From NCBI RefSeq assembly GCF_024655565.1, contig NZ_JANKOF010000032.1:1-45782 (forward strand): a stretch of DNA of 45,782 nt, in the 5' to 3' direction. Made by a program: the position numbers and the translations under genes. How positions within the stretch are numbered: position 1 is the stretch's first letter; every line of letters begins with the position of its first letter. This document shows, piece by piece, positions 1 to 45,782 of this stretch. Source of the DNA: Nitratireductor sp. ZSWI3. GTDB lineage: Bacteria > Pseudomonadota > Alphaproteobacteria > Rhizobiales > Rhizobiaceae. The notes below the pieces were generated by a model. It searched no databases. It was not told the origin of the DNA and was given only the letters and a program-made list of their open reading frames with translations.

Positions 1-1
1 C

Positions 2-211
2 AACGGCGGCGGCAACGGCGGCGGCGGTGGCGGCGGCGGTGGCGGTGGCGGCAACCCCGGCAACGAGAAGAGCGTCGGTTCGGCCGGCGAAGGGCCTGGA
101 CCCCATTCAGCGAGCGACTTCGGCCCGACCGGCAGCTTCGGCAAAGGCGACGCCAAAGGAAATGGCGGCGGTCGCGGCAACCGTGACAACGCGCCGGGAC
201 ACAACAAATAG
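2..211 (+). CDS. Gly-rich C-terminal tail of a gene truncated by the window edge
   Basis: An open frame enters from the left edge and ends at TAG (209-211), giving 69 residues without a start codon. It begins with a nearly pure Gly/Asn stretch of about 18 residues, followed by a Ser/Gly/Lys-rich hydrophilic tail ending in GHNK. Such tails occur on secreted, surface or RNA-binding proteins, but no domain is visible and no function can be given. The alternative frames of this repeat give Arg- or Ala-rich junk, so the Gly frame is preferred. Confidence 0.5.
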   Translation, partial: NGGGNGGGGGGGGGGGGNPGNEKSVGSAGEGPGPHSASDFGPTGSFGKGDAKGNGGGRGNRDNAPGHNK

Positions 212-292
212 CAGGCCGCGTTCAGTCAAGCCGCGCGCGCTGCCCATGACCATCGATCGCAGATCGGCCGGCCGTGGGCAGCGCCGGGTGTC

Positions 293-1459
293 TCAGCGTT
301 CCAGCGGACCTTGAACGGCGAGCGCGGCGTCGAGATCGGCGATCAGGTCGTCGACGTGCTCGAGGCCGGCATGGAAGCGGACGATCTCGCTCGTCTGCGG
401 GAAGTCCTGAAGCGATGGCCGGCTGCGGTCCGGCGCGATCGGCATGGCGAGGCTTTCGAACCCGCCCCAGCTGCTGCCCACGCCGAACAGCCTCAGGCGG
501 TCGAGCAGCGCCTCGGTATCGAAGCCGGGGGCGAAGACCACCGAGAGGAGACCGTTGCTGCCCGAGGCATCGCGCTTCCAGATCGCCTGGCCCGGATGGG
601 AGGGCAGCGCGGGGTGCAGCACGCCCAGCACCTCAGGCCGCTCGGCGAACCATGCGGCGAGCGCCATTGCGTTGTGCTCGTGCCGCTCCAGCCGCAGCGA
701 CAGGGTGCGCATGCCGCGCAGCGTGGCATAGGCCTCGTCGGGCGCCAGCCCCTGGCCGCTGGCGTGAACCGCCTTGCGCAACCGCGCCGCGGCTTCGCCG
801 GAAGCGCTGACCGCGCCCATCATCACGTCCGCATGGCCGCCGAGATATTTCGTCCCGGCGATGATCGACACGTCGCAGCCGAGCGCGATCGGCCGGTACA
901 GCCAGCCCGAGCCGTAGGTGTTGTCCGCCATCACCACGACCCCGGCCGCGTGGGCGCAGGCGCAGAGCGCCGGCAGATCCATCACCTCGAAGGTTTGCGA
1001 GCCGGGAGACTCGACGAAGACGAGCCTGGTTTGCGGGCGCAGATAAGGGGCGAGATCCGTGGTCCCGCAGGGGAAGAGACCGATGCTCACGCCGAACTCG
1101 GAGAGCACCTCCTCGCAAAAGGTCCGGGTGGCGCCGAAGATCGTGTCCACCAGCAGCACGTGGTCGCCGGGGCGCAGCAGCGCCAGGAGCGCCGACGAGA
1201 TCGCCGCCACGCCGGAGGGGAGGAGCCAGGCGCCCTCGGCACCTTCCAGATCGGCGATGGCCTCCATCAGCGCATGGGCCGTGGTGGTGCCGCGGCGGCC
1301 GTAGGAAAGCACGCTGTCGTCGTGCTCGCGCCGGCGCTTGGTGTCGCGATAGCTTTCCACCGTGTCGTGCAGGATGGTCGAGGCCCGCACGACCGGCGGA
1401 TTCGCCGGGCCGGGGCGATTGGGCTGGCCGTAGTGGCAGAGCCTGGTTTCGCGGCGCAT
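293..1459 (-). CDS. metC: Cystathionine beta-lyase-type PLP enzyme (MetC-like)
   Basis: 388 residues, the usual length of a Cys/Met-metabolism PLP lyase. The YGRRGTTT motif (about residues 53-60), the substrate-loop VESPGS (149-154), MADNTYGSG (177-185) and the PLP-lysine motif GTKYLGGH (Lys about 204) all match cystathionine beta-lyase more closely than gamma-synthase. The family splits C-S bonds of cystathionine, cystine and related thioethers to release thiol, pyruvate and ammonia in the cytoplasm. Its ATG lies one base after the TGA of the upstream rhodanese gene, so the two are probably translationally coupled. The neighbouring cysteine dioxygenase-like gene and TctABC importer suggest a catabolic organosulfur role rather than methionine synthesis. 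The family is clear; the natural substrate is inferred. Confidence 0.85.
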   Translation of the reverse strand: MRRETRLCHYGQPNRPGPANPPVVRASTILHDTVESYRDTKRRREHDDSVLSYGRRGTTTAHALMEAIADLEGAEGAWLLPSGVAAISSALLALLRPGDHVLLVDTIFGATRTFCEEVLSEFGVSIGLFPCGTTDLAPYLRPQTRLVFVESPGSQTFEVMDLPALCACAHAAGVVVMADNTYGSGWLYRPIALGCDVSIIAGTKYLGGHADVMMGAVSASGEAAARLRKAVHASGQGLAPDEAYATLRGMRTLSLRLERHEHNAMALAAWFAERPEVLGVLHPALPSHPGQAIWKRDASGSNGLLSVVFAPGFDTEALLDRLRLFGVGSSWGGFESLAMPIAPDRSRPSLQDFPQTSEIVRFHAGLEHVDDLIADLDAALAVQGPLER

Positions 1460-1460
1460 G

Positions 1461-3035
1461 TCAGACCGTCTCCAAAGGGGTGGCGTGGGCCGGATTTAAC
1501 GCACCGCGCTCCTGCGCGTCGAGCTGTTTGAGCAACCCGCATTCCCAGGCCAGGTACTGGCGGGCCGCTTCGAGATTGTCGTCATGGCGGTCGTGAACGA
1601 AGAACAGGTAATCGATGCAGTCGTCCTGCGCCGGCAGGTCAGGCGTGGCGACCACTGCGAGTCCCGCGGCGCGCCATTGTTCCGGACCGCCGACATGGCC
1701 TTCGACCTCGTTCGCACCGAGTTCGGTCAGGCGCTGCATCACGCCGGCGACCAGAGCTGCGCTGCGGCCGAGGACGAGGATCGGTCCCTGCGCGATCCGG
1801 GCATCGAGCCGCGCGCGGGTGACCCATTCCGCCCCTTCCACATGGCCGGCGCGATACTCCATCCCGCGCGAGGCGTCGAGCAGGCGCAGGCCCGGACGGT
1901 TGGCGATCTCGCCCAGCCTCGGCACGGACGCGGCCTCGATCACCGGCTGCGGCTCGGGGCCTGAAGCAGGGCCGGCGCTCGCATCGGCATCGAGCAGATG
2001 CACCTCGTGGCCCATGCCGCGCAGCCAGATCGCGGTGGAGGCCGCCCGCAGGCCGAGGTCGTCGCTCAGCACGATGCGGGCGTTGCGCACGGCAAGGAAC
2101 TCGTCGGTGGCCTGCACCAGCTGCCCGCCGGGCGCGTGGCGCGCATGCTCGCAATGGGCCGCGAGATATTCCTCTTCGGTGCGCACATCGAACAGGTAGG
2201 TGGTGCGGCTCTCGTCCGCCATCCAGGCCGCGACAGTGCCGGGCGAAACACGGCTGAGGCCGAAACCGCGCACCAGCCGGCCCGCCCGCGCCCGCGCCAG
2301 GGCGGCGGAAGCGGGGCTCAACGCGGGCGGGGCATCGGGGGTGCGGCCATGGTCGAGCTCGAAGCCGGCAAGGCGCCAGCCCTGTGTGCCGTTGCGCAGC
2401 GCGAAGACCGGATTCTTCAGCCCCAGATTGCGCAGCGACTGGGCGCCGATGATGGAGCGGGTGCGCCCGGCGCAATTGACGATCACCGGTGTGCTCTCGT
2501 CCGCCACCAGTTCCGGCAGGCGATAGCCCAGCTCGGCGTTGGGGCAGGAGCGCGCGCCGGGCAGCGACATCTTGCGGAATTCCGAGGGCGAGCGGCCGTC
2601 GAGCACGATCATGGGCGCACTTCTGGCCTGGCGCTCGCGCAGTTCCTCGGCCGAGATCGACGGCGTGCCGCACGCATGCTCGACCAACTCGCCAAAGGTC
2701 TTGGAGAGCACATTGACCCCCTTGAAGAGCGTGTATCCCGCCGCCGCCCAGGCCGGCGCGCCGCCCTCGAGCCCCAGCAGGTTCTCATAGCCGAGCGCCG
2801 CCAGCCGCTCATGGGCGAGGGCCGACACGCCGTCGCCGTCGTCCATCAGCACGCAGAGCGTCTTCTTGCGGGGCACCAGCACCGGCGCCCGCGCCTCGAT
2901 CACGCTGTAAGGGGCGCTGACGCAGAAGAAGGGATGGCCTTCGCCATACTGGCCGTGTTCGCGGATGTCGAGGAACGCAAATTCCCGTTCCGCGCCCAGC
3001 ATCGGCTTGAGCGCGGTTGCCGTTATCGTCTTCAT
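1461..3035 (-). CDS. Multi-domain rhodanese (sulfurtransferase) protein
   Basis: 524 residues made of four rhodanese-like repeats, at roughly 1-105, 125-235, 270-360 and 375-460, followed by a C-terminal segment (CIDYLFFVHDRHDDN). Only the second repeat has a catalytic cysteine loop, CAGRTRS (Cys about 188). At the same place repeats 1, 3 and 4 read MDDGDG, SDDLGL and LGRSAA, so they are probably structural or regulatory. Rhodaneses carry sulfane sulfur as a Cys persulfide. It sits between a cysteine-dioxygenase-like cupin and a C-S lyase and would fit as the enzyme passing on released sulfur. The ATG at 3035 is 13 bases after the cupin stop. The fold is certain; the sulfur donor and acceptor are unknown. 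Confidence 0.85.
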   Translation of the reverse strand: MKTITATALKPMLGAEREFAFLDIREHGQYGEGHPFFCVSAPYSVIEARAPVLVPRKKTLCVLMDDGDGVSALAHERLAALGYENLLGLEGGAPAWAAAGYTLFKGVNVLSKTFGELVEHACGTPSISAEELRERQARSAPMIVLDGRSPSEFRKMSLPGARSCPNAELGYRLPELVADESTPVIVNCAGRTRSIIGAQSLRNLGLKNPVFALRNGTQGWRLAGFELDHGRTPDAPPALSPASAALARARAGRLVRGFGLSRVSPGTVAAWMADESRTTYLFDVRTEEEYLAAHCEHARHAPGGQLVQATDEFLAVRNARIVLSDDLGLRAASTAIWLRGMGHEVHLLDADASAGPASGPEPQPVIEAASVPRLGEIANRPGLRLLDASRGMEYRAGHVEGAEWVTRARLDARIAQGPILVLGRSAALVAGVMQRLTELGANEVEGHVGGPEQWRAAGLAVVATPDLPAQDDCIDYLFFVHDRHDDNLEAARQYLAWECGLLKQLDAQERGALNPAHATPLETV

Positions 3036-3048
3036 GGATCGGTTCCGC

Positions 3049-3654
3049 TTACGTCCGGGTTTTCACGCCGACCGACATGATCTTGCAGGTGTCGTTATCG
3101 AGGTCGAAGGTCACGCGCGACACCAGGGTCTCGAGCGGACGGTCGTAGAAATGCAGGTGGCGGATGATCTGGTCGCCGCGAATCTCCACGCTGTGGATGT
3201 CGTCGGGCATCATGGCCAGGGACTGGCCGGGCGCGATCTCGAACACCTCGCGAACCGAAAGCTTCGCATGGCCGTCGACGGAACCGTCGTCCTCGCGGGT
3301 GTAGAGCGTGTTGTGCTCGCTGCCCTCGACCGCGGCGATGCAGGCCCAGACCGTGTGGTTGTGGGGCGGGATCTTCTTTCCGGCGCGCATCACGTTGAGA
3401 TAGAGGGTGATGCCCTGCGGGCCTTCCGACCCGATCAGGTAGCGCGCCTGTTTCTCCTCGCCCTCCGGCGGGGGAAAATCGGCCTCGCTCCACAGCGACG
3501 GCTGATCGGCCAGCGCCTGCAGGTTGCCGCGTATCCGGTCGAGCAGCGGTCGGTCGAGCGCTGCGCCGTCAAGCATGGCTCGGGTGCCGGAGATCAGGTT
3601 CTTCACCTTCTCCTCGCGGCTGCGGGCGATGTCGGTCTGATCAGGATTGGCCAT
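3049..3654 (-). CDS. Cysteine dioxygenase-family cupin (thiol dioxygenase)
   Basis: 201 residues. The cupin metal site is visible as PPHNHTVW (His about 98 and 100) and DDIHSVEI (His about 154), the three-His arrangement of cysteine and 3-mercaptopropionate dioxygenases. These non-haem iron enzymes add O2 to a thiol to give a sulfinate. The ATG at 3654 is chosen because AAGGAG stands about 8 bases upstream; the open frame runs further upstream but overlaps tctA out of frame. The gene follows tctA by 32 bases and precedes the rhodanese gene by 13, so it belongs to the tct-metC operon. Whether it prefers cysteine, 3-mercaptopropionate or another thiol cannot be told from the sequence. Confidence 0.85.
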   Translation of the reverse strand: MANPDQTDIARSREEKVKNLISGTRAMLDGAALDRPLLDRIRGNLQALADQPSLWSEADFPPPEGEEKQARYLIGSEGPQGITLYLNVMRAGKKIPPHNHTVWACIAAVEGSEHNTLYTREDDGSVDGHAKLSVREVFEIAPGQSLAMMPDDIHSVEIRGDQIIRHLHFYDRPLETLVSRVTFDLDNDTCKIMSVGVKTRT

Positions 3655-3686
3655 GATCGTCGTCTCCTTGAAGCGTAAAGATTGAC

Positions 3687-5255
3687 TCAGGTGTCGGAAA
3701 CCCGGGCGGGCTGCCCGGATCCGGTGCGGTCGGCGCGGCGGCGGCGCAGCGCGCCGAGCGCCGGGGCGATCCACATGATCGCCGAAAGCGCCATCATCGC
3801 CGCGGCGATCGGGTGGCCGACGGGGTCCACGAAGACCAGCCAGTTGCCCTGCGAGATGGCCAGCGAGTTGGAGATCGAGGCTTCCATCTGCGCCCCCAGC
3901 ACCAGCCCGAGGATGGCCGGCCCGAGCGGGATGCCGGAGAGGTTCATGGCGAAGGCGACGATGCCGGCGCCCAGCGCCACCCAGACGTTGAACTGGTTGT
4001 TCCCGTCCGAATAGGCCCCCAGCACGCACAGCAGCAGGATGATGCCCACCATCACCGACTTCGGAATGGAGAAGATCGTGCGCGAGACGACGCGGATGAC
4101 CAGGAAGGCCATTGGCCACATCACGATGTTGCAGACGAGGAAGGCAACGATGATCATCCAGGCGATATCGCCATGCTGCGCGAACAGCAGCGGCCCCGGC
4201 ACCAGCCCGTGCAGGGCCATCGCGCCGATGAACAGCGCCGAGGTGGAGTTGCCGGGAATGCCCAGCGACAGCAGCGGCACCATGGAACTGGCCGTCACGG
4301 CGTTGTTGGCTGCCTCTGGCGCGGCGATGCCTTCCGGCGCGCCTTCGCCCCATGCGGCCTCGTCGTCACGGCCGGCAAAGCGACGGCGGAACCGGCGGCC
4401 GGCCTGGTCGTAGGCGAGGTAGATCGCCATCAGCATTCCCGCTCCCGGCAGCACGCCGATGAAGTTGCCGATCGCCGAGCTGGTGCCCCAGACCGGCAGC
4501 AGGCGGCGGATCAGACCGCTGTCGAGCTTCATCGAGCCGATGACCGGCAGGCTGGCGGATGCTCCGCCGCGGCTGCGCTCGTCGACGATGTCCCTGAGCA
4601 GGTCGAACGCGGCCGCCACGCCGAAGAGCCCGACCAGCATCGGCACGAAGGGGATGCCCTCGATCAGGTTGACGCTGCCGAAGGTGTAGCGCGGAAAACC
4701 CGTCACCTGGCTGTAGCCGATGGTGGCGACGAGCAGGCCGAGCGCGGCCGAGATGATGCCCTTCAGGATGTTGCCCGACAGCAGGCCCACCACGCTCGAC
4801 AGGCCGAGGATCGTCAGGGCCGCGTTCTCGACATAGCCGAAACGCAGCGCCACCTCGGCGAGCGCCGGCGCGCAGACCAGGAGCACCAGCGAGCTCAGCA
4901 GGCCGCCGACCACCGAGGAGGTCATGGCGATGGAAAGCGCCCTGCCCGCCTGTCCCTTGCGCGCCATCGCGTTGCCGTCGATCGTCGTGATCAGCGCCGA
5001 GGCGGTGCCCGGCACCTTCAGCATGATCGCCGGGATCGCCCCTCCGGCGGCGGCGGCGCAGTAGACGCCGACCATCAGCGCCAGCGCCTGATCGGCGGGA
5101 AGGCTGAAGGAAAAGGGGATGAAAACGGCAAAGGCGATGTTGTCGTTGATGCCCGGGATCGAGCCGACGATCAGCCCCGCCAGGACGCCGAGCATCACCA
5201 TCGACAGCACGGTGGGCTGCAGCAGTTGGGTGAAACCGAGGAGAATCTGGTCCAT
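3687..5255 (-). CDS. tctA: Tripartite tricarboxylate transporter large permease TctA
   Basis: 522 residues, strongly hydrophobic with about a dozen membrane segments. TctA hallmarks include the N-terminal GSIPGINDNIAFAVFIPFSF region, LKVPGTASALITTIDGNAMARKG, and a central LLSLGIPGNSTSALFIGAM motif. It forms the transport channel of a cation-coupled importer with TctB and takes ligand from the periplasmic protein TctC. Its ATG is one base past the tctB TGA, so the two permeases are coupled. TctC-family receptors bind very varied carboxylates, so the name does not fix the substrate. The operon's sulfur enzymes suggest a sulfur-containing carboxylate (inference). Confidence 0.92.
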   Translation of the reverse strand: MDQILLGFTQLLQPTVLSMVMLGVLAGLIVGSIPGINDNIAFAVFIPFSFSLPADQALALMVGVYCAAAAGGAIPAIMLKVPGTASALITTIDGNAMARKGQAGRALSIAMTSSVVGGLLSSLVLLVCAPALAEVALRFGYVENAALTILGLSSVVGLLSGNILKGIISAALGLLVATIGYSQVTGFPRYTFGSVNLIEGIPFVPMLVGLFGVAAAFDLLRDIVDERSRGGASASLPVIGSMKLDSGLIRRLLPVWGTSSAIGNFIGVLPGAGMLMAIYLAYDQAGRRFRRRFAGRDDEAAWGEGAPEGIAAPEAANNAVTASSMVPLLSLGIPGNSTSALFIGAMALHGLVPGPLLFAQHGDIAWMIIVAFLVCNIVMWPMAFLVIRVVSRTIFSIPKSVMVGIILLLCVLGAYSDGNNQFNVWVALGAGIVAFAMNLSGIPLGPAILGLVLGAQMEASISNSLAISQGNWLVFVDPVGHPIAAAMMALSAIMWIAPALGALRRRRADRTGSGQPARVSDT

Positions 5256-5256
5256 C

Positions 5257-5757
5257 TCAGAGCCCCGGCGCGATGAAGCTGAGATAGGACCGCGGCAGGC
5301 GGACGTCGAGCACCATCACGAAGAGCAGATAGGTGACCGCGGTGACGAGCGCTGCGAAGAGCCCGAGCCTTACCGGATCACGCTGGCCGGAGAGCCACAG
5401 CAACCCTGCCTGCAGGACGAAGGTGGCGACGGCGAAGCCGACGCCGGCACCAAGGGCGGCGGCCCAGCCGCCCATGAGGACGACGCAAAGCGCGATGGCG
5501 CTGAGCTCACGGGTCGGGAGCGGTCTTGCCAGGCCCGCATGGAGGCAGCGCAGCAGCAATGCCAGGCCGGACAGGGCGAGCAGGCCGGAGACGACCGCCG
5601 GGAAGACGCGCGAGGAGGCGTCGAAGCCGGTGGCCTTGTAGAGGGCGAAACCGCCGACGCAGATCAGGATCAGGCCGACCCAGAAATCCGCGTCGCGGGT
5701 GACTGCGCCGTCGATCGCGGAAGGTTTGGAGGATGGGAGCATGACGGGTCCAGGCAT
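5257..5757 (-). CDS. tctB: Tripartite tricarboxylate transporter small permease TctB
   Basis: 166 residues with four hydrophobic segments (about residues 25-42, 53-70, 88-122, 133-152), the size and layout of TctB. It pairs with TctA, the next gene. The first ATG (5757) and a second at 5742 are both possible; neither has a strong ribosome site. It lies 77 bases after the tctC stop. Identification rests mostly on position between tctC and tctA and on the membrane pattern, since TctB sequences are poorly conserved. Confidence 0.88.
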   Translation of the reverse strand: MPGPVMLPSSKPSAIDGAVTRDADFWVGLILICVGGFALYKATGFDASSRVFPAVVSGLLALSGLALLLRCLHAGLARPLPTRELSAIALCVVLMGGWAAALGAGVGFAVATFVLQAGLLWLSGQRDPVRLGLFAALVTAVTYLLFVMVLDVRLPRSYLSFIAPGL

Positions 5758-5834
5758 CCGGGAGGAGAGATCGCCGGGCGCCCCGGGCCGGAAGGTTCCA
5801 GGGCGCCCGATCGTCCAAAGTCGGAGGGTTCCGG

Positions 5835-6785
5835 TTATTCGGACAGGTTGTTCTCTTTGATGATGACCGAGGCCTGCTCGGCATAAGAGGTAATGATCTT
5901 CTGGAAATCATCCGCATTGCGGTAGGTCGCATCGAACCCGCCGTCAGCCATCTTCTTCTGGTAGGTCTCGTCCTTGGCGATCTTTTCCATCAGCTCGGAG
6001 AGGAAGGCCACCACCGGCTCGGGCGTGCCGGCAGGCACGGCCCAGCCGCGGAAGGTGGCCCAGATCGGAATGCCGAGACCGGCTTCCTCGAATGTCGGCA
6101 CGTCGGGAAAGTTGGCGTCGCGCATGTCGGAGGCGACGGCCAGGATGCGCACCGTTCCGCTCTTGGCGTGGCTCATCGCCTCGCCCATCGGCCAGAAGGC
6201 GCCGTCGGCATGACCGCCGATCACCGCCTGCAGCTGCTCGCCGAAACCCTTCGCCGGCACATAGGTGAATTGCGCCTTGGCGGTGGATGTCAGCGCCAGT
6301 CCGGCCATGTGGTGCGAGGTGCCGATGCCGGCGATGGTCATGGTCAGCGGCGCTTCCCGTGCGGCATTGATGAAATCCTCGATGGTCGCGAAGCGGGAAT
6401 CGGCGGGCACGGCGATCACCTCGGGGTCGAGGTTGTAGGCCGCCACGGGCGTGAAATCGGCGACCTCGTAGGGCGCGCCCTTGAGCTGCGGATTGGTGAC
6501 GACCGAACTGGTCATCGCCAGAAGGGTGTAGCCGTCCGGCTCGGCATTGGCCACGAAGCTCTGGCCGACAACACCGCCGCCGCCCGCGCGGTTGGACACC
6601 ACCACTTCGGCACCGTCGAGAAAGCCGTTGGCCGCCTCCGCGATCAGGCGCGAGGTCACGTCGACGGCGCCGCCGGGCGCAAAGGGCACGACGAGGTCGA
6701 TATCGCGCACCGGATAGTCCTGCGCCAATGCCGACGTGGCAAGCGCGCCGCCGAGAACCAGGGCGAGGCCGAGGGATTTCATCAT
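5835..6785 (-). CDS. tctC: Periplasmic tricarboxylate-type solute receptor TctC (Bug family)
   Basis: 316 residues. A Sec signal peptide (MMKSLGLALVLGG...SALAQ, cleaved near residue 21) precedes a TctC/Bug core beginning YPVRDIDLVVPFAPGGAVDVTSR, with the usual GGGG..G loop (RAGGGGVVGQ) and the TIAGIGTSHHMAG ligand-loop region. It captures a carboxylate in the periplasm and delivers it to TctAB. Start 6785 is supported by AGGAGGT six bases upstream. It is the first gene of the operon and diverges from the LysR gene at 6928, the common arrangement for LysR-controlled tct operons. Confidence 0.92.
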   Translation of the reverse strand: MMKSLGLALVLGGALATSALAQDYPVRDIDLVVPFAPGGAVDVTSRLIAEAANGFLDGAEVVVSNRAGGGGVVGQSFVANAEPDGYTLLAMTSSVVTNPQLKGAPYEVADFTPVAAYNLDPEVIAVPADSRFATIEDFINAAREAPLTMTIAGIGTSHHMAGLALTSTAKAQFTYVPAKGFGEQLQAVIGGHADGAFWPMGEAMSHAKSGTVRILAVASDMRDANFPDVPTFEEAGLGIPIWATFRGWAVPAGTPEPVVAFLSELMEKIAKDETYQKKMADGGFDATYRNADDFQKIITSYAEQASVIIKENNLSE

Positions 6786-6898
6786 GAGGGTACCTCCTAT
6801 TTGATTTTTATCGCGCGGAAGCCCGCACGGGTTTTGATTGGTGGGGCAAGCCTAGGGAACCAAAAACATTAGGTATATTTAGAAATGCTTGCATTCCC

Positions 6899-6913
6899 AT
6901 AAGAATCTCTTAT
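6899..6913. promoter_or_regulatory. Candidate LysR-type operator in the tctC/lysR divergent region
   Basis: ATAAGA-ATC-TCTTAT is a perfect 6+3+6 palindrome with the T-N11-A spacing typical of LysR recognition sites. It lies 14 bases before the LysR start and about 114 before tctC, so it could serve autoregulation and, with a second site, activation of tct. Confidence 0.5.
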
Positions 6914-6927
6914 TTGATAGCAGAATC

Positions 6928-7791
6928 ATGCGGTTCGACTTCCATCTGGCACAGCTACGCACCCTTCTGGCCATCTCGGATGCAGGCAGTTTCGAGGCGG
7001 CGGCGCGACGGGTCGGCCGGACGCAATCCGCCGTCACCCAGCAGATGCAGAAGCTCGAGACGCTGACCGGGGCGAAGCTCTTCCGCCAGGAGGGCCGGCG
7101 GCGCGAGCTCACCCCGGCCGGGCACACGCTCGTCAGCTATGCGCGCGAAATCCTGTCCATGTCGCGCTATGCGGTGGCGGCGCTCGAACAGGCGGACGAG
7201 CAAGGCGTCGTGCGGGTGGGAGCGCCGCAGGAGATCGCCGAGCGGCTGCTGCCCTCGCTGCTGGCCGACTTCACGCGAAAATGGCCCTCGGTGCGGGTGA
7301 TGATCCAGGTGGGGCGCAGCCCCGACCTGATGACCATGCTCCAGGAGGGGCGGCTGGACATGACGCTGAGCACCCGGCGCGCCGAGACGCTGAACGGCGC
7401 GCTCATCGCCAGCATCCCCGCCCGCTGGATCGCCGCCCCCGGCTTCGAATGGGACACGCATATGCCGGTGCCGTTGATCCTCGCCGACGAACCCAGCATG
7501 TTCCGGCAGATCGCGCTGGCGGCGCTCGACGTGCACGGGCTGTCCTATGTCGAGCGGGTCACCTCGCCCTCGCTCGCGGGTGTGCGGCTGTCGGTCTATT
7601 CGGGCATCGGGATCACCGCACGCACCGAGAGCTCGTTCTTTTCGGAAACCAGGGTGCTCGGACCTGAACAGGGCCTGCCGCCGCTGCCGATGGTCAGCTA
7701 CTACGCCTATCTCGCCAATCGCGATCACTCCGCCCATGTGACCGCGCTCTTCGAACGCATCGTCGAGGAGGGGCAGACCAGCCTTTCCTGA
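6928..7791 (+). CDS. LysR-family transcriptional regulator
   Basis: 287 residues. The N-terminal winged helix (residues 5-65: LRTLLAISDAGSFEAAARRVGRTQSAVTQQMQKLE) is canonical LysR, followed by a periplasmic-receptor-like effector domain (about 95-285). The open frame extends to a TTG at 6889, but the ATG at 6928 puts the helix-turn-helix at the usual position and leaves the palindrome at 6899-6913 as untranslated operator. It is divergent from tctC and is the likely regulator of the tct-sulfur operon. The effector is presumably the transported compound or a breakdown product (inference). Confidence 0.88.
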   Translation: MRFDFHLAQLRTLLAISDAGSFEAAARRVGRTQSAVTQQMQKLETLTGAKLFRQEGRRRELTPAGHTLVSYAREILSMSRYAVAALEQADEQGVVRVGAPQEIAERLLPSLLADFTRKWPSVRVMIQVGRSPDLMTMLQEGRLDMTLSTRRAETLNGALIASIPARWIAAPGFEWDTHMPVPLILADEPSMFRQIALAALDVHGLSYVERVTSPSLAGVRLSVYSGIGITARTESSFFSETRVLGPEQGLPPLPMVSYYAYLANRDHSAHVTALFERIVEEGQTSLS

Positions 7792-7850
7792 CGGCAGATC
7801 GCCTCCCGTCTCGACGGACGATCGTGTGGCTTCGACCCCGCGGCACCCTC

Positions 7851-7891
7851 TGCCCTGCTGGGCATCTTTCCCTCAAGAGCAGGGCAATCGC
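7851..7891. repeat. Intergenic hairpin and copy 1 of a dispersed repeat
   Basis: TGCCCTGCT (7851-7859) and AGCAGGGCA (7878-7886) form a perfect 9-bp stem with an 18-base loop. The right part, GCATCTTTCC (from 7862) followed by GCAGGGCAATCGC (7879-7891), recurs at 45634-45673 downstream of another plus-strand gene. This indicates a small dispersed intergenic repeat rather than a gene-specific signal. Confidence 0.5.
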
Positions 7892-7915
7892 TTATGGATT
7901 TGGCCTGCCCCTACT

Positions 7916-7942
7916 CCGTCTCGGGGCTTTGCCCCGAGATGG
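7916..7942. terminator. Likely bidirectional terminator between lysR and the ROK gene
   Basis: CCGTCTCGGGGC and GCCCCGAGATGG pair around a TTT loop (nine perfect base pairs plus an outer extension). It lies between two convergent genes, LysR (ends 7791) and the ROK regulator (ends 7961). There is no long T run, so the call rests on stem strength and position. Confidence 0.5.
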
Positions 7943-7960
7943 GCGGAAGCAGGCGGTGGA

Positions 7961-9160
7961 TCAGGCGCCGAGATCGACGAGGAAGCGCATGGACAGCGGC
8001 AACGAGGCGGCGCCGAGAACGCGCGCCATCGGGCCGACGGTCCCCGAGAGCACCTGTGGGCAGCGGATGCCGGCAAGGTCCAACCCGGTGAAGGCGATCT
8101 CGGTCTTGGCGACGAGGCGCTGGCGCAGAGGCTCGGGAAGCCAGCCGTCGATCACCAACGCTTCGAGATCGCAGACCGCAACGGCGGCAATGGCGGCATG
8201 GGCGAGGCCGGCCGCCGCCTGGTCCATCCAGGCGTCGAGGACCGCCTCGTCGACATCCCATGTGTCCGCACTTTCCCAAAGACGCGCGCTGCCGGTTTCG
8301 AGCTGCCTTTCGAGCTCGGAGAGGGACGCGACGCTGACCAGTTGCCGCACCTTGCCGGTGCCGTCCGGAACAAGCATCGAGGCCAGGGCCCCGGCATTGC
8401 CGAAGCTGCCCGTGAACAGCGTGCCGTTGAGAACCAACCCGCCGCCAATGAAGAAGCCAAGAAACGCGTAGAGAAAATTGCGCGGCAGGTCGGAAGTTCC
8501 GAAAACCAGCTCGGCATTGCACGCGGCGGTCGCGTCGTTCTCCAGGACGACGGGCCAGGCCATCTCTTCGGCAAGCTCGGCTCGAATGTCGCGGTGACGC
8601 CAGTCGGCCATGGCGTGCTGCGGCACCTGGAGGGCTCCCGCCCAATTCCAGAGCTGGAACGGCAGCCCGATGCCGAAACCGGCGATCCGCTTGCGTTGCG
8701 ATGCATCGAGGCGGGTCAGAAGGGATGCCGTCGCCGACCGGGCGAACGCGACGGTCGCATCGGGCGTCGGATAGTCGTGCCGCTGCACCTCGCTGCCCAG
8801 CACGGAGCCCCGGAAGTCGATCAGCATCAGCTCCGTGCGCCGCCGCCCCACCTTCAGCCCGAGGAAGAAGGCGCCGTCGGCGGCAAGGTTCATCGGCACC
8901 AGCGGCTGCCCCACCTTGCCGCGCACCGGCGCCTGCTTCTCCAGCAGGCCCTCGTGCTCGAGCCCGCGCATGATCACCGAGCCGGCTTGCGCGGAAAGCC
9001 CGGTCATCCGCGCGATCTCGGATTTGGACAGCGGGCCGTGCTTGCGGACCAGGGACAACACCAGCCTTTCGTTGCGCTCGCGCATCAGCAACTGGTTGGC
9101 GCCCAGCATGGCCGACCTTTCGGATCGGCGCGCTTCGTCTCCTGCGGTCAGCTCATCCAT
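7961..9160 (-). CDS. frcR: ROK-family repressor, probable FrcR of the fructose operon
   Basis: 399 residues. The N-terminal winged helix (about residues 33-85: [30 protein letters not shown]) is joined to a ROK domain with [17 protein letters not shown] (about 195-211) and [22 protein letters not shown] (about 227-248). The family's usual CxCG..GC zinc cluster is not apparent, which suits a sugar-sensing repressor rather than a kinase. It is divergent from frcB with 167 bases between. In Sinorhizobium meliloti a regulator gene frcR stands upstream of frcBCAK, as I recall. The symbol is therefore an inference from position and family. Confidence 0.75.
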
Positions 9161-9217
9161 TCTCGACCCCTTCCCCCTGCCTCCCTTACGGTCATCTTGG
9201 CCGAGCCGTCCACTCGG

Positions 9218-9252
9218 GTCAATATTTAAATCAATGTGATTTATCTATTGAC
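9218..9252. promoter_or_regulatory. Long palindromic operator between the ROK gene and frcB
   Basis: Left arm GTCAATATTTAAATCA (9218-9233), spacer ATG, right arm TGATTTATCTATTGAC (9237-9252). The arms match at 14 of 16 positions. This AT-rich site in otherwise GC-rich DNA lies 76 bases before the frcB start and 58 before the ROK start, and is the obvious candidate binding site for the ROK protein. Confidence 0.65.
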
Positions 9253-9327
9253 GGGCCGATTGAGTCCGTGCAGGCTATTCCTGTCCTGAGGAATGGATGT
9301 CATTATTTGCGATTGGGAGGAAATATC

Positions 9328-10362
9328 GTGACTCTTGCCAAGAGAACATTTTTGGGCGCCTCCGTTCTGGCGTTGAGCGCGCTGGCCACCGCCGCGCACG
9401 CCCAGAGCCAGACGAACACCAGCGCCTGTCTCATTACGAAGACCGACACCAACCCCTTCTTCGTCAAGATGAAGGAAGGCGCCAGCGCGAAGGCGAAGGA
9501 ACTGGGCGTCGAGCTCAAGACGTTCGCCGGCAAGATCGATGGCGATCACGAGACACAGGTGCAGGCGATCGAGACCTGCATCGCCGATGGCGCCAAGGGC
9601 ATCCTGATCACCGCTTCGGACACCTCGTCGATCGTCTCCGCGGTGCAGCAGGCCCGCGATGCCGGGCTGCTGGTGATCGCGCTCGACACGCCGCTCGATC
9701 CAACCGATGCCGCCGATGCCACCTTCGCCACCGACAATTTCCTGGCCGGCGAGCTGATCGGGCAATGGGCCCGCGCCAAGCTGGGCGATGAAGCGGCCGA
9801 TGCGAAGATCGCCATGCTCGATCTCGCCGTGTCGCAGCCCACCGTGGGCGTGCTGCGCGACCAGGGCTTCCTCCAGGGCTTCGGCATCGAGCTCGGCGAC
9901 CCCAACAAATGGGGCGACGAGAGCGACGAGCGCATCGTCGGCCACGACGTGACGGCCGGCAATGAAGAGGGCGGGCGCACCGCCATGGAAAATCTGCTCG
10001 CCTCCGACCCGATGATCAACGTCGTCTACACGATCAACGAACCGGCCGCCGCCGGGGCATATGAGGCGCTGAAGGCCATCGGCCGCGAGAAGGACGTGCT
10101 GATCGTCTCCGTCGATGGCGGTTGCCCCGGCGTCAAGAACGTTGCCGACGGGGTTATCGGCGCCACCGCGCAGCAATATCCGCTGAAAATGGCGTCGCTC
10201 GGCATCGAGGCGATCAAGAAATGGGCCGACGAGGGCGTGAAGCCCGAGCCGACCGAAGGCAAGGAGTTCTTCGACACCGGCGTCGCCCTGGTGACGGATC
10301 AGCCTGTCGACGGGGTCGAATCCATCTCCGTCGAAGAGGGCCAGAACCTCTGCTGGGGTTGA
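9328..10362 (+). CDS. frcB: Fructose ABC transporter periplasmic binding protein FrcB
   Basis: 344 residues from a GTG start preceded by GGGAGG (9315-9320). The signal peptide ends at TAAHA (about residue 26). The mature part begins with [21 protein letters not shown] and contains [29 protein letters not shown] and [21 protein letters not shown]. These match the S. meliloti fructose-binding protein FrcB closely, as I remember it. It binds fructose (FrcB is reported also to take ribose and mannose) and hands it to FrcC. It is first in frcBCA; a hairpin separates it from frcC. Confidence 0.9.
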
Positions 10363-10379
10363 ATTTGTTGGAACGCGGC

Positions 10380-10401
10380 GGGGTGAGGCATGGCCTCCCC
10401 C
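10380..10401 (+). promoter_or_regulatory. Hairpin between frcB and frcC
   Basis: GGGG-T-GAGGC pairs with GCCTC-CCCC around an ATG triloop (nine base pairs, one bulge). It sits 18 bases after the frcB stop and 72 before frcC. Such hairpins commonly protect the binding-protein part of the message or weaken read-through, giving excess receptor over permease. Confidence 0.45.
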
Positions 10402-10473
10402 TGCTGCCGGCACGCGGAAGGCCGGTCGTGTCGAGACGGTCGCCAAAGTGACCGACACAATGGGAGGTATGTC

Positions 10474-11547
10474 ATGGCAGCGTCTGCCGTGAAGGGGCAG
10501 GAATACGAAACCTCGCTCTCGCAAGCCAGCACGAGCATCGCCGATTTCGAGGACCATCGCACCGGCCTGGTATACAGGGCTCAGAACCTGCTGCATCAGA
10601 CACCGTCCCTGGTGCCCCTGATCGTTCTTGTCGTGTCGGTCCTCGTGTTCGGGGCCCTGCTCGGCGCCAAGTTCTTCTCGCCTTTCGCGCTGACGCTGAT
10701 CCTTCAGCAGGTGCAGATCGTCGGCATTCTCGCCGCCGCACAGAGCCTCGTCATCCTGACGGCGGGAATCGACCTTTCCGTCGGTGCGATCATGGTCCTG
10801 TCCTCGGTGGTGATGGGGCAGTTCGCCTTTCGCTACGGCCTGCCGCCGGCGCTGGCGATCGCCTGCGGGCTCGGCGTCGGGACCTTCTGCGGCTTCGTAA
10901 ACGGATTCCTCGTGGCAAAGGTCAAGCTGCCGCCCTTCATCGTCACGCTGGGGATGTGGCAGATCGTGCTGGCGACGAACTTTCTCTATTCCGCCAACGA
11001 GACCATCCGCGCCCAGGAAATCGAAGCCGGCGCGCCGCTGCTGCACTTCTTCGGCACCAAGTTCACCATCGGCGGTGCCGTCTTCACCGTGGGCGTCGTC
11101 TTCATGGTGGTTCTGGTCTTCGTGCTCGCCTATGCGCTGCGCCACACAGCCTGGGGCCGCCATGTCTATGCGGTCGGCGACGACAAGGAAGCGGCCGAGC
11201 TTTCCGGCGTGCGCACGGACCGGGTGCTGATCTCGGTCTATATGCTGTCGGGCCTCATCTGCGCCTTCGCCGGATGGGCCCTGATCGGCCGTATCGGGTC
11301 GGTTTCGCCGACGTCGGGCCAGCTCGGCAACATCGAATCGATCACCGCGGTGGTGATCGGCGGCATTTCGCTCTTCGGCGGGCGCGGATCGATCATCGGC
11401 TCGCTCTTCGGGGCGCTCATCGTCGGCGTCTTCACGCTCGGCCTCAGGCTGCTCGGTGCGGATGCGCAATGGACCTATCTGCTCATCGGCATGCTCATCA
11501 TCGCCGCCGTGGCCGTCGATCAATGGATCAGAAAGGTATCGGTCTGA
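10474..11547 (+). CDS. frcC: Fructose ABC transporter permease FrcC
   Basis: 357 residues, CUT2-type permease with about nine or ten membrane segments. It includes the family motifs ILTAGIDLSVGAIMVLSS (about 97-114) and SITAVVIGGISLFGGRGSIIGSLFGA (about 289-314). The ATG at 10474 has GGGAGG upstream. Its TGA overlaps the frcA ATG (ATGA, 11545-11549). There is one permease gene, so the channel is presumably a homodimer, unlike the YtfT/YjfF pair nearby. Confidence 0.9.
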   Translation: MAASAVKGQEYETSLSQASTSIADFEDHRTGLVYRAQNLLHQTPSLVPLIVLVVSVLVFGALLGAKFFSPFALTLILQQVQIVGILAAAQSLVILTAGIDLSVGAIMVLSSVVMGQFAFRYGLPPALAIACGLGVGTFCGFVNGFLVAKVKLPPFIVTLGMWQIVLATNFLYSANETIRAQEIEAGAPLLHFFGTKFTIGGAVFTVGVVFMVVLVFVLAYALRHTAWGRHVYAVGDDKEAAELSGVRTDRVLISVYMLSGLICAFAGWALIGRIGSVSPTSGQLGNIESITAVVIGGISLFGGRGSIIGSLFGALIVGVFTLGLRLLGADAQWTYLLIGMLIIAAVAVDQWIRKVSV

Positions 11548-12320
11548 TGAAACCTGTTTTGCAGGCCAGGAACCTGGTCAAGCGGTATGGCCGCGTGACG
11601 GCCCTCGATCACTGCGATTTCGAGCTCTTCCCCGGCGAGATCCTCGCCGTGATCGGCGACAACGGTGCTGGCAAGTCGACGCTCATCAAGGCGATCTCCG
11701 GTGCGGTGGTTCCCGACGAGGGAGAGGTGTGGCTCGAGGGCAGACAGGTGCATTTCGCGTCGCCTCTCGCCGCCCGCGAGCATGGGATAGAAACCGTCTA
11801 TCAGCAGCTCGCCATGTCGCCGGCCCTGTCGATCATCGACAACATGTTCATGGGGCGTGAGCTGCGCAAGCCCGGCATCATGGGCCGCTTGTTCCGTCAG
11901 CTCGACCGCGCCGAGATGGAGCGCTTTGCCCGCGAGAAACTGAACGATCTCGGCCTGACGACGATCCAGAACATCCGCCAGGTGGTGGAGACGCTTTCGG
12001 GCGGCCAGCGCCAGGGTGTCGCCGTCGCACGGGCTGCCGCCTTCGGATCCAAGGTCATCATCCTGGACGAGCCGACGGCCGCCCTGGGCGTCAAGGAAAG
12101 CCGCAAGGTGCTGGAGCTCATCCAGGACGTGAAGTCGCGCGGCATTCCGATCGTCCTGATCTCGCACAACATGCCGCATGTCTTCGAAGTCGCCGACCGC
12201 ATCCATGTGCACCGGCTCGGCAAGCGGCTTTGCGTGATCAATCCCGGCGAGCACTCCATGTCCGACGCCGTCGCCCTGATGACCGGGGCCATGCAGCCCG
12301 GCCAGTCCCAGGCGGCCTGA
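11547..12320 (+). CDS. frcA: Fructose ABC transporter ATPase FrcA
   Basis: 257 residues, a single nucleotide-binding domain. Walker A GDNGAGKST (about 37-45), signature LSGGQRQG (about 150-157), Walker B VIILDEPTAALG (about 170-181) and the His switch ISHNM (about 209-213) are all intact. It lacks the second, degenerate ATPase half seen in most CUT2 systems such as YtfR, as is usual for FrcA. It is coupled to frcC by a 4-base overlap. No frcK kinase gene follows; the next gene is convergent. Confidence 0.9.
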   Translation: MKPVLQARNLVKRYGRVTALDHCDFELFPGEILAVIGDNGAGKSTLIKAISGAVVPDEGEVWLEGRQVHFASPLAAREHGIETVYQQLAMSPALSIIDNMFMGRELRKPGIMGRLFRQLDRAEMERFAREKLNDLGLTTIQNIRQVVETLSGGQRQGVAVARAAAFGSKVIILDEPTAALGVKESRKVLELIQDVKSRGIPIVLISHNMPHVFEVADRIHVHRLGKRLCVINPGEHSMSDAVALMTGAMQPGQSQAA

Positions 12321-12435
12321 CCGGGACGAGCGCCAGGACCGATACGGGAGATGCCCGGCAGGCCAGAGGGGGCGTGCCGCGTGCCGGCGAGGCCGGACCG
12401 AAGTCACGCACGCTTCCGTCAAGACAGAAGACAAT

Positions 12436-13176
12436 CTACGTCGATTGCCGGCCGCGGCTGATCCGGCCGCTGACGCGGTCGCGCCCGACGGCGATGACGC
12501 GCTCCATGCCGGCCGCCGCCGCGTCGCCGTCGCCGGCCTCGACCGCCGTGACGATCTGGCGGTGATCGGCGACGGAGGCGAGCTGTGTCTCGTCCTCCAC
12601 CGGCGAGCTGAGCTTGAAGGCCGAGACGAGGGCAGCCTCGATCAGATTGCCCACCGAATGCATGAACGGGTTCTTCGAGGCGCCGAGCAGCGCCATGTGG
12701 AAGTCGAGATCGGCGAGCGCGAAGCTCTCCTTGGAGTTCGCCTCTGCCATCCTGTCGGCCAGGTCGTAGAGCCTGGCGATGTCTTCCGGCGTGGCGTTCC
12801 GGGCCGCCAGCCGCGCGGCAAAAGGCTCGAACGACAGGCGCATCTCCGACAGGTGCTGCAGGAACTCCTCGGTGATTCCCGCCTCGAAATGCCATGTCAG
12901 CACGTCGGCGTCGAGCAGGTTCCACTTCTCCTTTTCCGTCACGCGCGTGCCGATGCGCGCCCGGGGAAACACGAGGCCCTTGGCGGTCAGCGTCTTCATG
13001 GCTTCGCGCAGGACGGTGCGCGAGACCTCGAAACGCCTGGCAAGCTCCACATCGCCCGGAAGCAGGCTCCCAACCGCGTAGTCGCCCGCGACGACGGCCT
13101 TGCCGATCTCGTTGACGACGAAGGCGTGGTTGTTGCGGGCGTAGTTGCCGGAGATCGCCGTTCTGAGCAAATCCAT
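12436..13176 (-). CDS. GntR/FadR-family regulator at the end of the ytf-type operon
   Basis: 246 residues. The N-terminal winged helix (about 20-82: LLPGDVELARRFEVSRTVLREAMKTLTAKGLVFPRARIGTRV) is GntR type, and the C-terminal all-helical FCD domain (about 90-235) carries the metal or ligand His residues (FHMALLG, ADHRQIV). The ATG at 13176 has AAAGGA upstream and lies 5 bases after the permease stop; a longer frame to 13302 would overlap the permease. As the last gene of the sugar-importer operon it probably represses it in response to a sugar acid or sugar. Many FadR-type proteins bind sugar acids, but the effector is not visible. Confidence 0.85.
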   Translation of the reverse strand: MDLLRTAISGNYARNNHAFVVNEIGKAVVAGDYAVGSLLPGDVELARRFEVSRTVLREAMKTLTAKGLVFPRARIGTRVTEKEKWNLLDADVLTWHFEAGITEEFLQHLSEMRLSFEPFAARLAARNATPEDIARLYDLADRMAEANSKESFALADLDFHMALLGASKNPFMHSVGNLIEAALVSAFKLSSPVEDETQLASVADHRQIVTAVEAGDGDAAAAGMERVIAVGRDRVSGRISRGRQST

Positions 13177-13181
13177 ATCCT

Positions 13182-14174
13182 TTATCGCGTCCCCCCCGGA
13201 CCCCCGCGCATCGCAAGTCCACGCTGCGACGTGAGCCAGACGAGACCCTTTTGCAAGACGATGAACGCGAAAAGGAGGATGCCGATGACGATCTTGGTCC
13301 ACCAGCTCGACAGCGTCCCGTCGAAGATGATGTAGGTCTGGATCAACCCCATGATCAGCACCCCGATCAGCGTGCCCGCCACGAACCCGCTGCCGCCCGT
13401 CAGGAGCGTGCCGCCGATGACGACCGCAGCGATCGCATCGAGCTCCACCCCGACCGTGGCGAGCGAGTATCCCGCCGAGGTGTATATCGAAAAGACGATG
13501 CCCGAAAGCCCGGCGAGAAAACCCGACAGCGCATAGATCCGGATCGTCGTGCGCTGCACGGGCACGCCCATCAGGCGCGCCGTCTGCACGCCGCCGCCGA
13601 GCGCATAGACATTGGTGCCGAAGCGCGTGCGGTGAGCAACGAGCATTCCCGCCACGAACACCGCGAGCATGATCGCGCCGATCAGCGTCAGGCGCCCCTT
13701 GCCCGGCATCACGTAATAGAGGCCCTGGAGCTGATCGTAGAACGCATGCGTGATCGGCACGGAATCAATCGACAGCACATAGGCCATGCCGCGGGCGAGG
13801 AACATGCCGGCCAGGGTGACGATGAAAGGCGGCATCTCCAGATGGTGGATGATGGCTCCCATGGCGGCACCGAACAGCGTGGTGAGCACCAGCAGCATGG
13901 CGAAGACCACCAGGGGATGGAGCCCCGTGTCGCGCAGCAGGACGGCGATGAAGACGCCGGAGAAGGCGATGACGGACCCGACCGACAGATCGATGCCGCC
14001 GGACAGGATGACGAAGGTCATGCCCACCGCGACGATGCCGAGAAACGCGTTGTCGGTGAGGAGATTGCCGATCACCCGCGTCGACAGCATGGCCGGGAAC
14101 TGCACGTAGCAGACGGCATAGGCGGCCAGGAAGATGACCATGGTGGCCAGGAGCGGAAGCGTGCGCGCATTCAT
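13182..14174 (-). CDS. yjfF: CUT2 sugar ABC permease, YjfF-like
   Basis: 330 residues (E. coli YjfF 331). About nine membrane segments, with the CUT2 motifs TFVILSGGIDLSVGSVIAFSG (about 54-74) and LDAIAAVVIGGTLLTGGSGFVAGTLIG (about 240-266). The ATG at 14174 overlaps the stop of the upstream permease (ATGA). Together they should form a heterodimeric channel as in the E. coli galactofuranose importer YtfQRT-YjfF. The sugar in this organism is inferred only from family and gene order. Confidence 0.85.
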   Translation of the reverse strand: MNARTLPLLATMVIFLAAYAVCYVQFPAMLSTRVIGNLLTDNAFLGIVAVGMTFVILSGGIDLSVGSVIAFSGVFIAVLLRDTGLHPLVVFAMLLVLTTLFGAAMGAIIHHLEMPPFIVTLAGMFLARGMAYVLSIDSVPITHAFYDQLQGLYYVMPGKGRLTLIGAIMLAVFVAGMLVAHRTRFGTNVYALGGGVQTARLMGVPVQRTTIRIYALSGFLAGLSGIVFSIYTSAGYSLATVGVELDAIAAVVIGGTLLTGGSGFVAGTLIGVLIMGLIQTYIIFDGTLSSWWTKIVIGILLFAFIVLQKGLVWLTSQRGLAMRGGPGGTR

Positions 14175-15196
14175 TGGATGACGGTCTCCGCTTTCGCCTC
14201 GGCCGACGCCTTGTCGCGCCGGAAGAAGGCCAGTGTCGTCCGCACGGTCGGCGACTGCAGGACGAGAATGACGAGGATGATCGCCGCCTTGATGATGAGA
14301 TTGAACTCCGGCGGGAAGCCCGACAGGAGGATGCCGGTGTTGACGGCCTGGATGATCATCGCGCCGATCAGCGAGGCGATGATGGAGAAGCGGCCGCCGA
14401 GCAGCGACGTGCCGCCGACGACGACGGCGAGGATGGCGTCGAGCTCCAGCCAGAGACCGGCATTGTTGGCGTCGGCTCCCTTGATGTCGGCGGCGGCGAT
14501 GACGCCGGCCAGCGCCGCGCACAGGCCCGACGTCATGTAGACCGCGATGAGGAGGACGCGCGCATTGATGCCGGCGAGCGTGCTGGCGCGCAGGTTGACG
14601 CCGATCGCCTCGATCAGCATGCCGAGCGCGCTGCGGCGCACCACCAGCGTGACGAGAAGGCCCGCGGCGAGCCAGATCAGCACCGGCATGGGAATGCCGA
14701 GAAAGGCTCCGGAACCGAAGAAGATCAGGCCCTTGTGATTGAAGGTGAGGATGGCGCCCTCGGTGATGAGCTGCGCGATGCCGCGCCCGGCCACCATGAG
14801 GATCAGCGTCGCGACGATCGGCTGAATGCCGAGCACGGCCACCAGCAGGCCGTTCCAGAGCCCGCAGGCGATCCCCGTGACGAGCGCCAGCGCCAGCGTC
14901 GGCACAAGACCGATACCGCTGGTGATGGCGGCGGCCGCGACCGCGCCGCTGATGGCCATCACCGCACCCACCGACAGGTCGATGCCCCTGGTGGCGATCA
15001 CCAGCGTCATGCCGATGGCGAGCAGGGCGACCGGCGCGCCCCGGTTGAGGATGTCGATGGCGCTGCCGTAGAGCCGGCCGTTGGCGATGCTGACATCGAA
15101 GAAGCCGGGATGAACGAGGGCGATCAGCCCGAGGACCGCCGCCAGCGTCAGAAGTTGCGGCGCGACGCGGCGCAGAATGGCCTTGGCCGCGGTCAT
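14171..15196 (-). CDS. ytfT: CUT2 sugar ABC permease, YtfT-like
   Basis: 341 residues, the same length as E. coli YtfT. Contains TLVIATRGIDLSVGAVMAISGAV (about 63-85) and LDAILAVVVGGTSLLGGRFSIIASLIGAMIIQ (about 256-287). Its ATG overlaps the ytfR TGA by four bases, and its own stop overlaps the yjfF start, so ytfR-ytfT-yjfF are translated as one coupled set. It forms half of the membrane channel. Confidence 0.87.
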   Translation of the reverse strand: MTAAKAILRRVAPQLLTLAAVLGLIALVHPGFFDVSIANGRLYGSAIDILNRGAPVALLAIGMTLVIATRGIDLSVGAVMAISGAVAAAAITSGIGLVPTLALALVTGIACGLWNGLLVAVLGIQPIVATLILMVAGRGIAQLITEGAILTFNHKGLIFFGSGAFLGIPMPVLIWLAAGLLVTLVVRRSALGMLIEAIGVNLRASTLAGINARVLLIAVYMTSGLCAALAGVIAAADIKGADANNAGLWLELDAILAVVVGGTSLLGGRFSIIASLIGAMIIQAVNTGILLSGFPPEFNLIIKAAIILVILVLQSPTVRTTLAFFRRDKASAEAKAETVIQ

Positions 15197-16707
15197 AGGG
15201 CTGCCTCCCGGTCGGCGGCGATCGCCGCAACCATGTTGTTTGTGGTGATCTCGGCGCCCACCAGCTCCGCCACATGGTGGCGATCGCGCACCACGATGAC
15301 GCGGTGGCTGTAGGCGACCAGTTCGTCGAGCTCCGACGAGATGACGAGCAGCGCCATGCCCCTGGCGCAGAGCTCTTCGATCAGGCGGATGATCTCCGCA
15401 TGCGCGCCGACGTCGATGCCGCGCGTCGGCTCGTCGAGGATGAGGAAGCGCGGGTTGGTGGCCAGCCAGCGCGCCAGCATCACCTTCTGCTGATTGCCGC
15501 CGGACAGGAGCCCCACCGGCTTTTCCGCATCCGGGGTGCGGATGTCGAGGCGGCGGATGAATTCGTCGGCCATGGCCGCCTGCTCGCGGGCCGGCACCGG
15601 CTTGGTCCAGCCGCGCCGCGCCTGCAGCGCCAGGACGATGTTCTCGCGCACGCTCAGGTCGCCGATGATGCCGTCGCTCTTGCGATCTTCGGGACAGAAG
15701 CCGAACCCGCCGGCGATGGCATCGCGCGGCGAGCCGAGATGCAGAGGCTTGCCGGCGTCCGACGCGGCTCCGCTGTCATGCGGGGTGACGCCGAACAGCG
15801 TCTCGGCGGTTTCCGTCCGGCCCGAGCCAAGCAGCCCCGCGACGCCGACCACCTCGCCCGCATGGATGTCGAGATCGAAGGGGGCGATGCGCCCGCCGCG
15901 CCCGAAATCCCGGAAGCGGATCATGGCCTCGCCCTCCGGCCGGTCGGTCCTGCCGCTTTCGCGCGTTTCCTGTTCCAGCTCCCGGCCCAGCATCAGGTTG
16001 ACGAGCCGGGTGCGGTCGATCTCGGCGATCGCCTGGGTGCCGACCAGCTTGCCGTTGCGCAGGACGGTTATGCGGTCGCTGATCTCGAACACCTGATCGA
16101 GGAAATGGGAGATGAAAACGATGCCGAGCCCTCGTTCCTTCAAGGCGCGCACGACGTCGAACAGCATGCGCACCTCCAGCGCATCGAGGCTCGCCGTCGG
16201 CTCGTCGAGGATCAGGACCTTGCCGGACAGGGACACCGCGCGGGCGATGGCGACGACTTGCTGAACGGCCACCGAATAGGTGTCGAGATTGCGCGTGACG
16301 TCGATCTCGAGCCCGTATTGCGCCAGCGTCTGCCGCGCCGAGCGGCTCATGGCCCGGCTGGAGATCATGCCGAAACGGGTCGGCTGGTGACCGAGGCACA
16401 GGTTCTCAGCCACGGAGAGATTGGGCAGGAGGTTGACCTCCTGATAGACGGTGCCGATGCCGAGGGTCTGCGCTTCCAGCGTGTCCCGCGGGTCGATCGG
16501 CCGCCCGTCGAGCAGTATCTCGCCGCCGTCGCGGCGATAGGCGCCGGTCAGGCATTTGATGAGCGTCGACTTGCCGGCGCCGTTCTCACCGAGAAGCGCG
16601 TGGACCTCTCCCGAATGAAGGGTGAAGTCCACGCCGTCGAGCGCGACGGTGCCCGGAAAGGTCTTCGTCACGGCGGTGGCGTGAAGCAGAGGCCTGTTTT
16701 CGGGCAC
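15193..16707 (-). CDS. ytfR: CUT2 sugar ABC ATPase with two nucleotide-binding halves, YtfR-like
   Basis: 504 residues. Half 1 has Walker A GENGAGKST (about 39-47) and Walker B VLILDEPTAS. Half 2 (from about 260) has a degenerate Walker A, GLLGSGRTET, but a good signature LLSGGNQQKVMLARWL and Walker B FLILDEPTRGID. This asymmetry is normal for CUT2 ATPases. The start is GTG with GGGAGG five to six bases upstream. It is separated from the binding-protein gene by 178 bases containing two hairpins. Confidence 0.88.
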   Translation of the reverse strand: MPENRPLLHATAVTKTFPGTVALDGVDFTLHSGEVHALLGENGAGKSTLIKCLTGAYRRDGGEILLDGRPIDPRDTLEAQTLGIGTVYQEVNLLPNLSVAENLCLGHQPTRFGMISSRAMSRSARQTLAQYGLEIDVTRNLDTYSVAVQQVVAIARAVSLSGKVLILDEPTASLDALEVRMLFDVVRALKERGLGIVFISHFLDQVFEISDRITVLRNGKLVGTQAIAEIDRTRLVNLMLGRELEQETRESGRTDRPEGEAMIRFRDFGRGGRIAPFDLDIHAGEVVGVAGLLGSGRTETAETLFGVTPHDSGAASDAGKPLHLGSPRDAIAGGFGFCPEDRKSDGIIGDLSVRENIVLALQARRGWTKPVPAREQAAMADEFIRRLDIRTPDAEKPVGLLSGGNQQKVMLARWLATNPRFLILDEPTRGIDVGAHAEIIRLIEELCARGMALLVISSELDELVAYSHRVIVVRDRHHVAELVGAEITTNNMVAAIAADREAAL

Positions 16708-16790
16708 CCTGTCCTCCCTGGATTTATGATGCGGATCTCAAGTGCGGACCTCCGGTGCCCCGTTCATCCCGCCTGTCCCTTTCGGGCCAT

Positions 16791-16830
16791 CTTCTCCCCG
16801 CCCCTGCGGCTGGCGCGGGACGGGGAGAAG
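16791..16830. promoter_or_regulatory. Hairpin 2 between the ytfQ-type gene and ytfR
   Basis: CTTCTCCCCG (16791-16800) and CGGGGAGAAG (16821-16830) form a perfect 10-bp stem with a 20-base GC-rich loop. It is the second of two hairpins reached by transcription leaving the binding-protein gene. It could limit read-through into ytfR, stabilise the upstream message, or be a mobile intergenic palindrome. Confidence 0.5.
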
Positions 16831-16843
16831 GAATGCGGCACGC

Positions 16844-16866
16844 CCCTTGCCTACTACTGGCAAGGG
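16844..16866. promoter_or_regulatory. Hairpin 1 just after the ytfQ-type gene
   Basis: CCCTTGCC, loop TACTACT, GGCAAGGG: a perfect 8-bp stem ending 19 bases past the binding-protein stop codon. On the transcribed (minus) strand no T run follows, so it is more likely an attenuating or protecting hairpin than a full terminator. Confidence 0.5.
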
Positions 16867-16885
16867 TAAGAGGCGGGCGTCGGCC

Positions 16886-17848
16886 TCAGTAACCGAGATC
16901 CTTCTTGGCCTCGTAGACGGCCTGCGGATCGTCAGCCTGGGTGTAGAGCTTCGATTCCGTCTGGATGAATTTCGGCGGCTCGGTGCCGTCCTTGAGATAG
17001 GCCGCGAGCGCGTCGAAGGCGGGCCCCGCCATGTTGGGCGTCAGCTCCACCGTGGCGTTCGCCTCGCCTGCCGCCATGGCCTGGAAAATGTCCGGCACGG
17101 CGTCGATCGACACGATCAGGATGTCCTCGCCCGGCTTCAGGCCGGCCTCCTTGATCGCCTGGATGGCGCCGACGGCCATATCGTCGTTGTGGGCGTAGAG
17201 CGCGCAGATGCTCTTGCCGCCGTTCTCGGCCTTCAGGAAGCTCTCCATGACTTCCTTGCCCTTGGTGCGGGTGAAGTCGCCGGTCTGGCTGCGGACGATC
17301 TTGATGTTGTCGTGGCCGGCGATGCCCTCCTCGAAACCGGCCTTGCGCTTGATCGCCGGCGAGGAGCCGGTCGTGCCCTGCAGTTCGACGACGTTGCACG
17401 GCTTGTCGCCCACCGCGCCGACCAGCCAGTCGCCGGCCACCTTGCCCTCATGATGAAGGTCCGAACCGACGGCCGTCAGGTAGAGATCGTCGGACGAATC
17501 CACCTGGCGATCGAGCAGGACGACAGGGATTTCCGCCTCCTTGGCCTCTTCAAGCACCGAGTCCCAGCCGGTCGCCACGACGGGTGCGATAAGAATCGCA
17601 TCGACGCCCTGGGCGATGAAGGACCGGAGCGCCTTGATCTGGTTTTCCTGCTTCTGCTGCGCATCGGCGAATTTCAGGTCGATGCCGCGCTTCTCGGCCT
17701 CCTGGCGCGTCAACGTGGTTTCGGCGGCCCGCCAGCCCGATTCCGAGCCGATCTGCGAGAAGCCGATCGTCTGCGCCAGGGCGCCCGATGTGGTGAATGC
17801 CAGTACCGCGAGCGCGCACGCGCCCATCCATGCCTTTTTCGAAAGCAT
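16886..17848 (-). CDS. ytfQ: CUT2 sugar-binding protein, YtfQ-like (galactofuranose type)
   Basis: 320 residues. A signal peptide ends at SGALAQ (about residue 25), and the mature protein starts TIGFSQIGSESGWRAAETTLTRQEAEKRG, the YtfQ pattern. LDRQVDSSDDLYLTAVGSDLHHEGK and AHNDDMAVGAIQAIKEAGLKPG follow. It captures the sugar in the periplasm for the ytfR-ytfT-yjfF importer. Two adjacent ATGs exist (17851, 17848). The second is preferred because GGAGG lies five bases before it. As first gene it marks the operon promoter, in the 17850-17925 region. Confidence 0.87.
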   Translation of the reverse strand: MLSKKAWMGACALAVLAFTTSGALAQTIGFSQIGSESGWRAAETTLTRQEAEKRGIDLKFADAQQKQENQIKALRSFIAQGVDAILIAPVVATGWDSVLEEAKEAEIPVVLLDRQVDSSDDLYLTAVGSDLHHEGKVAGDWLVGAVGDKPCNVVELQGTTGSSPAIKRKAGFEEGIAGHDNIKIVRSQTGDFTRTKGKEVMESFLKAENGGKSICALYAHNDDMAVGAIQAIKEAGLKPGEDILIVSIDAVPDIFQAMAAGEANATVELTPNMAGPAFDALAAYLKDGTEPPKFIQTESKLYTQADDPQAVYEAKKDLGY

Positions 17849-17925
17849 CATTTCCTCCCTAACGATGTGGGCTCCTCACCCGGGACTCAAAAAATCATAC
17901 TATATTACTTTTGTAAACAGACACC

Positions 17926-18009
17926 GTGCTCCTTCTGATCGGTCTCAGCCTGCCACGCGGCACGCGCAGCAGGGAGCACTATGGCGACTGGAACCGCTAC
18001 ATCCTGTGA
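17926..18009 (+). pseudogene. Possible C-terminal remnant of a lost gene
   Basis: A short frame after an in-frame TAA reads VLLLIGLSLPRGTRSREHY...GDWNRYIL and ends in TGA. The composition (SREHYGDWNRYIL) looks like a real enzyme C terminus rather than random GC-rich translation. It has no start, ribosome site or upstream coding sequence. I cannot name the parent protein. It may be what remains of a gene that once stood downstream of a promoter here. Confidence 0.25.
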
Positions 18010-18057
18010 GACGCGGTCGTTATGTCTTTGAAGGCGGCGCGTGCTCGGTCACTGGCG

Positions 18058-18867
18058 TCATTTCCGCGCTGTCGCCGTCGTCATGTTCACCTGAAGCGCC
18101 AGGCCGCCGTCCACCGCGAACCGCTGCCACTGCGCGCAGACATCCTCTTCCAGTGCATGGCGTCTTGCCGGATCGGCCTGATTGACCGCTTCGGCGAGCG
18201 GCGTGCTTTGGATGTATTGCCACAGGAAATCGGCGGGTGCCGGGAGGCGAAAGGCCTTCGGCTTCGCCTGAACGTCGACTTTCTCGAAGCCGGCGCTGCG
18301 CATGAGCTCGCGGAGTTCGCCGACATCGTGCATCGAGAACACGAGGTCGACGAAGAGGGCGGCTTTCGGGCCTATGTGACCGGCCAGGGCATCCCTCATG
18401 ATCGCAAAGATCTGCGGCGTTGGCCCGGGCACGGCGAGGATGGCGCGTCCGCCGGCAACCAGGACCCGCCGCATCTCCTGCAATGCGGCGTGCCTGTCGG
18501 CGACAAACTGGAGCCCCATCTGGCAGAGAACCACATCGAACGCCTCGTCCGGGATCGGCATCGCCTCCGCACGCGCCTCGTACCACTCGATCGACATGTC
18601 GGGCGGCGTCTGCGAACGAGCCACCGCCAGCATGCCGGGGTTCACGTCGAGGCCCGCAACCCTGCCGTCGGCACCGACGCGGTCCGCCGCGCGCCGCGTC
18701 ACGACCCCGGTGCCGCATGCGACATCGAGCACGCGCTCTCCCGGCTGGAGACCCGCAACGCCGATCAGGTCGTCGGCCACCGGCGCGCCGATGGAAGGGA
18801 CAAAGAAGCGCTGATAGTTTTCAGCGGCGGTTCCTTCATAGGATTTCCCGTAGATTTGCTGAGTCAT
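18058..18867 (-). CDS. Class I SAM-dependent methyltransferase
   Basis: 269 residues. Motif I VLDVACGTGVVTRRAA (about 45-60), the acidic loop AGLDVNPGML (about 70-79) and motif IV-like FDVVLCQMGLQFV (about 110-122) define a Rossmann methyltransferase of the UbiE/type-11 kind. The second ATG (18867) is used because GGAGG stands about six bases upstream; the first ATG would add only MEDA. It lies downstream of the TPR-LuxR regulator on the same strand (155-base gap), so the regulator probably acts locally. The methyl acceptor is unknown. Confidence 0.85.
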   Translation of the reverse strand: MTQQIYGKSYEGTAAENYQRFFVPSIGAPVADDLIGVAGLQPGERVLDVACGTGVVTRRAADRVGADGRVAGLDVNPGMLAVARSQTPPDMSIEWYEARAEAMPIPDEAFDVVLCQMGLQFVADRHAALQEMRRVLVAGGRAILAVPGPTPQIFAIMRDALAGHIGPKAALFVDLVFSMHDVGELRELMRSAGFEKVDVQAKPKAFRLPAPADFLWQYIQSTPLAEAVNQADPARRHALEEDVCAQWQRFAVDGGLALQVNMTTATARK

Positions 18868-19022
18868 CGCGTCCTCCATTTCCTACAGCGCCGTGCGTCC
18901 TTCTGGATGCGCAAAGGACGCTATTCGGAAGGAGCATATGTCGGACATCCGGGCCGGCGCTTCGGGCAAACCACCCAATCGAGGAAGATGAAGCATGGGT
19001 GATTCCACCCAAGCCCGCCCCT

Positions 19023-20696
19023 TCAGACCAGGCGGTGCTCGTAGGCCCAGGCGGTGGCGGCAGCGCGCGTGGGAACGTCGAGCTTGTTGAAGATGTTGCT
19101 GACGTGCCTGTCCACCGTCTTTCCGCTCAGTTGCAATTCGTCGGCGATCTGCCGGTTGGTCTTGCCGGCCGCGACCAGGCGGAGAACCTGCAACTCGCGG
19201 GGAGACAGGCCCCCTGCCTCGTGCGGCCGCGCGCCCAGCAGGGTGTCGACGCGTGAGAGATCGGGCACCGCCCCGAGCTGCTGGAACACCGCGCGGGCCG
19301 CCTGCCACTCCAGCAACGCACCGTCGTCATCGCCGAGGGTGCGGCAGGCGAGGCCCATCGCGACGCGTGCGCGCGCCGCGTCATGCGGGGCGTCGACCCG
19401 CAGCCAGCCTTCGATGGCCCGGCGCAGCCAGACCGCCGCCGCCTGCGCTTCACCTTCAGCCAACTCCGTCGCCCCCCGCGCCTCGGCCGCAAGAATGTCG
19501 AGCAACTCGGTTCCATAGCCTTGCGCCATGTCCTCCAGTTCGCCGCAGGCGCGTCGCGCCTCGTCGATCTCGCTGGCCGCCAGCATGATCTCGATATGGG
19601 CCGGCAGCAGCCGGATACGCCGCATCTCGTCGGTCGTCGCATCCATGACGCGCCGGATCGCGGCCACGGCCGCGTCAATCCGGCTTTCGGCCAAGCGCAG
19701 CAGGGCAAGGCCCGGCTGCGGCTCGAGACCACACTCGCTGGTATTCCGGTAGGCCTGCTCGGCAGCGCCGAAATCTCCCCGCAGACGGTGGACCTCCGCC
19801 ATCTGGTACCACGCTCCAGCCGCGTCCTTGCGGTTGTTCGACCGCGTCAAGCGCTCCACCGCCTGTTGTGCTTCCTCGAGCGCATCCTGCCATGCGCCGC
19901 AGAGCCGCTTGATCTCGGCCCGGTGCATCAGGCAGGTGCCGCTGAAGCTGACCAGTTGCGGCTGGTCCGAGCACCATCGCCCCAGAGCGGACGTCCATTC
20001 GCGTGCGCGGTCCAGCACATGGATCTGCTGGCAGGCTTCGATCACGCTGCAGTAGATCAAGCCGGTGAGCAGCGGCGACAATTCGCCGGCCACGACCGAG
20101 ACCATCGCCTCGTCCAGAAGCGCCAGGCCTTCCGAGCTCCGTCGCTGTCGCAACAGGACACGGCCCTGCAGATGCCGGGCGCAAGCCGTCAGATCGGCAT
20201 CCGCGAAACGTTGGCCGATCTCGGCCGCGCGGCTGGCCGCGGCGTGAGCCGCGTCGAGATCGCCCGCGGCAAGATGCCGTTCGACCAGGGGCAGCATGAG
20301 ATAGCCCCGTTCGGCACAATCGTCCGGCGCGCCCTCAAGCAGCCGATGCGCCCGCCCGAACCAGCCGCTCGCCGGGCCCATTTCCCCGCGAAAGGCGAGG
20401 CGCAGGCCCAGCCAGAAGGCGCAGCGCGCGGCCCGATGACGCTCGCCGGCGTCAAGACACGCATGGTGGGCCCGCTCCAGGGTCCGCAGATACGCCTCGT
20501 CGCGTCCGGTCAGATAGGCGGCCATCGCCAGCCGTTCGAGATCGTCCACCGCGAGCGAAGCAGCCTCGTGGGCATGCGAGAGGAACGCGTAGGCGTCGTC
20601 CCACGCCCTTTCCTCATAAGCCTGGCGACCGCGCATGAGCTGATCCGCCGCCTCCGGGGCGCCGCTGCCGAACCGCTGTCGATCTGCTCTGCCCAT
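19023..20696 (-). CDS. TPR-containing LuxR-type transcriptional regulator
   Basis: 557 residues. About 450 residues of helical TPR-like repeats (Ala/Leu/Arg-rich, from about 20 to 470) are followed by a LuxR/GerE helix-turn-helix (about 493-550: LSPRELQVLRLVAAGKTNRQIADELQLSGKTVDRHVSNIFNKLDV). No receiver, PAS or ATPase domain precedes the TPRs, so it resembles the shorter relatives of MalT/LAL regulators without the NTPase. TPRs probably sense a protein or peptide partner (inference). It is followed by a methyltransferase on the same strand. Confidence 0.85.
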   Translation of the reverse strand: MGRADRQRFGSGAPEAADQLMRGRQAYEERAWDDAYAFLSHAHEAASLAVDDLERLAMAAYLTGRDEAYLRTLERAHHACLDAGERHRAARCAFWLGLRLAFRGEMGPASGWFGRAHRLLEGAPDDCAERGYLMLPLVERHLAAGDLDAAHAAASRAAEIGQRFADADLTACARHLQGRVLLRQRRSSEGLALLDEAMVSVVAGELSPLLTGLIYCSVIEACQQIHVLDRAREWTSALGRWCSDQPQLVSFSGTCLMHRAEIKRLCGAWQDALEEAQQAVERLTRSNNRKDAAGAWYQMAEVHRLRGDFGAAEQAYRNTSECGLEPQPGLALLRLAESRIDAAVAAIRRVMDATTDEMRRIRLLPAHIEIMLAASEIDEARRACGELEDMAQGYGTELLDILAAEARGATELAEGEAQAAAVWLRRAIEGWLRVDAPHDAARARVAMGLACRTLGDDDGALLEWQAARAVFQQLGAVPDLSRVDTLLGARPHEAGGLSPRELQVLRLVAAGKTNRQIADELQLSGKTVDRHVSNIFNKLDVPTRAAATAWAYEHRLV

Positions 20697-21021
20697 CCGC
20701 AGTGCTCCGGCGAAGAACGGAACCTCCCCGCATCATTAGCCGTGTTGGGGCCGTGTTGGCGTCGACAGGCAGTATAGCATGCTGGAAAGAGGATGGCCGG
20801 GAGGCGGACCAACCCCTGGGTTCGCGCTCCCCCGATCAGCTCGCGGCGGCTGGATAGCCTTCGATCCTTCTGCACGAAAGATCCCGATGCATCAGTCGAT
20901 CACCTGTCGGATTCACTTGAATAATGTTCTGGAAAGACATCTGTTTCCCCCGGTCTCGGATTGACGTCGGCAAGCTGCGTTGCTTTTTGATTCTGCAGTC
21001 AATCAAGCAGGATCCAGCACC
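20697..21021. promoter_or_regulatory. 325-base divergent intergenic region with a helically phased direct repeat
   Basis: No gene is visible. Close to the LuxR start, GCCGTGTTGG occurs twice (20739-20748 and 20750-20759) with an 11-bp period, one DNA turn, which is a plausible dimer site for the LuxR protein. No convincing sigma-70 promoter could be picked by eye for the plus-strand gene at 21022. Confidence 0.35.
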
Positions 21022-21393
21022 ATGCGTCTCATCATCTTTACTATTCTTGGCATCGCCCTTTTGGCTTTCGGGTTCTACATGCAGTTCGCTGGATCCAGTG
21101 TCACTGCCGCACAGAAGCTGCGTTGTGAGGAGACCGTCCGAAACGTCTATGCAGACAGCGAAGAGGCGAGAAACCTGTTTCTTTCCAGATGCGGCGAACC
21201 CGGCGTGATTGCCATGATGGAGGCGAGAGCGAACGGTATGGGCGCCGAGGAAGCCGCTCAATCGATCGGATCCGCCAATCGCGGCAGCATTCTCAGCGAC
21301 TTGATCAGCTACGCGTTGATCGGCGGCGGTATCGGTGCGATCGGTGCTGCATGCGCTTCAGCCATTCGCGGAAAGAAGCGCGCGGGAGCCTAA
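21022..21393 (+). CDS. Small two-segment membrane protein of unknown function
   Basis: 123 residues. An N-terminal hydrophobic segment (MRLIIFTILGIALLAFGFYM) and a second near the C terminus (LISYALIGGGIGAIGAACASAI) bracket a hydrophilic middle of about 60 residues with two cysteines (LRCEET, LSRCGEPG) that could pair. The tail is basic (RGKKRAGA). With both termini cytoplasmic the middle would face the periplasm. ATG 21022 is used because AGGA lies nine bases upstream and the segment then starts at residue 2. I do not recognise the family. Confidence 0.65.
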   Translation: MRLIIFTILGIALLAFGFYMQFAGSSVTAAQKLRCEETVRNVYADSEEARNLFLSRCGEPGVIAMMEARANGMGAEEAAQSIGSANRGSILSDLISYALIGGGIGAIGAACASAIRGKKRAGA

Positions 21394-21472
21394 CCGTCTT
21401 TTCGCACTCCATCCTGCCCCGACGTTGCAGCGATCCCTGTGGCGCGGCGGTGAAAGAATGCAGCGAGGGCAT

Positions 21473-22051
21473 ATGAGCAGGGACGGAAAGCCGCACCGTC
21501 GGATGACATGGTTCAAGAGATTGGCGATGCTCGCGCTTGTTGCGCTCGCACTGCTCGCAGGATCCGTCTGGTATGGCGGCAGGGTGCCTGGCAGTGCCCC
21601 CTTGGGAGAGACGATAGATGCGTTCCGAAAGATCTGTATCGAAACCATGGTCTACAAGCTGGAGCCGGAGGGCGCCGGCCGCGGGGAAGCCCTTCAAGAA
21701 CTCGGTCTGACGCATGAAGCATCCGGGGTACCGGAGATGCGCAGCAATGCTTCCGGATCGCTTTGGGCGAAAGGCCGAGCGCGAGACGATGGAGGGTATG
21801 AATGCGCCATCGCTTATCGGAACCGCTTCGACACGTTGCCATTGCAGCGTCTGTACTTCGCCTGGAAGATGGACGTTTCGGGCATGACGAAAGTCGACCA
21901 GTCCACCCTGGGCTTCTCAGGACCGAACTACGAGGCGTGGCCCGTGGATGTCTACGCGTTCAAGGATGATCTCTTCACCTACTATCTGACCTTCGAGCCG
22001 CCGAACGAAGACACCTATTACCAGCTTCGGCTGGTCAAGGTGCCGGAATAG
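21473..22051 (+). CDS. Membrane-anchored or exported protein of unknown function
   Basis: 192 residues. A basic N terminus (DGKPHRRMTWFKR) is followed by a hydrophobic segment LAMLALVALALLAGSVWYGG (about 18-37), so the rest should be periplasmic. The soluble part is acidic and aromatic-rich (LYFAWKMDVSGM, YYLTFEPPNEDTYYQLRLV) with no recognisable motif. The ATG at 21473 has GAGG upstream; an ATG at 21458 is also possible. It follows the other small membrane gene by 79 bases on the same strand, and the two may form one operon. Confidence 0.6.
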   Translation: MSRDGKPHRRMTWFKRLAMLALVALALLAGSVWYGGRVPGSAPLGETIDAFRKICIETMVYKLEPEGAGRGEALQELGLTHEASGVPEMRSNASGSLWAKGRARDDGGYECAIAYRNRFDTLPLQRLYFAWKMDVSGMTKVDQSTLGFSGPNYEAWPVDVYAFKDDLFTYYLTFEPPNEDTYYQLRLVKVPE

Positions 22052-22080
22052 GTGGCCTGAAGGTAATTTTCCCGGTCGCT

Positions 22081-23010
22081 TCAGGCGTCGGCGATCCTGG
22101 CGCGGAAGCGTTCGGTGCCACGCTCGATGTGATCGAGCAGATCGGCCGCCGCCCAGTGGCGCTCGAAGGGGTTGTAGTCAACCACCCGCGAATGAGCGTT
22201 CGCGAAGGTTCCGAGCCACACGTGCCAGATCTTGGCGAGCTTGGGATAGCCCATGCCTTCCGCCATCGCGGCAAGGGCAAGGAAAACCGCCAGATCCCGC
22301 ACCAGCTCGGTGTCCTCGTCCCTGTGCTCGTAAAGCCAGGCATAAAGGTCGGGATGGAAATTGCCGAACACGCCGCCGAAGCCGCGCGAGCCCGCGCGCA
22401 TGGCCGCCAGCGCGATCGCCGCATTGGCGTTGACGATGGCGAAGGGCGTGCCCGCCGTCATCGCGGCGCGGCGGGCGACCGTCGGCAGGTCGCAACTGAC
22501 ATCCTTCAGGACGGCGAAGCGGCCGGTGTCGAGGCACAGCTTGAGCTCGTCGTCGCTGAGCAGGCGGCGATAGGGCGCCGGGCACTCGTAGAGCCCGAGC
22601 GGCAGGTCGGCCGGCAACACTCGCATGATCGCGTCGAGCGCATGCCGGAAAGCCTCGAAGCCGGCGTTTTGCGGGTCCAGCCTGTTGGTGACCAGGACCA
22701 GCGCATCGACGCCGGTTTCGCCCATCGCCTTCAGCTCGGCGAGCTGGTCCTCCAGCGCTTCGGATAAGTGACCCGAGGCGATGACGGGCAGCCGCCCCCG
22801 TGCGAATTCAAGGGTTCGGCGCGCCAGGAGAACGCGCTCGTCGAGGCTCAGCCTCTGCATCTCGCTCGACTGGCACACGGCGAACAATGTCTGCGCGCCG
22901 CCTTCCACATACCAGTCGGTCAGCCGCGCGAGCCCATCCTCGTCGATGCGGTCAGCCGGCGTGAACGGCGTGAGCATCACCGGCACGAGGCCGTCAATCC
23001 TGATCTTCAT
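22081..23010 (-). CDS. Dihydrodipicolinate synthase-family class I aldolase
   Basis: 309 residues, typical for the DapA/NanA family. The Schiff-base lysine is in FAVLKDVS (about 168) and the conserved tyrosine in LGLYECPAP (about 139). The usual GTTGE substrate loop is replaced by CQSSEMQRLS. Family members cleave or join pyruvate or a keto acid with an aldehyde. The altered loop argues against lysine biosynthesis and for a catabolic keto-acid aldolase or dehydratase. It is divergent from the propeller gene across an 87-base promoter carrying the palindrome also found at the IclR gene. ATG 23010 is chosen by family length; a start 24 bases upstream (23034) is possible. Confidence 0.82.
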   Translation of the reverse strand: MKIRIDGLVPVMLTPFTPADRIDEDGLARLTDWYVEGGAQTLFAVCQSSEMQRLSLDERVLLARRTLEFARGRLPVIASGHLSEALEDQLAELKAMGETGVDALVLVTNRLDPQNAGFEAFRHALDAIMRVLPADLPLGLYECPAPYRRLLSDDELKLCLDTGRFAVLKDVSCDLPTVARRAAMTAGTPFAIVNANAAIALAAMRAGSRGFGGVFGNFHPDLYAWLYEHRDEDTELVRDLAVFLALAAMAEGMGYPKLAKIWHVWLGTFANAHSRVVDYNPFERHWAAADLLDHIERGTERFRARIADA

Positions 23011-23034
23011 TTCGCGTCCGTCTGCAGGTTTCAT

Positions 23035-23079
23035 TTGCCAGGCTATATGATACGAAGTGAAATTGGAATAGGATTCCAA
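23035..23079. promoter_or_regulatory. Divergent promoter with IclR-type operator (site 1)
   Basis: TTGGAAT-AGG-ATTCCAA (23063-23079) is a perfect 7+3+7 palindrome. For the plus strand, a -35 TTGCCA (23035-23040) and -10 TGAAAT (23058-23063) with 17-bp spacing lead straight into it, so a bound protein would cover the transcription start. The same core recurs at 32031-32046 upstream of the IclR gene. Confidence 0.7.
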
Positions 23080-23097
23080 AAATGGAGGAGCAGCATC

Positions 23098-25068
23098 TTG
23101 AGCGTGACCCGGTGGGAGGATGACGCATCGGTCTGGACCGGCCCGTCCTATGCGGATCGAGCGATCGGCTATCATCCCGATGTGCGGTCGGCCCCGGTGG
23201 CCGGCCGCATCATCACCTGCGTCGACGTGGTCGACTGGGACGGCGACGGCGGCCGCGATCTTCTCTTGTCGAGCTGGGACACCTGCTACGAGGGGCGCGT
23301 CTTTCTCTATCCCCAGATCGGGACCCGGCCCGACGGCACGCCGCTCCTCGGCGGCGAACGGATCGTCGAGGGCGTGCGCGGCTATGTCACCGCCGTGCGC
23401 GACGGCGACCGCTTCCATCTCCTCTCCGTCTCGCGGATGCGCCGGCAGATCTACCTGTTCCCCAACATCGGCACTGCGCGCGAGCCGCGTTTCGGCGAGC
23501 CGGTCGCGCTCGACCTTCAAGCCGACTGGGTCAGGGGCAACGAATATTTCCACATGGCCCGCTTCCACGACATCGACGGCGACGGCGTTCCCGAGCTCGT
23601 CGTGGGCACCGATTGCTGGGACGATTACTGGCCGAGCGGCCTCGAATGGAACGATGTCGGCTATCGCGCCTATGATGCGGCGGGGCGCTGGCTGGGCGGG
23701 CCGCTGCGCGGTTTCCTCTATGCCTTCAAGAACACGGGGACGCCGAGCGCGCCGGTGCTCGGCCGCGGCGAGACCATCCTCGCGGGCGAGACCCCGCTCG
23801 AGGTCTACGGCCAGTGCGCGCCAGCCTTCGGAGATTTTGCCGGCGACGGGAAGAATGCCGTCGTGTGCGGCGAATTCTGGAACATCCTTCACTTCGCGCG
23901 CCAGAGGGGGCCCTTCGCCTTCGAACAACCGGCGCTGGTTGCCGATGCCGCCGGCGATCCCGTGCTTCTGGATCAGTGCATTCACCTGCCCTGCGCCGTC
24001 GACTGGGACGGCGACGGGCGGCTCGACATCCTGGTCGGCGCCGAGGATGGCTATGTGACGTTCCTCCGCAACACCGGGACCGGCCCCGACGGGCGACCGG
24101 CCTTCGAGAAGATCGGGCGCGTCGAGGGCACCGAGCCGTCCATCCATGCCGGCGTCCTGCCCTCGCCGGCCGCTTACGATTTCTCCGGCAACGGCCTGCC
24201 CGACCTCGTCGTCGGCAACAGCACGGGCGAGCTTCTTTTTTATGAGAATCTCGGCCCGCGCGAGGCGCCGAGGCTCGCCCGCGAGGTGATGATCGAGGTG
24301 GGTGGGAAACCGGTGCGCATCGCCGCCGGCCTGACCGGCTCGATCCAGGGGCCGTCGGAAAAGATGTTCGGCTATTCCTGCCCGACGATCGCCGATTGGG
24401 ACGGCGACGGCCTTCCCGACCTGCTCGTCAGCGACGTCACTGGCCATCACAGCTTCTACCGCAATGACGGGGGCGCGGTGCCGCCGCGTTTCGAGGCGCC
24501 GCGCCCGCTGACATGGCAGGGCAAGCCGCTGAAGACGGTCTGGCGGGTCCGGCCGGCCGTGGTCGACTGGCTGGGCGACGGCCAGCTTCACTATCTCGCG
24601 CTCGACGAGGACGGCGTGTTGTCGGATTTCCGCCGCGCCTCCGACACCGAGCTTGCCGACAAGCGGCACCTGCGGTGGGAGGACGGCTCGGAAGTGCGCT
24701 TCACACAGGATGTCGGCGGCGGCCGCGGACGGGTGAAGCTGTGCGCCGTGGACTGGACCGGCAACGGCCGGATCGACCTCGTCATCGGCACGCATGCACG
24801 CGCATCCGTGCCCCCCGGGCCGACCGGCCAGCCGCGCAACACGACCGGCCAGGCGGGCATCTTCCTGCTCGAGAACATCGGCTCCAATGCCGAGCCGGTC
24901 TTCGCCTTCCCGAAGGCGTTCAGATTTCGCGGCGAGACGATCCGGATGGCCATGCACGTCGCCTCGCCCGAAGCCGTCGACTGGGACGGCAGCGGCGCGC
25001 TCGGCCTCGTGGTCGGCGTGGAAGACGGCAGCCTGGTGTGGCTGAAGCGGGAGGATCTCTCATGGTAG
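23098..25068 (+). CDS. FG-GAP/VCBS-repeat beta-propeller protein without signal peptide
   Basis: 656 residues from a TTG start with GGAGGAG seven bases upstream. Nine calcium-loop motifs of the form D-x-x-G-D/N/S-G-x-x-x-L (for example DWDGDGRLDILVGAE) lie near residues 46, 158, 245, 302, 361, 433, 490, 552 and 628. Blades end in phrases such as YLFPNIGT and LFYENLG. This is a VCBS/FG-GAP propeller, a fold used for ligand binding and sometimes for polysaccharide lyase activity. Most such proteins are secreted, yet here the first 30 residues are polar. It overlaps the next gene by seven bases. Enzymatic or sensory function is unknown. Confidence 0.82.
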   Translation: MSVTRWEDDASVWTGPSYADRAIGYHPDVRSAPVAGRIITCVDVVDWDGDGGRDLLLSSWDTCYEGRVFLYPQIGTRPDGTPLLGGERIVEGVRGYVTAVRDGDRFHLLSVSRMRRQIYLFPNIGTAREPRFGEPVALDLQADWVRGNEYFHMARFHDIDGDGVPELVVGTDCWDDYWPSGLEWNDVGYRAYDAAGRWLGGPLRGFLYAFKNTGTPSAPVLGRGETILAGETPLEVYGQCAPAFGDFAGDGKNAVVCGEFWNILHFARQRGPFAFEQPALVADAAGDPVLLDQCIHLPCAVDWDGDGRLDILVGAEDGYVTFLRNTGTGPDGRPAFEKIGRVEGTEPSIHAGVLPSPAAYDFSGNGLPDLVVGNSTGELLFYENLGPREAPRLAREVMIEVGGKPVRIAAGLTGSIQGPSEKMFGYSCPTIADWDGDGLPDLLVSDVTGHHSFYRNDGGAVPPRFEAPRPLTWQGKPLKTVWRVRPAVVDWLGDGQLHYLALDEDGVLSDFRRASDTELADKRHLRWEDGSEVRFTQDVGGGRGRVKLCAVDWTGNGRIDLVIGTHARASVPPGPTGQPRNTTGQAGIFLLENIGSNAEPVFAFPKAFRFRGETIRMAMHVASPEAVDWDGSGALGLVVGVEDGSLVWLKREDLSW

Positions 25069-25880
25069 CCCCGGCCGTGTCCGTCGACGGCTCGACGAAG
25101 ATCATGGGCGTCATCGGCGATCCCATCGCGCAGGTCATGACGCCGACGGCGATCAACCCGATCTTCGCGGCCCGCGGCGCCAACATCGTCTGCGTGCCGC
25201 TGCACATAGGCGCGCATGAGCTCGACACCGCCTGGGCGGGCCTCAGGGCGCTCAGGAACCTGATCGGCTTCGGCATCACCCTGCCGCACAAGCAGGCGGC
25301 GCTGACGCTGTGCGACGGTCTCGACCCGCTCGCCGAGCGGGTCGGGGCGGTCAATCTCGTGCGACGCGAGGCCGACGGGTCCTTCAGGGGCTACCAGTTC
25401 GACGGCAAGGGCTTCGTTCGCGGGCTGAAGGGACAAGGCCACGCGATCGCCGGCCGCCATTGCCTCATGGTCGGTGCCGGCGGTGCCGCGATCGCCATCG
25501 CCTTCGCCCTTGCCGAGGAAGGCGCGGCATCGCTGACCATCGCCAACCGCACGCGCGCAAAGGCGGAAGAGCTCGCGGAGGCCGTGAACCGCGCTGTGGG
25601 TCGGTCCTTCGCGCGCGCCGGCGGGCCCCGGCCCGAGCCCGGGCAGATCCTCATCAACGCGACCTCGCTCGGTCTTTCCGCGAGCGACCCCCTGCCCTTC
25701 GATGCGACCCTCGTCGACGAAACGATGCTGGTCGCGGAGGTGATCGCCAAGCCGGAGGTAACGCCGCTGCTGGAAGCCGCCCGCGCCCGCGGCGCGCGCA
25801 TCCATCCGGGCATTCACATGATCCGCGGGCAGGTCGACCTCATTGCCGCCCACATGGCCGAGGCGCAGACAGGAAGCTGA
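25062..25880 (+). CDS. Shikimate-dehydrogenase-like oxidoreductase 1 (non-canonical substrate pocket)
   Basis: 272 residues. The AroE architecture is clear: GDPIAQVMTPTAINPIF at the N terminus, GITLPHKQAA with the catalytic Lys (about 80), FDGKGFVRGL with the catalytic Asp (about 117), and the nucleotide loop MVGAGGAAIAIA (about 139-150). Where AroE has S-x-S for binding the shikimate carboxylate (NPIAHSKSP), this protein has V-M-T. It is therefore probably a quinate-like or other polyol-acid dehydrogenase. It is translationally coupled to the propeller gene (ATG 25062 lies before that gene's stop) and convergent with a second paralogue. Confidence 0.82.
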   Translation: MVAPAVSVDGSTKIMGVIGDPIAQVMTPTAINPIFAARGANIVCVPLHIGAHELDTAWAGLRALRNLIGFGITLPHKQAALTLCDGLDPLAERVGAVNLVRREADGSFRGYQFDGKGFVRGLKGQGHAIAGRHCLMVGAGGAAIAIAFALAEEGAASLTIANRTRAKAEELAEAVNRAVGRSFARAGGPRPEPGQILINATSLGLSASDPLPFDATLVDETMLVAEVIAKPEVTPLLEAARARGARIHPGIHMIRGQVDLIAAHMAEAQTGS

Positions 25881-25882
25881 GA

Positions 25883-26707
25883 TCAGAGCGGCGTTCCCGC
25901 CTCCCGCCCGGCCGCGAAGCCGGCGATCAGGGCGATCTGTGCCTCGAGCATGTCACGGCCGTCGCTTGTTACCGCACCCCGCCGGCGGGCCAGCTTCAAA
26001 AGCTCCGTGTCGCGCGCCAGCGCCGCGATGTCGGCGACCAGCATCTCCGGCCCCACGCCATCAAGATCGACCGGAAAGGCCTCTGCCGATTTCAATCCGA
26101 TCGGCGTCGCGTTGATCAGCACGTCGATGCCGGCGAGATCGCCGGAGCCGCGCTGCGCAACCGGCCTGCCGATCGCGCGATCGACCATGCCGATGGTGAA
26201 ATCCAGCGCCGCATCGTCGATATCGATCACCGACAGCCGGCCGATCCGTTCGCCGGCCAGCGCGTGGGCGATGGCGCGGCCCGCGCCGCCGGCGCCGACG
26301 AGCAGCACCGAGGCTCCCGCGAGACGTTCGCGGTTGCCGGCCAGTCCGCGCACGAAACCCAGCCCGTCGAAGAGCGCGCCATGCATGGAACCGTCGTTCC
26401 GGCGCTGGATGGAGTTCACGGCGCCGACAGCAGCGGCGGCCGGAGTCAGCTCGTCGCATAGGCGAGCGGCGGCGATCTTGTGCGGCACCGTCACGCCGAT
26501 GCCCGCCACATTGTCCATCGCCGCGAAAACGTGCCAGGCAGCTTCGAAATTCTCACGGGTCACATGGAAAGGGACGGCATAGAGATCGACGCCCTTTGCC
26601 GCGAATATCGGATTGATGAGCGTCGGGGTCTGCACCTGCGCCACCGGGTCGCCGAACACCGCATAGATGCGCGAGGCGCCGCCGAGATTGGGAATGGTGT
26701 CGCTCAT
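25883..26707 (-). CDS. Shikimate-dehydrogenase-like oxidoreductase 2
   Basis: 274 residues, a second divergent AroE-type protein ending two bases from its convergent paralogue. It contains GDPVAQVQTPTLINPIF, GVTVPHKIAA (catalytic Lys about 74), FDGLGFVRGL (Asp about 113) and the NAD(P) loop LLVGAGGAGRAIA. The S-x-S pair of true AroE is V-Q-T, the same kind of replacement as in its partner. Its ATG overlaps the stop of the TIM-barrel gene (ATGA, 26704-26707). Two related dehydrogenases in one regulon might act on successive or stereoisomeric intermediates (inference). Confidence 0.82.
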   Translation of the reverse strand: MSDTIPNLGGASRIYAVFGDPVAQVQTPTLINPIFAAKGVDLYAVPFHVTRENFEAAWHVFAAMDNVAGIGVTVPHKIAAARLCDELTPAAAAVGAVNSIQRRNDGSMHGALFDGLGFVRGLAGNRERLAGASVLLVGAGGAGRAIAHALAGERIGRLSVIDIDDAALDFTIGMVDRAIGRPVAQRGSGDLAGIDVLINATPIGLKSAEAFPVDLDGVGPEMLVADIAALARDTELLKLARRRGAVTSDGRDMLEAQIALIAGFAAGREAGTPL

Positions 26708-27558
26708 GATATGGCCGAACCTCCCGAAAAGATGCCACGGCAGCGCTGAAGGGCCGTGTCGAGGACGAGGTCGGGATCTTCCGCCCACCACCGATCGGAA
26801 AAGATCTCGACCTCGATCGGTCCGGTGTAGCCGGCGGCCCGCACCTGGCGCCACATGCCGGCCAGATCGATGATGCCGTCTCCCATCATGCCGCGATCAC
26901 GCAGGACATGCCTTGTCGGCACCAGCCAGTCGCTGACGTGGAAACCCAGGATCCTGCCGGCGGCGCCGGCGTAGGCGAGCTCGGCCGCGAGCCGCTCGTC
27001 CCACCAGATGTGATAGGCGTCGGCGACGATGCCGATCCCTTCGCCCAGCCGCTCGCAGATGGCATTGGCGTGGCTGAGGCTCACGATCACCGCGCGGTCG
27101 CCGGCGACCATCGGATGCAGCGGCTCCAGCGCCAGCGTCGTGCCGACGGAGCGCGCATGGTCGAGAAGCTGGCCGATGGCATCCTCGGTCTGCGCCCGCG
27201 CACCGGCGAGGTCGCGGCTGCCGTCCGCCAGCCCGCCGGAGAAGACCAGAACGTGGTCCGCGGCCAGTTCCGCGGCCATGTCCACGGTTCGCCGCGCCCG
27301 GTCCAGATACGCGGCACGACCGGCCGCCCCGGCGGCCAGCAGCGGCCCCGCCCGGTTGAAGCCGAATGTGGAGATGCCGGTGCGGGCCAGCATCCGGCGG
27401 GCCTCCGCGAGGCCGACCTTGTCGATCTCGTCGCCCCACAGGGAAGCGCGCGCCAGCCCGCGCGCGGCGCATCCCTCGAGGAACGGTTCCAGCCCCCATC
27501 GCTCGCGGATGGTCGCCTGATTGAACACGTATTCGGGCGGTTGCAGGGCTTCGACCAT
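26704..27558 (-). CDS. Sugar phosphate isomerase/epimerase-like TIM barrel (xylose-isomerase-like)
   Basis: 284 residues of the AP-endonuclease-2 fold. Likely metal ligands appear in the expected order: Glu in TLALEPLHP (about 145), Asp in GIVADAYHIW (about 180), His in ILGFHVSDW (about 206) and Glu in IEVEIFSDRWW (about 252). The fold covers hydroxypyruvate, tagatose and inosose enzymes and also dehydroshikimate dehydratases of the AsbF/QuiC kind. Next to two AroE-like dehydrogenases the last reading is tempting but not proven. It follows the ABC ATPase by nine bases. Confidence 0.82.
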   Translation of the reverse strand: MVEALQPPEYVFNQATIRERWGLEPFLEGCAARGLARASLWGDEIDKVGLAEARRMLARTGISTFGFNRAGPLLAAGAAGRAAYLDRARRTVDMAAELAADHVLVFSGGLADGSRDLAGARAQTEDAIGQLLDHARSVGTTLALEPLHPMVAGDRAVIVSLSHANAICERLGEGIGIVADAYHIWWDERLAAELAYAGAAGRILGFHVSDWLVPTRHVLRDRGMMGDGIIDLAGMWRQVRAAGYTGPIEVEIFSDRWWAEDPDLVLDTALQRCRGIFSGGSAIS

Positions 27559-27567
27559 GATGCCGCT

Positions 27568-28413
27568 CTAGAACTTGTAGACGCCGAGCTTCTCGAAAAT
27601 CCGATAGATCCTTTCGGCGTATTTCGAGAACTCGGGATACTCGCCCAGATGGGCCGGGCGCGGGCGCGGCAGGTCGATGACGATCTCCTCGACGATCGTG
27701 CCGGGGCTCTTCGACATCACCAGCACACGATCCGAAAGGCCGACGGCCTCCTCGATGGAATGGGTGATGAACAACACCGTCTTGCGCGTGTCCAGCCAGA
27801 GCATCTCCAGATCGTGCCGGATCTGCGTGCGCGTGATCGCGTCGAGCGCGCCGAAGGGCTCGTCCATCAGCAGCATCGAGGGGTCGTGAACCAGAGCGCG
27901 GGCGATCGACACGCGCTGGCGCATGCCGCCGGAGAGCTGCCACGGATAGCGGTTCTCCGCTCCCTTGAGGCCGAGCCGCTCGAACAGGGCGTCGGCGCGG
28001 TCCCGGAGCGCCGTCTTGTCCAGCCCACGGATCTCCTGCTGCAGCATGACGTTCTTGATGGCAGTGCGGAAATCCAGAAGCAGATGGTCCTGGAAGACGA
28101 TGCCGATCTCCGAGATCGGCGCGGTCAGCGGCTTCCCGTCGATCTCCACCGTGCCGGCGCTCGGCGGCTCCAGCCCGGTCACCAGGAGCATGGTCGTGCT
28201 CTTGCCGCAGCCCGAGGGCCCGATGATGGAAACGAACTCTCCCGGCTTGATGTCGAGATCGATGGGGCCAAGCGCGTGGAAGGCATTGTCTCCACTGCCG
28301 AACACCTTGGTCAGTCCGCGCGCGCTGATCGAGGCGCCCGCGGCGGGCGCGCCACCGCTCGAGCGCGCCGGGCCGGAAGGGGTTTTCATCTCTGCCATCG
28401 TCGTGTCCGTCAT
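27568..28413 (-). CDS. NMT1/SsuB-type ABC transporter ATPase
   Basis: 281 residues. Walker A GPSGCGKST (about 64-72), Q-loop VFQDHLLL, signature LSGGMRQRVSIARAL (about 158-172), Walker B MLLMDEPFGALD and the switch FITHSIEEAV place it with the nitrate/sulfonate/taurine ATPases. The first 28 residues are a low-complexity Ser/Ala/Gly/Pro leader; a start at MAEMK is also possible. It is the only ATPase for two distinct permeases (28430 and 30377) and should energise a heterodimeric channel. Confidence 0.88.
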   Translation of the reverse strand: MTDTTMAEMKTPSGPARSSGGAPAAGASISARGLTKVFGSGDNAFHALGPIDLDIKPGEFVSIIGPSGCGKSTTMLLVTGLEPPSAGTVEIDGKPLTAPISEIGIVFQDHLLLDFRTAIKNVMLQQEIRGLDKTALRDRADALFERLGLKGAENRYPWQLSGGMRQRVSIARALVHDPSMLLMDEPFGALDAITRTQIRHDLEMLWLDTRKTVLFITHSIEEAVGLSDRVLVMSKSPGTIVEEIVIDLPRPRPAHLGEYPEFSKYAERIYRIFEKLGVYKF

Positions 28414-28429
28414 TGTCGCTCGTCCAGGT

Positions 28430-29251
28430 TCAGTGTCTGGACCACGGCATCAGCCATTGTCCGATGACGCTCATCGCGCCGTTGAAGATCAGCGCGACGA
28501 TCGCCGCAGCCACCAGCCCGGAGAACATCAGCGTCATGTCCATGAATGCCGAGGCCCGCACGATCATGAAGCCCAATCCCTTGTTGGAGGCGATGAACTC
28601 GGCGATGATGACGCCCTCGACCGCCTTCACCACACCGATCTTCATGCCCGAGAAGATGTGCGGCATCGCCGCCGGCAGCCTGACCTTCCAGAAGGTCTGC
28701 CACGGGTCCGCCCCCATGGACCGCGAGATGTAGAAGAGCCTGCGGTCGACCAGCCGGAAACCGGACATGGAATCGACCAGCACGGGAAAGAAGCTCATCA
28801 GGAAAACGATCAGCGCGGCGACCAGCGGGCCTATGCCGAACCAGATGATCAGGATCGGCCCGATCACCGTCTTGGGCATGATGTTGAGAAACACGATGAC
28901 CGGGTAGAGCCCCCGCTCCAGCGCCCCCACCGAGACGATCGCCAGCGCCAGCGGGATCGCCACCAGCACGCCAAGGGCAAAGCCCTCCACGATGGTGAGC
29001 GAGGTCCACAGCGCATGGCCGGCGATCAATGCCCTGTCGGTGTAAAGCCGGACCAGGAAATCCGAGGGCTTGGGCGCCAGCCACACGGGCACGTCGAAGA
29101 GGCGAAGCGCCACCTCCCACAGGCCGAGCAGCAGCAGCACCGCCGCCGCTCCGATGAGAATGGAGGAAAGGTACGAGCCACCGAACCCCGCCATGAGGCG
29201 CGCACGTATGCCGGATGGTGCCGGTGCCATGGCAGAAGCTGTTTGCGACAC
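28430..29251 (-). CDS. ABC transporter permease (SsuC/TauC-like) 2
   Basis: 273 residues with six membrane segments. The permease-ATPase coupling region is MGADPWQTFWKVRLPAAMPHIFSGMKIG (EAA-type loop). The start is a GTG (29251); an internal ATG at 29230 is possible. It lies 72 bases after the binding-protein gene. It is clearly related to but distinct from the permease at 30377 (shared phrases such as TFFPILVDS versus SFFPVLVDS), so the pair arose by duplication. Confidence 0.87.
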   Translation of the reverse strand: MSQTASAMAPAPSGIRARLMAGFGGSYLSSILIGAAAVLLLLGLWEVALRLFDVPVWLAPKPSDFLVRLYTDRALIAGHALWTSLTIVEGFALGVLVAIPLALAIVSVGALERGLYPVIVFLNIMPKTVIGPILIIWFGIGPLVAALIVFLMSFFPVLVDSMSGFRLVDRRLFYISRSMGADPWQTFWKVRLPAAMPHIFSGMKIGVVKAVEGVIIAEFIASNKGLGFMIVRASAFMDMTLMFSGLVAAAIVALIFNGAMSVIGQWLMPWSRH

Positions 29252-29323
29252 TACGAGACTTTCCGCGTGAGGGTGATGCCCGGCCGCCCCTGGCGCCCGG
29301 GCCGTTTTTGCGATCGGCCGGCC

Positions 29324-30325
29324 TCAGGGGCAGGTCACCGGCGTCTGCGGCAGATAATCGAGCGTGTAGTAGTCCGTCACCGGCTTGGTGCCGGGAAGGT
29401 TCATCGCCGAGGTCATGACGCCGTACATCTTCTCCCAGGTCTCGGCGTCAGTCACGCCGATCGCGTCGCCCGAGCCGCCGGGGCAAACCGACGCGAAGCT
29501 GAACTTGGCCGACTGAAGGAGGTTTTCCTTCGAATGGGCCGTTTCCGGGAAGATCTCGAGCAGAGCATCGACCGCCGCTTCCGGGTCCTTCATCGCTTCC
29601 TGCCAGCCCATTGCCGTCGCCTCGACGAAGCGCTTGTAGACGTCCGGATTGGCCTGCAGCTTGTCTTCGCGCGCCACGAGGGCGAGGCTCGCGATGGGAA
29701 CGCCGTTGTTGTAGAAATACATGTTGCCGGCCTCGATGCCCTGGGCTGCCAGCGGCACGACGATGTTCTCCGGCGTCTGCGACACCGCGTCGACCTGCTT
29801 GGAGGTCAGAAGGCCGATGAAGGCGCTTTCCGCCGCCGAGACGATCTCCACCTGCGATTCCTCGATGCCGTTGGCGCGCAGGAACACCGGAATGAGGGGC
29901 AGCATGGCCGATCCCGGAGACACCGCCAGCTTCTTGCCGATGAGATCCTTCGGCTCCTTGATGCCGGAATCGGCCAGAGACTGGATGCCGAACTGGCCGG
30001 ATTTCCAGATGGTCGCGATGATGCGGATCGGCGCGCCCTGCGCGGCGACATTGAGCGTCGCGCCGGTATCGGCATAGCCGAGCTCCGTCTGCCCGGTCGC
30101 CACCAATTGCGCCGCCACGGCGGAACCGCGGCCCTCCGTCAGGGTGACGTCGAGATCGTGGTCCTTGTAGATGCCCTTGGCCTGGGCGACCGCGAAGCCG
30201 AGATGCGCGGAATCGGCCGTCCAGTTCATCTGCATCTGGATCTTGTCCTGCGCCAGCGCGGGAGCGCCTCCTGCAAGCAATGCGAACATTGCCCCCGCCG
30301 CGAGATGCCTCGATTTGAACTGCAT
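29324..30325 (-). CDS. NMT1/THI5-like ABC substrate-binding protein
   Basis: 333 residues. The signal peptide ends at APALAQ (about 26), and the core starts IQMQMNWTADSAHLGFAVAQAKGIYKDHDLDVTLTEGRG, the opening typical of NMT1/SsuA receptors. The start at 30325 has GGGAGG about five bases upstream. Ligands of this family include sulfonates, nitrate, pyrimidines, riboflavin and aromatic acids. The N-W-T-x-D-S/x-H opening is like the pyrimidine and flavin-precursor branch, but that does not decide it. It is placed between the two permease genes. Confidence 0.87.
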   Translation of the reverse strand: MQFKSRHLAAGAMFALLAGGAPALAQDKIQMQMNWTADSAHLGFAVAQAKGIYKDHDLDVTLTEGRGSAVAAQLVATGQTELGYADTGATLNVAAQGAPIRIIATIWKSGQFGIQSLADSGIKEPKDLIGKKLAVSPGSAMLPLIPVFLRANGIEESQVEIVSAAESAFIGLLTSKQVDAVSQTPENIVVPLAAQGIEAGNMYFYNNGVPIASLALVAREDKLQANPDVYKRFVEATAMGWQEAMKDPEAAVDALLEIFPETAHSKENLLQSAKFSFASVCPGGSGDAIGVTDAETWEKMYGVMTSAMNLPGTKPVTDYYTLDYLPQTPVTCP

Positions 30326-30376
30326 TCCTTCCTCCCTTTGTTTTATCGTGATGCCCGATCGCCGATCACGAACCTG

Positions 30377-31138
30377 TCAGCGCCGCCGCCAGGGCAGCAA
30401 TGTCCTTTCCGCCAGTTCCATCCCCCAGCTGAGCACGACCCCGATCATCGAGCCGACCACGAGCACGGCGAAGATCAGCGACGTGTCGGAATCGTCCATC
30501 CCCCGGAGAACCAGGTAGCCGAGCCCGTTCTGCGAATTCATCCACTCGACGACGATCACCACGGTGACCGCGATGACGACGGTGATCTTGAAGCCGGAAA
30601 AGATGCTGGGCGCGGCGGACGGCAGCTCGAACAGGCGGAATGTCTGCCACCACGACGCGCCGACGGAACGGCTGAGATAATACTGCCGGGGGTCGATCGA
30701 CTTGAAGCCCGTGACGCTGTCGACCAGGATCGGAAAGAAGGTGATCAGCGCGGTGAGCAGGATTTTCGGGAAATCCGCAAAGCCGAACCAGACCAGCATC
30801 AAGGGCGCCAGCGTGATCTTCGGCAGGCCCTGGATGAAGACGACAAGCGGATAGAGCACCTGCTCCGCAAGGCGGAACCTGGCGATCAGATAGCCGAGCA
30901 CGACGCCGGGAATGGCTCCGGCGATGAACCCGTAGACGATCAGCCGCGTCGTCACGAGGGCGTGGTAGCCGAGCCTCTGGTAATCCTCGACGATGCGCGA
31001 CAGGAACTGCGACGGCGCGGGCAGCACGTAGATCGGCACATCCAGGGCCCTGACCAGCACCTCCCACATCAAGATCAGGCCGGCGAACCACAGGACCGGC
31101 TCGAAGATGCGCTGCACGGTGAGGTTGGGGGCCGTCAT
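30377..31138 (-). CDS. ABC transporter permease (SsuC/TauC-like) 1
   Basis: 253 residues with six membrane segments and the coupling loop VGASWWQTFRLFELPSAAPSIFSGFKI. ATG 31138 is seven bases after the IclR stop codon; longer frames run into iclR. It is the first transport gene of the IclR-headed operon. The conserved segment LPKITLAPLMLVWFGFADFPKILLTALITFFPILVDSV parallels LNIMPKTVIGPILIIWFG in the second permease. Confidence 0.87.
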   Translation of the reverse strand: MTAPNLTVQRIFEPVLWFAGLILMWEVLVRALDVPIYVLPAPSQFLSRIVEDYQRLGYHALVTTRLIVYGFIAGAIPGVVLGYLIARFRLAEQVLYPLVVFIQGLPKITLAPLMLVWFGFADFPKILLTALITFFPILVDSVTGFKSIDPRQYYLSRSVGASWWQTFRLFELPSAAPSIFSGFKITVVIAVTVVIVVEWMNSQNGLGYLVLRGMDDSDTSLIFAVLVVGSMIGVVLSWGMELAERTLLPWRRR

Positions 31139-31145
31139 CCGTCTC

Positions 31146-31982
31146 TCACGCCTCCACTGCCGTCTGCGCCCGCGCCACCGCAACGGCGGGCTGATAGCCG
31201 CGCTGGCGGCTTCGCAGCGACCAGATTTCGGCAACCTCCACAGCGGCCTTCTTCAGCGCGGCGGCAAGCTCCTCGTAGCGTTCCGGCGTGATCCGCACCA
31301 GGGGGCCGGCAACGCTCATCGTGCCGGCGACCGGTGCATCCGGCCCGACACCGTTGAAGAACGGGACGGCGACGGCGCCCGTGCCGGCCTCCGCTTCCTC
31401 GACGGAGGTCGCGTAGCCCTGCTGGCGTGTTTCGACGAGCCTTGCGCGAAGCTCGTCGACATTGGTCGCGCTGTTGGGGCCGAGCGGCCGCCGCGCCCCG
31501 AAGCCGCGGGCGCAGACGATGCGCAACGCCTCGGATTCCGGCAGCGTGGAAAGCCATGCCTTGCCGTTGGCCGTGGCGTGCAGGACGATCTCCTGCCCCA
31601 TCTCGGGGTCGTAGCGCAGACCCGTGACGGCGCCCTGCGCGCGGGCGACCCAGACGAGATCCTCGCCCTCCACGATCGCCAGGCGGCAATATTCCCGCGT
31701 CTCGCGCGCCAGCTTGTCGAGCACGGATTGAACCACGTCGGGCACCGCGCGCACATCGAGATTGCGGAAGGCAAGGGTGCTCATGCGGAGCGAGAGCGCA
31801 TAGCGCTGCGTTCCGCTGTGCTGCAGCACCCATCCCCGCGCGACGAGCGTGGTCAGCGTGCGGTGAACCGCACTTGCGGGCATGCCCAGGCGGTTTGCGA
31901 GATCCGTCAGTTCGATGGGCTCGCGCTCCCCCGCGAGCGCCTCCAGCATCGTCAGACAGCGGTCTATGGCGGCAACGGTCAA
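31146..31982 (-). CDS. IclR-family regulator of the 22-32 kb island
   Basis: 278 residues. The N-terminal winged helix (about 4-65: AIDRCLTMLEALAGEREPIELTDLANRLGMPASAVHRTLTTLVARGWV) and C-terminal effector domain (about 80-255) are those of IclR proteins. The start is TTG at 31982, supported by GGGAGG six to seven bases upstream; the nearby ATG (31986) is out of frame. It heads the minus-strand operon of permease, receptor, permease, ATPase, isomerase and AroE-like gene. A triple half-site operator covers its own promoter, and a copy lies at 23063, so it probably represses both arms until an intermediate binds. Confidence 0.87.
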   Translation of the reverse strand: MTVAAIDRCLTMLEALAGEREPIELTDLANRLGMPASAVHRTLTTLVARGWVLQHSGTQRYALSLRMSTLAFRNLDVRAVPDVVQSVLDKLARETREYCRLAIVEGEDLVWVARAQGAVTGLRYDPEMGQEIVLHATANGKAWLSTLPESEALRIVCARGFGARRPLGPNSATNVDELRARLVETRQQGYATSVEEAEAGTGAVAVPFFNGVGPDAPVAGTMSVAGPLVRITPERYEELAAALKKAAVEVAEIWSLRSRQRGYQPAVAVARAQTAVEA

Positions 31983-32007
31983 CCATTTCCTCCCTGGTCA
32001 GAACAAG

Positions 32008-32047
32008 AATATACAATGGGTAATTCCAAATTGGAATAGGATTCCAT
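32008..32047. promoter_or_regulatory. IclR promoter with overlapping operator (site 2)
   Basis: Three half-sites in a row: ATTCCAA (32023-32029), TTGGAAT (32031-32037), ATTCCAT (32041-32047). They make two overlapping palindromes, one of which (TGGAAT-AGG-ATTCCA) equals site 1 at 23064-23078. On the minus strand a -10 TATATT (32008-32013) stands 17 bp from TTCCAA (32031-32036), so the operator covers the -35 position. This is the picture of autorepression. Confidence 0.7.
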
Positions 32048-32069
32048 TTTTACGAAGAACTGTCCTTCA

Positions 32070-32090
32070 CTGCTCGATCCGAACGAGCAG
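32070..32090. promoter_or_regulatory. Inverted repeat upstream of the PhnA-like gene
   Basis: CTGCTCG, spacer ATCCGAA, CGAGCAG: a perfect 7+7+7 dyad. It sits 23 bases beyond the IclR operator and 171 before the PhnA-like gene. It may be an operator or a stem insulating the two divergent units. Confidence 0.4.
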
Positions 32091-32260
32091 CTTATACCAA
32101 GGGAGATGAGTTTTGACCCGTGGGTATGGCCACAAGGGTCTGTGCCGTTCGCCATGCGGATCGGTGCCCGTTTGATCTCGGACGCATTCCACGATAGAGG
32201 GCACAGAGGATATGAGCGCCGCTCCCGCGGCGTCGCACAGGATGAGGCAGGCACAGGCAG

Positions 32261-32566
32261 ATGAGCGATCAGGGCGACGACGATTACGTGTATGACGAAA
32301 CCATCGGCGAGTGGCGCCCGGCTTCCGAGATGGCCGCGGAGAAGGCCAAGGCCGCCGAGGTCCGCGATGCCTCCGGCAACCTCCTTGCCGACGGCGACTC
32401 CGTGGTCCTGATCAAGGACCTCAAGGTGAAAGGTGCCGGCCAGACGCTCAAGCAGGGAACGGTCATCCGCTCCATCCGCCTCACCGACAATCCGGAAGAG
32501 ATCGACTGCCGGCACGACGCCATCAAGGGCCTCGTCCTGCGCACGGAGTTCGTGCGCAAGCGCTGA
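32261..32566 (+). CDS. PhnA/YjdM-domain protein (small, zinc ribbon not seen)
   Basis: 101 residues. The C-terminal PhnA domain is well preserved: DASGNLLADGDSVVLIKDLKVKGAGQTLKQGTVIRSIRL, then IDCRHDAIKGLVLRTEFVRKR. The N-terminal cysteine zinc ribbon of longer family members is missing and replaced by an acidic stretch (DQGDDDYVYDETIGEW). Despite the historical name, a phosphonate role is not established for this family. It is a single gene; no strong ribosome site was seen before ATG 32261. Confidence 0.8.
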   Translation: MSDQGDDDYVYDETIGEWRPASEMAAEKAKAAEVRDASGNLLADGDSVVLIKDLKVKGAGQTLKQGTVIRSIRLTDNPEEIDCRHDAIKGLVLRTEFVRKR

Positions 32567-32776
32567 TCAGCCGTCGCGGCGAGGCTCGGCCTCGCTGCCG
32601 CAACGCTCCTGATGAGGCCGGCAAGCCTGCCGGCCCGGTCTGCGGCTGCCCGAGGGAGACACCCCGGTTTGGGTCTACGCGCCGCTCGTCCGAGGCCCTA
32701 TGCGCGATCCGGACCATGGCGGTAGATATCCACCTTCGCCAGCAGACACAGTCTCCGCGTCGAGGAGGAACCGGTA

Positions 32777-34252
32777 TTGCCCTTGTACCAGCCGATGATC
32801 CGCCACCTGAAATCCCCCGGGCTGTTTGCCGCGATCGACCGTGTTCCGGCACCTGGCACGCGTGCCGGCGAGCGTGTGTTCGAGGTCTTCAACCCGTCGA
32901 CCGGCGAATTGCTGGCGAGACTTCCCGACATGGGCGTCGACGAGACAAGGGCCGCGATCGACAGGGCCTTTGCTGCGCAGGCCGGATGGGCGGCCCTGAC
33001 CGCCCGCGAGCGCAGCGACGTGCTCTGGCGCTGGCATCAGCTGATCGTCGACCACACGGACGACCTCGCCGCCATCCTCACGGCCGAGATGGGCAAGCCG
33101 CTAGCCGAGGCGAAATCGGAGGTGGCCCACGCGGCGGCCTATCTGCAATGGTACGCCGAAGAGGCCAACCGTATCTATGGCGAGACGATCTCCGCTCCCT
33201 CGACGGACCGCCGCATGCTGGTCATCAAGCAGCCGATCGGCGTGGTCGGCACGATCACGCCCTGGAACTTCCCGGCCTCGATGGTCGCGCGCAAGATCTC
33301 GCCGGCCCTGGCGGCCGGCTGCACGATCGTGCTCAAGCCTGCCGAACAGACGCCTCTGGTGGCGGGGGCGATGTTCGCGCTCGCCGCGGAAGCCGGTTTT
33401 CCGGAGGGCGTCGTCAACCTGATCTACGCCTCTGAAGGCGATGCGATCGGCCGCGAGCTCTGTTCCAATCCGAAGGTCCGCAAGATCAGCTTCACCGGCT
33501 CGACCGAGGTGGGCCGGCTGCTCATGCGCCAGTGCTCGGACCAGATCAAGAAGGTCAGCCTCGAGCTCGGCGGCAATGCGCCGTTCATCGTCTTCGACGA
33601 TGCCGACATAGACGCGGCCGTGGACGGCGCGATCCAGGCGAAGTTCCGCAATGCCGGCCAGACCTGCGTTTCGGCCAATCGCCTCTACGTCCAGTCGGCG
33701 GTTCATGATGCATTCGTCGAGAAATTCGTGGAGAAGGTCCGCCACCTCCCGGTTGGCGACGGCTTCGATTCAGACGTGGCGATCGGCCCTCTGATCGACA
33801 GCCACGCGCTGGCCAAGATCGAACTCCACATCGCCGACGTTGTCGCCAAGGGCGGCGTGGTTCGCTGCGGGGGCAACCGCATCGGTGAAAAGGGCACGTT
33901 TTTCCAGCCCACGGTCCTCACCCGGATCTCCCACGACATGACGGTGGCGCAGGAGGAGACGTTCGGGCCGGTGGCCCCGATCATCCGCTTCGAGGATGCG
34001 GACCAGGTCGTGCACGAGGCCAACGACACGATCTACGGCCTCGCGGCCTATTTCTATGCCTCGAACCTGAAGCGCGTTTGGCACGTGGCCGAGGCCCTCG
34101 AATACGGCATGGTGGGGATCAACACGGGACGCATGTCGTCGGAAGCCGCGCCATTCGGCGGCATCAAGCAGTCCGGCATCGGGCGCGAGGGCTCCCGCCA
34201 CGGGCTCGAGGATTACCTTGAGATGAAATATCTCTGCATGGGCGGGATCTGA
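32777..34252 (+). CDS. gabD: NAD(P)-dependent succinate-semialdehyde dehydrogenase-type ALDH
   Basis: 491 residues. Cofactor motif TPWNFP (about 161-166), general base in SLELGG (Glu about 263), nucleophile in GQTCVSANR (Cys about 297) and C-terminal FGGIKQSGIGREG are those of GabD-like dehydrogenases. It oxidises an acidic semialdehyde, classically succinate semialdehyde, to the acid. The TTG at 32777 has GAGGAGG about eight bases upstream; an ATG at 32795 is the alternative. No gabT or GABA transporter is adjacent, so the true aldehyde could come from another pathway. Confidence 0.82.
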   Translation: MPLYQPMIRHLKSPGLFAAIDRVPAPGTRAGERVFEVFNPSTGELLARLPDMGVDETRAAIDRAFAAQAGWAALTARERSDVLWRWHQLIVDHTDDLAAILTAEMGKPLAEAKSEVAHAAAYLQWYAEEANRIYGETISAPSTDRRMLVIKQPIGVVGTITPWNFPASMVARKISPALAAGCTIVLKPAEQTPLVAGAMFALAAEAGFPEGVVNLIYASEGDAIGRELCSNPKVRKISFTGSTEVGRLLMRQCSDQIKKVSLELGGNAPFIVFDDADIDAAVDGAIQAKFRNAGQTCVSANRLYVQSAVHDAFVEKFVEKVRHLPVGDGFDSDVAIGPLIDSHALAKIELHIADVVAKGGVVRCGGNRIGEKGTFFQPTVLTRISHDMTVAQEETFGPVAPIIRFEDADQVVHEANDTIYGLAAYFYASNLKRVWHVAEALEYGMVGINTGRMSSEAAPFGGIKQSGIGREGSRHGLEDYLEMKYLCMGGI

Positions 34253-34258
34253 CGGGAA

Positions 34259-34273
34259 GTCCCCGGCCCGGGG
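34259..34273. terminator. GC palindrome after the aldehyde dehydrogenase gene
   Basis: CCCCGG-C-CCGGGG directly follows the stop codon by about eight bases. Strong stem, but almost no loop and no T run, so termination is only likely. Confidence 0.3.
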
Positions 34274-34454
34274 CCATGCGTCCTCATGCGCACACCCCGA
34301 GAGGTCCAGGGCATGCTCGGAACCTACGGAGCCCTTCTCCTGGGGGCCGGCGCGCTCATCTCCACATTCTAGCGGATCGGCCCGCAAATCAGTTCCGATT
34401 TTCGGAAATCATGGTGCACATTTGCAGCGTCCATTGTGCGGCCGAACGGCAGGG

Positions 34455-35144
34455 TCAGGGAAAACGATCCTCGACCGTTTCGCCCTCTGGCGCGTCCGCC
34501 TCGCCATAAGCCTTCGACAACAGCCCCGCATCCTCGAGCGCCTCGATGTCCGGCAGGTCGCGCAGCGACTGCAGGCCGAAGGCGGCGAGGAACTGCTTCG
34601 TCGTCACATAGCTGTAGGGCGCGCCCGGCGTCGGGCTGCGCGGACCGGAGGCGAGGAAGCCGGCACCCCGCAGGGTGCCGATCGTGTCGCGCGAAACCTC
34701 CCGGCCGAAGATCTTCGACAGGTCGCCGCGGGTGATCGGCTGGAAATAGGCGACCGCCATCAGCACCATCGCCTCGAATTCCGACAGCGCCGAGGCCGGG
34801 CCGCGGGTCGGCGGCGCGGCCGCGCGGATGGTGTCGGCGAAACGCGCCCGGGTGCGGTGCTGCCAGCCGCCGGCGACCGCGACCAGTTCGTAGGGCCGCC
34901 CGCGCAGCTCTTCCTGCAGGTCGTCGATCAGAAGGTCGAGGCTGCAGTCGCGGCCCACAACGCGCGCCAGCGTCTCGCGGGTAACCGGCTCGGCCGAGGC
35001 AAAGATCACCGCCTCGACCCGCAACATCCACTCGCGCCAGCGCAGCTCCGGCGGCAGACCCTCGAGGTCGCGGTCGAACAGCGGCGCGCCGGCGCCGTTC
35101 GTCGCCTCATCCCGGGTCGCGTCCCCACGCGGTGCGACGTCCAT
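34455..35144 (-). CDS. ScpB-like (SMC-Scp complex) winged-helix protein
   Basis: 229 residues. Two winged-helix units as in ScpB: WMLRVEAVIFASAEPVTRETLARVVG (about 38-63) and ALSEFEAMVLMAVAYFQPITRGDLSKIFGREVSRDTIGTLRGAGFLASG (about 114-162), then PYSYVTTKQFLAAFGLQSLRDLPD. ScpB normally works with ScpA and SMC in chromosome condensation. No scpA is present; the partner is a DUF1403 gene that ends two bases upstream. The pairing near repABC suggests a plasmid-specific maintenance role (inference). Confidence 0.82.
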   Translation of the reverse strand: MDVAPRGDATRDEATNGAGAPLFDRDLEGLPPELRWREWMLRVEAVIFASAEPVTRETLARVVGRDCSLDLLIDDLQEELRGRPYELVAVAGGWQHRTRARFADTIRAAAPPTRGPASALSEFEAMVLMAVAYFQPITRGDLSKIFGREVSRDTIGTLRGAGFLASGPRSPTPGAPYSYVTTKQFLAAFGLQSLRDLPDIEALEDAGLLSKAYGEADAPEGETVEDRFP

Positions 35145-35146
35145 GG

Positions 35147-36100
35147 TCACAGCCCGAAGATCCGGAACGAGGCGCGGCCGGACAATTCGCGCACCGCGCC
35201 GAACCCCTGCAACCGGTCGAACAGCCGCATCGCCGCCCAGCGCGAGAGATTGCCACCGGGGGCCGAGGCGGGAACCGCATCCTCCTCGAGCAGCTTCTGA
35301 ATGACCGCTTCCGCGCCCCTGGTGCGCAGCTTGGGGGCGACGGCAAGAAGCGTCTGCGCATGCCGGGCGATCGCGCCCGCCGAGTGCAGGGCAGCGCCCG
35401 TCGCGTCCACCAGGGCAAGACAGACGGCGCCCGGAAAGGCCGGCTCCCCAGGCCGCACGCGCCCCCGTTCTCCAGCGATGCGGAAGGCCGGTCCGAAACG
35501 CTCGCCCATCAGCAGCGGGACGGGACGGTCCCATTTCAGGGTCGTGGCGATCAGCGTGTCGGCCAGCGCCCAGGCCAGCGGTTCGGCATCCGGCCGCACG
35601 CCGATAATCGCCGTCACCAGCGCCGCCGCCGCGAACGGCACCGGCCGGTCCGACTGCAGCGCCGCGTCGGCATGATCGACGGCTGCGGCAAGGCGCTCGT
35701 CCCAGGCAAGGCCAAGGAGATCGGCAACCTCGGCCACCGCCTTCGAGGACAAGCCGGGTCTTCGCGCCGCAACCCCTCTATAGGCCAGAAGCACCTTGCC
35801 GGCAGGGCCCGGATCATCGCCCGGCGCGGTCAGATAAACGGCGTCGCGCAGGCCCGCCTCATCCTCGCCGCGGCCCATCAGCCGATTGGCCCCCGCCGCG
35901 CATCTCAGCGCCTGCCGGGCCCGCCAGCAGCCGGCCCAGGCGGGGCGGCCGCACACCAGATCATCAAGGGATTTCAGGGCGATGCCGGCGGCGAAGGCGG
36001 CATCCGCCTGGCTTGGGTCGCGGCCGCGCGGCAGCGCCCAGCGCGGCAGGGCGGCCGGCGGCACGGCGGGCAAGGGCAATGCTGCAGCAAGCGAATCCAT
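35147..36100 (-). CDS. DUF1403-family plasmid protein
   Basis: 317 residues, Ala/Leu/Arg-rich and mostly helical, with no catalytic motif seen. [49 protein letters not shown] and the C-terminal [32 protein letters not shown], which looks like a winged helix, fit DUF1403, a family I know only from rhizobial plasmids near integrases and repABC. It is tightly followed by the ScpB-like gene and divergent from the recombinase. Function unknown. Confidence 0.75.
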
Positions 36101-36176
36101 GCCGGGAGCCTACACCGGACGTGCAGTTTACGCCATTATTTTTGCGCCAAAGCGCACAGCCTGTCGCTCACAAATT

Positions 36177-36205
36177 ACGATCGATAATCTTGCATTATCG
36201 TTCGT
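36177..36205. promoter_or_regulatory. Palindromic operator between DUF1403 and the recombinase
   Basis: ACGATCGATAAT (36177-36188), spacer CTTGC, ATTATCGTTCGT (36194-36205): arms match at 11 of 12 positions, including a perfect inner CGATAAT/ATTATCG. It is AT-rich and 20 bases before the recombinase ATG. It is a likely shared operator or promoter, or possibly a recombinase core site. Confidence 0.55.
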
Positions 36206-36224
36206 TCTGTGAGATCCGTGCGAA

Positions 36225-37613
36225 ATGGCCTCTGCCATCGATCAAACGCCCGAAAACCGTCCTCGGGACGGCTCCCCTCAATCGCAGGAAACCTCCGCGG
36301 CTGTCAGTGAAACCGCGCCGTCTGCCCCGGCCGGACCTGACGAACCGGTCGCCGACGATCTTCCGGACATCATCGATGTGGTGATGGAGATGGGGAGAGC
36401 ACCGGAGGAGCCGCCGGCCGAAGCGAATGCCCTCCGCTATGGCTCCCAGCCCTTCGGGCGTTCGCCATCCTTCGAAAGGTCCACTGGACCTTCCGATACG
36501 CCTGAGGGCGTACCGGAGGCTCACCGTTCGGAGTTCGGAAAGCCAAATCATTGGCTTTCCGCCGGCGAAGCCGACCACTCCTCACCCCCTCCCCTGCCCC
36601 CACAATCGCAGGCGCAGCCGCCGGAACGCCTTCCCGGCCATCTCGAGGGCCTTGCCCACAGGGCGCGCGGCTATGTCGAGGCGGCGAGCTCGGCCAACAC
36701 GCGCCGCGCCTATGCGTCCGACTGGCGGCATTTTGCGAGCTGGTGCCGCCGGCAGGGCCTCGACCCGCTCCCGCCCGACCCGCAGGCCGTCGGCCTCTAC
36801 ATCACCGCGCTCTCCTCCGGCACGGCCTCGGGGGACAAGAAATCGGTGTCGACGATCGAACGGCGGCTCTCCTCGCTGACCTGGAACTATGCCCAGCGCG
36901 GCCAGCCGCTCGACAGGAAGGACCGGGCCATCGCCACCGTGCTCGCCGGCATTCGCAACACGCATGCCGCCCCGCCGCGCCAGAAGGAGGCGATCCTGCC
37001 CGAGGATCTGATCGCCATGCTGGAAACGCTCGACCGGGGAACGCTGCGCGGCCTGCGCGACCGCGCCATGCTCCTGATCGCCTTCGCCGGGGCCTTGCGC
37101 CGTTCCGAGGTCGTCGGGCTCGACATCGGCCGCGACCAGACCGAGGACGGGCGCGGCTGGATCGAGATCTTCGACCAGGGCCTGCTCATCACCCTGCGCG
37201 GCAAGACCGGCTGGCGCGAGGTGGAGATCGGCCGCGGCTCGTCCGAAGCCACCTGCCCGGTCGCGGCCCTTCAGACCTGGCTCAGATTCGCCCGGATCGC
37301 GCATGGCCCCCTGTTTCGCAGGGTCACCGGCCACGGCAAAAAGGTCGGCGCCGACCGCCTCAACGACCAGGAAGTGGCGCGTCTGGTCAAGCGCACGGCG
37401 CTCGCCGCCGGCGTGCGCGGCGATCTGCCCGAGCAGGAACGGGTGCAAAAATTCGCCGGCCATTCCCTGCGCGCCGGCCTCGCCTCCTCGGCCGAGGTCG
37501 ACGAGCGCCACGTCCAGAAGCAGCTCGGTCACGCATCAGCCGAGATGACCCGCAAATACCAGCGCCGCCGCGATCGCTTCCGGGTCAATCTCACCAAGGC
37601 GAGCGGATTGTAG
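36225..37613 (+). CDS. Tyrosine recombinase/integrase
   Basis: 462 residues. An unusual disordered N-terminal extension (1-140) precedes a SAM-like core-binding domain (about 145-245: ARGYVEAASSANTRRAYASDWRHFASWC) and the catalytic domain. Catalytic residues seen: Arg in AGALRRSEVVGL (about 289), the HSLR box (His 413, Arg 416), LGH (His 436) and the nucleophile Tyr 445 in TRKYQRR. Such recombinases next to repABC usually resolve replicon multimers. Three palindromes are embedded in frame within the N-terminal extension, which looks like an inserted repeat. It diverges from DUF1403. Confidence 0.87.
   Translation: MASAIDQTPENRPRDGSPQSQETSAAVSETAPSAPAGPDEPVADDLPDIIDVVMEMGRAPEEPPAEANALRYGSQPFGRSPSFERSTGPSDTPEGVPEAHRSEFGKPNHWLSAGEADHSSPPPLPPQSQAQPPERLPGHLEGLAHRARGYVEAASSANTRRAYASDWRHFASWCRRQGLDPLPPDPQAVGLYITALSSGTASGDKKSVSTIERRLSSLTWNYAQRGQPLDRKDRAIATVLAGIRNTHAAPPRQKEAILPEDLIAMLETLDRGTLRGLRDRAMLLIAFAGALRRSEVVGLDIGRDQTEDGRGWIEIFDQGLLITLRGKTGWREVEIGRGSSEATCPVAALQTWLRFARIAHGPLFRRVTGHGKKVGADRLNDQEVARLVKRTALAAGVRGDLPEQERVQKFAGHSLRAGLASSAEVDERHVQKQLGHASAEMTRKYQRRRDRFRVNLTKASGL
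36476..36561. repeat. Cluster of three palindromes inside the recombinase coding sequence
   Basis: AAGGTCC-ACT-GGACCTT (36476-36492); TACGCC-TGAG-GGCGTA (36497-36512), with CCG/CGG pairing outside it; and CGGAAAGCCAA-ATCA-TTGGCTTTCCG (36536-36561, a perfect 11-bp stem). The block is read in frame as part of a low-complexity linker. It resembles a palindromic element that inserted into a gene and stayed open. Confidence 0.6.
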
Positions 37614-37654
37614 GCGCCCTCCCCTCCCTTCGCCGGGCCTTATCCATCAACGAC

Positions 37655-37682
37655 ATGAATCGGTCGTCCGAAACCGATTCAT
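37655..37682. terminator. 10-bp hairpin after the recombinase
   Basis: ATGAATCGGT, loop CGTCCGAA, ACCGATTCAT: a perfect 10-bp stem 41 bases past the recombinase stop and 45 before the WGR gene. No T tract follows. It may be a terminator, an operator, or a recombination site. Confidence 0.45.
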
Positions 37683-37727
37683 CGAATGCGTTGGACGCGC
37701 CCGCCGGCTGTCGGGGAAGATCGCGCC

Positions 37728-37970
37728 ATGACGGAAAAGACGTTCTGCCACCTCCTGAAGCGCATCGATCCCGATCGCAACATGGCGCGCTTTTATGCGC
37801 TGTCCGTGGAGCCGACCCTTTTCGGCGATGCCGCGCTGGTGCGCCAATGGGGCCGGATCGGGACACGGGGACAGTTGAAGATCAACCTGTTCGACACGAG
37901 AAGCGCCGCCGAAACCGCCCTCGCCCGCCTCGCGGAACGGAAACTGCGCCGCGGCTACCGGTCGGACTGA
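37728..37970 (+). CDS. Small WGR-domain protein
   Basis: 80 residues, essentially one WGR domain: NMARFYALSVEPTLFGDAALVRQWGRIGTRGQLKINLFDTRSAAETALARLAERKLRRGY, with the signature W-G-R at about 41-43. In eukaryotic PARPs this domain touches DNA ends; stand-alone bacterial versions are common on plasmids and have no proven role. It is convergent with the RES toxin gene, 13 bases apart. Confidence 0.82.
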   Translation: MTEKTFCHLLKRIDPDRNMARFYALSVEPTLFGDAALVRQWGRIGTRGQLKINLFDTRSAAETALARLAERKLRRGYRSD

Positions 37971-37983
37971 AGCGCAAGGCGCC

Positions 37984-38496
37984 CTACAACCACGAGGCGG
38001 GGCTGTTCGGCAGCCTGTGCTCCGGGTCGACCACGCGCAGTTCGGGCAGGCCTTCGCCGTTCCAGCGCCACAGGGCGACACAGCTTCCACCGGGCGACAT
38101 GAAGGACGGGTAGATCACGCCGTCAAAGCCTCCGTGCATGAGGTCGTGGCGTGTCCGGTGGGTCTCGGGCACACGTCCCGCATCCATCTCGGCGCGCCAT
38201 TCGCACCGGTGGAGGTCGGCGGAAAGGCCGAGCGCCTCGAGCTTCTCGGGCACGGTGAGATCCGCCAGCCGTGCGCCGCCCAGCGTCAGTTGCGCAATCA
38301 GCGCCGGATGCTGGACAAAACCCTGATTGTACTCGGCCCAGGCGGTCGACAATTCACGCGCCGCATAGATGGTTGGCGCGCCGACCGGGTTCCAGCGGCC
38401 GCCGAAGCGCGAAGCCCCCTCCCCCGAGAGCGGCGCATGCGCCCAGCGCGGCACATAGGCCCGCCATAGCGTCTGCGACGTGGTCACGTCAGGCAT
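37984..38496 (-). CDS. RES-domain toxin (NAD+-degrading family)
   Basis: 170 residues. The RES pattern is intact: LWRAYVPRWAHAPLSGEGASRFGGRWNPVGAPTIYAA with the key Arg and GGRWN, TAWAEYNQ with the Glu (about 53), and SFMSPGGSCVALWRW. RES toxins such as MbcT are NAD+ phosphorylases or glycohydrolases that stop growth by depleting NAD+. ATG 38496 lies eight bases inside the antitoxin gene, so translation is coupled. Together they form an addiction pair on this replicon. Confidence 0.88.
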   Translation of the reverse strand: MPDVTTSQTLWRAYVPRWAHAPLSGEGASRFGGRWNPVGAPTIYAARELSTAWAEYNQGFVQHPALIAQLTLGGARLADLTVPEKLEALGLSADLHRCEWRAEMDAGRVPETHRTRHDLMHGGFDGVIYPSFMSPGGSCVALWRWNGEGLPELRVVDPEHRLPNSPASWL

Positions 38497-38860
38497 AAAC
38501 GCCGGCGCGCACCGCCTCGAGATACGCAAGCACCTTGCCTGCCTTGCCCTCGCCGACCAGGTCATAAGCGGTCTTGCCGGCCCAGCCCGGTATCGGCTGA
38601 TGCTTGAACCAGATGACGGCGCGATGCTCGTCGCCGGCCATCTCGGTCGCCATCGCCAGAATGCGCACCACCGGGCTCAGGGCCTGGTCCACCTTGCGCT
38701 GGCCCGATTTCGCCGTCAGCGTGTTGCGCGCGACCCCGATCAGGCGGGCGAGCTCGGCCAGCGTCACGCCCAGAAGCTCCGAAACCCGGCGCGCCGACAG
38801 GAAGGGCGCCCGTTCGTCGGCGAAATGTGCCGCCGCGAAATCCATGTTTGCCGCTACCAT
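38489..38860 (-). CDS. Xre/MbcA/ParS-type antitoxin
   Basis: 123 residues. An Xre-like helix-turn-helix (about 24-55: VSELLGVTLAELARLIGVARNTLTAKSGQRKV) is followed by the toxin-binding C-terminal domain (about 62-121: SPVVRILAMATEMAGDEHRAVIWFKHQPIPGWAGKTAYDLVGEGKAGKVLAYLEAVRAGVYA), the standard partner of RES toxins. ATG 38860 has GAGAGG about eight bases upstream. It should neutralise the toxin and repress its own promoter, where a 7-bp inverted repeat is visible. Confidence 0.88.
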   Translation of the reverse strand: MVAANMDFAAAHFADERAPFLSARRVSELLGVTLAELARLIGVARNTLTAKSGQRKVDQALSPVVRILAMATEMAGDEHRAVIWFKHQPIPGWAGKTAYDLVGEGKAGKVLAYLEAVRAGVYA

Positions 38861-38881
38861 CGTGCCATCCTCTCTTTCGGG

Positions 38882-38924
38882 ATTGAACCTAAAACAATCA
38901 TATCTTGATCGTTCGATGTTCAAT
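38882..38924. promoter_or_regulatory. Promoter/operator region of the RES-Xre pair
   Basis: AT-rich stretch with ATTGAAC (38882-38888) and its inverse GTTCAAT (38918-38924), lying just upstream of the antitoxin start. The spacing suggests two antitoxin binding sites flanking the promoter. Confidence 0.4.
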
Positions 38925-38946
38925 TTATGCGCAAATCCAGCGCATT

Positions 38947-40299
38947 TCAAGATAGGTCCGGCTTTCGCATACCCGCAACGGCCTTCTGCTTCGCGGCGAG
39001 CAGCGCGTTCAGCATCGGCTTCACCGAGAAGCTTCCATCATTGGCGCGCTCCGTCAGCCGCCGCAGATAACCGCCTGGCGAACGGATCGCCTCGGCGCGT
39101 TCGAGGATCGCCGCGATGGTGATGGCCGCGTTGATCTCGCCCATCTGCGTTCGGGCCTCCGCCCAGGCGTCCGGCGAGACACCGAGCATCGAGCGAACGG
39201 TTTCCGCGGCCTTCACGAAATCGCGCCAGTCGGCCAGCCCGCCCGGCGCATAGTCGCGGATCTGCGGGCAGGCGGACGTCACCAGATCGAGTTCCATCGC
39301 CGGCGCCCGTTTCTGCCTGGCACCATCCGGCATCCCGTGCTCCTGCCCGGCATTTCCCTGCTTCCGCCGTTGGGAGCTGGCAACCGGCGCTTCCGTTTCA
39401 ATGGTTTCCATGCTTTTTTCAAGATGGGATTCTGGGTTTGAATTATGAATATGGCGCTCATTTTGACCTGCATTGGCGCTCATATTACTGGTTTTCCCTT
39501 CTCCATCCTTCATCTCCCCGGCAGCCAGATCGGCTTCCGAAAGGCCTTCGAGGTAGATCTTCTCGACCTCCAGGCGAAGGCTGGCGAGGGCATCGCGACG
39601 CGCTTTCAGCGTCTCCCAGTCCGTGTTGCGGCCGAGGCGGCCGGAAAGCATCTGCAGCCGCTCGGCAAAGGCTGCAAACGCTCTTCCCCTGCCCTCTTCC
39701 CCGGCCACGCGGATGATGGCGGCGATGTCGCGCAGGTGGATCGTCACCTCGCTGCGAAGCGCCCGCAGCGCCCGCGACAGACGGCGCGCCTCCGCCGCAT
39801 GCGCCTCGATCTCGGCGGCGCGCATCACCAGCGGCGCGAGATCGAAACCGAAGGCGGCCTCGATCTGCCCGTCCTCCCCGCGTCTGGCGTAACGCTTTCC
39901 GTTGGCGCTGTCGCGGCGCAGGATCAGCCCTGCCTGCACGAGAGCGGCCAGATGCCGGCGCAGCGTCGCCGGCGCCATGCCGCGCGCCCGCAGCGAGAGT
40001 TCGGCATTGGAGGGAAACACCACCAGCTCGCCGCTCGGATCGAGCAGGCGCTCATTGTCGAAGCTCACCAGCGCTTCCAGGACGACGATGGCGCGGTCGG
40101 AGAGGCCGAGCGCCAGCCGGGCCTCGGTTACCGCCCGCAGGAGCTGCCATTTGTCGACGGCCGCGTCGGCTGCTTCCCTGCGCCCCTCGGCACCCGCGTC
40201 GAGCGCCTCCCGCGCCCGCCGAACCTGCTCGTTGACGATGAATTGGGCGCGCGACAACCCTCTCCCGCCGAAGGGCGAGATCGCAAACCTGTCCGTCAT
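38947..40299 (-). CDS. repC: Plasmid replication initiator RepC
   Basis: 450 residues. The N-terminal block (about 1-170) with RFAISPFGGRGLSRAQFIVNEQ, DRAIVVLEALVSFDNERLL...LVVFPSNAELSLRARGMAPATLRRHLAALVQAGLI and the winged helix is typical of RepC. A variable linker (about 260-345) precedes the C-terminal domain (QIRDYAPGGLADWRDFVKAAETVRSMLGVSPDAW). RepC starts replication at an origin inside its own gene. ATG 40299 has AAGGTAAGG upstream. The gene is third in repABC, separated from repB by the antisense RNA locus. Confidence 0.93.
   Translation of the reverse strand: MTDRFAISPFGGRGLSRAQFIVNEQVRRAREALDAGAEGRREAADAAVDKWQLLRAVTEARLALGLSDRAIVVLEALVSFDNERLLDPSGELVVFPSNAELSLRARGMAPATLRRHLAALVQAGLILRRDSANGKRYARRGEDGQIEAAFGFDLAPLVMRAAEIEAHAAEARRLSRALRALRSEVTIHLRDIAAIIRVAGEEGRGRAFAAFAERLQMLSGRLGRNTDWETLKARRDALASLRLEVEKIYLEGLSEADLAAGEMKDGEGKTSNMSANAGQNERHIHNSNPESHLEKSMETIETEAPVASSQRRKQGNAGQEHGMPDGARQKRAPAMELDLVTSACPQIRDYAPGGLADWRDFVKAAETVRSMLGVSPDAWAEARTQMGEINAAITIAAILERAEAIRSPGGYLRRLTERANDGSFSVKPMLNALLAAKQKAVAGMRKPDLS
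39405..39525. other. AT-rich stretch in repC, candidate replication origin
   Basis: Within the linker-coding part of repC the sequence becomes conspicuously AT-rich (for example the run around 39410-39470). Origins of repABC plasmids are known to lie in such an AT-rich stretch of repC. Candidate only; no repeats were resolved. Confidence 0.4.
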
Positions 40300-40352
40300 T
40301 GCCTTACCTTTCAGTAGGCAAGAAAAAGACGCCCACCGGAACGAACCGATGC

Positions 40353-40437
40353 TTGACAAAGAACGGTGGAAGTGATTCTTTCAGATTGCTACATCGAAAG
40401 GGGCTTCCGGAATGGCGACGTTCTGGGGGCCTTTTTT
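40353..40437 (+). ncRNA. Antisense counter-transcribed RNA (incA-type) between repB and repC
   Basis: On the strand opposite to repABC, a -35 TTGACA (40353-40358) is followed about 50 bases later by a strong intrinsic terminator. GGCTTCCGGAA (40402-40412), loop of eight, TTCTGGGGGCC (40421-40431) pair over 11 positions with G-T wobbles, then TTTTTT (40432-40437). The -10 (around 40374-40381) is poor. The RNA itself would run from about 40387 to 40437, the usual size for repABC antisense RNAs, which control RepC synthesis and incompatibility. Confidence 0.8.
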
Positions 40438-40523
40438 CTTGCGTGCTTTCCTCTCTTTTCGTCCTCGTTCTCTCCGGCCGCCCGGCCGGCATCTCGTGTG
40501 ACCCGCCCGGCCGGCCGTCTCCG

Positions 40524-41603
40524 TCATGCCTTCGCGGCACGCTCCTCATCGAAGCGCTCGGCCAGCTCGGGCAATCTTTCAGCGACGAAATCCGCAAAAC
40601 CCGGCAGCGCAACCTCGTCGAAATCCAGCCGCGGCTTTGCGCCGGACGTGATGCGCGCCAGCGTCCGCCCCTGGCCGTCTTCGACGGCGCGCGGCCCTGC
40701 CTTGCCGCTCGCTCTTACGGCCGGGCGCCTGGCCAGCCGCTCGAACAGCATGGCGAAGCGCTTGTCCGAATCGGCCGCCCTGAAGGCATCGGAATGGATG
40801 ACGTCCTGGGCGATCACGACGGCCGCTTCCTTCTTCAGGAAATCGGCGAGAGCCATCCAGCGCGGGCGTCCGGCCTTCGGCGCCGGGCCGATCGCGCTGG
40901 CGATGTGCGCCGGCACGGCCTCCGCCACCTGCAAGAGCCGCGTCATCTCGGCCTTGTGCAGCGACAGCGCGCGCTGCACGACGCCTCGATCGAACCCATG
41001 GCGCATCAGCGCCGCGGCGAAGAAGGCCCGCTCGATGAAGGAGAGGTTGCGGCGCTCGGTGTTCTCCTTGCCTTGCGCCAGGACGAGCTGGTCGTCGTCG
41101 AGCGTGCGCACGATGGCCTGGACGGGCCGTGACAGGCGCGCGGCGGCGCGCACCCGGCGATGCCCGTAGGCCACCTGGAACCGGCCGCCGACGCTCGGGT
41201 GAGGGCGCAGCAGAACCGGAACCTGCTGGCCGTTCTCGCGCATGCTCTCGACCAGTGCGGAAAAGTCCTCGTCGCCCTCATCCTCGCGGCTCAGCCGGTC
41301 GCGCACCAGCGATGGGTCGACCAGGCCTGGGTCGATCTCGACCACGCGTTCGCCCCTGGCGAGGCTCTCCTTCAAGGCGCGGGCGTCTTCCACCTCGCGC
41401 GTCATCGAGGAAAGTGAAAGCCCCATCGCCTTAACGGCGCCCGAAGCGCTGCGCGGCGGCTCGCCGCCACCGGGCTTCGGCGCCGATTTCATCTCGGGCG
41501 CCGGCTGGGCCTGCAGCGGCGCAGGGCGCGGGGAGGGGACCGCGTCACCCTCCGCCGGGCCGCCGCCGAACAGCGCCTTCAGATGATCCTTGCGCTTGCT
41601 CAT
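40524..41603 (-). CDS. repB: Plasmid partition protein RepB (ParB family)
   Basis: 359 residues. Starts MSKRKDHLKALFGGG as RepB proteins do. ParB N-terminal domain: VVEIDPGLVDPSLVRDRL (about 94-111) and the CTP-binding box VAYGHRRVRAA (about 154-164), followed by ENTERRNLSFIERAFFAAAL and a helix-turn-helix. It binds parS sites and partners with RepA for segregation. Its ATG overlaps the repA stop (ATGA, 41600-41603). Confidence 0.93.
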   Translation of the reverse strand: MSKRKDHLKALFGGGPAEGDAVPSPRPAPLQAQPAPEMKSAPKPGGGEPPRSASGAVKAMGLSLSSMTREVEDARALKESLARGERVVEIDPGLVDPSLVRDRLSREDEGDEDFSALVESMRENGQQVPVLLRPHPSVGGRFQVAYGHRRVRAAARLSRPVQAIVRTLDDDQLVLAQGKENTERRNLSFIERAFFAAALMRHGFDRGVVQRALSLHKAEMTRLLQVAEAVPAHIASAIGPAPKAGRPRWMALADFLKKEAAVVIAQDVIHSDAFRAADSDKRFAMLFERLARRPAVRASGKAGPRAVEDGQGRTLARITSGAKPRLDFDEVALPGFADFVAERLPELAERFDEERAAKA

Positions 41604-42910
41604 GCCCCGTCTCCGGCGGGAATGCGGCCCCAAGCCTCCTCGATCAGCGTCTCGATCTCGCCGTTGACAGATGTCAACGCCTCCATGGCGCGGTCGTAGG
41701 TGGTGCGGGTGAAGTTGTCGCGGCCGACCTCGTAGAGCGTCTGCTTGGTCAGCCCCGCGTCGGAAATCGCCGTTGACTTCACCATGGGCGCCGTCAGCAC
41801 CCGGGCGCCGAACTGCGAGCGCAGGAAACCGACGATCTGCGTCTGCGGCCCGTCATTGGGCTCATAACGCGTCACCAGATAGCGCAGGAAATCGAAATTC
41901 AGCGTGCCGCCCGCCGACCGCACCACCGACAGGAGGTCGGCAGTCATGTAGAGGAACTGGCTCATCGAGGCGACGTCCAGCATCTGCGGATGCACGGTGA
42001 CGATGACCGAGGTGGAGGCGCACAGCGCCGACAGCGTCAGGAAGCCAAGCTGCGGCGGGCAATCGATCACCACCACGTCGTAATCGTCGGCCACCGAGGC
42101 GAGGGCGGTCTGGATGCGCGCGAAGAAGAAGTCGTCGGCGCTGCTGCCCGGCCCGCGTTCGGCCAGCATGCGCGGCGTGGTGTGCTCGAACTCGTGCAGC
42201 TCGAGATTTCCCGGCACGAGGTCGAGCCCGTCGAAATAGGTCTTGCGCACGATGTCGGCGAGCGGCCGGCGCTCACCGTCATAGCGGATCGCGCCGTAGA
42301 GCGTGTCGTTGCCGGACAAATCGATCTCCGGCTGATATCCGAACAGGGCCGAGAGCGAGGCCTGCGGGTCGAGATCGACGGCGAGCACCCGGTAGCCCGA
42401 CAGAGCCAGATGCTGCGCCATATGCGCGCTGGTGGTCGTCTTGCCGGAGCCGCCCTTGAAGTTGGTGACGGCAATCACCTGCAGATGCTCGCGCGCGGGG
42501 TCGCGCCATTTCACATAGGAGCGCGCCTTGGCCGTGTTACCCTTGGCGCGCGCCTGCGCCGCCAGGTGCTGGCGCAACGCGTTGATGTCGGCGAGCGAAT
42601 AGAAGCGCCGGCCCCCGGCGCCCGTCTCGGGCTGCGGCCCCTCGCCAGCGATCGACAGCTGCCTCAGATAGCCATCGGAAACGCCGATCAGCCGCGCCGC
42701 CTCGCCGCTCGAGAATGTCCTCAGCGTCTTCTGCGCCGCCGGCGGAAACAACCGGTCGCGCATGACGCGCAATTGCTGCGAAAGCTGGGCCGCATCGGCG
42801 GCAATGGCCTCGTCGGCAGCGAGGGCACGATGTGTGCCCGCTGCGTCCATCACCACTTCCGCCGCCTTGTCCAAGTCCCGCTCTCCATCATGCTCGCCGG
42901 CAATATCCAT
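41600..42910 (-). CDS. repA: Plasmid partition ATPase RepA (ParA family)
   Basis: 436 residues. A MerR-like N-terminal DNA-binding part (RTFSSGEAARLIGVSDGYLRQLS, about 64-86) precedes the deviant Walker A TNFKGGSGKTTTSAHMA (about 155-171) and Walker A-prime LAVDLDPQASLSALFG. RepA segregates the plasmid and represses repABC. The ATG at 42910 gives the family's normal length; the frame runs further to 43042 but would include the parS palindrome. A second parS lies inside its 3' end. Confidence 0.93.
   Translation of the reverse strand: MDIAGEHDGERDLDKAAEVVMDAAGTHRALAADEAIAADAAQLSQQLRVMRDRLFPPAAQKTLRTFSSGEAARLIGVSDGYLRQLSIAGEGPQPETGAGGRRFYSLADINALRQHLAAQARAKGNTAKARSYVKWRDPAREHLQVIAVTNFKGGSGKTTTSAHMAQHLALSGYRVLAVDLDPQASLSALFGYQPEIDLSGNDTLYGAIRYDGERRPLADIVRKTYFDGLDLVPGNLELHEFEHTTPRMLAERGPGSSADDFFFARIQTALASVADDYDVVVIDCPPQLGFLTLSALCASTSVIVTVHPQMLDVASMSQFLYMTADLLSVVRSAGGTLNFDFLRYLVTRYEPNDGPQTQIVGFLRSQFGARVLTAPMVKSTAISDAGLTKQTLYEVGRDNFTRTTYDRAMEALTSVNGEIETLIEEAWGRIPAGDGA
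41662..41679. other. parS: parS-like palindrome inside repA
   Basis: CGTTGACA-GA-TGTCAACG, a perfect 8+2+8 palindrome whose 16-bp core has the GTT...AAC ends of repABC centromeres. It is the same, apart from the two central bases, as the site at 42949. Confidence 0.75.
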
Positions 42911-42948
42911 GCCACGCCGCTCCTTGCATCCACACCTCGCCCGGCGCC

Positions 42949-42966
42949 CGTTGACACCTGTCAACG
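42949..42966. other. parS: parS-like palindrome upstream of repA
   Basis: CGTTGACA-CC-TGTCAACG, 39 bases upstream of the repA ATG. Matching the copy in repA, it is a likely RepB binding site, and its position could also let RepB-RepA bound there repress the operon. Confidence 0.78.
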
Positions 42967-43595
42967 CGGCGCGTCTCGTGTTGGCTCGGCGCGGTGCCTG
43001 CGCACCCCGCGGCACCCCGGCGGCGGTCCTGCCCGAAAGCAAGGACCCGCATATCCTTGGCGTAGGGTAAACCGATTCGCCGCGCGGCGGCGAGTAGCCT
43101 ACGCCTCAGACGCGAGATACGCCCATTATGCGGACACGCCGCGACAGCGCCGCCAATCGCTCGCAACCGCTAGTAACATCCGCACACCACGGTTACGCTG
43201 AAATGGCTCAATCGCAGCCAACACCGTTACTATTGGCACGGAAGGCGATGCCGGCGTCAAGAAGTTTTTGGTTAACAAAGGGTTAACGGGGCCGACCCGC
43301 AACGTCCCGGCCGCCAACAGCGGCGAATCACACACGCGATTCCGGAATGTTTCCACAGCTTTAGCCCTGACGGGAACCGAAAGGCACCCAACAGACGCTC
43401 ACGCCACAAAGCCGGACCGGGGGCCCGATCACCGCGCCGATCCGGTCTTTCGACATCGCTCGAACGCACAAGATCGCCCGGGCGCGAGAATCATCGCGCG
43501 CCTCGTAGGGCAGGGGAGGGGAGCCAGCGCACTTGCCAAGCCTGGCCGATTGCGGTCCATTCAGCGTCGTCGCAAACCGCCCCGGGAGGACAGGC
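42967..43595. promoter_or_regulatory. Long regulatory region between repA and the DUF4139 gene
   Basis: About 630 bases without a supported gene. It contains TAGTAAC (43171-43177) and its inverse GTTACTA (43226-43232), a CATAAT-like box on the minus strand near 43125, and two GTTAAC hexamers 11 bp apart (around 43271-43287). The repABC promoter, repressed by RepA, is expected here. No promoter can be fixed by eye. Confidence 0.4.
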
Positions 43596-45602
43596 ATGAA
43601 GACGTTCGCAACGGTGTTTCTCGCGTCGAGGACGGCGATGCTCTGCGCCACGGTGGCCGTGCCTCTCGCGGCAGGTGCCGCGGAAGCGGTCGAGAGCCGC
43701 GTCGAGGCGATCACCCTGTCGTCCGGGGGCCTTGCCGAGATCCGCCGCAGCGCCCGCGTGGAAGGCGCCGGCGCGCTCGAGATCGACGTGCCTCTCGAAC
43801 AGGTCGACGACATCCTGAAGAGCCTCGTCGTGCGCGATCCTTCGGGCAGGGTCGGCGGGCTGACCCTCGACGGGCTGTCGCCGGTCGAAGAGACGTTCCG
43901 CCGCCTGCCGTTCCGGCCGCAGGAGATGGGCTCCCTGCCCGATCTGGCGGCCGCGCTGCAGGGCGTCCGCGTCCGCGCCGCCTCGGGCGGGCGCACGGTC
44001 GAGGGGACCGTGCTCGGCGTCGGCAGGGAGCGGACCGGCACGGGAGACGACATCGCCGAGGTGCGGGTGCTTTCGGTGATGACGGACGCGGGCCAGGTGG
44101 AGGCGCTGCGCCTCGGCACGGACAGCGTCTTCGAGATCCTCGACGCCTCGATGCGCGACAAGCTGCGCGAGGCGGCCGAGGTGAGCGGCCGCGGCCGCAC
44201 CGACGACATGCGCAGGATCGCCATCGCGCTGGCCGGCGAGGAGGCGCGCGCGGTGGGCATCTCCTATGTCGTGCCGGCACCGGTCTGGAAGACGGCGTAT
44301 CGGCTGGTCTCCCGGGAAGAGGGCGATGCCCGCCTGCAGGCCTGGGCGGTGATCGAGAACGCGACGGGGGAAGACTGGAACGATGTCGCCGTCATCCTGT
44401 CTTCGGGCGCGCCGGTAACGCTCGCCCAGCGGCTGCACCAGCGTTATTGGCACCAGAGGCCCGAGGTTCCCGTAACCGCCGGCAGCACCACGCCCCCGCG
44501 GCCGGACGATGCCGCCGAACGCAAGGCGGAATTCGCGCAGGACAATGCGGGCGGTGCGGCACGGCTGCAGCGCCAGGCGCTCGTCGCCGCGCCGGCGCCT
44601 TCCGCCATGGCGATGGAAGCGATGATGGCGCCGCCCGACGGCGAGACGGTCGGCCAGGAGGGGCAGACGACGGCCACCTACCGCCTGCCGTTCCCCGTGG
44701 CGCTCAAGGCCGGGCAGACCCTGTCGCTGCCCTTCATCGACGCAGAGGTGCCCGCCGAGCGGGTTTCCGTGTTCCAGCCGGAGCGCCGGGAGATCCACCC
44801 TGTCGTCGCCCTGCTTCTGGAAAACGGGACCGAGGCGAGCCTGCCGCCCGGCATCCTCACCGTCTATGACGAGCAGGACGGCTATGTCGGCGATGCGCAG
44901 CTTGCCGGCATCCCCTCCGGCGAAAGCCGCATGGTGAGCTTCGCCGCCGACCGCAAGGTCGAGATCACCACCACGAGCGAGCCGCAGGAGACCGTCGGGC
45001 AGATCGCCGTCGTCGACGGCACGCTGCGCGCCACCACCATCTCGCGCCTGACGACCACCTATTCCATCAAGGGGGCGGCCGACGCACGGCGCACGATCGT
45101 CGTCGAGCACCCGCGCCGCGACGGCTGGCGCATCACCTCCGAGGCGCTGTCCGGATCGACACCGACCCATCACCGCCTGCGCGCCACGGTCGCGGCGGGC
45201 GGCGCGGCGGAAATCAGAGTCACCGCGGAACGGAGCCGCATGGACAGCTTCGCCCTCGTCAACGCCGACGCAGAGGCGCTGTTCGGCTGGTCCGGCGCGG
45301 CAGCCGATCCGCAAATGGCGGCGAAGCTCGGCGAGCTTGCGGATCTGCGGCGTCAGTCCGCCGCGGCCGAGATGGAGATGAGCGACATCGAGGAGGCGAT
45401 CGCGCGCATGGCGGGCGACCAGACACGCATCCGCGACAACCTTGCCGCCGCGCCGCGCGACAGCGCCCTGGCGCAACGCTATCTGTCGATGTTGGAAAAG
45501 ACGGAGGACGAGATCGCCGCCCTCAACGGCCGGAGGGATGCTGCGGAAGCGCGGTTCAGGGCGCTGAAGGAGAACGTGGCGGAGTTCATCCGCAGCTTCT
45601 AG
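43596..45602 (+). CDS. Exported DUF4139-domain protein
   Basis: 668 residues. A signal peptide (MKTFATVFLASRTAMLCATVAVPLAAGAAEA, cleaved near 30) is followed by a beta-rich N-terminal part (VESRVEAITLSSGGLAEIRRSARV...VDDILKSLVVRD). The DUF4139 hallmark VVPAPVWKTAYRLV...LQAWAVIENATGEDWNDVAVILSSGAPVTLAQ is at about 225-285. A coiled-coil tail (about 580-665) closes the protein. ATG 43596 has GGGAGGA upstream. Family members are envelope proteins of unknown activity. It is a single gene not related to repABC except by position. Confidence 0.82.
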   Translation: MKTFATVFLASRTAMLCATVAVPLAAGAAEAVESRVEAITLSSGGLAEIRRSARVEGAGALEIDVPLEQVDDILKSLVVRDPSGRVGGLTLDGLSPVEETFRRLPFRPQEMGSLPDLAAALQGVRVRAASGGRTVEGTVLGVGRERTGTGDDIAEVRVLSVMTDAGQVEALRLGTDSVFEILDASMRDKLREAAEVSGRGRTDDMRRIAIALAGEEARAVGISYVVPAPVWKTAYRLVSREEGDARLQAWAVIENATGEDWNDVAVILSSGAPVTLAQRLHQRYWHQRPEVPVTAGSTTPPRPDDAAERKAEFAQDNAGGAARLQRQALVAAPAPSAMAMEAMMAPPDGETVGQEGQTTATYRLPFPVALKAGQTLSLPFIDAEVPAERVSVFQPERREIHPVVALLLENGTEASLPPGILTVYDEQDGYVGDAQLAGIPSGESRMVSFAADRKVEITTTSEPQETVGQIAVVDGTLRATTISRLTTTYSIKGAADARRTIVVEHPRRDGWRITSEALSGSTPTHHRLRATVAAGGAAEIRVTAERSRMDSFALVNADAEALFGWSGAAADPQMAAKLGELADLRRQSAAAEMEMSDIEEAIARMAGDQTRIRDNLAAAPRDSALAQRYLSMLEKTEDEIAALNGRRDAAEARFRALKENVAEFIRSF

Positions 45603-45633
45603 ATGTTTGTCCCGGGTTTGGGCGCCGGCGCTG

Positions 45634-45673
45634 CATCTTTCCTCCTTCTCTCCGTGGGCGGCAGGGCAATCGC
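45634..45673. repeat. Copy 2 of the dispersed intergenic repeat
   Basis: GCATCTTTCC (from 45634) and GCAGGGCAATCGC (45661-45673) repeat the two blocks found at 7862 and 7879, again 30-60 bases after a plus-strand stop codon. The stem-forming left arm of copy 1 is not kept. Confidence 0.5.
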
Positions 45674-45692
45674 GTTTGGCGGCGCGGTACCC

Positions 45693-45782
45693 CCACCCCT
45701 TACCCCTCCCCTCAAGGGGGAGGGGGATGATGAAGCGCACCACCTTTCTTCCCTCCCCCTTGAGGGGAGGGACCGAGGGTGG
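45693..45782. repeat. Large imperfect inverted repeat at the window end
   Basis: A 32-base left arm (45693-45724) and a 32-base right arm (45751-45782) are inverted copies with about five differences, separated by 26 bases. Both contain CCCTCCCCTCAAGGGGGAGGG or its complement. It may continue past the window. It has the look of a short palindromic (REP/MITE-like) intergenic element. Confidence 0.65.

Follow-up and report, generated by a model that had tools for sequence, protein, structure and literature searches.

A co-inherited, probably co-regulated gene set with a VCBS propeller and two AroE-family enzymes in Nitratireductor and its relatives

Do ten neighbouring genes of Nitratireductor sp. 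ZSWI3 form one catabolic unit, and which compound might they break down? The genes lie at 22081-31982 of contig NZ_JANKOF010000032.1, which was analysed as one stretch of 45,782 nucleotides (the window). Every one of the ten scored above the curated cut-off of a Pfam family.

Gene order and a palindrome at two promoters

The block begins with a class I DHDPS-fold aldolase/lyase on the reverse strand (22081-23010, PF00701 above cut-off), whose start is likely at 23010 and possibly at 23034. It is followed on the forward strand by a VCBS/FG-GAP propeller of 656 residues (23098-25068), with a TTG start after GGAGGAG, and by AroE1 (25062-25880), an AroE-family oxidoreductase of the NADP(H) type by motif. 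The reverse strand then encodes AroE2 (25883-26707), of the NAD(H) type by motif and like AroE1 above the cut-off of PF08501, a xylose-isomerase-like TIM barrel (26704-27558, PF01261 above cut-off), the importer ATPase (27568-28413, PF00005), permease 1 (28430-29251, PF00528), an NMT1/THI5-like solute receptor (29324-30325, PF09084), permease 2 (30377-31138, PF00528, its start taken from the length of an annotated homologue) and an IclR-family regulator (31146-31982, PF01614 and PF09339). An earlier note on this DNA had counted seven enzyme and transport genes; there are eight, plus the propeller and the regulator. It had placed them in two divergent or convergent arms. Both arrangements are present, but in three probable transcription units: the aldolase leftward, propeller-aroE1 rightward and divergent from it, and iclR to aroE2 leftward and convergent with propeller-aroE1. 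Overlaps that it had reported were found at 25062 (7 nt) and at 26704-26707 (4 nt) but not at 31138, where a 7-nt gap separates the iclR stop (31146) from the permease start.

The contig is plasmid- or chromid-like, with an integrase at 36225-37613 and RepC at 38947-40359. An aldehyde dehydrogenase at 32777-34252 was discarded as a member of the unit, being absent from the ORF clusters common to at least four stretches; the neighbour genes were taken from a simple ORF caller, and the resulting clusters include shadow frames.

The exact inverted repeat TGGAATAGGATTCCA, an operator-like palindrome, is found in the aldolase-propeller intergenic region (23064-23078) and again upstream of iclR (32032-32046), which bears out the earlier claim of a site common to both promoters. 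A scan of the 5.21 Mb genome for the pattern TGGAATNNNATTCCA gave three sites, two of them the promoters of this unit, and none for its reversed control pattern; no likely target was found for the third site (C6:82574). When the 200 bp upstream of the propeller gene were scanned, with mononucleotide shuffles as the shuffled controls, at least 10 of the 12 arm bases of the first palindrome were matched in 23 of 33 loci, with a weak match in another 7 and none found in 3. Closely upstream of iclR, the exact palindrome was present in 10 of the 14 loci that have a complete NMT1 importer. The unit thus has the marks of an IclR-type regulon, an IclR protein together with a conserved palindrome at its promoters, and its genes probably form one co-regulated regulon. 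The IclR protein would bind both palindromes, and allow the three transcripts to be produced in the presence of the substrate or of an intermediate.

Co-inheritance of the gene set in relatives

The genes would be an accidental island if they were rarely neighbours in related genomes. A scan that detects only loci containing one of two short patterns found 32 loci, a lower bound, and 29 of them were usable after the exclusion of L048, L054 and L055 (contig-end cuts or fragments). Orthologues were called at identities of 60% for the aldolase, 55% for AroE1, 52% for AroE2 and the TIM barrel, 54% for IclR, 60% for the receptor and the permeases and 70% for the ATPase, all set after the neighbourhood data had been inspected. 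The aroE1 gene directly follows the propeller gene in 28 of the 29 loci, and all five enzymes stand together at one locus in 17; since there are near-copies among the loci (L019/L021, L039/L040), these counts are not independent. Seven loci are without the aldolase, and five of the genomes concerned encode one (68-71%) outside the fetched stretch.

Among 21 propeller-bearing plasmid records, which are related to one another, orthologues of the aldolase and of the TIM barrel were each found in 20 and of AroE2 in 19; the aldolase and TIM lists were matched to the propeller list by eye and the AroE2 list by script, and because of that relatedness the very small p-value of the AroE2 comparison cannot be read as a probability. 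The co-occurrence holds also where the unit genes sit in separate clusters, and they are co-inherited as well in assemblies that carry no plasmid label. A single contig of a gammaproteobacterial MAG encodes a propeller (57%), an AroE1-like gene (46%, with one stop), a PfkB kinase, an IclR-family gene and a DHDPS-family enzyme that is not an orthologue of the window aldolase. The accidental island is ruled out by the loci and the plasmid records together, and the earlier view of one co-inherited, probably co-regulated catabolic unit gains support from these counts. From gene content, rhizobial relatives from soil and sea inherit the set together and probably switch it on jointly.

Some members vary. 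An AroE2 orthologue was missing in 6 of 12 genomes tested, so that a scheme built on a redox pair is not universal; by these counts AroE2 is a dispensable member. The two-permease importer that the earlier note had included is present here, but its NMT1 type is complete in only 14 of the 29 relatives and is therefore not a fixed member. TRAP importers replace it in L028, L051 and L052, and rhizobial versions of the unit hold sugar ABC importers along with SMP-30 lactonase-like and Gfo/Idh genes. Judged by gene content, the importer is an exchangeable part of the unit. A relative of the receptor at E<=1e-50 was found in seven plasmid records, six of them propeller-bearing with about 68% identity and the seventh at 34%. 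The best solved relatives of the receptor are NMT1/THI5-like and putative receptors that share no common ligand, and the substrate inference from it was dropped for this reason. Receptors of the NMT1 type are not generally known for binding sugars, which speaks against a sugar-like substrate.

Active sites of the enzymes and the propeller

Residue conservation was counted in aligned orthologues, omitting L023, sequences below the thresholds and those with a coverage under 70%. The aldolase has the PF00701 domain, the Schiff-base lysine and the catalytic tyrosine of a DHDPS-fold class I aldolase; Tyr134, Lys162 (numbering of the 302-residue query) and the CQSSE site are conserved in 27 of 27 sequences, the window included, and it reached the cut-off of none of the equivalog models. 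In the TIM barrel, E145, D180, H207 and E251 are invariant in 29 of 29 orthologues and make up a probable metal site, as predicted from the alignment. Its nearest solved relatives are 3ju2, 3qc0 and 7vpf.

Relatives of the aldolase outside the unit (about 56-60%) occur in 26 plasmid records, and 5 of the 7 neighbourhoods viewed among these had a PfkB/ribokinase-type kinase and a transporter. A cluster of ribokinase-like PfkB reading frames was present in 18 of 37 stretches. The window encodes no such kinase; the best ribokinase-like match in the genome is 43% identical and lies on another contig.

AroE1 and AroE2 belong to the AroE superfamily, with Shikimate_dh_N above cut-off and the catalytic lysine and aspartate present. 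Lys77, Asp114 and the NRT motif at 162-164 are found in at least 33 of 34 AroE1 orthologues, and Lys77 and Asp114 in 23 of 23 of AroE2, where the end of beta-2 carries Asp (22) or Glu (1). Among solved structures, both proteins match 4k28 best. Neither appears to be the biosynthetic shikimate dehydrogenase, both falling under every listed equivalog cut-off (best NCBIfam matches of 160.7 bits against 252 for AroE1 and 140.9 against 200.2 for AroE2). The SxS carboxylate-binding motif is broken, its first serine being V, A or I in all 31 listed of the 34 AroE1 sequences and V in 23 of 23 of AroE2. A further AroE encoded in this genome has kept its SRS motif intact, and the missed cut-offs together with this separate enzyme led us to read the unit as catabolic and not biosynthetic. 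The neighbourhoods of four more distant AroE1 relatives were also viewed.

The propeller is a VCBS/FG-GAP protein, with PF13517 above cut-off and loops of the DxDxDG type. It has nine DxxGxG blade motifs and a degenerate one, giving about ten blade repeats, and the Pfam scan detected propeller families and no further domain. No strongly hydrophobic segment was found at the N-terminus, and the protein is probably cytoplasmic. Many His, Glu, Asp, Arg and Lys residues are invariant in an alignment of 24 rows (the window sequence and 23 of the 32 loci). A comparison of its sequence with solved structures yielded no useful match (best E 0.018, CRTAC1). An AlphaFold2 model reached pLDDT 82.9 and pTM 0.86. 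In a Foldseek search, the 50 of 1311 matches listed were generic propellers and multi-propeller scaffolds with poor TM-scores; aldos-2-ulose dehydratase and RGL11 were both absent among these 50. Since both searches were uninformative, the propeller may be a scaffold or binding protein; its conservation suggests that it is probably an enzyme, with an activity that is a prediction.

A proposed pathway and known systems

We propose, with a probability of about one half, that the unit is a regulon, inherited as a set, for the catabolism of a cyclic polyol or keto-sugar, such as a cyclitol, an anhydro-sugar or a glycoside-derived ulose. At the sequence level, the gene set, the common palindrome, the co-inheritance and the active-site residues of four enzyme families point to this reading. 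The substrate would enter through the importer and be oxidised by AroE2 with NAD+ as the acceptor. The resulting ketone would acidify the adjacent C-H, allowing the propeller and the metal-dependent TIM barrel to eliminate or to open the ring or ether link; this step may also hydrate or isomerise the product. AroE1 would reduce a later keto intermediate with NADPH, and the DHDPS-fold enzyme would split a 2-keto-3-deoxy acid into pyruvate and an aldehyde, which would be phosphorylated by the PfkB kinase that many relatives encode close by. More tentatively, the propeller might found a new enzyme family, of VCBS lyases or ring-opening enzymes that are cytoplasmic, have a single domain and count about ten blades. 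Together with the NADP-type AroE paralogue, it would open a ring compound not described so far and give rhizobia-like bacteria a new route to pyruvate.

A carbocyclic acid of the quinate, shikimate or cyclitol-carboxylate kind seems an unlikely substrate. The AroE proteins would then oxidise the ring, the propeller would open it by a retro-aldol reaction and the aldolase would free pyruvate, a scheme close to that of the earlier note. The presence of two AroE-family enzymes, the weak similarity of the TIM barrel to QuiC and the TRAP importers, which are usual for acids, agree with it, and a retro-aldol reaction of a dehydroquinate-type ring would yield a 2-keto-3-deoxy acid. The loss of the first SxS serine in both AroE proteins and the sugar-type genes of the rhizobial versions argue against it. 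Quinate or shikimate in particular is unlikely because a locus resembling that route stands elsewhere in the genome and fits better: it has an AroE-family enzyme above the PRK12549 cut-off (404.5 versus 235 bits), a TRAP receptor and a full-length QuiC-like protein, although the latter scores 678 bits, below the model's cut-off of 1200. With this locus, the altered SxS and no 3-dehydroquinate dehydratase detected by the profile scan among the unit's ten proteins, the quinate-type acid suggested earlier was given up as the main reading; the ring-opening or side-chain-cleaving route suggested with it is kept by inference only.

It is likewise doubtful that the propeller is non-catalytic, a lectin-like (PLL-type) sugar-binding or scaffold subunit that holds the translationally coupled AroE1. 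Its stop overlaps the aroE1 start, AroE1 is its most constant partner and the lectins PLL and PHL were among the Foldseek matches, but polar residues stay invariant over most of the protein among sequences of 57-94% identity, beyond what we would expect of a scaffold, and it is conserved whole-length across two classes. That known sugar-acid enzymes merely travel together on plasmids as an acquisition cluster, with no single pathway, is quite improbable: the contig type, the many plasmid-borne relatives and the variable importer and accessory enzymes would suit it, but co-inheritance is kept across separate clusters and also outside the plasmid-labelled assemblies, and the unit promoters have a palindrome in common. 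If the cyclic polyol or keto-sugar regulon is correct, the propeller, whose annotation says no more than 'VCBS repeat-containing', is a metabolic enzyme, the two proteins that carry shikimate dehydrogenase or ThiF-like annotations use another substrate, a carbon source of plant-associated and marine Rhizobiales becomes identifiable and automatic annotations can be corrected across the unit-bearing genomes.

Among the matches listed in open-licence literature, no description of this gene combination was found, and the unit was compared with known systems. The iol route for myo-inositol runs through a dehydrogenase (IolG), a PF01261 dehydratase (IolE), a PfkB kinase (IolC) and an aldolase. The unit follows a similar logic, but an AroE-like enzyme replaces IolG, the propeller has no iol counterpart, and no iol family (IolG, IolE, IolD, IolB) reached its cut-off among the ten proteins. 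With the quinate/shikimate route (QuiB/QuiC) it has the AroE family and a weakly QuiC-like TIM barrel in common, but the scores are below the equivalog cut-offs (30.9 bits against 1200 for QuiC) and a dehydroquinate dehydratase is missing from the unit.

Aldos-2-ulose dehydratase, which has members in the PDB, carries cupin domains. The unit propeller has propeller families only in Pfam, about ten blade repeats and no match to this enzyme among solved structures, and it was not assigned to it. The sequence searches gave no match to RGL11 either. The likeness to aldos-2-ulose dehydratase and RGL11 lies in the use of VCBS-supercluster propellers by eliminating or dehydrating enzymes: as described in the available part of PMC8023676, such propellers act in aldosulose dehydration and rhamnogalacturonan lysis, the former being 7-bladed. 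An AroE homologue, 7cok, reduces a keto-sugar as a 5-ketofructose reductase, and another putative AroE-type relative of this reductase was inactive on 5-ketofructose (PMC7954740, in its available part); 7cok is not the top solved match of AroE1 or AroE2, but sets a precedent for an AroE-family enzyme acting on a keto-sugar. The unit lacks a levoglucosan dehydrogenase and a Gfo/Idh enzyme among the families of its ten proteins and is not the lgd pathway, whose two oxidoreductases are of these kinds and not AroE-like, and whose four-enzyme route has neither a propeller nor a DHDPS-fold aldolase in the available part of its description (PMC7676230). In that same part, the elimination and hydration steps of levoglucosan breakdown are carried out by proteins with a sugar phosphate isomerase annotation, and lgdA-lgdB1-lgdB2-lgdC resembles the unit in that two oxidoreductases flank the elimination and hydration and ABC importer genes adjoin (PMC7676230).

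Gene layout and the palindrome

Ten genes fill positions 22081-31982 and probably form three transcription units: the aldolase gene leftward, propeller-aroE1 rightward, and iclR-permease-receptor-permease-ATPase-TIM-aroE2 leftward. Overlapping starts and stops had been claimed in the earlier note at 25062, 26704 and 31138; they were found at the first two positions, and at the third there is a 7-nt gap instead. RepC (38947-40359), a phage-type integrase (36225-37613), DUF1403 and a ScpB-like protein are encoded at 34455-40359, a set that suggests a repABC-type plasmid or chromid. The host genome has 5.21 Mb.

The palindrome TGGAATAGGATTCCA lies at 23064-23078, 19 nt 5' of the propeller start, and again at 32032-32046, 49 nt 5' of the iclR start. 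A whole-genome search with TGGAATNNNATTCCA gave three sites, two of them inside the unit, and the reversed control pattern gave none. The third and last exact copy (C6:82574-82588 of the same genome, stretch L073) has antiporter-like genes on one side and a MucR-like gene on the other; its neighbouring ORFs, labelled by reading, showed no link to the unit. Conservation was scored in 33 loci on 12 arm bases, taking the best match in the 200 bp that precede the propeller. All 12 bases were matched in 8 loci and at least 10 in 23. Nine were matched in seven loci, six of them rhizobial with a TAGAAATC-type variant at unchanged distance, each of these sites being equalled by 16 to 29 of 300 shuffles. 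In the seventh, a Woeseiaceae MAG, the best match was far upstream and gave no support, nor did the three loci with 8 bases. The IclR regulator would bind to the palindromes.

Co-inheritance of the enzyme genes

A linkage scan of 84,980 species genomes yielded 32 loci; the counts that follow are for the 29 that are not truncated at a contig end. The earlier note had proposed to check for co-occurrence of the propeller with both AroE-like proteins and the aldolase, and it is common in these loci. AroE1 had an orthologue in 28 of the 29 loci, always directly behind the propeller, the aldolase in 22 and AroE2 in 19; TIM was present in 24 and IclR in 22, and the NMT1 importer was complete in 14. 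Seventeen of the 29 loci have the full set of five enzymes.

Twelve whole genomes, each with something absent from its locus, were then searched. For five of the seven loci without the aldolase, the rhizobial ones, it was encoded elsewhere in the genome (68-71% identity); in the Woeseiaceae MAG and N. aquibiodomus it was absent from the whole genome. AroE2 was found elsewhere for 4 of the 10 loci lacking it (56-58%). The other six genomes have no orthologue, so the unit can do without AroE2. Four of the five rhizobial genomes (L031, L037, L043, L053) have the second cluster on the contig that carries aroE1, some 10-15 kb away from it.

The propeller is encoded at ≥60% identity in 21 of 72,556 plasmid records. 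The 19 records with AroE2 (E≤1e-50), the 20 with the aldolase at ≥65% (next best 61%) and the 20 with TIM at ≥52% (next best 48%) all fall within these 21, the last two lists being compared by eye. One of the 21 lacks AroE2, aldolase and TIM alike; its propeller is matched in three pieces, close to a transposase. On an Agrobacterium plasmid about 10 kb separates two clusters, propeller-aroE1 and TIM-aroE2-aldolase; on a Neorhizobium plasmid the distance is about 130 kb.

When 385 genomes were drawn evenly from the class, a match at E≤1e-30 was seen in the window's own genome only; 10 of 60 relatives, own genome included, matched, 7 strongly. The unit belongs to the accessory rather than the core genome. 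Two copies are decaying: in L046 (Nitratireductor aquibiodomus) the aldolase was matched in its first residues only, beside a folC-like stretch, and the propeller in three pieces; in L023 (a Neorhizobium galegae plasmid) the propeller is fragmented, and an IS21 transposase lies close by.

Variable parts and neighbourhoods of relatives

In place of the NMT1 importer, some loci of Rhizobium and Agrobacterium have a sugar ABC importer accompanied by Gfo/Idh and SMP-30-like genes, and L028, L051 and L052 have a TRAP-type (DctM) permease adjoining the TIM gene. A PfkB-type kinase ORF cluster, missing from the window, occurs in 18 of 37 stretches, backed by Pfam in three (L018, L033, L050). The Woeseiaceae MAG holds the propeller, an IclR-family gene, a kinase and a DHDPS-family enzyme not orthologous to the window's aldolase; the same contig carries, about 12.5 kb away, an AroE1-like gene with one stop.

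Outside relatives of the aldolase (56-60% identical) occur in 26 plasmid records, and seven of these neighbourhoods were viewed. Five have a PfkB/ribokinase-type kinase (two Pfam-confirmed) and a transporter nearby; the other two have instead a gene annotated as phosphoglycerate dehydrogenase (Agrobacterium C58) and an AroE-like gene (Peteryoungia). These neighbourhoods are consistent with a sugar-acid intermediate. Small operons in L082-L086, on plasmids of Salmonella, Pantoea, E. coli, Azospirillum and Burkholderia, combine a PfkB/ribokinase-type kinase and a DHDPS-family protein (56-60% to the window's aldolase) with TRAP, TTT, MFS or SLC13-type transporter genes; two of the operons also encode a YhcH-family protein. 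They are perhaps an undescribed sugar-acid module. AroE1 relatives (44-50%) on Sinorhizobium meliloti pSymA and in Salipiger (L077, L079) have as neighbours an enzyme annotated as acetolactate synthase, oxidoreductases of the FabG-like and GMC types and a branched-chain-type ABC importer; this may be a further cyclitol route.

Active sites, the propeller and comparison with known systems

Orthologue alignments showed that both AroE proteins keep the catalytic Lys and Asp. At the cofactor pocket AroE1 has an NRT motif and AroE2 an Asp or Glu, which we take to indicate NADP and NAD, respectively, after E. coli AroE and NAD-dependent quinate dehydrogenases. The shikimate-carboxylate-holding motif is altered in both but intact in a further AroE of this genome, which is probably the housekeeping enzyme. 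The aldolase has its Schiff-base lysine and its tyrosine in 27/27, and four residues of the TIM barrel, presumably its metal site as in relatives, are found in 29/29. None of these four enzymes reached a curated NCBIfam cut-off, all having nearby family models. In L018, L019, L021 and L076, AroE2 orthologues are labelled 'ThiF family adenylyltransferase' or 'hypothetical' and AroE1 'shikimate dehydrogenase', likely misannotations. Elsewhere in the window's genome (C2:100000-112000, L075), an AroE family member over the cut-off, a TRAP receptor and a 634-aa QuiC-like protein (678 bits, cut-off 1200) look like a quinate/shikimate route.

The interesting part of the unit is the propeller (23098-25068) as a candidate enzyme. 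Nine DxxGxG motifs and a degenerate tenth give about ten blade repeats, which may form one ten-bladed ring or two rings, and the N-terminus is not strongly hydrophobic. The structure model has pLDDT 82.9 and pTM 0.86, the 50 of 1311 Foldseek matches listed are generic propellers, and NCBIfam gave no match at E≤0.001. Aldos-2-ulose dehydratase and the RGL11 lyase family are VCBS-supercluster propellers, and the dehydratases described have 7 blades (PMC8023676); about ten repeats are present here.

The sequences show the genes, their linkage, the palindrome and the active-site residues; we infer a substrate class and a reaction order in which oxidation would be followed by elimination, reduction and aldol cleavage, since this fits two oxidoreductases of opposite cofactor preference, a metal TIM barrel, a putatively catalytic propeller and a pyruvate aldolase. 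The open-licence literature searched gave no account of this gene combination. The unit would be an IclR-controlled catabolic regulon, a known kind of system. 5-Ketofructose is reduced by one AroE relative (7cok) and was not by another putative one (PMC7954740). Levoglucosan breakdown, as described in PMC7676230, places elimination and hydration by isomerase-like proteins between two oxidoreductases and is a worked example for the proposed sequence.
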